Notes under the pieces: generated by a model | What the model saw: only the letters and a program-made list of their open reading frames with translations | Told to the model about the DNA's origin: nothing | Database searches by the model: none | Source of the DNA: a virus | DNA: 26,602 nt | Direction: 5' to 3' (one strand) | Virus record (IMG/VR): IMGVR_UViG_3300037325_000262 | Location: 1 to 26,602 of that record | Shown here: one piece after another, positions 1 through 26,602 of the stretch | How positions within the stretch are numbered: the stretch's first letter is position 1 | Layout of the letters: the number at the start of each line of letters is the position of its first letter | Translations under genes and position numbers: made by a program

Positions 1-1
1 T

Positions 2-184
2 GTATTTTCGTTTTTCGATGCTGATATAGGAAAATTAATTATATATACTTTTGCGACTTTTGGCGTATTTTCGTTTTTTGGTAAGGCAATTGAAAAGATG
101 TATATGTATGTATTTTTGAAGTTATATAATTGGATTTTACAAGCCGTTGATTGGATAAAAAATAAATTTAATTTTACAAAATAA
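2..184 (+). CDS. C-terminal end of a small hydrophobic protein (partial)
   Basis: An open frame enters from the left edge and gives 60 residues before a TAA at 182-184; the start lies outside the window. The visible part is hydrophobic and aromatic. Two similar stretches 21 residues apart both read VFSFF, separated by a segment like a membrane helix, and the end is basic (WIKNKFNFTK). It is probably a small membrane protein. It sits 35 nt before another membrane-anchored gene, so a holin or other envelope role is possible, but no family was recognised and the function is unknown. Confidence 0.55.
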   Translation, partial: VFSFFDADIGKLIIYTFATFGVFSFFGKAIEKMYMYVFLKLYNWILQAVDWIKNKFNFTK

Positions 185-219
185 AATCAACAATTGGCAA
201 TTCCTTTAACATCTCAAAT

Positions 220-555
220 ATGGAATATTTAAACGAATTTTTAACATTTTTGTCGGGCGGCATAATTTATAAATTACTTGACTTTTTTATAAGCAATAAA
301 AAAGTAAGACAAGATGAATTTAGTAAAATTGTTGAGCAATGGCAAAAGGATAACGAACGCCTTAGAAAAGAAAACCAAGCGCTTACAATTAGCGATAAAT
401 TGCAAAGCGAAAAGATAAACGAACTTGAAAGGAAAATTTCAAATATGGAATTTCAAATGAATTTCATAAACGATTCTTACAGAAAAAATCACGGCGGCAA
501 AGGTCTTTTTGATAGCAAAACAGAAACAAAAGAAACCGAAAATAAAGAACTTTAA
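220..555 (+). CDS. Membrane-anchored coiled-coil protein, unknown function
   Basis: This is a 111-residue protein. Residues about 4-25 (LNEFLTFLSGGIIYKLLDFF) form a hydrophobic segment that could be one membrane anchor. Residues about 33-85 are charged with heptad-like spacing (EQWQKDNERLRKENQAL, then KINELERKISNMEFQM), predicting a coiled coil. The tail is polar and lysine-rich (KTETKETENKEL). The layout resembles phage accessory envelope proteins such as inner-membrane spanin-like or tail-anchoring proteins, but no specific family was recognised. It lies between the small hydrophobic gene at the left edge and the large virion-like gene 11 nt downstream, and is likely co-transcribed with both. 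Confidence 0.6.
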   Translation: MEYLNEFLTFLSGGIIYKLLDFFISNKKVRQDEFSKIVEQWQKDNERLRKENQALTISDKLQSEKINELERKISNMEFQMNFINDSYRKNHGGKGLFDSKTETKETENKEL

Positions 556-566
556 GGCATATATAT

Positions 567-1670
567 ATGGCAAGTATAACAAGTACACCCGCAACGCTTC
601 AAGGTTGCTACAAGGCGTTAATTTACACTTACACACATACTATTACATCTAATGCAAATGTAATGAGTATCGAAGTAGAAATTTATGTAAATGCCGTTTT
701 GGTAGCTACTAAATTTATAAACGCTTTTAAAAGTGTGAGCGAGTCGGGCGGTGATTATACTTACACTTATGATATAGATATATCTAAAACCGTGCAAGAT
801 TTTTTCGATAATAAAGCCGTTTTTTATCCACAAATTGCGAGCTACCCAAAAACTTCTGAAGATTTTTTGGCTAAAAATACAGCTATCAAAATATTTAGAT
901 ACGAGCCGAACTCGTCGGGTATTTTAACGAAAAACGGCACAAGTACGGATTCAGCAACACGAACATATTTTAATAGTCTTATCAATTCAATGTCAGATTA
1001 TACAGCCGTTACAGGTCGTAAATTCTTATCAAGTGAACCGAACGAGGTTTATTATTTGAATACTATTAAAACGTTGGCAGTTTATAGCGATAACCGCTCA
1101 ACACATTTGAGATGGAAAAAAGACGGGGTAGCACAAACATATTTCGCCTTAACTCAAAATCAAATTAACATCATAAATTTGTCAGATTATACAGCCGTTG
1201 CAGGTGAAAAACTCGCTTTTGAAGTTGGTATTGTTAATTCCGAAAGGCCTAGTTCTTTTGAGCTAAATAGTGAACTAAAAAGCTACCTTGTAAAAGATTT
1301 ATATTGCAATTCAATTACGCTACATTATCAAAATGAATTTGGGCAAATGGATAGTTTTGTATTTAGTAGATTTACAAAGCAAGTCGCAAGGGAAAACGAA
1401 TTTTTCACAAACTCAAATTATGCTAATACTATATTGAATCAAGAAGTGCGATACAATTACACTTTGATACAGGACGGTTTTAATATAGTACGTTGGAATT
1501 GGTTTAATAACTTCATTAATAGCACCGTTTTTTATATCGAGATTGACAGCGTATTTAAAGAAGTAACGATAAGCAATTTAACGAATTTTGAAACGATTAG
1601 CGAGGACGGAAATATAGACATATCAATTATATTGACTGAAAGTTTAGAAACTGACAGTTTTACGAATTAA
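567..1670 (+). CDS. Probable phage virion protein (tail or fibre type), 367 aa
   Basis: This is a 367-residue acidic protein rich in Ser, Thr, Asn, Tyr and Phe, with short alternating hydrophobic stretches, as expected of an all-beta virion protein. It has no signal peptide, membrane segment or nucleotide-binding motif. The motif SDYTAV(T/A)G occurs twice, near residues 142 and 205; at DNA level 20 bases are identical (991-1010 and 1180-1199), which suggests duplication of a beta-domain. It is the last gene before a strong terminator at 1711, consistent with the end of a late or structural operon that begins left of the window. Assignment as tail, baseplate or receptor-binding protein is inference from composition and position; no family was recognised. 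Confidence 0.45.
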   Translation: MASITSTPATLQGCYKALIYTYTHTITSNANVMSIEVEIYVNAVLVATKFINAFKSVSESGGDYTYTYDIDISKTVQDFFDNKAVFYPQIASYPKTSEDFLAKNTAIKIFRYEPNSSGILTKNGTSTDSATRTYFNSLINSMSDYTAVTGRKFLSSEPNEVYYLNTIKTLAVYSDNRSTHLRWKKDGVAQTYFALTQNQINIINLSDYTAVAGEKLAFEVGIVNSERPSSFELNSELKSYLVKDLYCNSITLHYQNEFGQMDSFVFSRFTKQVARENEFFTNSNYANTILNQEVRYNYTLIQDGFNIVRWNWFNNFINSTVFYIEIDSVFKEVTISNLTNFETISEDGNIDISIILTESLETDSFTN

Positions 1671-1710
1671 ATTACTATCTTTACATTGATGAACGGTTTA
1701 TTAGTAGAGC

Positions 1711-1739
1711 GGGTGCAATTGATTTTGCGCCCTTTTTTT
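1711..1739 (+). terminator. Intrinsic terminator after the virion-like gene
   Basis: GGGTGCAA (1711-1718) pairs with TTGCGCCC (1725-1732), eight pairs including one G-T wobble, around a six-base loop. Seven T follow. It ends the left-hand operon. Confidence 0.85.
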
Positions 1740-1763
1740 GATTGAATTCATAAATATTAAAAA

Positions 1764-1799
1764 TATATTTGGTATTCTAATTTATTCGTTATATATTTG
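1764..1799 (+). promoter_or_regulatory. Bacteroidetes-type promoter for the helicase unit
   Basis: TATATTTG (1764-1771) supplies the -33 TTTG. After a 20 nt spacer, TATATTTG (1792-1799) matches the -7 consensus TAnnTTTG of the Bacteroidetes primary sigma factor. The expected start of RNA is near 1806, about 45 nt before the first ATG at 1851. Confidence 0.8.
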
Positions 1800-1850
1800 T
1801 GACAGAAAGGAATTAAAAAATTATCTAACTAACTACAAAATATATAAAAA

Positions 1851-1994
1851 ATGATTAATTCAATTGTTGCACAATTTAAAAAAGACGTACAAAATAATAA
1901 GATTGAAAAAAGCGAAGCATTTAAAAGAATCCAAACGGCTTATGGCTTAGGTTTTTTTGAAGTGTCAAGTATTTGGAATTCAATAGAATTATAA
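1851..1994 (+). CDS. Small protein, 47 aa, unknown
   Basis: The ATG at 1851 opens 47 codons ending in TAA at 1992-1994. It follows the promoter at 1764 and a leader with the recurring CTAACTAACTACAAAA element seen before other starts here, which supports translation. The protein is basic in its first half (FKKDVQNNKIEKSEAFKR) and hydrophobic later (YGLGFFEVSSIW), like a small helical regulator or host-takeover protein. No family was recognised. Confidence 0.6.
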   Translation: MINSIVAQFKKDVQNNKIEKSEAFKRIQTAYGLGFFEVSSIWNSIEL

Positions 1995-2004
1995 ATCATA
2001 AATT

Positions 2005-2020
2005 GGCGGCTTCGGTCGCC
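2005..2020 (+). promoter_or_regulatory. UUCG-tetraloop hairpin between genes
   Basis: GGCGGC (2005-2010), TTCG loop, GTCGCC (2015-2020): six pairs including one G-U wobble, closed as C(UUCG)G, a very stable RNA tetraloop. No T-run follows, so it is not a terminator. It lies 28 nt before the ATG at 2049. A 15/16 identical copy lies at 26323-26338, also between two small genes. Confidence 0.55.
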
Positions 2021-2048
2021 TTATATCTAACAATCAAAACATAATAAC

Positions 2049-2312
2049 ATGAAACGATTAATCACTAATAACGGCGACTTCTTTTTTAATACAAATGTTT
2101 CAATGACAAACGTAAATACTAATTCAGCAACAACACAAGATTTTAACTTTTTAGACCAAATCATAAACTTAGAAACCGCCCGTAAAATTAAAAGAGTTGA
2201 CGGTGCAAAACAATTTAATATTGATACGGCTTGCGTAATTAATGACGTTTTTATTTTAGTGTCGGAATACGATATTACGAGCGAAATGTACGAAAAACTA
2301 AAAAACGCATAA
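2049..2312 (+). CDS. Hypothetical protein upstream of the helicase, 87 aa
   Basis: This 87-residue protein has an Asn/Thr-rich first third (TNVSMTNVNTNSATTQDFNF) followed by a mixed region (IINLETARKIKRVDGAKQFNIDTACVINDVFILVSEYDITSEM) that looks like a small alpha/beta fold. No family was recognised. Its stop overlaps the helicase start by one base (TAATG), so the two are translationally coupled, and a role in replication, for example as a helicase partner or loader, is possible but unproven. The leader carries the recurring CTAACAATCAAAAC element. Confidence 0.6.
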   Translation: MKRLITNNGDFFFNTNVSMTNVNTNSATTQDFNFLDQIINLETARKIKRVDGAKQFNIDTACVINDVFILVSEYDITSEMYEKLKNA

Positions 2313-3646
2313 TGGAAAAAAACATACTAAAGACACTTTTAACCTCTCCCACCCTTTACGAGAGGTTAAAATTAAACGACATAATTAACGAATTTCATTT
2401 TACGGACTTAGAAATTGCAAAAATAATTTTCGATGGTTTGGAAACTAAGAAATTTGTGAACCAAACTACTTTATTAAAAACGCTGCCTAAAAAACATCAT
2501 GCGGACGTAGATAGTATTTTGAAGTGCAAAGTACTATCTAACGAAAATGATTTATTAGATAGCGTTTATGTGGTTCGTGAGCGTATTTTAAAAGACTCGT
2601 TTACGGACTTGTTAAATGAGTCTGCAAAAGATTTGAACGATTCAACAGATGTTATAAATGTACTTGACGACTTAGAAAAAAAGATAATAAATCTAAAGTC
2701 AGACGTCTTTAGAAATAATAGAGAGAATCAATACGATTTATATACAAATACAGTTCAAAAACGTAGAACGGAGGGCGTCGCATTTTACGCTACGGGCTAC
2801 GGTATTGACAACGACATGCCTTATGTTGAAGGCGATTTTAATGCAATTTGCGGAAGGTATGGCATGGGTAAAACATCGTTCGCAATTAGTATGGCAAAGG
2901 GCGTAAACGAGCAAGGTTTTAAATCTTGTTTTATAAGTGCTGAAATGATAGTTGCAAGGCTAATTGACAGGGCAATAAGCTACGAAACAGGAATACCTAC
3001 AAAGTTGTTAACGACTGACAGATTAGACGCGTCACAACGTAAATTACAAGATGAAGCACTAATTAAGCTTAAAAAGTTAAACGTATTATTTGAGTACGAA
3101 AGTAATTTTTTAAGCGTATGCCGCTTGATTATTGATTTTGCACTTAACAAAGGTGTTAAGGTATTTTTTATAGATTATTTGCAGCTACTTACATTTAAAA
3201 GTAGCGGCAATCAAAGTGCCGATTTTGGCGACCTGTCAAAGCGATTGAAACAACTTAGCAATACGTTAGGAATTACGATTAACGCTCTTATACAACTTAA
3301 AAGACCTGTTGACGGGCAAATTAAACGACCGCTTACGACTGACATCGCATCGAGTGACGAAATAGCTCGTAACTGTGATAATATTATACTACTTCACAGA
3401 CCTTCATATTATTTCGATGCTGACCTTTTGGAAATGGAAAGTACTTATGAAATCCAAAAGTCTGAGGTAATAATTGGAAAGAGTAGGGACGGAGAAACGG
3501 GGCTTTTTGAAATGAAATTTGTTAAAGGGCAATTTTTTGACATAGACAAAAACAATACAGATAGTGAAACCTTTGCACCGCCAAAAGCGTATAACGGGGC
3601 AATACCAACAGATAGACAAAATAGTAACGATGACATTCCATTTTGA
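2312..3646 (+). CDS. dnaB: DnaB-like replicative DNA helicase
   Basis: This 444-residue protein has the RecA-fold core of phage and bacterial DnaB helicases, which unwind DNA at the fork using ATP. Visible motifs are Walker A GRYGMGKT (181-188), Walker B FFIDYLQLL (285-293), LIQLKRPVDG (327-336, equivalent to the DnaB SQLSR loop), DIASSDEIARNCDNIILLHR (344-363), and the finger-like IIGKSRDGETG (387-397). The N-terminal part (1-130) is helical and probably replaces the DnaB collar. The extreme C-terminus reads SNDDIPF, which matches the acidic tip of bacterial SSB. The gene starts in a TAATG overlap with the preceding gene and is followed by a terminator. Confidence in DnaB superfamily membership is high; the meaning of the tail is uncertain. 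Confidence 0.93.
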   Translation: MEKNILKTLLTSPTLYERLKLNDIINEFHFTDLEIAKIIFDGLETKKFVNQTTLLKTLPKKHHADVDSILKCKVLSNENDLLDSVYVVRERILKDSFTDLLNESAKDLNDSTDVINVLDDLEKKIINLKSDVFRNNRENQYDLYTNTVQKRRTEGVAFYATGYGIDNDMPYVEGDFNAICGRYGMGKTSFAISMAKGVNEQGFKSCFISAEMIVARLIDRAISYETGIPTKLLTTDRLDASQRKLQDEALIKLKKLNVLFEYESNFLSVCRLIIDFALNKGVKVFFIDYLQLLTFKSSGNQSADFGDLSKRLKQLSNTLGITINALIQLKRPVDGQIKRPLTTDIASSDEIARNCDNIILLHRPSYYFDADLLEMESTYEIQKSEVIIGKSRDGETGLFEMKFVKGQFFDIDKNNTDSETFAPPKAYNGAIPTDRQNSNDDIPF

Positions 3647-3668
3647 TATTGTATTTTTAGTTAGGTTT

Positions 3669-3697
3669 AAGGTAGTGTAAAAGCTACCTTATTTTTG
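3669..3697 (+). terminator. Terminator after the helicase gene
   Basis: AAGGTAG (3669-3675) pairs with CTACCTT (3684-3690) around an eight-base loop, followed by ATTTTTG. The stem is short, so termination may be partial. Confidence 0.65.
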
Positions 3698-3720
3698 ATT
3701 AATTTACAAAATATCGTAAA

Positions 3721-3756
3721 TATATTTGGTAATATGGAAAAGTCGTTGTAAATTGC
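3721..3756 (+). promoter_or_regulatory. Bacteroidetes-type promoter for the annealing-protein unit
   Basis: TATATTTG (3721-3728), a 20 nt spacer, then TAAATTGC (3749-3756), a variant of TAnnTTTG. The region from -7 into the transcript (TGTAAATTGCATCATAATTA and beyond) is identical to that of the promoter at 25743, which supports it as a functional unit. Confidence 0.7.
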
Positions 3757-3805
3757 ATCATAATTAAAAAGCAATATTTAACTAACAATCAAAATTTAAA
3801 ATAAA

Positions 3806-4066
3806 ATGAGCGAAATATTTATTGATTCTTACGGAAAAATTTGGGGCTTTGTAAAATCTAAAAGCGAGGCTTTCAAATTAGCATGGAGACAAGCAAAACA
3901 CAACCTTAAAACGGACAAATCAAAAACTTTAAAACAATGGTTTAAAAGTTTATTAAGTATTGCAATGAAGGGATTTTATAAGTTCAAAAGTGGTTTAGCA
4001 CAAATTGAAAAAGATGAAGAGGAGTATTCTTATTACAACAAATTAACCAACTATACAATGGATTAA
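3806..4066 (+). CDS. Small basic protein, 86 aa, unknown
   Basis: This 86-residue protein is rich in Lys and Trp with amphipathic helices (SKSEAFKLAWRQAKHNLKTD, LKQWFKSLLSIAMKGFYKFK). It has no membrane segment, and its tail is acidic (EKDEEEYSYYN). The basic helical body could bind nucleic acid. It is the first gene after the promoter at 3721 and its leader holds the recurring TAACTAACAATCAAAA element. No family was recognised. Confidence 0.6.
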   Translation: MSEIFIDSYGKIWGFVKSKSEAFKLAWRQAKHNLKTDKSKTLKQWFKSLLSIAMKGFYKFKSGLAQIEKDEEEYSYYNKLTNYTMD

Positions 4067-4069
4067 ATT

Positions 4070-4297
4070 ATGGATTTAGGAATGAAAAACTGCATTAATG
4101 AATCAGACTTAATTAACGACTTTAAAAATTTTGATTTTTGGATTTTTTACAAGTATGATTATAGGTCTGACAGAAAGTTAGAATTTGACCAAAAAGGCAA
4201 CTTTAGGGTTGTCGAAAATCACAAAGAAATATATTTAGGCACTTCGCTAAGCGATGCCGTTCACAATTATAATTACAATACAAATGAACAAATTTAA
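4070..4297 (+). CDS. Hypothetical protein, 75 aa
   Basis: This 75-residue protein starts 3 nt after the previous stop. The sequence alternates aromatic and charged residues (FWIFYKYDYRSDRKLEFD) and ends FRVVENHKEIYLGTSLSDAVHNYN, which looks like a small beta-rich fold with a final helix. No family was recognised. It overlaps the next gene by 14 nt in another frame and belongs to the same unit. Confidence 0.5.
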   Translation: MDLGMKNCINESDLINDFKNFDFWIFYKYDYRSDRKLEFDQKGNFRVVENHKEIYLGTSLSDAVHNYNYNTNEQI

Positions 4298-4556
4298 AAA
4301 TTATCCGATTAGCGTATTTTGCAATGAGATTGTTTGGGGCAATTTTGGCACTACTCAATATATTGACTATGTAGAAAAAATGAATGACAATATTTACATA
4401 GTAAAGACCGCACAAGAAACTATTGAAATTAATCAGCATGAATACGACTTATTAAACGAGCGTATTAATAAAGAATTAAGCGAGGCACATGATGAAGCAA
4501 TGCAACGTGCCTACTTTGAAGACCAAAATAGCGGCTTTTACCAATACGAACAATAA
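4284..4556 (+). CDS. Hypothetical protein, 90 aa
   Basis: The ATG at 4284 (MNKFKNYPISVFCNEIVWGN) was preferred over an upstream in-frame ATG at 4254, because the extra ten residues are hydrophobic and would increase the overlap with the previous gene. The 90-residue product has a beta-like first half and an acidic helical end (ELSEAHDEAMQRAYFED). No family was recognised. Confidence 0.5.
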   Translation: MNKFKNYPISVFCNEIVWGNFGTTQYIDYVEKMNDNIYIVKTAQETIEINQHEYDLLNERINKELSEAHDEAMQRAYFEDQNSGFYQYEQ

Positions 4557-4562
4557 AAAAAT

Positions 4563-4637
4563 ATGATGTTATTAGGGATTGTTTTATTAATATTGGTTGC
4601 GGCTTATTGCGACTATCTAAAAGATTTTAGAAAATGA
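4563..4637 (+). CDS. Tiny single-span membrane protein, 24 aa
   Basis: The ATG at 4563 opens 24 codons: MMLLGIVLLILVAAY, one membrane helix, then CDYLKDFRK, a short charged cytoplasmic-type tail. It lies 6 nt after the preceding stop, and its TGA overlaps the next start as ATGA (4634-4637), the usual spacing for coupled phage genes. The function is unknown. Confidence 0.5.
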   Translation: MMLLGIVLLILVAAYCDYLKDFRK

Positions 4638-5203
4638 ATTTTAAAACAGTAAACATTAAGGGTAAAGAATATGTACCCGTAAACGAGCGTATTAAGCATT
4701 TCAGAACCGATAAAAATTATAATGGATATAGTTTGGAATCGGAAATTATAGAGTTGACAGACGCAATTATTACGATTAAGGCAATCATTAAAAATGCTGA
4801 AGGTAGGGTAATTGCTACGGGCTTCGCTAACGAATCTAAAAATGATGGATATATTAATAAAACATCGTATATAGAAAACTGTGAAACGAGTGCTTGGGGT
4901 CGGGCTTTAAGTAATTTAGGCATTGGCATTGACACTTCAATAGCAAGTTACGATGAGGTTTTAAAGGCTCAACAGGCTCAAGTTATGGCGAAACCACATC
5001 CGCCTAAACAACTTGCCGCAAAACCGATTAAAACGCTATCAATAACGGACACAGTAAAGCAAAAAGTAAAATTAGTTTCTACGGATAAGGCACGTTGGGA
5101 CAAGGGCGTGGCTTATGCAAAAGAGAATAAATTGGAAGGCTTGTTAACTTATTTTGAATTGTCCGAAAACGATTTACAAAAAATGAAAGATGCAATTAAG
5201 TAA
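4634..5203 (+). CDS. Putative single-strand annealing protein (Rad52-fold, Erf/Sak3-like)
   Basis: In this 189-residue protein the N-terminal 110 residues match the pattern of phage annealing or recombination-mediator proteins: VNIKGKEYVPVNERIKHF, an acidic strand region (SEIIELTDAIITIKAIIK), then the signature NKTSYIENCETSAWGRALSN and GIGIDTSIASYDEV (about 75-109). Such proteins bind single-stranded DNA and promote strand annealing in phage recombination. A Pro/Lys/Ala-rich linker and a short helical tail follow. It starts in an ATGA overlap with the tiny membrane gene. The match is to family patterns known to me, not to a database search; the precise subfamily is uncertain. Confidence 0.6.
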   Translation: MNFKTVNIKGKEYVPVNERIKHFRTDKNYNGYSLESEIIELTDAIITIKAIIKNAEGRVIATGFANESKNDGYINKTSYIENCETSAWGRALSNLGIGIDTSIASYDEVLKAQQAQVMAKPHPPKQLAAKPIKTLSITDTVKQKVKLVSTDKARWDKGVAYAKENKLEGLLTYFELSENDLQKMKDAIK

Positions 5204-5324
5204 AATTAAACGTATCGAGTTATGGGAAAATCATTTGGTTTTCCTTCAAAAAAACAAATTTAAAAACCGTGACAGGATTCAACATTGCGTCACGGTTTTA
5301 AAATCATTAAAAAAATTAACATGA
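5190..5324 (+). CDS. Small basic protein, 44 aa, overlapping both neighbours
   Basis: The ATG at 5190 opens 44 codons beginning MQLSKIKRIELWENHLVFLQ; the later part is KNKFKNRDRIQHCVTVLKSL. It overlaps the annealing-protein gene by 14 nt, and its TGA (5322-5324) overlaps the next ATG (5321) as ATGA. This chain of overlaps is the main reason to call it. It encodes an 11-bp inverted repeat within itself. The basic, helical product has no recognised family. Confidence 0.5.
   Translation: MQLSKIKRIELWENHLVFLQKNKFKNRDRIQHCVTVLKSLKKLT
5263..5299 (+). repeat. 11-bp perfect inverted repeat inside the 44-aa gene
   Basis: AAAACCGTGAC (5263-5273) and GTCACGGTTTT (5289-5299) form a perfect stem around a 15 nt loop, 21 nt before the next ATG at 5321. 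It could be a weak terminator, an operator for a dimeric regulator, or an RNA element tuning the coupled downstream start. Confidence 0.6.
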
Positions 5325-5536
5325 ATATTAAAAAGCATTGCAAACATGAAAATGACGACTTTGTACAAGTTGAAAGTCGTATGGAGTACGGAGATAAAGA
5401 CATTTTCATTTCAATTCATGCAGGATTAAGACATACGGCTATTGTTTTATCAAAAGAAGATGCAATTAAATATTTTGAAACTATTTTAAACGAATTAAAA
5501 AAAGAAAAAAATGGGAAAGTGGAAAAGAGCGTATAA
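5321..5536 (+). CDS. Hypothetical protein, 71 aa
   Basis: The ATG at 5321 was chosen over an upstream TTG, which lies inside the inverted repeat; the ATG also forms an ATGA overlap with the 44-aa gene. The product begins with His/Lys-rich residues (MNIKKHCKHENDDF) and continues as a small mixed fold (DKDIFISIHAGLRHTAIVLS) with a C-terminal helix (IKYFETILNELKKEKN). No family was recognised. It overlaps the next gene by 26 nt. Confidence 0.55.
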   Translation: MNIKKHCKHENDDFVQVESRMEYGDKDIFISIHAGLRHTAIVLSKEDAIKYFETILNELKKEKNGKVEKSV

Positions 5537-5744
5537 AGATTTAGATAAGCAAGAATTGGAAAAAGTAAGACGATTAGGTCAAATTATCGCTACGCATGAA
5601 GACACGATTAATAAATTAGAAATTAAGGCGAAGCGAAGTAAAAAGAATTTCGATAAACTAACTGAGCTTTACAATGCAAGTTTAGAGCAAAACGACAAAT
5701 TGAAACGGGCAAACACTTATCTCGGCAACCAAATAAATAAATAA
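5511..5744 (+). CDS. Basic coiled-coil protein, 77 aa
   Basis: This 77-residue protein is almost entirely helical and highly charged (MGKWKRAYKDLDKQELEKVR, then THEDTINKLEIKAKRSKKNF), with heptad-like spacing. It resembles small phage coiled-coil proteins of unknown function. It overlaps the previous gene by 26 nt and the next one by one base (TAATG), so it is part of the same translationally coupled run. Confidence 0.55.
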   Translation: MGKWKRAYKDLDKQELEKVRRLGQIIATHEDTINKLEIKAKRSKKNFDKLTELYNASLEQNDKLKRANTYLGNQINK

Positions 5745-5872
5745 TGTGTAAACAACCGTGCAAGGCTTTTGACAGCCAAATTATACAATTGAAAAATATT
5801 ATTACGGAACTTGAAAACCGTAACAAAGTATTAAAAGAGCTATTAGAAAACGCTGTAAAAAAAGCAAAATGA
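5744..5872 (+). CDS. Small Cys-containing coiled-coil protein, 42 aa
   Basis: The ATG at 5744 lies in a TAATG overlap with the previous stop, and the TGA at 5870-5872 lies in an ATGA overlap with the next ATG at 5869, so the frame is well supported by context. The product starts MCKQPCKAF, with a CxxxC pair, and continues as an amphipathic helix (QIIQLKNIITELENRNKVLK). It may pair with the coiled-coil protein encoded just upstream. The function is unknown. Confidence 0.5.
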   Translation: MCKQPCKAFDSQIIQLKNIITELENRNKVLKELLENAVKKAK

Positions 5873-6246
5873 AAATCAAAAAAGAAAAAGTGAAAGATTT
5901 GGGTAAAGTTGGATTTGTAAAAATAGTAAAAGAGTCTGACAGCCCTATTTATTTGACTGACAATAACACCCAAAAAGATGTTTTTGATAAACTTTATCAA
6001 GAGTATTTAAAATTTATTGAGAATTATGTTATCAATGATGAACATGACGACCCATTAACCGTGTACGAAGGTCAATATGTTTACGATTTAGGACACTCTA
6101 GTCGAGGTCAACATTATTACATTTTAATTCAAAAAGATTTACAGGTTACTATTTTAGCAAGTAAAGCGGACGGCGATGGAACACATGTTAAAGTAGGTGA
6201 CATTTTTCAAAAGTTAATTAGTAAGGGTTTTATTGAATCAAGTTGA
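5869..6246 (+). CDS. Hypothetical protein, 125 aa
   Basis: The first residues are very basic (MKIKKEKVKDLGKVGFVKIV); the rest is a mixed alpha/beta sequence (HYYILIQKDLQVTILASKAD) ending in a helix (GDIFQKLISKGFIESS). No motif was recognised. It is the last gene of the unit that begins at 3806 and is followed by the long noncoding leader at 6247-6509. Confidence 0.55.
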   Translation: MKIKKEKVKDLGKVGFVKIVKESDSPIYLTDNNTQKDVFDKLYQEYLKFIENYVINDEHDDPLTVYEGQYVYDLGHSSRGQHYYILIQKDLQVTILASKADGDGTHVKVGDIFQKLISKGFIESS

Positions 6247-6326
6247 CAGGTGAGTTATTAGATACGAAACTTAAAACTATTAATTTTATAAAGTCTTTAA
6301 ATATGAAAATTTACGGTTGAATTTTG

Positions 6327-6490
6327 TATCTTTGAGTTATGGTAGCGTAGGAACTGCCAAATTACGCAAGTAGTTAAAGTTTAAAAAATCAGTTAAAAAT
6401 ATTGGTTACGGGCGAATCTCGTATCATGTCTAAAAGGTGCATTCCTACAATTGCATTTGCCTTTTTTTCGTGATACGAGATTTTCATTTT
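6327..6490 (+). ncRNA. Structured noncoding leader RNA or sRNA candidate
   Basis: No convincing gene lies in 6247-6509. TATCTTTG (6327-6334) is a perfect -7 box, though no TTTG lies 20 nt upstream. The predicted RNA would start near 6341. There, GGTAG (6341-6345) can pair with CTGCC (6354-6358) and CGTA (6346-6349) with TACG (6363-6366), an H-type pseudoknot layout. Further on, AATCTCGTATCA (6415-6426) pairs perfectly with TGATACGAGATT (6471-6482), enclosing a second stem (AAAAGG 6432-6437 with CCTTTT 6460-6465), and TTCATTTT follows. It could be a regulatory leader, a terminator-ended small RNA, or an origin-associated hairpin for the replication gene that follows. Confidence 0.45.
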
Positions 6491-6509
6491 AAGCAATAAA
6501 TATATAATT

Positions 6510-7472
6510 ATGAATAGAGATTTTAAAGGTGTTTGGATACCTAAAAATATTTGGATAGATGTAGAATTATCATGGATGGAAAAGTTGTTTATTGTGGAAA
6601 TTGATTCGTTAGATAATGAAAATCATTGTTTTGCATCCAATAGTTATTTTGCGGAATTTTTCCAATTATCAAAACCTCGATGCACTCAAATTATTAAATC
6701 TTTAGAGGCGAAAGGCTTTTTATCTATAAAATTAGAATGGAAAGGTAAGGCAGTTACAAAGCGTACAATTACAGTCAATAAAGCGAAATATAATGGTAGT
6801 AAAAATATTAAAGAGGGTGGTAAGAAAACTAAACAGGGTAGTAAGGATTCTAAACAGGGGGTGGTAAGAAAACTAAATGATAGTAATACAGAAAGTAATA
6901 ATACAATTAATAATTTTTTAAACAACGAAAAAAAAGAAGCTCTAAAAACTGAAATTTACGTAAAGCAAGAATCTACATTTACGGACAACGGCAACTTAAA
7001 AACGAATAGTGACGAAAACAACTACATTGACTTTACAGACGAAAAGGTGAATTTTGGATATTTAGGAAAATGTAAAGGCTTATTCCAAACGTATTTAAAC
7101 CTATTAACATTTTCTGAATATGAAGACAAAATCATAAAAGGCATATTCTATTCGATTAAAGACAATCTAACGGCTTACAATAAGAAACAAGGTATAGATA
7201 CACCAATACAAGATAAAAACGTCTTAGATGCCTTAAAAATAGCTTTACAAGCCTTTACAATTAAACCTTTACCGTCGGGCAAAATGAATTTGGTATATTT
7301 TAGAGGTTCGTTAAATGCAAATGTCTATATTAAAATCGACGATACGGCTAAATTATTGGATTTGGTAGGTTCGGAGCAAAGAGCAAATTATTATAATATT
7401 GCGGCTCGAGACGGTGCAAGCATAGCGACTGAAAAATTAAGAAATTTATTGACTAAACAAGGTAAAATTTAA
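6510..7472 (+). CDS. Winged-helix phage replication protein
   Basis: This 320-residue protein begins with the pattern common in phage replication initiators of the DnaD/O type: GVWIPKNIWIDVELSWMEKL (7-26), a middle helix-turn-helix region (NSYFAEFFQLSKPRCTQIIK, 44-63) and a beta wing ending KRTITVN. A Lys/Asn/Ser-rich linker (about 95-160) joins it to a C-terminal domain (about 170-320) of unknown fold. The family role is recognition of origin DNA and helicase loading; here this is inferred from the N-terminus. The gene follows the structured leader at 6327-6490. The last 42 nt of the gene are repeated after the methyltransferase gene. Confidence 0.65.
   Translation: MNRDFKGVWIPKNIWIDVELSWMEKLFIVEIDSLDNENHCFASNSYFAEFFQLSKPRCTQIIKSLEAKGFLSIKLEWKGKAVTKRTITVNKAKYNGSKNIKEGGKKTKQGSKDSKQGVVRKLNDSNTESNNTINNFLNNEKKEALKTEIYVKQESTFTDNGNLKTNSDENNYIDFTDEKVNFGYLGKCKGLFQTYLNLLTFSEYEDKIIKGIFYSIKDNLTAYNKKQGIDTPIQDKNVLDALKIALQAFTIKPLPSGKMNLVYFRGSLNANVYIKIDDTAKLLDLVGSEQRANYYNIAARDGASIATEKLRNLLTKQGKI
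7431..7472 (+). repeat. Direct repeat, left copy (42 bp)
   Basis: The last 42 nt of the winged-helix gene, encoding EKLRNLLTKQGKI and the stop, recur at 8106-8147 with only two mismatches. The two copies flank the methyltransferase gene. Confidence 0.9.
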
Positions 7473-7476
7473 GGCA

Positions 7477-8070
7477 ATGGAAATATTAAATTTATATAGT
7501 GGTATTGGAGGCAATAGAGAATTATGGGGAAATAATCATAATATAACGGCGGTTGAAATAGATGAAAAACGAGCTTTAAAATATCAATTATTATTTCCTA
7601 ATGATATTGTAATTGTTGCGAACGCTCACGAATATTTACTTGACAACTATAAGAAATTCGATTTTATTTGGACTTCGCCGCCGTGCCAAACTCACAGCCG
7701 TGCAAACCACTTTATTAATAATGGAGTAGCAAAAAGACCGCGTTATCCAAATATGGAACTTTATCAAGAAATTATATTTTTAAGTAAGTTTTTTAAAGGG
7801 CTTTATTGTGTTGAAAATGTCATAAGTTATTACGAACCTTTAGTAAAGCCGTTAAAAATGGGGCGGCATTATATTTGGTCAAATTTTAAAATAAATAAAA
7901 TTGAATTGCCAAAAGCTGAAATCGGCTCAATGAAAAAAGGTTGGAATACTGCGAGTAAAACACATATTGACGAACGCAATAAATGCAACCCAATTTTAGG
8001 TGAACATATTTTAAATTGCAGTCAAGGCATATTTAAAGAACGTTCTGCAAAAGTTGGTTTTTTGTTTTAA
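7477..8070 (+). CDS. Compact C5-cytosine DNA methyltransferase
   Basis: This 197-residue enzyme transfers methyl groups from S-adenosylmethionine to cytosine C5 in DNA. Motif I is LNLYSGIGGN (4-13), motif II is VEID (26-29), motif IV with the catalytic cysteine is TSPPCQTHS (66-74, Cys70), motif VI is CVENV (111-115), and GRHYIWSNF (129-137) lies in the place of motif VIII. The canonical QxRxR and the C-terminal motif X are not evident, and the protein is about half the length of typical restriction-linked enzymes, so the target-recognition part is minimal. No restriction nuclease is adjacent. It begins 4 nt after the winged-helix gene and is bracketed by the 42-bp direct repeats, suggesting insertion as a cassette. 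Confidence 0.88.
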   Translation: MEILNLYSGIGGNRELWGNNHNITAVEIDEKRALKYQLLFPNDIVIVANAHEYLLDNYKKFDFIWTSPPCQTHSRANHFINNGVAKRPRYPNMELYQEIIFLSKFFKGLYCVENVISYYEPLVKPLKMGRHYIWSNFKINKIELPKAEIGSMKKGWNTASKTHIDERNKCNPILGEHILNCSQGIFKERSAKVGFLF

Positions 8071-8093
8071 AAAGCGAATCGAAATTTAATATT

Positions 8094-8147
8094 ATGACTT
8101 ATAAAGAAAAATTAAGAAACTTATTGACTAAACAAGGTAAAATCTAA
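8094..8147 (+). pseudogene. 17-codon ORF carrying the right copy of the direct repeat
   Basis: ATG at 8094 reads MTYKEKLRNLLTKQGKI and stops at 8145-8147. From Glu5 onward it repeats the C-terminus of the upstream winged-helix protein (8106-8147, 40 of 42 nt identical). It is most simply a leftover 3' end created when the methyltransferase gene was inserted, though translation as a small peptide is possible. The two differences are consistent with drift since duplication. Confidence 0.7.
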
Positions 8148-8151
8148 TATT

Positions 8152-8388
8152 ATGGAAAAGGTTTATATTATCCTTCACGGCGGAAATTATGACGGCTACA
8201 ATATTTTTCCGCACTTTTTTACGGATTTAGAAGCTGCTGAAAAAAAAGCGGTTTTTTTAGTGCAAGTTTACAATGACAATGCAAAAGGCAATAAATTAAA
8301 AAAAGACAAAAGCCAATATCTTTGTTATTCAAATTTGGCAGATTTTGTCGGCGTTATGGAATTAGAAAACGAATCAAAAATAAATTAA
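8152..8388 (+). CDS. Hypothetical protein, 78 aa
   Basis: The product starts MEKVYIILHGGNYDGYNIFP; its middle (TDLEAAEKKAVFLVQVYNDN) looks like a strand-helix unit. This resembles small phage proteins of unknown function that report a value with a 'HGG.YDGY' start, but no family can be named. It lies just after the direct repeat. Confidence 0.55.
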   Translation: MEKVYIILHGGNYDGYNIFPHFFTDLEAAEKKAVFLVQVYNDNAKGNKLKKDKSQYLCYSNLADFVGVMELENESKIN

Positions 8389-8389
8389 A

Positions 8390-8548
8390 ATGACAACGTA
8401 CCATATCACACTATCAAATGGAAAAGTCTTAGATTGTGATTATTTACGGCAAATTGAAAACGATTTTTTAGTGCGGCAAATTCACGAAACCGTTTTTAAT
8501 TTGATGCCAACAAACAAAATTTTAAACATCGAATTTAAACATAATTGA
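8390..8548 (+). CDS. Small protein, 52 aa, unknown
   Basis: ATG at 8390 opens 52 codons, starting one base after the previous stop and ending one base before the next gene's ATG at 8550. This tight packing supports it. The product reads MTTYHITLSNGKVLDCDYLR then FNLMPTNKILNIEFKHN, likely a small beta-hairpin plus helix. No family was recognised. Confidence 0.5.
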   Translation: MTTYHITLSNGKVLDCDYLRQIENDFLVRQIHETVFNLMPTNKILNIEFKHN

Positions 8549-8549
8549 A

Positions 8550-8786
8550 ATGAGAAAATTAACGATTGAAAATATCAAAGCAATTATTGAAAGCGTAGAG
8601 GGCAAATATATTATTTTTACAACCCGTGACGGATTTAGCTTAGCGGCAAACATTGCAGTATTAAAACACGCTTTTACGCTGCCTCGTTATCAAACCAAAA
8701 AGACTGACAGAACAATTACAAATTACGTATCTTATCGAAAATGTAGCTTTCAAGAGTATATTAGCAAAAAAGTAGGATTTATTTAA
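8550..8786 (+). CDS. Hypothetical protein, 78 aa
   Basis: This 78-residue protein begins with a predicted helix (MRKLTIENIKAIIESVEGKY), then a strand (IIFTTRDGFSLAANIAVLK), and a basic, aromatic C-terminal half. It has no membrane segment or catalytic motif. It is the last gene before the promoter at 8803. The function is unknown. Confidence 0.55.
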   Translation: MRKLTIENIKAIIESVEGKYIIFTTRDGFSLAANIAVLKHAFTLPRYQTKKTDRTITNYVSYRKCSFQEYISKKVGFI

Positions 8787-8802
8787 TCAGTTAGCTTTTT
8801 TT

Positions 8803-8833
8803 ATTGCTATTAAAAATATATTTTGTATATTTA
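8803..8833 (+). promoter_or_regulatory. Possible promoter with 19 nt spacer
   Basis: ATTG (8803-8806), 19 nt, then TATATTTA (8826-8833), which departs from TAnnTTTG only at the last base. It is weaker than the other promoters here but lies at the right place before the gene at 8864. Confidence 0.45.
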
Positions 8834-8836
8834 TCG

Positions 8837-8854
8837 AATTATTAACGACAATAT
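8837..8854 (+). repeat. 18-bp leader repeat, copy 1
   Basis: AATTATTAACGACAATAT occurs here and at 9098-9115, in each case shortly before a start codon (8864 and 9133). It suggests a shared leader or a duplicated upstream region. Confidence 0.75.
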
Positions 8855-8863
8855 AAATTTGAC

Positions 8864-9064
8864 ATGAAAAAAGAAAAGCAAGAAGCATTATCAAAAAAAG
8901 GACAATTAGTAATAAAAGAAAAAAAAGTTACTAAGCTCCAAATAAACCTATATGAAGGTAGTGAAAAATTCATTTCAATAAAATTGTATGATGAAAAAAT
9001 GAACGTAACAGTTTTTTATGTTGACATTGAACATAAAAAATCATTTAAAGAACTTTTTAAATAA
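8864..9064 (+). CDS. Small basic protein, 66 aa
   Basis: This 66-residue protein is very Lys-rich at the start (MKKEKQEALSKKGQLVIKEK) with a beta-like second half (KLQINLYEGSEKFISIKLYD). No membrane segment was seen. It is preceded by the possible promoter at 8803 and the 18-bp leader repeat. No family was recognised. Confidence 0.5.
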   Translation: MKKEKQEALSKKGQLVIKEKKVTKLQINLYEGSEKFISIKLYDEKMNVTVFYVDIEHKKSFKELFK

Positions 9065-9097
9065 CGTATTTTTTAGATTCGTAGAATTGATTACTTA

Positions 9098-9115
9098 AAT
9101 TATTAACGACAATAT
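9098..9115 (+). repeat. 18-bp leader repeat, copy 2
   Basis: Exact copy of AATTATTAACGACAATAT at 8837-8854, here 17 nt before the ATG at 9133. Confidence 0.75.
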
Positions 9116-9132
9116 TATAAAATTATAATTTT

Positions 9133-9390
9133 ATGCTATTTTTTCACCACTTACTTACTGTATTTGTAACGCTTATCGTTTTTACGATTGGTTTTGTGGC
9201 GGCTGTTTTATGGTTTGACTTTTCGACTAAAAAAGCACCGCCGAAAAGTATTACACCTGTAAAAACCGAACCAAAAGACGAGCCTACGGAACTGCCAATT
9301 ATCCACAAAAAAATAGAAGTTTGGAAGGTAGGCAGCGAAACTGAAATATTAGACAGTAGCTACCAAATGGCATGGAATTTACAAAAGTAG
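9133..9390 (+). CDS. Single-span membrane protein, 85 aa
   Basis: Residues about 4-28 (FHHLLTVFVTLIVFTIGFVA and onward) form one membrane helix. A Pro/Lys/Glu-rich linker (KKAPPKSITPVKTEPKDEP) and a short folded end (IHKKIEVWKVGSETEILDSS) follow. This layout, anchor then rigid linker then small domain, is common for phage envelope accessory proteins, but no family was recognised. Its leader carries the second copy of the 18-bp repeat. Confidence 0.6.
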   Translation: MLFFHHLLTVFVTLIVFTIGFVAAVLWFDFSTKKAPPKSITPVKTEPKDEPTELPIIHKKIEVWKVGSETEILDSSYQMAWNLQK

Positions 9391-9395
9391 ATTCA

Positions 9396-9545
9396 ATGAA
9401 AGTATCAATTAAAAGTAAGACCGATGACTTTTTTTACGTTCCTGTGAATCCAAATAGTTTAACAGAAGCGTTTGAAGTTATCGAAAATGAAGTAAATCGA
9501 GATTATCGAAGTATTAACGACTATTTTGATAATCTAAATATTTAA
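9396..9545 (+). CDS. Small acidic protein, 49 aa
   Basis: The ATG at 9396 opens 49 codons, 5 nt after the previous stop. An in-frame ATG at 9372 would add eight residues and overlap the previous gene; either is possible. The product reads MKVSIKSKTDDFFYVPVNPN, then an acidic helix (SLTEAFEVIENEVNRDYRSI). No family was recognised. It ends 19 nt before the membrane-protein gene at 9565. Confidence 0.5.
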   Translation: MKVSIKSKTDDFFYVPVNPNSLTEAFEVIENEVNRDYRSINDYFDNLNI

Positions 9546-9564
9546 ACGACAAAATTTAAAAGTA

Positions 9565-10863
9565 ATGACATTAGAACAAGACATCAAAACACGTCAAAAA
9601 AAAGTGTTTTTAGACGCCGCCGCAAATGAATTTAAGCCCAAAAGTTTTTATGATAAACACATAAAGACTATTCCATTCGCTGCCAATTTTTCAAAGCTTA
9701 TATTTTCGCCTATAAGTATTGCTTTTGGAGTTATCGCAGTTTATTCGATTGCGTTAAATTCTGTGGGTTTAAAGCTCACATTGATAGAATCATTAACGGG
9801 CAATGGTTATTTGCCTTATCTATTAATTGCGTTTTCAATTGCGTTTTTGGGCTTTATCGAGTTAGGGAAACATCATTTTTATAGCGAAGGATTTACGGAA
9901 TATTTTAGAAAAACAGATGACTTTGGCAGCCGTGAATTTCGCTTTGCAATATCTTTGCAATTAATTTCGGTGGCGTTTTCATTTTTTGGTGGTTATTTGG
10001 CTGCTAACGAAATTTCGGGAACTGAAAAAACAAAAGTACTCGAATCAATAAACAGCGAGTATGTACCAAAATTAGACGAAATTTCGGCAAAAATTAAAAA
10101 CTACGAAAGTGACGATTTTAAAAATGCTAATGGGAAAACGCTTTATAAAGTTATTCCAATTTTACAAGATTTAGAGGCACAAAAAGCGGCAATTGAAACG
10201 AGCTATAAAGCGGCAAAAGATAATGAAAATGTTAGTGATGGATTTGTAGCGGCAAACGCAATCGGAACAAATAAAATGATTTGGATATTGGGCGGCTCGC
10301 AAATTTTAATTGAAGTATTTTTAACATTTTCGATTTGGTGGGTAGTGTTTTTTAAAAGTAAATCGGTTTATGAATTAGGAATTACGGAAAGTGATATTGT
10401 ATCTATTGACAAAAATATTAAGTTGTCACCTTCCTACCCTACTCAAAATTTAGCACCTGCTTTAAATAGTGCTAAACGTCCGATAGGATTTAATAACACA
10501 CGACACAATAACACCGACACAAAAGAATTGACACACAACACAGACGGCACAAAGACACAACACAACGTCAAGAATGAGGTGTCACAAGCGGCACAACAAA
10601 ACACGGCACACTTAACAATCACGAATATAGATTTAAGTGATGAAAAAAAAAGGGTACGTTTATATACGCCTCGAATTTTTGAAAAGTACACAGAAAAACG
10701 CCTTGAGACACTAAAAAAAGATATTAAAAAACTTGCGAAATTTGGTTATTCAGTTACGATTGAAAAAGACAAAAAAGCAAATATTCGTAAAAATATTGAA
10801 TTGGAAAGTGGAGTAGTGGTAAATTTTGGACATAACGGATTAACAATAAAATACGAAAAATAA
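9565..10863 (+). CDS. Four-helix membrane protein with long cytoplasmic tail
   Basis: This 432-residue protein has four likely membrane helices at about 44-68, 81-101, 127-148 and 237-263. A charged, helical segment (150-225) lies between helices 3 and 4. After helix 4 comes an Asn/Thr/His/Gln-rich linker (about 305-350), encoded by a strikingly A/C-rich, T-poor stretch, and then a basic C-terminal domain (about 360-432; [20 protein letters not shown]). Similar membrane proteins of unknown function occur in Bacteroidetes phages. A role in tethering replication to the membrane or excluding other phages is speculation. Its stop overlaps the thyA start by one base (TAATG), so the two are coupled. 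Confidence 0.6.
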
Positions 10864-11657
10864 TGATACAATATTTAGACTTATTAAAAGATATTTTGGA
10901 CAACGGTATTGAACGAGGCGACAGAACAGGAACGGGAACTTTAGCCGTTTTTGGTCGCCAAATTCGATTCGATTTAAGCGAGGGTTTTCCTGCCGTAACA
11001 ACTAAAAAGCTCCATTTGAAATCAGTTATACACGAATTATTATGGTTTTTGAATGGTGACACAAATATTAAATACTTGAATGACAACGGCGTAAAGATTT
11101 GGAATGAGTGGGCAAATGAAAACGGCGAATTAGGTAAAGTGTATGGTAAACAATGGCGAAGTTGGGAAACAAAAGACGGCAAAACAGTTGACCAAATTAC
11201 GCAAGTGATTAATTCAATTAAAAAGAATCCAAACAGCCGCCGACATATCGTAACGGCTTGGAATCCTACCGACTTGCCGCAAATGGCTTTAAGCCCTTGT
11301 CACTGTATTTTTCAGTTTTTTGTTGCAGACGGGAAACTAAGTTGTCAATTATATCAAAGAAGTGCGGACACATTTTTAGGCGTGCCTTTCAATATCGCTT
11401 CTTACGCTTTATTGACTATGATGGTCGCACAAGTTTGTAATTTAAAAGTAGGCGAATTTGTACATACGTTTGGAGATGCACACTTGTATTTGAACCATTT
11501 AGAACAAGCAAGATTACAACTTACGAGGCAACCTAAAACGCTGCCAACGATGACGATTAACAAAGCCGTAAAAGATATATTTTCGTTTAAATATGAAGAT
11601 TTTAAATTGTTAAATTACAATCCACACGCAAAAATTAAAGCAAAAATTTCAATATAA
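10863..11657 (+). CDS. thyA: Thymidylate synthase (ThyA)
   Basis: The protein is 264 residues, the same length as E. coli ThyA, and its active-site numbering falls in register. It shows RGDRTGTGT (18-26), GKVYGKQWR (91-99), [11 protein letters not shown] (125-135), the catalytic Cys146 in [23 protein letters not shown] (164-177) and HTFGDAHLY (201-209). It methylates dUMP to dTMP with methylenetetrahydrofolate. Asn177 is present, the residue that favours dUMP; dCMP hydroxymethylases of the same fold carry Asp there, so this enzyme most likely makes ordinary dTMP rather than a modified precursor. The C-terminus KAKISI is close to the usual ending. It boosts nucleotide supply during phage replication. 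Confidence 0.97.
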
Positions 11658-11662
11658 AAATT

Positions 11663-11989
11663 ATGGAAAGTGAATTTATTTATGAAAAATGTTTTTTGAA
11701 ATTCATTAAAGATAATGGATTAGAAATAACCTCAGAGCTATCTTCTACGGATATGTATATTGCTTACGGGTTAAAGAAAAAAGGTGTCCCAATTTTCAAA
11801 ACATATTTAAAGCCTACGGATTTTTACATTTGTTTTATGTATAATGCACGTGGAAATTGCAAATTTAGCTTTGATTTAGATACTACTTTTTCTGAAATTT
11901 CCTTTATTCAAAAAGTACAAGAAACTTTAGATTCTAAAATTAAATATAGAAATTGGTCATACAAATGGGACTTAAGCAGTTGCATATAA
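11663..11989 (+). CDS. Hypothetical protein, 108 aa
   Basis: This 108-residue protein starts 5 nt after thyA. It looks like a compact alpha/beta sequence with many aromatic residues (KPTDFYICFMYNARGNCKFS) and a helical segment (SFIQKVQETLDSKIKYRNW). No catalytic pattern or membrane helix was seen. It is co-transcribed with thyA; the function is unknown. Confidence 0.55.
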   Translation: MESEFIYEKCFLKFIKDNGLEITSELSSTDMYIAYGLKKKGVPIFKTYLKPTDFYICFMYNARGNCKFSFDLDTTFSEISFIQKVQETLDSKIKYRNWSYKWDLSSCI

Positions 11990-12000
11990 TTATAAAAATT

Positions 12001-12342
12001 ATGGGATATACAGCAAGATTAATAATTGACGGCAACTTCAAAAATTCGGAAAACTTTCATAAAACATTAAACAACTTAATGTCTAAAGTGTATCGTGACG
12101 GCTTTTTTAGAGTGCAAAGCGGCAGCGGTGACACGGTAGAAGTAATAGTAATCGCAGACGTAAGAGTTTGCAGCACAACTTACGAAAGTTCTAAAAGCGG
12201 CGACAGCAATTTGCATGATTTAATCAAGGCATTAGAGCCGTTTAACGACACATCGAATACCGGTTTAAATACTTACGCTTTGTTGTTTTATGATGAAGAC
12301 GAACGCCCTATTTTTTTTGATGTTTTAGACGAAAATAAATAA
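12001..12342 (+). CDS. Hypothetical protein, 113 aa
   Basis: The ATG at 12001 was chosen over an in-frame ATG at 11953, since the extra residues would overlap the previous gene and read as an unlikely leader. The product starts MGYTARLIIDGNFKNSENFH and contains a strand-rich middle (DTVEVIVIADVRVC) and an acidic end (LLFYDEDERPIFFDVLDENK). No family was recognised. It is the last gene before a terminator. Confidence 0.55.
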   Translation: MGYTARLIIDGNFKNSENFHKTLNNLMSKVYRDGFFRVQSGSGDTVEVIVIADVRVCSTTYESSKSGDSNLHDLIKALEPFNDTSNTGLNTYALLFYDEDERPIFFDVLDENK

Positions 12343-12349
12343 TTATAAA

Positions 12350-12387
12350 AAAGTCGGTACGTTGCTATTAAACAGCCTACCGACTTT
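12350..12387 (+). terminator. Terminator after the thyA unit
   Basis: AAAGTCGGTA (12350-12359) pairs perfectly with TACCGACTTT (12378-12387). GCT/AGC inside adds an inner stem. Only short T stretches follow, so it is an imperfect but likely terminator. Confidence 0.7.
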
Positions 12388-12416
12388 CTAAACTTTATTT
12401 TATAATATATCGTAAA

Positions 12417-12452
12417 TATATTTGTTTTATCAATTAATGTTTTGTAGTTTTG
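12417..12452 (+). promoter_or_regulatory. Bacteroidetes-type promoter for the primase unit
   Basis: TATATTTG (12417-12424), a 20 nt spacer, then TAGTTTTG (12445-12452), a full match to TAnnTTTG. It drives the SSB-like and primase genes. Confidence 0.82.
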
Positions 12453-12485
12453 TGGTAGAAATTAATCAAAAACTATTTATTAACT

Positions 12486-12704
12486 ATGACGATAAAACAA
12501 AAAGAAGACAGCGTAATTTTTGAAATTCTTAATCGGTTGGGATTTATAGCAGATTACAACCCGTTAGGCGTTTTTGAACTATTGAATAATGTAAACTTCT
12601 TAAATAATTTTAATGAAGCCGCAAACGGGGATTATTCAAAGGATTTATTGAATATGAAGGAATTTATTATTGAACAACTAAATATTAAGACAAATGAGTT
12701 ATGA
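12486..12704 (+). CDS. Small helical acidic protein, 72 aa
   Basis: This 72-residue protein is predicted helical (KEDSVIFEILNRLGF, GVFELLNNVNFLNNFNEAAN). It overlaps the SSB-like gene by 11 nt. The context, first in the operon with SSB-like protein and primase, hints at a replication accessory, but no family was recognised. Confidence 0.55.
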   Translation: MTIKQKEDSVIFEILNRLGFIADYNPLGVFELLNNVNFLNNFNEAANGDYSKDLLNMKEFIIEQLNIKTNEL

Positions 12705-13071
12705 AATGACGGGGTTTTTGCACCTCAAAGAAGACACAAAACAGTTAAGTGAGAAATTCAAAAAGCGTGAATTTATATTGGAGGTGCAAGATGGTAATTA
12801 TACGCAATTCCCAAAATTGCAATTGATTCAAAAAAATTGCGACTTGTTAGACGATATCGACATAAACGCAGAAATTACCGTAAGTTTCAACGTGCAAGGC
12901 AAGCCTTATACGAATAAAGAAAACGTAACTTTGTATTTTACAAACCTTACGGCATGGAAAATTGAAAAGGTTGCAACGGAACAACCCGCCGCAAAAAGTA
13001 CGAGCCGTGAACAAACGTTAAAAGCGATAGAAAATTTAGATGAAGACTTAGGAAGTGACCTTCCGTTTTAA
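12694..13071 (+). CDS. DUF3127 OB-fold protein (SSB-like)
   Basis: This 125-residue protein shows the DUF3127 pattern: MSYEMTGFLHLKEDTKQLSE, then FKKREFILEV (22-31), FPKLQLIQKNCDLLDDIDI (39-57), VSFNVQGK (63-70) and YFTNLTAWKIEKV (81-93). This family, common in Bacteroidetes and their phages, has an OB fold and is thought to bind single-stranded DNA. After a Pro/Ala/Ser linker it ends NLDEDLGSDLPF, an acidic tip with a terminal Pro-Phe like that of bacterial SSB, which recruits replication proteins. Its position before primase fits a role as phage SSB. Function is inferred from family and tail. Confidence 0.8.
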   Translation: MSYEMTGFLHLKEDTKQLSEKFKKREFILEVQDGNYTQFPKLQLIQKNCDLLDDIDINAEITVSFNVQGKPYTNKENVTLYFTNLTAWKIEKVATEQPAAKSTSREQTLKAIENLDEDLGSDLPF

Positions 13072-13083
13072 AATAGAAATAAC

Positions 13084-14421
13084 ATGATAGCATCTAAGAC
13101 AATCGAAAGTGTAAAGGCATTAAGCATAAAAGATGTAACTGCTTTATACGTTGACTTGAAAAATGTTGGCAGCAACTTCAAAGGTTTATGCCCTTTACAC
13201 TCAGAAAAAACGCCCTCTTTTACAATTAGCATATTACATAATAATTATAAATGCTTTGGTTGTGGTGAGGGCGGCGATGCTATTGATTTAGTAAGAAAGA
13301 TTGAAAGGTGCGACTTTACAGAAGCGGTGCGAATCATTAGTGATAAGTTTGCAATTGATTATGTCGAAGTTGAAACAGACGAATACAAGCGTTTAAAGGT
13401 GTATTCTAACGCAATAGAAACGGTTTACAAAAGTAACAAGCCGTCACAAGAACAAATCAAGTTACTACATGAAATTAATCTTTGCAATAAGTACGGTTTT
13501 TTATTAAAGAATAGAAAACTGTTTGCAATTAAAGACGAAAACGGACTTTATCGAGGTTTGTCGGGTCGTAGATTAAATGACAATGACAAGTCACCAAAAT
13601 ATATTAATTCGCCACAATCGGAAATTTATAATAAGTCGCAACTATTATATAATCTATACGAGGCAAAGCAAGAAATTCGTAAACAAAACCAATGTTTTTT
13701 ATGCGAAGGATTTACGGACGTAGATACGTTAAAAAACAGCGGCGTTCTAAACGTTGTCGCAAATTGCGGCACTGCTTTTACTTCGGAACAAGCTAATTTG
13801 ATAAAAAGATATTGCGATGTTGTCGTCATATTTTTTGATGGTGACAAGGCAGGATTAACGGCAACTTATAAGGCTTTAGATATTGCGTTAAAAGTTGGTT
13901 TACAGGTGCAAGCTATCTTTTTACAAGATAATGAAGACCCGAAGGACTACTTAACAAGCGGCAAACATCTAAAAGATTTAAAACCGATTGACTTGCTAAT
14001 TCAAAAGTCAAATCTTACGGCAACAATTATAGATTTACAACTAAAACAGCAAAAAATTAAGTCTATTGTAGCATCGTTAAATTGTATTAAGTCGCCTATA
14101 TATCTTGATATGTATGTAGTAAAGATTTGCGAAATATTGGATTTAAGGCACGAAACTGTTTACACTGAAATAAGTACACTAAAGGCAAAAACGGACGTTG
14201 TAAAACAAGCCATAACGCCGTCAAACGATAGCGAAACGATAATACCAAAACCAACAAACAAACTTAGACAAATGCACAAAGATATTTTAGTAAATGATTA
14301 TTTCAAAAAGTTGGAAAATCATATCGAGGCAATTAACAAAATGACGCAACCAAGCGAAATTTTTAAATCCTTGGGGCTTCATTTAGATATGAAAAAACGA
14401 CATAAATTTTTAAGTAAATGA
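13084..14421 (+). CDS. dnaG: DnaG-type DNA primase
   Basis: This 445-residue protein has a CHC2-type zinc finger: C36PLH39 and C57FGC60 (in CPLHSEKTPSFT and YKCFGCGEGGDAIDLV). A TOPRIM catalytic domain follows, with CEGFTDVDTL (207-216) and the metal-binding FDGDKAG (251-257); Glu208 and the two Asp residues of the DGD are the expected metal ligands. The C-terminal 140 residues are helical and probably contact the helicase. The enzyme makes RNA primers for lagging-strand synthesis. It is shorter than E. coli DnaG (581 aa), as usual for phages. It follows the SSB-like gene by 12 nt and overlaps the next gene as ATGA. Confidence 0.93.
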   Translation: MIASKTIESVKALSIKDVTALYVDLKNVGSNFKGLCPLHSEKTPSFTISILHNNYKCFGCGEGGDAIDLVRKIERCDFTEAVRIISDKFAIDYVEVETDEYKRLKVYSNAIETVYKSNKPSQEQIKLLHEINLCNKYGFLLKNRKLFAIKDENGLYRGLSGRRLNDNDKSPKYINSPQSEIYNKSQLLYNLYEAKQEIRKQNQCFLCEGFTDVDTLKNSGVLNVVANCGTAFTSEQANLIKRYCDVVVIFFDGDKAGLTATYKALDIALKVGLQVQAIFLQDNEDPKDYLTSGKHLKDLKPIDLLIQKSNLTATIIDLQLKQQKIKSIVASLNCIKSPIYLDMYVVKICEILDLRHETVYTEISTLKAKTDVVKQAITPSNDSETIIPKPTNKLRQMHKDILVNDYFKKLENHIEAINKMTQPSEIFKSLGLHLDMKKRHKFLSK

Positions 14422-14747
14422 CAAACTATTATTCAAAAGTAAAAAAATTAGGGTGGGTAGTTTTAGACCCAAAAAAAGGAATCTACATAAAATATGTTTG
14501 CGGCAACTTTTTAATTATAGATTTTGAAAAATTAATAATTTCACAATATTTTCAAGACGCAACCGATAAAGGTTTGCGTATTTGGGGTACTGAAAATATT
14601 GATTTTGAAGGTGATTTTACTTTCAACGATATAACTTTAGAGTTGTTCGTTTTGGTTGAACAACGTTTTAATTTTAGAAAAATGGAGCAAGCTTGTAGGT
14701 TTGGAATTGATAATGAATTTGTTCAAAGCATTATTAATTCACTATAA
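14418..14747 (+). CDS. Hypothetical protein, 109 aa
   Basis: The ATG at 14418 overlaps the primase stop (ATGA). The product reads VKKLGWVVLDPKKGIYIKYV early and contains strands and an acidic turn (ENIDFEGDFTFNDITLELFV), ending in a helix (FNFRKMEQACRFGIDNEFVQ). No known motif was seen. Coupling to primase suggests a replication-related role, but this is inference. Confidence 0.55.
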   Translation: MTNYYSKVKKLGWVVLDPKKGIYIKYVCGNFLIIDFEKLIISQYFQDATDKGLRIWGTENIDFEGDFTFNDITLELFVLVEQRFNFRKMEQACRFGIDNEFVQSIINSL

Positions 14748-14770
14748 AAACGACATAAATTTTCAAAAAA

Positions 14771-14917
14771 ATGAATGAATTAGAAATTTTACAAAGTGAA
14801 ATTAAAAATACATTAGAAAGTATTAAAAAATTAAAATTTCACATTGAATTACACAAAGCAGAATTGATTAATTACAGAAAAATGTTAAAAAGCAAAAAAC
14901 TAAAAGAAAATGATTAA
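14771..14917 (+). CDS. Small coiled-coil protein, 48 aa
   Basis: The ATG at 14771 opens 48 codons: MNELEILQSEIKNTLESIKK, then a basic helix ending KMLKSKKLKEND. Heptad-like Leu/Ile spacing predicts a coiled coil. It overlaps the next ATG (14910) by 8 nt, fitting the local style. The function is unknown. Confidence 0.5.
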   Translation: MNELEILQSEIKNTLESIKKLKFHIELHKAELINYRKMLKSKKLKEND

Positions 14918-15095
14918 AATAGGCGACAAAATCGAAAAATTTATAATCGGTGGTTATGAATATGACGAATGTATAATTGAATTTGATGACGTTTTATATG
15001 CTTACGTAGGAGTAGATAAAGAAACAGGTTCACGGGGTTTGTTATACCAACATTTAGACAGTTTAAAATATCAAAATGATAAAAATAGACATTAA
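14910..15095 (+). CDS. Small protein, 61 aa
   Basis: The product starts MIKIGDKIEKFIIGGYEYDE and continues as a strand-rich stretch (CIIEFDDVLYAYVGVDKETG), as in small SH3-like beta barrels. It overlaps neighbours by 8 and 20 nt. No family was recognised. Confidence 0.5.
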   Translation: MIKIGDKIEKFIIGGYEYDECIIEFDDVLYAYVGVDKETGSRGLLYQHLDSLKYQNDKNRH

Positions 15096-15705
15096 ACAGA
15101 ACGGAGTTAGTAATATAATAAAGTTTCCTTATTCGGCAACCGAAATTCTTTATAAAGACTTTTGCGATTATAGAATTTGGTTTGAAATCCAACCTCTTTG
15201 GTTTAAAAATTCGGATTGGCACGAAAAAGAAGCGGACTACGCTTTAAAGATTATTGAAGGTATTAGGCTATTGACTAAAGTAGATTTATCCTACTTAGAT
15301 TTGACAAACATATTGGTTGACGGTATGGCAATAAAACTTGATAGTTTGCTACATTCTATTTTAATCAATTGCAGAGCCGCAAATGACGCAAGTAGCATAA
15401 TCGAGTATAAAGGCGATTGGTATCAGCTTGACGATACAAAAACGGTACATTTAGGAATTATGGCAATGTATGTAGAAAACAAGTACAAAGTTACGCACGA
15501 AGGTGACGTAAACGACTATAATAAAACGCTTTATCATACTGCTATTTTTGCAAGAAAACGACTTATAGGACGTAAGGAAACGCTGCCAAAAGACCGTCAA
15601 AGTTGCGAGGCATTAATTGAAACAAGAGTAAAACACTTTCAAGATATTACCTTACAGGACGCCATGACTATACGTTTTTTTTTTCGATATGGTTCGGCGA
15701 AATAA
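15076..15705 (+). CDS. Protein of 209 aa, probably extended by -1 frameshift
   Basis: In the zero frame this gives 209 residues ending MTIRFFFRYGSAK. The codons TTT TTT TTT lie in a run of ten T (15675-15684), and the zero frame stops seven codons later. In the -1 frame the sequence stays open to a TAA at 15927-15929, giving a product of about 284 residues. The main part is aromatic and helical (YRIWFEIQPLWFKNSDWHEK; DLTNILVDGMAIKLDSLLHS), without catalytic motifs I can name. Frameshifted pairs are typical of tail assembly chaperones, but no tape-measure gene is nearby, so that role is doubtful. A homopolymer indel in the genome or its assembly is the alternative. Confidence 0.6.
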   Translation: MIKIDIKQNGVSNIIKFPYSATEILYKDFCDYRIWFEIQPLWFKNSDWHEKEADYALKIIEGIRLLTKVDLSYLDLTNILVDGMAIKLDSLLHSILINCRAANDASSIIEYKGDWYQLDDTKTVHLGIMAMYVENKYKVTHEGDVNDYNKTLYHTAIFARKRLIGRKETLPKDRQSCEALIETRVKHFQDITLQDAMTIRFFFRYGSAK

Positions 15706-15929
15706 ATAGTCATAAATTTTACAGACGGGTTTTTAAATCAATACACACGCCGCCACAAGTTGACGACAAAACGAGATTAAGAAACGACCGCTATTTAAAC
15801 GAATTTAGCAATTTTGTGTGGCTGAAAATCTTGATAGATGGTAACGTGTTCGGGAACTTACAACAGACGCTAAACGGTAACTTTTACGATGCGTTATTTT
15901 ATTTATCAATGTATTATAATCAACCGTAA
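15684..15929 (+). other. -1 frame extension after the T10 slippery run
   Basis: Reading shifts from the 15076 frame to -1 at 15675-15684. The extension runs 81 codons, beginning SIWFGEINSHKFYRRVFKSI and ending YDALFYLSMYYNQP. It has no internal ATG until four residues before its last part, so it is unlikely to be an independent gene. Its aromatic, Lys/Asn-rich composition matches the upstream part. Confidence 0.6.
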
Positions 15930-15930
15930 A

Positions 15931-15962
15931 ATTGCAAACGTCACATATAAATAGTATATTTG
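15931..15962 (+). promoter_or_regulatory. Bacteroidetes-type promoter for the packaging unit
   Basis: ATTG (15931-15934), a 20 nt spacer, then TATATTTG (15955-15962), a full -7 match. It begins 2 nt after the stop of the frameshift extension and precedes the terminase operon. Confidence 0.72.
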
Positions 15963-15985
15963 CATTCAATCAAAACATTATCAAA

Positions 15986-16039
15986 ATGACAATAGAATCA
16001 AAACTTAAAATCACAAAGTTTAGATTTTCAAAATTATAA
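15986..16039 (+). CDS. Possible 17-aa leader peptide
   Basis: ATG at 15986 reads MTIESKLKITKFRFSKL and stops at 16037. The 20 nt ending in this ATG (ATCAAAACATTATCAAAATG) are identical to those ending at the ATG of the gene at 22003, so ribosomes probably start here. It may be a leader peptide of the packaging operon or a remnant. Confidence 0.35.
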   Translation: MTIESKLKITKFRFSKL

Positions 16040-16065
16040 CAAAACAATAAATAAACAATAGAAAA

Positions 16066-16602
16066 ATGACTGCAAATACAGAAGAGTACCCCTTAAAACG
16101 GATTTATAGCATTAACGAGGGTAAAGCGTACTTAAATTTAAACGATTGCGTACGTAGCTATTATAGAGATTTTACAAATAATGTAGATTCAAAAGTAATA
16201 CACAAGACAATTGTAAGAATGCGAGCCGCTGTAAAACAAAAACTTTACTATTTTGAAGACCAAAAAAGCGGTTTAAGTTTGTCAATTGCAAATGGTAACG
16301 AAAAGGTTACAGATGTAGAAAAAAACTACCTACCTTCAAGGATGCGAGGGTACAAAATAAACGGTGGTAAAATAGAAAAAAGTCTTAAAACTGCAATTGA
16401 ATCATCTTTACAAGGTAGGGAAACGGACGAATCAAAAAAGGCTTATTGGCGAGTGTACGGAAATTTGATTTTAAAGAAAAAATATGATTATTTTGATGAA
16501 ATCACACAATTAGAAGTAAATGTCTTTAATTTGGAAAGCTACGAAAAGCGATACAATTTAAAAAACAACGTACATGATAATAACAGATACAAGAGTAATT
16601 GA
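16066..16602 (+). CDS. Hypothetical protein upstream of the large terminase, 178 aa
   Basis: This 178-residue basic protein overlaps the large terminase gene by 29 nt and occupies the place where a small terminase often lies. It contains YSINEGKAYLNLNDCVRSYY, a Lys/Arg-rich middle (HKTIVRMRAAVKQKLYYFED) and a charged, helical end (YEKRYNLKNNVHDNNRYKSN). No helix-turn-helix pattern is obvious, and a better small-terminase candidate is present at 20162. It could be a packaging accessory or DNA-binding protein; no family was recognised. Confidence 0.55.
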   Translation: MTANTEEYPLKRIYSINEGKAYLNLNDCVRSYYRDFTNNVDSKVIHKTIVRMRAAVKQKLYYFEDQKSGLSLSIANGNEKVTDVEKNYLPSRMRGYKINGGKIEKSLKTAIESSLQGRETDESKKAYWRVYGNLILKKKYDYFDEITQLEVNVFNLESYEKRYNLKNNVHDNNRYKSN

Positions 16603-17767
16603 AAGAACAACCGCGGGATTAAAAAGAGGGGCTGCCTACATAATACATCAAGGCGGCACCTCGTCGGGCAAAACTTACGGTAACTGTTACGCTATAATTT
16701 CGCACCTGCTTTACGAAAAGAAAAAAGAAAAATTAACGGTATCAATAGTATCAATAAATTTTCCACATTTGCGTAAAGGAGCAATGCGAGATTTTGAAAA
16801 TATAATTTTAGATTGTGGGCTTAGTCACTTAATAGAACATAATAAATCTAACCATACTTTTAAATTTCCAAACGGTTCCGTAGTGGAATTTTTCAGTGTT
16901 GACAGCTACGAAAAGGCGTTAGGTTTACGGCGTGACATTTTATTTATAAATGAGTGCAATTCAATAGCTTATGACGTATTTTTTCAACTATCAATAAGAA
17001 CACGGAAAACGATAATTTTAGATTACAATCCTACTTCAAAATTTTGGTTTCAAGAGAAGTTACTGCCTACTTTAAAAAATTCCGATTACATCTACACCCG
17101 AACGACTTATAGAGATAATAAAGCACTTTCGGACGTAATTAGAAAGCGTATTGAATCAATACAAGACGACTATCTTAGACAAGTTTATGTTGAAGGTAGA
17201 ACGGGCAAGATAGAGGGGCTTATATTCACAAAATATACTATTGTAGATGAGTTTCCAACCGATGCAAAGCAGGTCGGTTACGGGCTTGACTTTGGATTTA
17301 GTATCGACCCGACCGCTTTAGTAAAATGCGGCGTTTTAGATGGTTGTTTATACATAGAGGAGCTAATATATGAAAAGGGCTTATTAAATAGAGATTTGGC
17401 AAAAAAAATGAAGGAACATGGCATAAGTCAAAGCACGAACATATGGTGTGACAATCAACCGAACACCGTTTTTGAGCTTAAAAAAGTGTTTTTTTATAAT
17501 GCTAAAATTGTAAAAAAAGGTGCGGATAGTATATTGGCAGGGCTTGACACCATGAAACAATTTAAAATTTGTATTGTAAAAGGCTCAAATAACATCATAA
17601 AAGAGTTTGAAAATTACAAGTGGGAAACAAGGCGAGGCGAACCAACGGGCAAGCCTATTGACGACCATAATCACGGAATTGACGGGACGCGCTACTTCGC
17701 AAAAGGGAACTTAATGCGTAACAGGTCAAACAAAGATAGAACAGGGCAAACATCATTCACTTTATAA
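16574..17767 (+). CDS. terL: Phage terminase large subunit
   Basis: This 397-residue packaging motor has an N-terminal ATPase and a C-terminal RNase H-like nuclease. The Walker A is GGTSSGKT (27-34), Walker B is LFINE (123-127) followed by CNSIAYDVFFQL, and IILDYNPTSKFWF (147-159) is the typical PBSX/phage segment after it. The nuclease part shows YGLDFGFSIDPTALV (236-250; Asp239), CDNQP (292-296; Asp293) and PIDDHNHGIDGTRYF (361-375; Asp363/364). It pumps DNA into the prohead and cuts concatemers. The start MIITDTRVIERTTAGLKRGA overlaps the preceding gene by 29 nt. A fragment of another terminase follows. Confidence 0.95.
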   Translation: MIITDTRVIERTTAGLKRGAAYIIHQGGTSSGKTYGNCYAIISHLLYEKKKEKLTVSIVSINFPHLRKGAMRDFENIILDCGLSHLIEHNKSNHTFKFPNGSVVEFFSVDSYEKALGLRRDILFINECNSIAYDVFFQLSIRTRKTIILDYNPTSKFWFQEKLLPTLKNSDYIYTRTTYRDNKALSDVIRKRIESIQDDYLRQVYVEGRTGKIEGLIFTKYTIVDEFPTDAKQVGYGLDFGFSIDPTALVKCGVLDGCLYIEELIYEKGLLNRDLAKKMKEHGISQSTNIWCDNQPNTVFELKKVFFYNAKIVKKGADSILAGLDTMKQFKICIVKGSNNIIKEFENYKWETRRGEPTGKPIDDHNHGIDGTRYFAKGNLMRNRSNKDRTGQTSFTL

Positions 17768-17778
17768 ATACTTAAAAA

Positions 17779-17943
17779 ATGAATAATCTAAAAAAAGACC
17801 AAAACGGTAATGAAAATTTTACATTTGTAAATGAGGCAAGTTATATTGACAAATCAGTTTTTAGTCAGTTAAAAAAATTGAACGAATCAATTATAATTTT
17901 GGAATATAATCCAACGGACAATTTTTGGCTTAGCAAAATGTAA
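17779..17943 (+). pseudogene. Fragment of a second terminase large subunit, 54 aa
   Basis: ATG at 17779 opens 54 codons ending in TAA at 17941. Residues 16-51 (FVNEASYIDKSVFSQL, then IIILEYNPTDNFWL) align without gaps to residues 124-159 of the upstream terminase, 17 of 36 identical by eye. They cover only the Walker B strand and the following YNPT region. Walker A and the nuclease are missing. The divergence shows it is not a recent tandem copy but a piece from a related phage or an old paralogue. It may be a recombination scar; a small regulatory paralogue is possible. Confidence 0.7.
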
Positions 17944-17978
17944 AACTTTATCACAAAAAATACGTAAATTTATATATT

Positions 17979-18683
17979 ATGAAATTAAAAGACCTTAAAA
18001 CGAATGCAAAAAACCCTCGAATTTTAAAAGATGCGAGGTTTAAAAAATTGCTTAACAAAGTACTATGTTATCCAAATTTATTATCTAAAAATAAATTGAC
18101 TTACGATAGCAGCGATGCAAATACCGTATTAGGCGGCAATCAACGCCTTGCGACACTTAATTATATAATCAAGTCTATCAGTACTAAACAGTTAGAAGAC
18201 AGCGTTAAAGCCGCACAAAAAGCGTTAGGACTTGAAAACGAATTACTGTTAAATAATTCAATAGCAATATTTACAGAAATTAAAGAAACGAAATCAATAC
18301 CGTCCGACTGGGTGCAAGATGTACAAGGATTAAGCGAAGACGAAAAACAAGCGTTTATCCTTATAGATAATTTGAACGACGGCGAATGGGACTTAGACGA
18401 AATAGCGAACAAGTGGGATATTGATACAGGTGAATGGGGCTTAGTAAGTTGGAACGATTTTAATACAGATGACGAAGTAGATTATTCAATTTTAGACGGC
18501 GAAGATGACTTATCGGAAAGTGTAAGCGATATGTCAAACAGCGTAAAAAAAGCAATACAAATTGAATTTGATTTAGAACACTATGAAGCCGCTTATGAAG
18601 TTATAAAGTTTTGGCGAGGTGAAGGAGCGAACATAGGTAAAATGATTTTAGATTATTTGGAAAGTGAAAAGGATAAATTATGA
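17979..18683 (+). CDS. ParB-like domain protein
   Basis: This 234-residue protein has the ParB/sulfiredoxin-type fold pattern found in many Bacteroidetes phages: LKDLKTNAKNPRILKDARFK (3-22), YPNLL, then VLGGNQRLATL (50-60), which corresponds to the ParB GERR nucleotide-binding box. Downstream are IPSDWVQDVQGLSEDEKQAF and the repeated DNLNDGEWDLDEIANKWD and GEWGLVSWN motifs typical of this phage subgroup, followed by an acidic stretch and a helical C-terminus. Such genes often sit beside DNA methyltransferases and terminases, and the family has been linked to DNA modification and binding. It overlaps the FkbM-like gene by ATGA. The enzymatic activity, if any, is unknown. Confidence 0.78.
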   Translation: MKLKDLKTNAKNPRILKDARFKKLLNKVLCYPNLLSKNKLTYDSSDANTVLGGNQRLATLNYIIKSISTKQLEDSVKAAQKALGLENELLLNNSIAIFTEIKETKSIPSDWVQDVQGLSEDEKQAFILIDNLNDGEWDLDEIANKWDIDTGEWGLVSWNDFNTDDEVDYSILDGEDDLSESVSDMSNSVKKAIQIEFDLEHYEAAYEVIKFWRGEGANIGKMILDYLESEKDKL

Positions 18684-19372
18684 AGACAAAAACCATAAAA
18701 GGAATAAAGTTTTTTTATAGAGATAGCACAAGCGACCTCAAAACTTTTGAAGAGGTTATAGGTAAAGACGTTTACCAAAAAAAAGGCATGAAGATATTAG
18801 CTGGTGAAACGTGGATTGATTGCGGCGGCAACGTTGGAGCTTTTACATTATTAGCGTGTAGTTTGGGTGCAAATGTTATCGTTTATGAACCCGACCCATA
18901 CAATTGCGAAATGATTAAAAAGAATCTAAAATTAAACGGCTTTACAGCAAAGATAAGGCAGGTTGCTTTGGTTCACGATAATACAAAAAAAGCTAATTTG
19001 TATATAGGTAATAACGGCAACGTATGGAGAAATTCACTGTTTAAAAATTGGAACGGAAAAGGCTTAAAGGTAGATTGTGTAAACTTTGATGACGAAATTA
19101 AAGATGGTGTTTGCATCAAAATAGATATCGAAGGAGCGGAAATGCTTATCCTAGAATCTACTAATAGAAAGTTTAAAAAAATGGTTTTTGAATGGAGTTT
19201 TGATATTGATTATTCATTAGAAAGGTTTTGGAATATCATTGAAAAACTTCAAAAAATATACAACGTTAAAGATGTTGGCAATACTGCCAAATTCAAAACA
19301 AGGGATTACAACGTATGGCAAAAGTCGTGGTTTCCTGCCTGCACAAATGTATTTTGTTATGAAAAGAATTGA
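18680..19372 (+). CDS. FkbM-type SAM-dependent methyltransferase
   Basis: In this 230-residue protein, motif I is WIDCGGNVGAFTL (45-57), motif II is VYEPDPYNCEMIKKN (68-82), and the late motif is IKIDIEGAEMLIL (146-158), the hallmark of FkbM methyltransferases. Members methylate hydroxyl groups of sugars and other small groups; here the acceptor is unknown. It overlaps both neighbours (ATGA with the ParB-like gene and 14 nt with the putative oxygenase gene), so the three are co-translated. That makes a shared target, such as an oxidised base in phage DNA, a reasonable hypothesis. No DNA-recognition domain is visible. Confidence 0.82.
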   Translation: MKTKTIKGIKFFYRDSTSDLKTFEEVIGKDVYQKKGMKILAGETWIDCGGNVGAFTLLACSLGANVIVYEPDPYNCEMIKKNLKLNGFTAKIRQVALVHDNTKKANLYIGNNGNVWRNSLFKNWNGKGLKVDCVNFDDEIKDGVCIKIDIEGAEMLILESTNRKFKKMVFEWSFDIDYSLERFWNIIEKLQKIYNVKDVGNTAKFKTRDYNVWQKSWFPACTNVFCYEKN

Positions 19373-20150
19373 TTTAATAAAATTGGAACACAGCACAAAA
19401 ATAGGTCAACCTTGCGACTCTATTAAACCAAACGTTACAGAAGATTGTATCTTTTATGTCGATGGCGTTGCAATAGGTTTTTATTTGCGTGTGATGCCTT
19501 TAAAAATGCAAAAGTTAGCAAACTTAGCAGATAAAGAGTTAAGAAGTAAGAACGTGCCAAAGGCTACTATGAATAGGAGGACAGGAGTGGGCAAAGATGA
19601 AAAAGGAAAATATATATATATAAACGAAGTTGCTCAGTATTCCGCTATTTTAGGAGCTATTGCACCGAAACCACATATGAGGCGAAATTACCCAAACTTA
19701 TCAAGTGTTCACTTAGTTAAGACCGCACAAACTTTTATTAAATCTATGCTATTATTAGCAAATGAAGCCGAACAATTGATAAAAGAAATACTTCCCGAAC
19801 AACACGCAAAACAAAAAAAGTTGTTTGAACAGGTAAACGATAAATGGAAATTTGGAAACCTTTGGACAAGCTCAATATCAAATTATAATATTGCAGCACC
19901 TTATCGCCGCGACACACAAAATATTGTTGGAGCGGTTAATGTAATTATCACGAAAAGAAAGAACGCCGTAGGTGGCAATCTAAACGTTCCCGACTATGCA
20001 GCGACTATTGATAGTTGTGATAATTCGATACTTGTTTATCCTGCGTGGCAAAATGTACATGGAGTGACGCCGATAATTCCAACAGCGAAAGGCGGCTACC
20101 GAAATAGTTTAATATTCTATCCTTTGAAAGCGTTTATAGGCTTAGATTAA
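19359..20150 (+). CDS. Putative TET/JBP-like 2-oxoglutarate dioxygenase
   Basis: The ATG at 19359 (MKRIDLIKLEHSTK) was chosen over an in-frame ATG at 19239 because the extra 40 residues lie inside the FkbM-like gene. The 263-residue protein has a C-terminal pattern like phage TET/JBP oxygenases: YRRDTQN (182-188), VNVIITKRKNAVGGNL (193-208), PDY, NSILVYPAW (222-230), VHGVTPI (233-239) and GGYRNSLIFYPLKAF (245-259). His234 and Arg248 fit the distal iron ligand and the 2-oxoglutarate anchor. The expected HxD is R183-R184-D185, so the first iron ligand seems replaced. If active it could oxidise 5-methylcytosine made by the phage methyltransferase. Family assignment is from remembered motifs and is tentative. 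Confidence 0.5.
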   Translation: MKRIDLIKLEHSTKIGQPCDSIKPNVTEDCIFYVDGVAIGFYLRVMPLKMQKLANLADKELRSKNVPKATMNRRTGVGKDEKGKYIYINEVAQYSAILGAIAPKPHMRRNYPNLSSVHLVKTAQTFIKSMLLLANEAEQLIKEILPEQHAKQKKLFEQVNDKWKFGNLWTSSISNYNIAAPYRRDTQNIVGAVNVIITKRKNAVGGNLNVPDYAATIDSCDNSILVYPAWQNVHGVTPIIPTAKGGYRNSLIFYPLKAFIGLD

Positions 20151-20161
20151 ACAATATAATA

Positions 20162-20527
20162 ATGACAAATAGAGACACTAATAAAAAAGCATTGATTGAA
20201 GCCCTTGAAAAAACGATGGGAATCGTTACAAGGGCTTGTCAATTGGTTGACATATCTCGAAATACATTTTACAGATATTACAATGATGACGAGGCATTCA
20301 AAGCTAAGGTTGACGATATCGAAAACATCGCTTTAGACTTTGCTGAATCAAAACTTCATAAAATGATAGGCGATGAAAACACCGCCGCTGTGATATTCTA
20401 CTTAAAGACCAAAGGCAAAAAACGAGGGTACATTGAACGTAACGAAGTAACGGGTGCGGAAGGTTCACAAATTAATTTTGTCGTTGCCTTGCCCTCGAAA
20501 GATATAACATCAGACGAAATTGATTAA
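20162..20527 (+). CDS. terS: Probable small terminase subunit (helix-turn-helix)
   Basis: This 121-residue protein has a helix-turn-helix (MGIVTRACQLVDISRNTFYR, 19-38), then a long helix (DIENIALDFAESKLHKMIGD) and NTAAVIFYLKTKGKKRGYIE (73-92). This is the pattern of small DNA-binding proteins annotated as terminase small subunits in Bacteroidetes phages. Its role would be recognition of the packaging site and presentation of DNA to the large subunit. It lies downstream of, not upstream of, the large subunit gene, separated by the modification-type genes. A transcription regulator with the same fold is the alternative. Confidence 0.6.
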   Translation: MTNRDTNKKALIEALEKTMGIVTRACQLVDISRNTFYRYYNDDEAFKAKVDDIENIALDFAESKLHKMIGDENTAAVIFYLKTKGKKRGYIERNEVTGAEGSQINFVVALPSKDITSDEID

Positions 20528-20553
20528 ATAACAAATCACTAAATTATAACATC

Positions 20554-20946
20554 ATGCAGAAATTTGAAGTAGTACACAGGGGTCAAGAAATTGAAATCAA
20601 TAAGGACGGCGTTAAATCTTATTTCACTTTTAGTCAAGCGTATTTAGACGAATTGATTATGTCGAATAAGTTAGAATATAACGACAAGAGCAATGCCAAC
20701 GTCAAGTTTTATACACCAAAACAAGCCAAAGTAAGCATACCAAAAGCGGACACCGATAAGCCGATTGATAGCGGTGAAGACGTATTTAAAATGCTTAAAA
20801 CGGCTAAAATACGATTGAAAAAAGAAGTCTATAAAGACGTTAAAGCAATGACAGCCTTTCAAGTTGAAAACTTAATGATTTATATGTCGGAGCAAGATAA
20901 GAAAATGATAACAGTTGAATTATTAAGCGACTTTTTAGGAATATAA
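20554..20946 (+). CDS. Hypothetical protein, 130 aa
   Basis: The product has a strand-rich start (MQKFEVVHRGQEIEINKDGV), a polar linker with Lys/Pro (KQAKVSIPKADTDKPIDSGE) and a helical C-terminal half (FKMLKTAKIRLKKEVYKDVK; NLMIYMSEQDKKMITVELLS). No family was recognised. It lies between the probable small terminase and an unknown 219-aa gene, in a region that often holds virion or packaging accessories. Confidence 0.5.
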   Translation: MQKFEVVHRGQEIEINKDGVKSYFTFSQAYLDELIMSNKLEYNDKSNANVKFYTPKQAKVSIPKADTDKPIDSGEDVFKMLKTAKIRLKKEVYKDVKAMTAFQVENLMIYMSEQDKKMITVELLSDFLGI

Positions 20947-20950
20947 AACT

Positions 20951-21610
20951 ATGAAAATAGACAGAATAGACATTATAAAGGTCTTTAGTGACATTGCAGC
21001 AAGGTATCAAGATAACGAAATAAAGACCTACGCACATTTGAAATACGCAGAAGAGTTTGGCGACACCGCACTAAACAAAACTAAGAAGTATTTAGACGCC
21101 GACAACCAAGGTATTTTTTACTCAAAAGAATGGAACGACATAAGCAATAGCTTAAATAAAACGCCGTTCGGTTTCCCTTCATTGGTAAGCTTTAGCAATG
21201 AGTTTGGAGCTATGAACAAACAAATAATGTACACTTTTGAATTATACGTGTGCGAGGTTATAGCGATAACAGATTATGAGGTATGGGAACGGAAAGTAAA
21301 CCGTATCGAAAAGCTACTAAGAAGCGTAATAAACGAGGTTCTATCGAATTATGTATTCGCTACGACTAATTTAGACGTTACAGGCGGTTGGTACTCTAAA
21401 AACGTCTTAGCGGCTGCATTGTTAAACAATGATATAACTGAATACCATACAACTGCTTATATGCGTGAACGAATCAAAAACGGTAATAGTTTGTCCTTTA
21501 AAGTTGGATATAGTCAAACGCCAAAAGACCTTATCACGGTCGGAACTTCATTAGATATTTTGGGCTGTTATACCCTTGACACAAATTTTAATACATCATT
21601 TACATTATGA
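20951..21610 (+). CDS. Hypothetical protein, 219 aa (possible virion protein)
   Basis: This is a soluble-looking protein with a helical N-terminal half (RIDIIKVFSDIAARYQDNEI) and a more beta-like end (GNSLSFKVGYSQTPKDLITV, then SLDILGCYTLDTNFNTSFTL). No membrane segment or catalytic motif was seen. The balance of helix and beta, and the position after terminase genes, fit a neck, connector or tail-terminator protein, but this is not established. Its stop overlaps the next start as ATGA. Confidence 0.45.
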   Translation: MKIDRIDIIKVFSDIAARYQDNEIKTYAHLKYAEEFGDTALNKTKKYLDADNQGIFYSKEWNDISNSLNKTPFGFPSLVSFSNEFGAMNKQIMYTFELYVCEVIAITDYEVWERKVNRIEKLLRSVINEVLSNYVFATTNLDVTGGWYSKNVLAAALLNNDITEYHTTAYMRERIKNGNSLSFKVGYSQTPKDLITVGTSLDILGCYTLDTNFNTSFTL

Positions 21611-21786
21611 AAAAATATTTAAAATTGGTTTGGTTGCCTCGTGTTTTTAGAATTTGGTTTGGTAAAGTTTTTATTAAAATGTTAGGTCGAACAGGTACTC
21701 ACGAATTTAAAGACGACTTTATATTGTACGCCGAACTTGATAGGTGGATAAACCACGACGGTAAGCCGACAACACCATTTTTATAA
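21607..21786 (+). CDS. Small basic protein, 59 aa
   Basis: ATG at 21607 overlaps the previous stop (ATGA), and 59 codons follow to TAA at 21784. The first 30 residues are hydrophobic and basic (MKKYLKLVWLPRVFRIWFGK), possibly an amphipathic membrane-binding helix; the rest is polar (DDFILYAELDRWINHDGKPT). It is the last gene before a terminator. No family was recognised. Confidence 0.5.
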   Translation: MKKYLKLVWLPRVFRIWFGKVFIKMLGRTGTHEFKDDFILYAELDRWINHDGKPTTPFL

Positions 21787-21815
21787 GATTGTCATAAGGT
21801 TTTAAGGTAATCGTT

Positions 21816-21850
21816 TAGCTATCTAATTTATTTTAGGTAGCTATTTTTTT
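21816..21850 (+). terminator. Terminator ending the packaging unit
   Basis: TAGCTATCT (21816-21824) pairs with AGGTAGCTA (21835-21843), nine pairs with one G-T wobble, followed by seven T (21844-21850). Confidence 0.85.
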
Positions 21851-21917
21851 ATATAACAACGTAGTAATAGCAACAATAATATAATTATCTTTTATTTATT
21901 TAATCAAATATTGATAA

Positions 21918-21953
21918 TATATTTGGTGGTTCGGATAATGTTTTGTAGATTTG
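21918..21953 (+). promoter_or_regulatory. Bacteroidetes-type promoter for the gene at 22003
   Basis: TATATTTG (21918-21925), a 20 nt spacer, then TAGATTTG (21946-21953), a full match. The sequence TGTAGATTTGTATATCATTA around the -7 box is identical at the promoter starting 25391. Confidence 0.83.
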
Positions 21954-22002
21954 TATATCATTAAAAAATAAAGTATTATTTAACTATCAAAACATTATCA
22001 AA

Positions 22003-22200
22003 ATGCAAACAGTAATAAAAGTAGTAAAAATTACAGGAGTTGAAAAGTACATCAGAAAGGTTTACAAAAATGAAATAACAGTGAAGATAGTCGCTAATAG
22101 AAAAGATGCAACTTACATCTTAGAGGAAAATGCAGAAAAATTATTAGCTTTAGCCAATAAAGAATATCCCAAGTTAGATTGGGAAATAGCTAATTATTAA
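22003..22200 (+). CDS. Small basic protein, 65 aa
   Basis: The product begins MQTVIKVVKITGVEKYIRKV, with strand-like repeats of Val and Lys, followed by a helix (ILEENAEKLLALANKEYPKL). It has a consensus leader (ATCAAAACATTATCAAAATG) and its own promoter at 21918. The small beta-then-helix outline suggests a regulator or anti-host protein; no family was recognised. Confidence 0.55.
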   Translation: MQTVIKVVKITGVEKYIRKVYKNEITVKIVANRKDATYILEENAEKLLALANKEYPKLDWEIANY

Positions 22201-22426
22201 GGAATAAGGAGTAAGCCGAAAATCCTTATGATAATGACTATGTCTATCAAGTAGATTAAAAACAAGCCTCATATCTCGCAGTAGATTTGACTTTCCGTTG
22301 ATATAATTACATGTAAATCCTATAACAAATAGGCATTTGAAGAGCGGTAAAAACTTACAATGTGCATGGAAGTTAGAAAGTTATAAGTGTGCAAATTATT
22401 TAAACGGTATCAAAATATATTAAATT
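22201..22426 (+). other. Noncoding stretch of 226 nt, possible structured RNA
   Basis: No credible open frame is present. ATAAGGA (22204-22210) can pair with TCCTTAT, and a palindrome TTACATGTAA lies mid-way, but no dominant long stem was found. It has no tRNA or CRISPR signature. It may be a long 3' or 5' untranslated region of the flanking small genes, which seem to share the promoter at 21918, or a small RNA. Confidence 0.35.
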
Positions 22427-22606
22427 ATGAAAATTAAAGCAAAAAGTTATACATCAAAAAACGTAAAACATTATCCCAAAAAAATAATCCGCAGAACGTT
22501 GCAAAAACAATTTAGACAGGACATGAAAAGAGTAATCAGAGAAGCTGCGAACGGTGCTGACTATATAGAAGTTGACGGCGGTCTTTTATCTTACGTTTTT
22601 GATTAA
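22427..22606 (+). CDS. Small very basic protein, 59 aa
   Basis: The ATG at 22427 opens 59 codons: MKIKAKSYTSKNVKHYPKKI, then IRRTLQKQFRQDMKRVIREA and a less charged end (YIEVDGGLLSYVFD). The high Lys/Arg content suggests nucleic-acid binding. It is followed by a strong bidirectional terminator. No family was recognised. Confidence 0.5.
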   Translation: MKIKAKSYTSKNVKHYPKKIIRRTLQKQFRQDMKRVIREAANGADYIEVDGGLLSYVFD

Positions 22607-22620
22607 AAATCATTAGAATC

Positions 22621-22657
22621 AAAAGCGGCTTACCTTCATAGGTGAGCCGCTTTTTTT
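22621..22657. terminator. Bidirectional terminator between convergent genes
   Basis: AAAAGCGGCTTACC (22621-22634) pairs with GGTGAGCCGCTTTT (22641-22654), 14 pairs with one wobble and a six-base loop, with T following on the plus strand and A-rich sequence preceding it. It serves the plus gene ending at 22606 and also lies just after the stop of the minus gene. The left arm is the same as in the terminator at 24727. Confidence 0.88.
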
Positions 22658-23189
22658 ATTTGATAACAGCACCCCTATTTAAAATGTCAATAAGTAAAGT
22701 TTGAATGAATGCAATATCTTTAGCAGAAAAAAATTGATTCGCAAAGTTTCTGTTCGCTTTTAAAGTGAATGATTGAAAATTTCTACGCCGTCCGTTTTTG
22801 CTGAACTTTACAGAGCCTTTAGTAGGCATACCTTGTTTTTTGTGCATCTTTGCGATTGCAAACGCCGCCGATAACGGCTTTAGCATACCCTTACGAGCAG
22901 CCCAATTTTTTAACGCTTCAATGTATAATGATGTAGCTTTTTTACTTGCACCGCCGCCAAACGGTATCTTGTTTGACGATACACCTTTTTCTAAAAATAT
23001 ACCATATTTCAAATACGAAAATACGATTTCAATAGTATCTACATTAGTCAATATATCGTATTCAATAGACTTCTCAAATTTACCCGTATCTCGGTGTCCT
23101 TGACCTACAAATTCGTCTGTCAATTCCTTTTTGAAAAATTCAGCAACTTGCACCGCTTTTTTATCTAATAATAACGTTTTTATGTCCAT
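22656..23189 (-). CDS. Putative HK97-gp10-like tail completion protein
   Basis: The start at 23189 (MDIKTLLLDKKAVQVAEFFK) is preferred to an ATG 69 nt upstream, whose added residues overlap the predicted promoter. The 177-residue protein contains GHRDTGKFEKSIEYDI (31-46), SYLKYGIFLEKGVSS (58-72) and IPFGGGASKKATSLYIEALK (75-94), resembling the TG...SI and YxxxLExG segments of the HK97 gp10 family that closes tails or joins head and tail. A basic C-terminal part (KFSKNGRRRNFQSF) follows. It is alone on the minus strand with its own promoter and terminator, which is unusual for a tail gene. The family call is tentative. Confidence 0.45.
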   Translation of the reverse strand: MDIKTLLLDKKAVQVAEFFKKELTDEFVGQGHRDTGKFEKSIEYDILTNVDTIEIVFSYLKYGIFLEKGVSSNKIPFGGGASKKATSLYIEALKNWAARKGMLKPLSAAFAIAKMHKKQGMPTKGSVKFSKNGRRRNFQSFTLKANRNFANQFFSAKDIAFIQTLLIDILNRGAVIK

Positions 23190-23203
23190 ATTAAAGTTTT
23201 TTA

Positions 23204-23235
23204 TAAAATTACGAAATTTATTTTTAATGTACAAT
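23204..23235 (-). promoter_or_regulatory. Minus-strand promoter of the gp10-like gene
   Basis: Read on the minus strand: ATTG, 20 nt, TAATTTTA. The surrounding sequence (ACATTAAAAATAAATT(T)CGTAATTTTA) is shared almost exactly with the region before the minus-strand gene at 24763-25287. Confidence 0.55.
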
Positions 23236-23293
23236 GTAGTGATAGCAATACTTTTCATAATATCGTTAAATTATAGTTACCAAATATTCAAAA

Positions 23294-23329
23294 TATATTT
23301 GTTCGTTTCAATAGTTTGTGTTACCTTTA
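23294..23329 (+). promoter_or_regulatory. Bacteroidetes-type promoter for the gene at 23387
   Basis: TATATTTG (23294-23301), a 20 nt spacer, then TACCTTTA (23322-23329). It diverges from the minus-strand promoter at 23204-23235. Confidence 0.68.
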
Positions 23330-23340
23330 CATTATCGAAA

Positions 23341-23365
23341 GAAGGAAGCGATACTGCTTACCTTC
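23341..23365 (+). promoter_or_regulatory. 5' UTR hairpin
   Basis: GAAGGAAGC (23341-23349) pairs with GCTTACCTTC (23356-23365) with one bulged A. It lies near the predicted 5' end of the transcript from the promoter at 23294 and could protect the RNA or regulate the gene at 23387. Confidence 0.5.
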
Positions 23366-23386
23366 AAAATTAAAACTTAAAAGATT

Positions 23387-23764
23387 ATGGTAACTTTAAT
23401 TTGTGAAAAAACAGGATTAACATTTCAAGCAAAAACCAAGCGTTCAAAAAATCACCCAAAAGTATCGGAGATTCTATCCGATGCTAATAAAAGCGGAGTT
23501 TACTCACAAGTAAAAGAAGCTTGTGAAATTATTAAATCACAAGAAATTACTGAAACTGATGCAATTGATTTTTTAAAAAAAGTTTCAAAAGAAAAGTCAG
23601 CAGAAAAGTTGAGCGAAATCTTTGAAAATAAAAAAATGTGGAAAGATTTTCAAAAAAGTCAATCAAAAGTTTTTGCAGAATCAATTGATGAAGAAGATGC
23701 TGATTTGAAATCAAGAAATTACGAATCAAGATTTAAAGAATATGATGCTGTTGAGTATTTGTAA
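23387..23764 (+). CDS. Lys/Glu-rich helical protein, 125 aa
   Basis: The product begins MVTLICEKTGLTFQAKTKRS, a short beta/zinc-ribbon-like start with only one Cys, then long charged helices (EACEIIKSQEITETDAIDFL; KKVSKEKSAEKLSEIFENKK) and an acidic stretch (SIDEEDADLKSR). No family was recognised. Its leader ends AAAACTTAAAAGATTATG, like the next gene. Confidence 0.55.
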   Translation: MVTLICEKTGLTFQAKTKRSKNHPKVSEILSDANKSGVYSQVKEACEIIKSQEITETDAIDFLKKVSKEKSAEKLSEIFENKKMWKDFQKSQSKVFAESIDEEDADLKSRNYESRFKEYDAVEYL

Positions 23765-23806
23765 CAAAAAATATTTTAAAACTAAAAACTAAAAACTTAG
23801 AAGATT

Positions 23807-24070
23807 ATGAATCCAATTCAAGTAAAAAGCAACCTAAACACGGGCGTAATTCCTAACCAAATAAACGAATTTGGTAAAAAGTTAGGGTCAAGTTATCAGT
23901 TTGTTGCTGTTGAAAATTACCCTGACAAAGAAGGAATGAGAGCAAGAATCATATTTAAACACGTTGATGCGGTCAAGTATCAGCATGAAAATATTGAGAT
24001 TGGAGAATGTTACGCTTTCTCAAAAAAACAAGCGAATACAGTCTTTGAAAAACGTTTTATGAAATTATAA
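23807..24070 (+). CDS. Hypothetical protein, 87 aa
   Basis: The product starts MNPIQVKSNLNTGVIPNQIN and contains strands (YQFVAVENYPDKEGMRARII) and a basic, helical end (SKKQANTVFEKRFMKL), a plausible small alpha/beta fold. The leader AAAACTTAGAAGATTATG closely matches that of the gene at 23387. It is followed by a GC-rich hairpin. The function is unknown. Confidence 0.55.
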   Translation: MNPIQVKSNLNTGVIPNQINEFGKKLGSSYQFVAVENYPDKEGMRARIIFKHVDAVKYQHENIEIGECYAFSKKQANTVFEKRFMKL

Positions 24071-24075
24071 AAAAA

Positions 24076-24105
24076 AGCGGGGCAACTTACTACAGCTGCC
24101 CCGCT
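24076..24105. terminator. GC-rich hairpin, possible terminator
   Basis: AGCGGGGCA (24076-24084) pairs with TGCCCCGCT (24097-24105), nine perfect pairs. It is preceded by A7 but not followed by a T-run on the plus strand, so it fits best as a 3' stabilising hairpin or, on the minus strand, an intrinsic terminator. Confidence 0.6.
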
Positions 24106-24143
24106 AATTCAAAACTTTATTATCTAAAACTTAAAACTTTATT

Positions 24144-24404
24144 ATGAAATACTTACAAAATAAGTTACAAAAGAAATTAGCTCAAATTGATATTTTCTAC
24201 GGACAAATGAGTTATGATGGAACTTGCGAAGTTAAAGACTCACCTTTAGAAATTGCAAAAATAAGAGATGGTGAGGAATTGATTTACATATCAGATACAG
24301 GTAGATTCTCGGTAGCAAGCCGAAAAGGAAATATAGTTACAGGACGAAGTTGGGACTATTATCCAAGAAGGTCAAAAATGTATATGAAGTATCTTAATTA
24401 TTAA
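24144..24404 (+). CDS. Hypothetical protein, 86 aa
   Basis: The product begins MKYLQNKLQKKLAQIDIFYG, a basic helix, followed by a strand-rich half (GEELIYISDTGRFSVASRKG) and a Tyr/Arg-rich end (DYYPRRSKMYMKYLNY). No promoter was seen close by, so it probably shares the transcript from 23294. No family was recognised. Confidence 0.5.
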   Translation: MKYLQNKLQKKLAQIDIFYGQMSYDGTCEVKDSPLEIAKIRDGEELIYISDTGRFSVASRKGNIVTGRSWDYYPRRSKMYMKYLNY

Positions 24405-24424
24405 AAACTTTAAATTAAAAAAAA

Positions 24425-24703
24425 ATGTGGACGTTTATTTTAAGAAATCGCAACGGGTTCGTGGAAAGTACCCACGTTAGTTGCAAGACATTTTCTAAAT
24501 CATTAGAAATAATGATGACTTATGGGGGTTTTTCTTCTGCAAAAGGTGCAGAAGAAATTACAAAAGTAAGTAAATCGGAAATGTTAGTAGATTTACTTTA
24601 CGAAAAAGGGTATGCGATAAAAGAGGATTTTGCAACCTTTGAAAAAAGGAAAGGAAAAACAACAAAGTTAGCATGTGAAAGATTTGATTTGTATTCAAAA
24701 TAA
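24425..24703 (+). CDS. Hypothetical protein, 92 aa
   Basis: The product starts MWTFILRNRNGFVESTHVSC and continues with helices (SKSLEIMMTYGGFSSAKGAE; LVDLLYEKGYAIKEDFATFE) and a basic end (KRKGKTTKLACERFDLYSK). No known motif was seen. It is followed by a strong bidirectional terminator. The function is unknown. Confidence 0.5.
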   Translation: MWTFILRNRNGFVESTHVSCKTFSKSLEIMMTYGGFSSAKGAEEITKVSKSEMLVDLLYEKGYAIKEDFATFEKRKGKTTKLACERFDLYSK

Positions 24704-24726
24704 ATCTTTCAATTAGATTTTTAAAA

Positions 24727-24764
24727 AAAAAGCGGCTTACAGAACATCGTAAGCCGCTTTTTTT
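24727..24764. terminator. Bidirectional terminator between convergent genes
   Basis: AAAAAGCGGCTTAC (24727-24740) pairs perfectly with GTAAGCCGCTTTTT (24749-24762) around an eight-base loop, with A-run and T-run on the two sides. It ends the plus gene at 24703 and the minus gene whose stop is at 24763. The arm sequence is nearly the same as in the terminator at 22621. Confidence 0.9.
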
Positions 24765-25287
24765 ATCTTTTTGCTATACGTCCCAACAAAATAGAAAACA
24801 AGCCTAACGACACAACAAGTCCGCCTAAAATCCAACTAATTATCTTCATATAACGAGGCACTTTGTAAATGATAAGCGGCTCGCATATCGTATTGTTTAT
24901 AACTGTTTGTTCAGTCGTTTTTACGCTGTCAGCTTGCGTTATCGTTCGTTCCTTTTGTGTTGTCTTAATCTTTAATTGAAGTTGCTTAGCGGTTTTGTTT
25001 CGTATGTATAAGGTATCAATGCTAAAGACCGTTTTTACGCTGCTATTTTCGATTACTAAGCTATCAAGTTGACTTATTAAGTTATCGCAGTCAGAAGCGA
25101 TTAAAACCGTATCAATAGACGATTCTAATATATTGAAGGTATCTACTTCATAAAGCGTTTTGGTAGTCGTTATGGTATTGCTTTTCGTTTTTGTTAGTTC
25201 GGGATTGTTTACCAATAATCTATTCAATCTTTTTTGTGGTGAGCAGCCTACCAAAATTAATGCAAAAATCACTATTAAATACTTCAT
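24763..25287 (-). CDS. Lipoprotein with C-terminal membrane helix, candidate u-spanin
   Basis: This 174-residue protein has a type II signal peptide, MKYLIVIFALILVGCS, with lipobox ILVGC and lipidated Cys15. The middle (about 30-135) is Thr/Ser/Asp-rich and probably extended or coiled. Residues about 148-169 (IISWILGGLVVSLGLFSILL) form a membrane helix followed by the basic tail GRIAKR. An outer-membrane lipid anchor plus an inner-membrane helix in one chain is the layout of unimolecular spanins such as T1 gp11, which fuse the two membranes in the last step of lysis. It stands alone on the minus strand with its own promoter and terminator. Confidence 0.6.
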   Translation of the reverse strand: MKYLIVIFALILVGCSPQKRLNRLLVNNPELTKTKSNTITTTKTLYEVDTFNILESSIDTVLIASDCDNLISQLDSLVIENSSVKTVFSIDTLYIRNKTAKQLQLKIKTTQKERTITQADSVKTTEQTVINNTICEPLIIYKVPRYMKIISWILGGLVVSLGLFSILLGRIAKR

Positions 25288-25301
25288 ATCGTTTTTTTTT
25301 G

Positions 25302-25331
25302 TAAAATTACGAATTTATTTTTAATGTCAAA
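25302..25331 (-). promoter_or_regulatory. Minus-strand promoter of the lipoprotein gene
   Basis: Read on the minus strand: TTTG, 18 nt, TAATTTTA. The block ACATTAAAAATAAATTCGTA and the following ATTTTA are shared with the other minus-strand gene. Confidence 0.5.
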
Positions 25332-25390
25332 CGTACTATTTGCAATGATTTGTAAAATAGATTAATGTTTATATTATCAAATATCAATAA

Positions 25391-25426
25391 TATATTTGTT
25401 CGTTTGGTTTATTAGTTGTAGATTTG
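25391..25426 (+). promoter_or_regulatory. Bacteroidetes-type promoter for the gene at 25476
   Basis: TATATTTG (25391-25398), a 20 nt spacer, then TAGATTTG (25419-25426), a full match. The sequence around the -7 box matches the promoter at 21918. Confidence 0.83.
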
Positions 25427-25475
25427 TATATCATTAAAAAGAAAGGCATTTATTTAATAGTTTAAATTTCGCATC

Positions 25476-25715
25476 ATGACAAATTCTGAAAAGTTTACAG
25501 CCGCTCACAAATTAGCAAAAACTTATGAAGGCAATTATAGAGCTTGTTTTGCTTTAGCCTTGAAAGCCGTAAATGAAATGATTAAAGAGTCAGAATTTGA
25601 TTTAGAATATAAAACTGAATTTTATAATTACCAAGTTTCAATTTTTGGAGCTACTTCATTAATTAATGAAATTGTAAGATTAAACAATACACCTGCAATG
25701 ATTTTAAACTATTAA
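25476..25715 (+). CDS. Small protein with duplicated N-terminal module, 79 aa
   Basis: Residues 1-30 (MTNSEKFTAAHKLAKTYEGN, then YRACFALALK) are the same as in the gene at 25830 except Glu/Gln at position 5. The AHxxAKxxxGxYRxxFxxALK pattern occurs in small phage proteins of unknown function. The remaining part (EMIKESEFDLEYKTEFYNYQ; TSLINEIVRLNN) is unique and helical. It has its own promoter at 25391. Confidence 0.6.
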   Translation: MTNSEKFTAAHKLAKTYEGNYRACFALALKAVNEMIKESEFDLEYKTEFYNYQVSIFGATSLINEIVRLNNTPAMILNY

Positions 25716-25742
25716 AATTAATTAATTTACAAATATTAAAAA

Positions 25743-25778
25743 TATATTTGGTAATTCAAATAATTAGTTGTAAATTGC
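25743..25778 (+). promoter_or_regulatory. Bacteroidetes-type promoter for the gene at 25830
   Basis: TATATTTG (25743-25750), a 20 nt spacer, then TAAATTGC (25771-25778). From the -7 box on, it is nearly identical to the promoter at 3721. Confidence 0.7.
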
Positions 25779-25829
25779 ATCATAATTAAAAAGCACAAAT
25801 TATCTAACTAATACAAAATTTAAAATACC

Positions 25830-26078
25830 ATGACAAATTCACAAAAATTTACAGCAGCGCACAAATTAGCGAAAACATACGAAGGTAATTACAGAGCTTG
25901 TTTTGCATTAGCTTTAAAAGTTTTGAATGGGACTTTAGAAATTGAAATGAAAAACACAACTATAATCAGAAAAGCCTTTTTCACAAATGACCAAACCCAA
26001 TTTGGCATTAGGTTCACTTATGAAGGAAGTGACATAGTACATACTGACCACGAAGAAGGTGTTGTTTTAGAATTTTAA
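25830..26078 (+). CDS. Small protein with duplicated N-terminal module, 82 aa
   Basis: It shares the first 30 residues with the gene at 25476 (29 of 30 identical), while the DNA differs at many third codon positions. The C-terminal part is different: beta-rich and aromatic (IIRKAFFTNDQTQFGIRFTY, then EGSDIVHTDHEEGVVLEF). Such module swapping is typical of phage accessory proteins. It has its own promoter at 25743. Confidence 0.6.
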   Translation: MTNSQKFTAAHKLAKTYEGNYRACFALALKVLNGTLEIEMKNTTIIRKAFFTNDQTQFGIRFTYEGSDIVHTDHEEGVVLEF

Positions 26079-26122
26079 TACTTCAAAAATTAATAACTAA
26101 CTAACTATCAAAATATAATATT

Positions 26123-26302
26123 ATGACAAACGTTTTTAATACATTGACACAGGAACAAAAAGCTACTTACGCATTACAGTTTGTAATTTTAGACGCAATC
26201 GAGAAAGGTCACACTTGCGTAAATGAAATGACTGAATATATGCAAACTAAAATTTGTATGGATGCGGTAATGAAATATATGGATTTAATGGAATCAAAAT
26301 AA
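26123..26302 (+). CDS. Small helical protein, 59 aa
   Basis: The ATG at 26123 opens 59 codons: MTNVFNTLTQEQKATYALQF, then a helix (VILDAIEKGHTCVNEMTEYM) and a Met-rich end (MDAVMKYMDLMESK). The leader has the recurring CTAACTAACTATCAAAA element, supporting the start. It shares the MTN start with the two preceding genes but not the rest of the module. The function is unknown. Confidence 0.5.
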   Translation: MTNVFNTLTQEQKATYALQFVILDAIEKGHTCVNEMTEYMQTKICMDAVMKYMDLMESK

Positions 26303-26322
26303 ACTAACTAACTATATAACGG

Positions 26323-26338
26323 GGCGGATTCGGTCGCC
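26323..26338 (+). promoter_or_regulatory. Second copy of the TTCG hairpin
   Basis: GGCGGATTCGGTCGCC is 15/16 identical to 2005-2020. The A in place of C breaks the closing pair of the tetraloop, but GGCG/CGCC still pairs. It lies 17 nt before the ATG at 26356. Confidence 0.5.
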
Positions 26339-26355
26339 TACAAAACATAATTATC

Positions 26356-26586
26356 ATGGAAAATACAAATGTTTATCGAGAAAGCCTTAATACATTCCGC
26401 AAATCTTATTCATTTGAATGTTACGAGGGTGCAAAAAGAGTCTTTAAAATGCGTATGCCTTATAAAAAATGGTGCGAAAAGTCAAACGAACAAATTATCC
26501 ACGGAGAATTACTTGATATTCACATTTTAGACGGCGTTAAGATTATAGTTTGCAAAGAGTACAACACCGAAAAGCAGTACGATTAA
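26356..26586 (+). CDS. Hypothetical protein, 76 aa
   Basis: The product begins MENTNVYRESLNTFRKSYSF and is basic in the middle (GAKRVFKMRMPYKKWCEKS), with a strand-rich end (LLDIHILDGVKIIVCKEYNT). No family was recognised. It lies downstream of the second TTCG hairpin, as the gene at 2049 lies downstream of the first, but the two proteins are not alike. Confidence 0.5.
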   Translation: MENTNVYRESLNTFRKSYSFECYEGAKRVFKMRMPYKKWCEKSNEQIIHGELLDIHILDGVKIIVCKEYNTEKQYD

Positions 26587-26602
26587 TATATTTTTTTGAT
26601 TT

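Follow-up and report, generated by a model that had tools for sequence, protein, structure and literature searches.

A viral DNA stretch of 26,602 nucleotides (IMG/VR record IMGVR_UViG_3300037325_000262; hereafter the window) carries genes for a ParB-like protein, an FkbM-type methyltransferase and a TET/JBP-type oxygenase beside its large terminase gene (Table 1). These belong to a recurring ParB-slot-TET unit in which FkbM takes the place held elsewhere by other decorating enzymes. We give an even chance to the proposal that this is a phage base-hypermodification cassette, which would convert thymine to 5-hydroxymethyluracil (5hmU) and then to 5-(methoxymethyl)uracil. Held more tentatively, at a little short of even, is the broader idea of a ParB-associated cartridge system, in which one thymine-oxidizing TET would be combined with a swapped tailoring enzyme and the FkbM version would add a small ether cap. 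5-(methoxymethyl)uracil was not found as a DNA base in the literature searched; if the proposal is true, TET-made hydroxymethyl pyrimidines capped by a plain methyl would be a new DNA base chemistry, and FkbM enzymes would gain a new role. The cassette is common, with 97 viral stretches encoding a relative of the window FkbM, and its presence in cultured Prochlorococcus phages makes the proposal directly testable.

Table 1. Positions of the cassette genes and other features in the window
Feature	Coordinates	Strand	Remarks
ParB-like protein	17979..18683	+	First cassette gene; phrog_498 9.7e-7, phrog_620 1.7e-3
FkbM-type SAM methyltransferase	18680..19372	+	Tailoring slot; PF05050 4.1e-12, phrog_28597 2.7e-78
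TET/JBP-type 2-oxoglutarate/Fe(II) oxygenase	19359..20150	+	PF12851; model; Foldseek TET2; VIA
TET codon 183	19905..19907	+	Arg for first iron-ligand His of HxD; alignment of 123
TET codon 256	20124..20126	+	Leu opposite TET2 His1904; weak profile alignment to TET2
Large terminase subunit (TerL)	16574..17767	+	PF04466 2.4e-13, PF17288 1.4e-11, TIGR01547 3.3e-31; adjoins cassette
Probable small terminase subunit	20162..20527	+	Directly 3' of TET; HTH_8 2.6e-7, phrog_309 9.7e-8
Compact C5-cytosine methyltransferase-like gene	7477..8070	+	PF00145 3.1e-6, N-terminal part; phrog_363

An earlier note on this DNA had described these three genes, together with the C5-methyltransferase, as a cytosine hypermodification pathway beside the terminase. 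All four genes lie where it placed them, and the cassette genes overlap (ParB and FkbM by 4 nt, FkbM and TET by 14 nt); the TET/JBP fold and the neighboring TerL support a base-modification cassette adjoining the packaging genes. The absence of a restriction nuclease was likewise borne out, no such family appearing in a Pfam scan of 20 window proteins (64 open reading frames of at least 60 aa were listed). No relatives of kinase-like proteins, amino acid:DNA transferases (ADDT) or glycosyltransferases were found in the window, and phage records held no near DNA match to its positions 1-25000.

Fold and active site show that the oxygenase family is TET. The window protein itself matches PF12851 below the curated cut-off (1.7e-4), and all 28 aligned TET members match this profile at E <= 0.1 (best 1.4e-13). 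Its model (mean pLDDT 93.4) is matched to TET2 by Foldseek at 5.9e-11, and VIA superposition gives Z scores of 19.1 for human TET2 (3.3 A over 240 residues), 19.0 for NgTet1 and 14.4 for FTO. The double-stranded beta-helix on which the earlier note had staked its reading is therefore present, and is closest to TET. The protein also matches phrog_6059 (7e-49), whose label, "queuine tRNA-ribosyltransferase", is misleading; that identity is ruled out by the Foldseek and VIA matches to TET2.

The middle gene was correctly called an FkbM-type methyltransferase, matching PF05050 and TIGR01444 (1.5e-16) above their cut-offs as well as phrog_28597, and PF05050 is matched by all 36 aligned relatives. 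Its model (mean pLDDT 90.7) has a Rossmann-type methyltransferase fold. FkbM structure 2py6, a weak sequence match to the window protein (0.0039), is not among the 50 VIA matches listed for the model, which excludes nothing. Among the best 80 of 215 bacterial FkbM homologs, none exceeds 33% identity. The family defined by PF05050 consists of O-methyltransferases, and we know of no FkbM enzyme shown to act on DNA. The ParB-like assignment stands in part: the PHROG matches are weak and Pfam yields nothing for the window protein at E <= 0.01, but ParB_N (PF02195) is matched by 16 of 21 aligned cassette homologs.

The recurring unit is ParB-slot-TET, not a four-gene set. TET directly follows FkbM in all 80 viral FkbM loci (the best 80 of the 97 stretches), and ParB directly precedes it in all 74 of these with at least 500 bp upstream. 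The slot region, compared across 125 loci, is occupied by FkbM, by a TET-associated-type glycosyltransferase, by a P-loop kinase-like protein or by an ADDT, and FkbM never occurs together with another of these. These occupants are swapped beside close TETs: slot type needs 12 changes over the TET tree, branches with support of 95 or more force at least seven changes for the glycosyltransferase label, and the TETs of one kinase-like locus (L037) and one glycosyltransferase locus (L038) are 97.7% identical. FkbM thus occupies the place of decorating enzymes and is equivalent to them in slot position, as the earlier note's view of it as a tailoring enzyme implied. Slot swapping offers a natural enzyme series, expected to share one substrate base and to differ in the group added. 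That FkbM acts on a glycosyltransferase-added sugar was rejected, the TAGT model being present in none of 24 FkbM records (vs. 3/6 other records), although this is not final because the model missed one of four glycosyltransferase carriers in the same set (L017). In loci L018-L022, a 335-aa protein was labeled PLP by eye; its sole match is phrog_3650, of unassigned function.

How would such a cassette work? The ParB-like protein would bind DNA and may position the machinery. The TET/JBP enzyme would act on a pyrimidine, most likely thymine, within existing DNA and hydroxylate its methyl group to yield 5hmU; FkbM would then methylate the resulting hydroxyl with SAM as donor. From the position of the genes, the mark would be present before packaging and could shield phage DNA from host nucleases. 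Because the window TET carries Arg183, this pathway is drawn from the family and not from this copy.

Several known systems bear on the choice of base. The thymidine hypermodification sets exemplified by Rhodococcus phage Tonitrus comprise ParB, TET/JBP, ADDT (aGPT-Pplase2) and 5hmU DNA kinase genes, and are so named by the authors (PMC11955845). As in the window, ParB lies near TET/JBP and the terminase with decorating enzymes alongside, and pocket residues 188, 254 and 256 are common to the Tonitrus and cassette TETs; in the window, however, the decorating enzyme is FkbM, and the 5hmU kinase and ADDT are found instead in other ParB-TET family members. The mycobacteriophages Prince, Nigel and Acadian (cluster) carry ParB directly before TET at the genome start, with a terminase nearby, but their TETs are only ~28-32% identical to that of the window and the stretches examined of Prince and Nigel hold no FkbM. 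Prince has an ADDT and a kinase, its TET being deposited as "thymidine hydroxylase"; Nigel has a kinase, and an empty slot was rejected for it since its "terminase small subunit" is a P-loop kinase (PF18751, 2.9e-72). Acadian is cited as a possible maker of GlcNAc-5hmU (PMC4111573). In the synthesis of base J by kinetoplastids, JBP1/2 likewise oxidize thymine to 5hmU and a glucosyltransferase caps the hydroxyl (PMC4111573); the window differs in its predicted methyl cap in place of glucose, and in being phage, not eukaryotic. These thymine labels of relatives are annotations or predictions. Closest in organization are Prochlorococcus phages MED4-184 and MED4-117, with the same ParB-FkbM-TET-terminase order (TET 47%, FkbM 51% identical); matches in phage P-HS2 fall at coordinates identical to theirs.

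The pocket itself points the same way. In TET2 and NgTet1, N3 of 5-methylcytosine (5mC) is read by a His (PMC7854593). The residue opposite TET2 His1904, by an alignment that is weak (whole-sequence E 0.032, domain i-Evalue 2.2), is Leu256, found as Leu in 120 of 123 sequences, other slot types included, with Ile in two and a gap in one. Thymine is more likely than cytosine to be the base oxidized. The cytosine version, in which the C5-methyltransferase would make 5mC, TET 5-hydroxymethylcytosine and FkbM 5-(methoxymethyl)cytosine, we regard as unlikely, though it has real points in its favor. Asn188 lines up with TET2 Asn1387, the residue contacting N4 of 5mC (PMC7854593), and CcTet has Arg at the N3-reading His yet still oxidizes 5mC (PMC11040006); 5mC may also be made by the host. 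Burke and colleagues (2021) reportedly found that phage TETs oxidize 5mC made by the phage, with further decoration. The window resembles that pathway in having a TET/JBP oxygenase and a C5-methyltransferase-like gene elsewhere, but differs in that the latter is not conserved with the cassette and the TAGT model has no match in 24 FkbM records.

The compact C5-methyltransferase that the earlier note had recognized is confirmed by its PF00145 match, above cut-off and confined to profile positions 1-80 of 324 (the rest is unmatched), by phrog_363 DNA methyltransferase (1.2e-11), and by a Pro-Pro-Cys motif aligned with DNMT2 through SPPCQ. It lies 9.9 kb from the cassette, a distance that the note did not give. 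PF00145 occurs in 9 of 66 TET-carrying records, the window included (8/49 with FkbM), and in none of five isolates, two of which carry FkbM; these counts cover TET-carrying records only, most of them fragments. By record length it occurs in 7/31 at >=20 kb and 3/15 at >=30 kb (both counts leaving out two later, PF00145-negative records), but in 0/8 at >=35 kb. The nine carriers are scattered over the TET tree, amounting to nine changes. One locus (L007) has a related compact C5 enzyme (53% identical) ~0.9 kb upstream of its ParB, which favors a link; against this, of 13 phage records that encode an enzyme related to the compact one, at least 12 are absent from the set of 89 TET records, judged among the matches listed. 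The thirteenth is that of Arthrobacter phage Pointis. Two compact-enzyme contigs, fragments of 11.8 and 27 kb, gave no TET match in a search without a positive control, and terminase relatives sought as a TET-less control set yielded one distant locus only. Neither the four genes as a conserved unit nor the cytosine pathway is upheld, and we judge the C5-methyltransferase to be a separate enzyme and not part of the cassette. Set aside too was thyA (10863-11657) as a putative nucleotide hydroxymethylase, given its matches to thymidylate synthase equivalogs (NF002497, 5.7e-145).

FkbM could also use SAM differently, esterifying a TET-made 5-carboxy base or transferring another part of SAM in the manner of TYW2. 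Animal TETs do oxidize as far as the carboxyl (PMC11040006). RNA methyltransferases head the structural matches of the FkbM model, with Trm5 and TYW2 in the top rows, and the Z score, 13.7, is middling; a weak match to TRM5-TYW2_MTfase is seen in 5 of the 36 members. Yet a common Rossmann fold is little guide to chemistry, and the uniform match of all 36 to an O-methyltransferase family leaves this the least probable of the alternatives.

A more substantial doubt, though we still think it the lesser possibility, is that the window cassette is broken, its TET having lost an iron ligand so that this phage makes no modified base. At residue 183, missed by the earlier note, the window has Arg where all 122 other aligned sequences (two contigs among them counted twice) have His, so that the HxD...H triad and 2-oxoglutarate-binding Arg, complete in the family, are incomplete here; Asp185, His234 and Arg248 are all present. 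Of six genes set against their counterparts in locus L002, TET has also changed most (89% protein identity vs. 92-100%; dN/dS 0.127 vs. 0.024-0.123). However, among columns at least 95% conserved in the 123 sequences the window departs at residue 183 only, and the dN/dS of 0.127 still denotes purifying selection. Together these suggest that Arg183 arose lately or reflects a mistake in base calling or assembly; the window copy may accordingly be inactive or misread. Searching for exact copies of the 21-base site, in the version with either base, turned up no further contig. The TETs of MED4-184 and MED4-117, unlike that of the window, have an intact HxD.

The comparison also exposes misleading database labels, with TET/JBP oxygenases named as queuine tRNA-ribosyltransferase and a kinase as small terminase subunit. 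The Prochlorococcus phage cassette is deposited as DNA methylase, hypothetical protein and queuine tRNA-ribosyltransferase.

The cassette of the window, in the order TerL, ParB, FkbM, TET and a TerS-like gene, is partly supported as a TET-based hypermodification system with FkbM as tailoring enzyme; the TET of this contig lacks one catalytic residue. The four genes of the earlier note were located in their places and their family assignments stand in profile searches. PF12851 scores below cut-off against the window TET alone (1.7e-4) and is matched by 28/28 aligned TET family members at E <= 0.1. An AlphaFold2 model of this protein (mean pLDDT 93.4) has human TET2 as its best solved relative (Foldseek 5.9e-11; VIA Z 19.1, 3.3 Å over 240 residues), with NgTet1 (Z 19.0), CcTet and CMD1 also ranking above FTO (14.4). 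The TET/JBP assignment is firm at family level, and the double-stranded beta-helix oxygenase fold, on which the earlier note had staked its proposal beforehand, is upheld by the superposition on TET2. Members of this family carry the misleading label queuine tRNA-ribosyltransferase (phrog_6059), and misleading labels for genes of the cassette were also noted in the records NC_020847.1 and NC_011044.1.

Features of the window referred to in the text
Positions	Feature	Remark
7477-8070	Compact C5-methyltransferase-like gene	PF00145
10863-11657	Thymidylate synthase	Full gene; NF002497 5.7e-145
16574-17767	TerL	
17779-17943	54-aa frame	Resembles internal TerL segment (47% over 36 residues, 3.4e-9)
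17979-18683	ParB-like	
18680-19372	FkbM methyltransferase	
19359-20150	TET/JBP oxygenase	
19905-19907	Codon of TET residue 183	
20162-20527	TerS-like	
25476-25715	Small gene	
25830-26078	Small gene	

The gene arrangement is widely conserved. ParB was found upstream of TET in 39/41 TET loci, the remaining two (L028 and L039) beginning at a contig edge. A viral scan with the window FkbM returned 97 stretches with a relative, and among the best 80 of these TET lies immediately 3' of FkbM in every case (80/80), separated by -26 to +19 nt (-83 in L108, whose FkbM match begins late). ParB is immediately 5' of FkbM in all 74 of those 80 with at least 500 bp upstream. A search limited to three TerL queries detected TerL within 4 kb downstream in 52/80, or 35/54 where 3 kb of room was available. 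The actinophages Tonitrus, CloverMinnie, Nigel and Prince carry ParB and TET at the genome start, near the terminase. Mycobacterium phage Prince (L225, PQ184799.1) encodes consecutive ParB, TET, amino acid:DNA transferase (ADDT), kinase and terminase at 1-5206, deposited for TET, ADDT and kinase as thymidine hydroxylase, DNA glycosylase and adenylate kinase; the Nigel kinase is deposited as terminase small subunit, and the ParB-like protein of MED4-184 as DNA methylase. In the window, the short frame between TerL and ParB looks like a second-terminase remnant, as if from recombination at the TerL/ParB junction.

What varies is the enzyme in the slot between ParB and TET. Across 125 loci, the slot region holds FkbM in 93 (two contigs counted twice), a glycosyltransferase in 16, a P-loop kinase-like protein alone in seven, and ADDT with or without kinase-like and PLP-like proteins in seven; these queries found no slot enzyme in two, one being Tonitrus, where Pfam detects ADDT (9.4e-23) and kinase (3.6e-50). 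For the kinase-like proteins the matches to P-loop families are weak, and five glycosyltransferases scanned against the TET-associated glycosyltransferase model gave two above its cut-off, two below, and one matching phrog_842 only. Within the flanks examined, no locus with FkbM also has a different slot type. On a quick TET tree (121 rows, 89 different; 27/86 inner branches open, long branches present) the four slot types require 12 changes, and branches at >=95 alone require at least five for FkbM and at least seven for the glycosyltransferase label. Since tailoring enzymes are swapped beside a near-constant oxygenase, they most likely act on the same oxygenase product, and this exchange is the main argument that FkbM most likely methylates the TET-made hydroxyl. 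Two related loci, L037 (kinase-like) and L038 (glycosyltransferase), have TETs 97.7% identical, which on sequence comparison is a recent cartridge exchange. In six others (L018-L022 and L024), two ParB-like genes stand in tandem 5' of TET, with ADDT and mostly a kinase-like protein 3'; a 335-aa protein, called PLP-like by eye, follows TET in five of these.

The FkbM model (mean pLDDT 90.7) is a Rossmann-type methyltransferase, for which VIA ranks Trm5, PH1915 and RlmKL-type RNA methyltransferases highest, at a middling Z of 13.7. PF05050 is matched by 36/36 aligned members. None of the best 80 of 215 genome-contig relatives exceeds 33% identity, so the subfamily looks viral. No paper on an FkbM-TET cassette was found in the literature searched on phage DNA modification, methoxymethyl groups in phage DNA, TET/JBP or ParB; coverage was incomplete and no priority is claimed.

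Which base is modified? The earlier note proposed a cytosine route in which TET oxidises 5mC made by the C5-methyltransferase of the window. That gene is present, and in L007, a related locus, a compact C5 enzyme (53% identical) lies 0.9 kb upstream of ParB. However, consistent pairing was not found: PF00145 occurs in 9/66 TET-carrying records (4/23, 5/41 and 0/2 by batch), and in 8/49 of those with FkbM. By size, it was found among the first 64 records in 7/31 of at least 20 kb, 3/15 of at least 30 kb and 0/6 of at least 35 kb, and it is also absent from two further records, both >60 kb. It is in 0/5 isolates (MED4-184, MED4-117, Tonitrus, CloverMinnie and Nigel; the titles of both MED4 entries read genomic sequence rather than complete genome), and its nine carriers amount to nine changes on the TET tree. 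Relatives of the compact enzyme occur in 13 phage records, 12 of them outside the list of TET carriers. Most scanned records are fragments, and the host may supply 5mC, so the cytosine route is lowered but not killed. The cassette is probably independent of the C5-methyltransferase, and thymine is the more likely substrate base. The thymine reading predicts 5-(methoxymethyl)-dU (C11H16N2O6, [M+H]+ about 273.11) as the modified nucleoside, and the cytosine route would give 5-(methoxymethyl)-dC (about 272.12). Of the hypermodification proposed, a TET-based cassette whose tailoring slot is occupied by FkbM is supported; its cytosine route through the C5-methyltransferase is not.

ParB is uninformative on the base by itself, since CmoX, a phage cytosine carboxymethyltransferase, likewise occurs together with ParB-domain proteins, whose precise role is described as unknown (PMC12783734). 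The base pocket offers a hint. In TET structures, N4 of 5mC is contacted by Asn1387/Asp234 and N3 by His1904/His297, with Tyr1902/Phe295 stacking on the ring (PMC4224472; PMC7854593). TET2 Asn1387, His1904 and Tyr1902 align to Asn188, Leu256 and Tyr254 of the window TET in a profile alignment (whole-sequence E 0.032, weak domains), and position 256 is Leu across all slot types, the ADDT/kinase type included, save for two Ile and one gap. The authors of Tonitrus term the ADDT/kinase type thymidine hypermodification (PMC11955845). Mycobacteriophage Acadian, whose TET is within reach of the window family by sequence search, is cited for possible GlcNAc-5hmU (PMC4111573); this and the thymidine hydroxylase label of Prince are predictions or labels. 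CcTet likewise lacks the N3-reading His yet oxidises 5mC (PMC11040006), so the pocket is a hint for thymine rather than proof.

The window TET itself departs from its family at the first iron ligand. Residue 183 is Arg, and His in 122/122 others in an alignment of 123 proteins (two contigs counted twice); with three actinophage TETs added and repeats removed, it is His in 123/123 others. Of the alignment columns in which 95% or more of the TET sequences agree, the window deviates here only, and Asp185, His234 and Arg248 are retained. The TETs of MED4-184 and of the L002 type have their ligands intact. Of six window genes set against their counterparts in the related locus L002, TET has diverged furthest, with a dN/dS of 0.127, which argues against an old pseudogene. 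Either this TET was inactivated recently or the base call at residue 183 is wrong. Elsewhere in the window, the first 90 nt of the two adjacent small genes are identical at 77 positions, beyond which the genes differ, a partial duplication.

Follow-up and report, generated by a model that had tools for sequence, protein, structure and literature searches.

Introduction

Phage tail assembly chaperones that are produced in two forms through a -1 frameshift are a classic case of recoding (reviewed in PMC5009743). A different route to two frames is slippage on homopolymers, and for a large proportion of bacterial genomes, nine is the length at which selection against slippage-prone runs of A or T is evident (PMC1088944). 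The stretch of DNA analyzed in this study, hereafter referred to as the window, is a virus record from IMG/VR with a length of 26,602 bases. It is a metagenome-type consensus, probably a fragment, in which a run of ten T joins two overlapping frames. The comparisons presented below indicate that a Bacteroidota siphophage very probably carries at this locus a gene resembling those for tail assembly chaperones, from which programmed -1 recoding at the T-run would yield two proteins at a set ratio.

The two-frame gene in the window

The positions of the gene and of other features in the window are listed in Table 1. As stated in the original prediction, the 209-aa frame passes through the T10 run and ends soon after it. 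Six codons precede a TAA (...CGT TTT TTT TTT CGA TAT GGT TCG GCG AAA TAA), and two in-phase T TTT TTT heptamers within the run fit a -1 slip. The -1 frame gives 81 codons past the last shared Phe, resulting in a fusion of 284 aa. It was also said to have no usable early start, which agrees with the ORF list, where no ORF of at least 60 aa with an ATG, GTG, or TTG start was found in this frame.

When the 209-aa, 84-aa, and 284-aa products were each used as a single query against phages, IMG/VR, GTDB contigs, and 395 Bacteroidota genomes, no homologue was identified. A match to the Pfam family Baseplate_wedge (E of 0.002-0.008, below the cut-off) and a match to Turandot were taken as chance. A weak likeness to a podovirus head-tail connector (H81 with an E of 0.7, and L005 with an E of 9e-4 in a small ORF set) covered residues 2-94 only and was set aside. 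Scanning the window for Rfam families and tRNAs gave no hits.

Table 1. Positions of the recoded gene and of other features in the window
Feature	Position	Strand	Remarks
0-frame ORF, 209 aa (predicted short product)	15076..15705	+	N-terminal and middle domains, putatively chaperone-like (family alignment and model)
-1 frame	15621..15929	+	Open 15621-15926, stop TAA 15927-15929; predicted C-terminal extension of the fusion
T10 run (putative slippage site)	15675..15684	+	Encodes FFF; from sequence and family junctions
T TTT TTT heptamers	15675-15681, 15678-15684		In phase for a -1 slip
0-frame tail past the run	15685..15705	+	Six codons (RYGSAK) and a stop
178-aa ORF	16066..16602	+	Between the recoded gene and TerL
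Terminase large subunit (TerL)	16574..17767	+	Pfam Terminase_3/3C; phage relatives
Small-terminase-like gene	20162..20527	+	E of 4e-39 to L148; homologue upstream of TerL in family loci
gp10-like head-tail/tail gene	22656..23258	-	E of 1e-9 to L057; iterated family of 71
Tail-module gene	567..1670	+	Homologous to one in L167, L168, and L055
Possible hypermodification set	17979-20150		Consecutive genes: ParB-like, FkbM methyltransferase, and Tet/JBP-like oxygenase
Short C5-cytosine methylase gene	7477-8070		Possible part of the hypermodification set
53-nt direct repeat	7431-7483, 8106-8158		Copies 89% identical
Intergenic repeat AAATATnnnnAATATATTTG	1744-1829, 3698-3789, 12394-12485, 21895-21986, 23274-23319, 25368-25459, 25723-25808		
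Tandem small ORFs	25476-25715, 25830-26078		First 30 residues common (MTNS[EQ]KFTAAHKLAKTYEGNYRACFALALK)

A TerL-linked gene family with a T-run junction

A search with the TerL of the window led to the locus L002, where a 0-frame ORF comes after TerL and a T7 marks its junction with another ORF in the -1 frame, and a TerL profile added 160 further loci. An iterated HMM was seeded by the L002 fusion and trained without the window, and the T-run was no part of detection. With this HMM, a two-ORF gene was found downstream of TerL in most of the viral loci and in several genome loci. Both ORFs were present in 62 TerL-linked phage loci, mostly of Bacteroidota; the register between them was -1 in all 62, and the junction of every one carried a run of T7 to T11 in the phase right for a -1 slip. 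T9 was the dominant length (54 loci), followed by T10 (four), T7 (three), and T11 (one), while T8 was absent. The T9 runs occurred in all three codon phases, which also held among the 34 clusters formed at less than 50% identity, where T9 was in 30, T10 in three, and T7 in one. Past the run, the +1 frame closes at a median of two codons and the -1 frame stays open for a median of 86. The protein context of the junction in the family is xxD(V/A)xxGAxVFF|LxFRxRIxxxYxxLF.

Long T-runs were confined to this site. Across 563 kb of coding sequence from the window and the 62 loci (63 in total), every sense-strand run of at least nine T was at the junction; elsewhere in this sequence, there were 47 occurrences of T7, nine of T8, and none of T9. 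The family also includes the isolated Nonlabens phages P12024L and P12024S, in which the T9 and the -1 extension are present. In their records, the 0-frame gene and, separately, a short ORF at the region's end are each annotated as hypothetical. The family gene is covered by the PHROG phrog_32199, which has no function assigned.

The programmed slippage with products of 209 and 284 aa that had been suggested for the window is thus supported by the same -1/T-run junction in dozens of diverged phages. The question of whether homologues keep both frames and the T-run received a mixed answer, and the refuting case named in the original prediction was partly encountered: all 62 two-ORF loci keep them with T7 to T11, but about ten other loci, mostly of Flavobacterium type (L024, L027, L029, L030, L031, L035, L040, L042, L043, and L051), encode a single shorter continuous ORF, with the parts of the family profile in one frame and no run of at least seven T.

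Two further loci were noted. In a Capnocytophaga locus (L047), a separate T7/-1 two-frame gene is located at 15282-15985, far downstream of TerL; its similarity to the family is weak (E of 5e-4 in a two-sequence test), and it is perhaps a classic tail chaperone. The match of G001 to L169 (E of 0.03) was regarded as noise, as L169 contains three stops and no fitting T-run.

Relation of the window gene to the family

The window gene shares the register of the family, with a -1 shift between its ORFs and an in-phase run of at least seven T at the junction. The chance occurrence of such a layout was assessed on both strands of about 84 loci without a detected family member, where it was defined as at least seven T in phase with at least 100 codons upstream and at least 45 codons in the -1 frame. 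It was found in the window and in only two others, one of which (L077) is a true member, a rarity that makes the window junction more than chance.

The fused product matched the family profile in a single test with an E of 6e-5 (62 members) or 1.2e-5 (65 members). The alignment begins before the junction and crosses it in register, and with the 65-member profile it reaches the C-terminal part. The score depended on the frame of continuation, at 10.7 bits for -1, 5.9 bits for 0, and 4.5 bits for +1. When the sequence was shuffled with FFF held in place, one to seven of 20,000 shuffles reached the score of the window. Decoys made by fusing real phage ORFs with FFF in place, from a set without family fragments, reached it in five to 40 of 20,000 cases depending on the profile and measure, which corresponds to a P of about 3e-4 to 2e-3 for the similarity of the window to the family. 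This similarity was no longer significant when the three Phe were masked; hence, the assignment leans on the junction.

At the junction itself, the D-A-M-x-I-x-FFF|S of the window aligns exactly at the position of the family junction. A motif derived from the window, D-A-M-x-[MITV]-x-T9, was searched across IMG/VR and matched two contigs, L167 and L168, both of which are family members (E of 1e-50 or better). Their junctions read VSVQDAMDVCFFF|S and LSIQDAMNICFFF|S, compared with ITLQDAMTIRFFF|S in the window, and the search pattern specified neither the Q nor the S nor the preceding residues. A relaxed motif matched four more IMG/VR sequences, in none of which the run is flanked by long frames on each side; they were dismissed as chance. 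Membership of the window gene in the TerL-linked T-run family is supported by its sequence at the junction.

Gene order

The recoded gene of the window ends about 0.65 kb upstream of TerL and has primase-side genes and TerL as its neighbors, while the genes of the family lie downstream of TerL. A place directly downstream of TerL is typical of the family without defining it, and in L077 another gene already stands between TerL and the recoded gene. The original prediction regarded the surroundings as an unusual place for a tail chaperone. The comparison did not support this, as the chaperone-like gene normally adjoins TerL in Bacteroidota phages; the one unusual trait of place in the window is a position upstream of TerL instead of downstream.

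Other morphogenesis genes of the family loci were also found in the window. One is its gp10-like gene, whose homologue in family loci sits on the downstream side of the chaperone-like gene. The sharing of the small terminase, gp10-like, and tail genes indicates that the window derives from the same broad group of phages, with its genes in a rearranged order. Additionally, the small-terminase-like gene is about 2.4 kb downstream of TerL in the window, with modification genes between them, and just upstream of TerL in relatives such as L148.

Predicted function

An AlphaFold2 model of one 0-frame protein of the family had a pLDDT of 86.6, and a Foldseek search of this model against solved structures returned nothing significant. 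In a second look at solved structures, the best match was the HK97 tail assembly chaperone (2ob9_B, Z of 3.9, rmsd of 3.9), spanning 68 residues of the N-terminal domain (residues 1-74), where the Z of 3.9 is low for a helical domain, is less than one above the next rows, and possibly reflects a common helical arrangement. The matched protein is nevertheless of the type that would be expected. In addition, Phage_TAC_7 was matched in family members with an E of 0.016, and a BFVD model named tail assembly chaperone matched the family protein with a probability of 0.94. The model of the window's 209-aa protein (pLDDT of 71) shows its elements in a similar order and matched the same BFVD proteins as the family model, an agreement that is compatible but not independent because the model was built with family rows. 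No match to the HK97 chaperone was listed for the window model in the second look at solved structures. Together with the two-product layout and the place of the gene in the morphogenesis module of relatives, these hints of fold provide weak but concordant evidence, from which we infer that the family gene may encode a tail assembly chaperone similar to lambda G/GT.

Alternative explanations and proposed mechanism

The T10 could be an error of assembly or sequencing, with a true T8 or T11 and one continuous ORF of 284 aa. Errors are common in long homopolymers, the sequence of the window is a consensus of metagenome type, and single-frame relatives exist; yet the same two-frame layout with T9 to T11 recurs in dozens of independent contigs and in two isolated phages, so that neither a sequencing error nor a decaying pseudogene is an adequate explanation. 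The single-frame relatives are shortened and their genes lack the T-run, which suggests that they represent a different solution rather than corrected versions. An error at this site is accordingly considered very improbable. Nearly as improbable is a functionally unrelated gene that carries a true frameshift mutation or a phase-variable tract and whose likeness to the T9 family would be coincidental. The absence of significant similarity outside the junction region fits such a coincidence, as do the location on the other side of TerL and the lack of the gene in L007, the locus with the most similar TerL. However, the -1 frame and the residues around the run align at exactly the family junction, and among the IMG/VR matches with long open frames, the motif from the window picks out family members only.

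A programmed -1 recoding of a chaperone-like gene remains the preferred reading, and the agent of the slip is a question within it rather than a competing explanation. Most transcripts would give the 209-aa form, and slippage on the run would give the 284-aa form in the minority, either because RNA polymerase adds one U to produce U11 or because the ribosome steps back one base on U UUU UUU. By analogy with lambda G/GT, the common part would then interact with the tape measure, and recruitment of the tail-tube protein would fall to the extension. A ribosomal slip through tandem Phe-tRNA, with the extra T's incidental or strengthening, is a reading of the same gene and function that we consider possible but somewhat less likely than not. 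It is in line with the in-phase T TTT TTT heptamer of every junction, with the three loci that have just T7 in the required phase, and with the -1 mechanism documented for lambda tail genes (PMC5009743). If the heptamer alone were selected, though, T7 and T8 should dominate, while 33 of the 34 clusters had T9 or longer and none had T8. Ribosomal stimulators were also missing: the mean z for RNA structure downstream of family junctions was -0.44, compared with -0.15 to 0.16 at control offsets, and an upstream SD-like element occurred in one of 34 clusters, with no excess over the 9% in controls.

Slippage of RNA polymerase is modestly favored over that of the ribosome, since relatives hold nine T in any codon phase where a ribosome would need only seven in one phase, and since neither type of stimulator was seen. 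Nine nucleotides is about the length of the RNA-DNA hybrid, and the Bacteroidota hosts make little use of SD pairing. A homopolymer of at least nine that is kept by selection, a feature of programmed transcriptional slippage (9A/9T), was found in the family. As a broader and tentative proposal, whose probability we place a little short of even, the Bacteroidota siphophages as a group may set the ratio of the two chaperone forms by RNA polymerase slippage on T9 and not by ribosomal frameshifting. If so, the classic G/GT switch would have been shifted in these phages from the translational to the transcriptional level.

Other features of the window

The FkbM methyltransferase and the Tet/JBP-like oxygenase of the possible DNA hypermodification set are 51% and 47% identical, respectively, to an adjacent pair in the Prochlorococcus phages MED4-117 and MED4-184/P-HS2, which are phages of another phylum. 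The C5-methylase gene is flanked by the direct repeat, as if the gene had been inserted between the two copies or the repeat had been duplicated around it. Several copies of the intergenic AAATATnnnnAATATATTTG element are followed by a Bacteroidetes-type promoter (TTTG-N17-21-TAnnTTTG; eight matches in the window with 2.2 expected), and the combination looks like a shared operator plus promoter. The tandem small ORFs are 83% identical over 101 nt and then diverge.

Comparison with known systems

The closest counterparts of the window gene are the TerL-adjacent genes of Bacteroidota phages (phrog_32199; gp40/gp41 of P12024L and gp38/gp39 of P12024S), which share with it the -1 T-run junction and its protein context, a -1 extension of about 80 residues, and phage module genes. 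In contrast to these genes, the window gene is upstream of TerL with the 178-aa ORF in between, has T10 instead of T9, and encodes an N-terminal part that is longer than, and barely similar to, theirs. While two-frame -1 tail chaperones are known, a TerL-adjacent T9 version in Bacteroidota phages appears to be new, as we found no account of this family in the openly accessible papers that were searched. In the P12024L and P12024S records, the gene is divided into two entries annotated as hypothetical, and its PHROG has no function assigned; its recognition would fill in a recoded, chaperone-like gene that is relevant to a large group of phages. The run held at nine in three codon phases also offers a direct case of transcriptional versus ribosomal recoding in the same kind of gene.

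The likeness to lambda G/GT consists of a short and a -1-extended product with a common N-terminus and a slippery heptamer, here predicted from sequence; no sequence similarity between lambda G/GT and the window or family gene was found. The lambda genes have a short heptamer, whereas the window and the family have a T9 to T10 run, are not beside the tape measure, and are perhaps recoded during transcription. Because the window gene is not located between the major tail protein and the tape measure, the position of G/GT, it is described as probably working like G/GT and is not filed as a member. Similarly, in the 9A/9T transcriptional slippage of Thermus dnaX and IS elements (PMC1088944), a homopolymer of about nine makes two frames, as it would in the window. 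Unlike those cases, the gene described here is a phage morphogenesis gene in which the slippage is predicted, and the run length of nine has been kept across many diverged phages.
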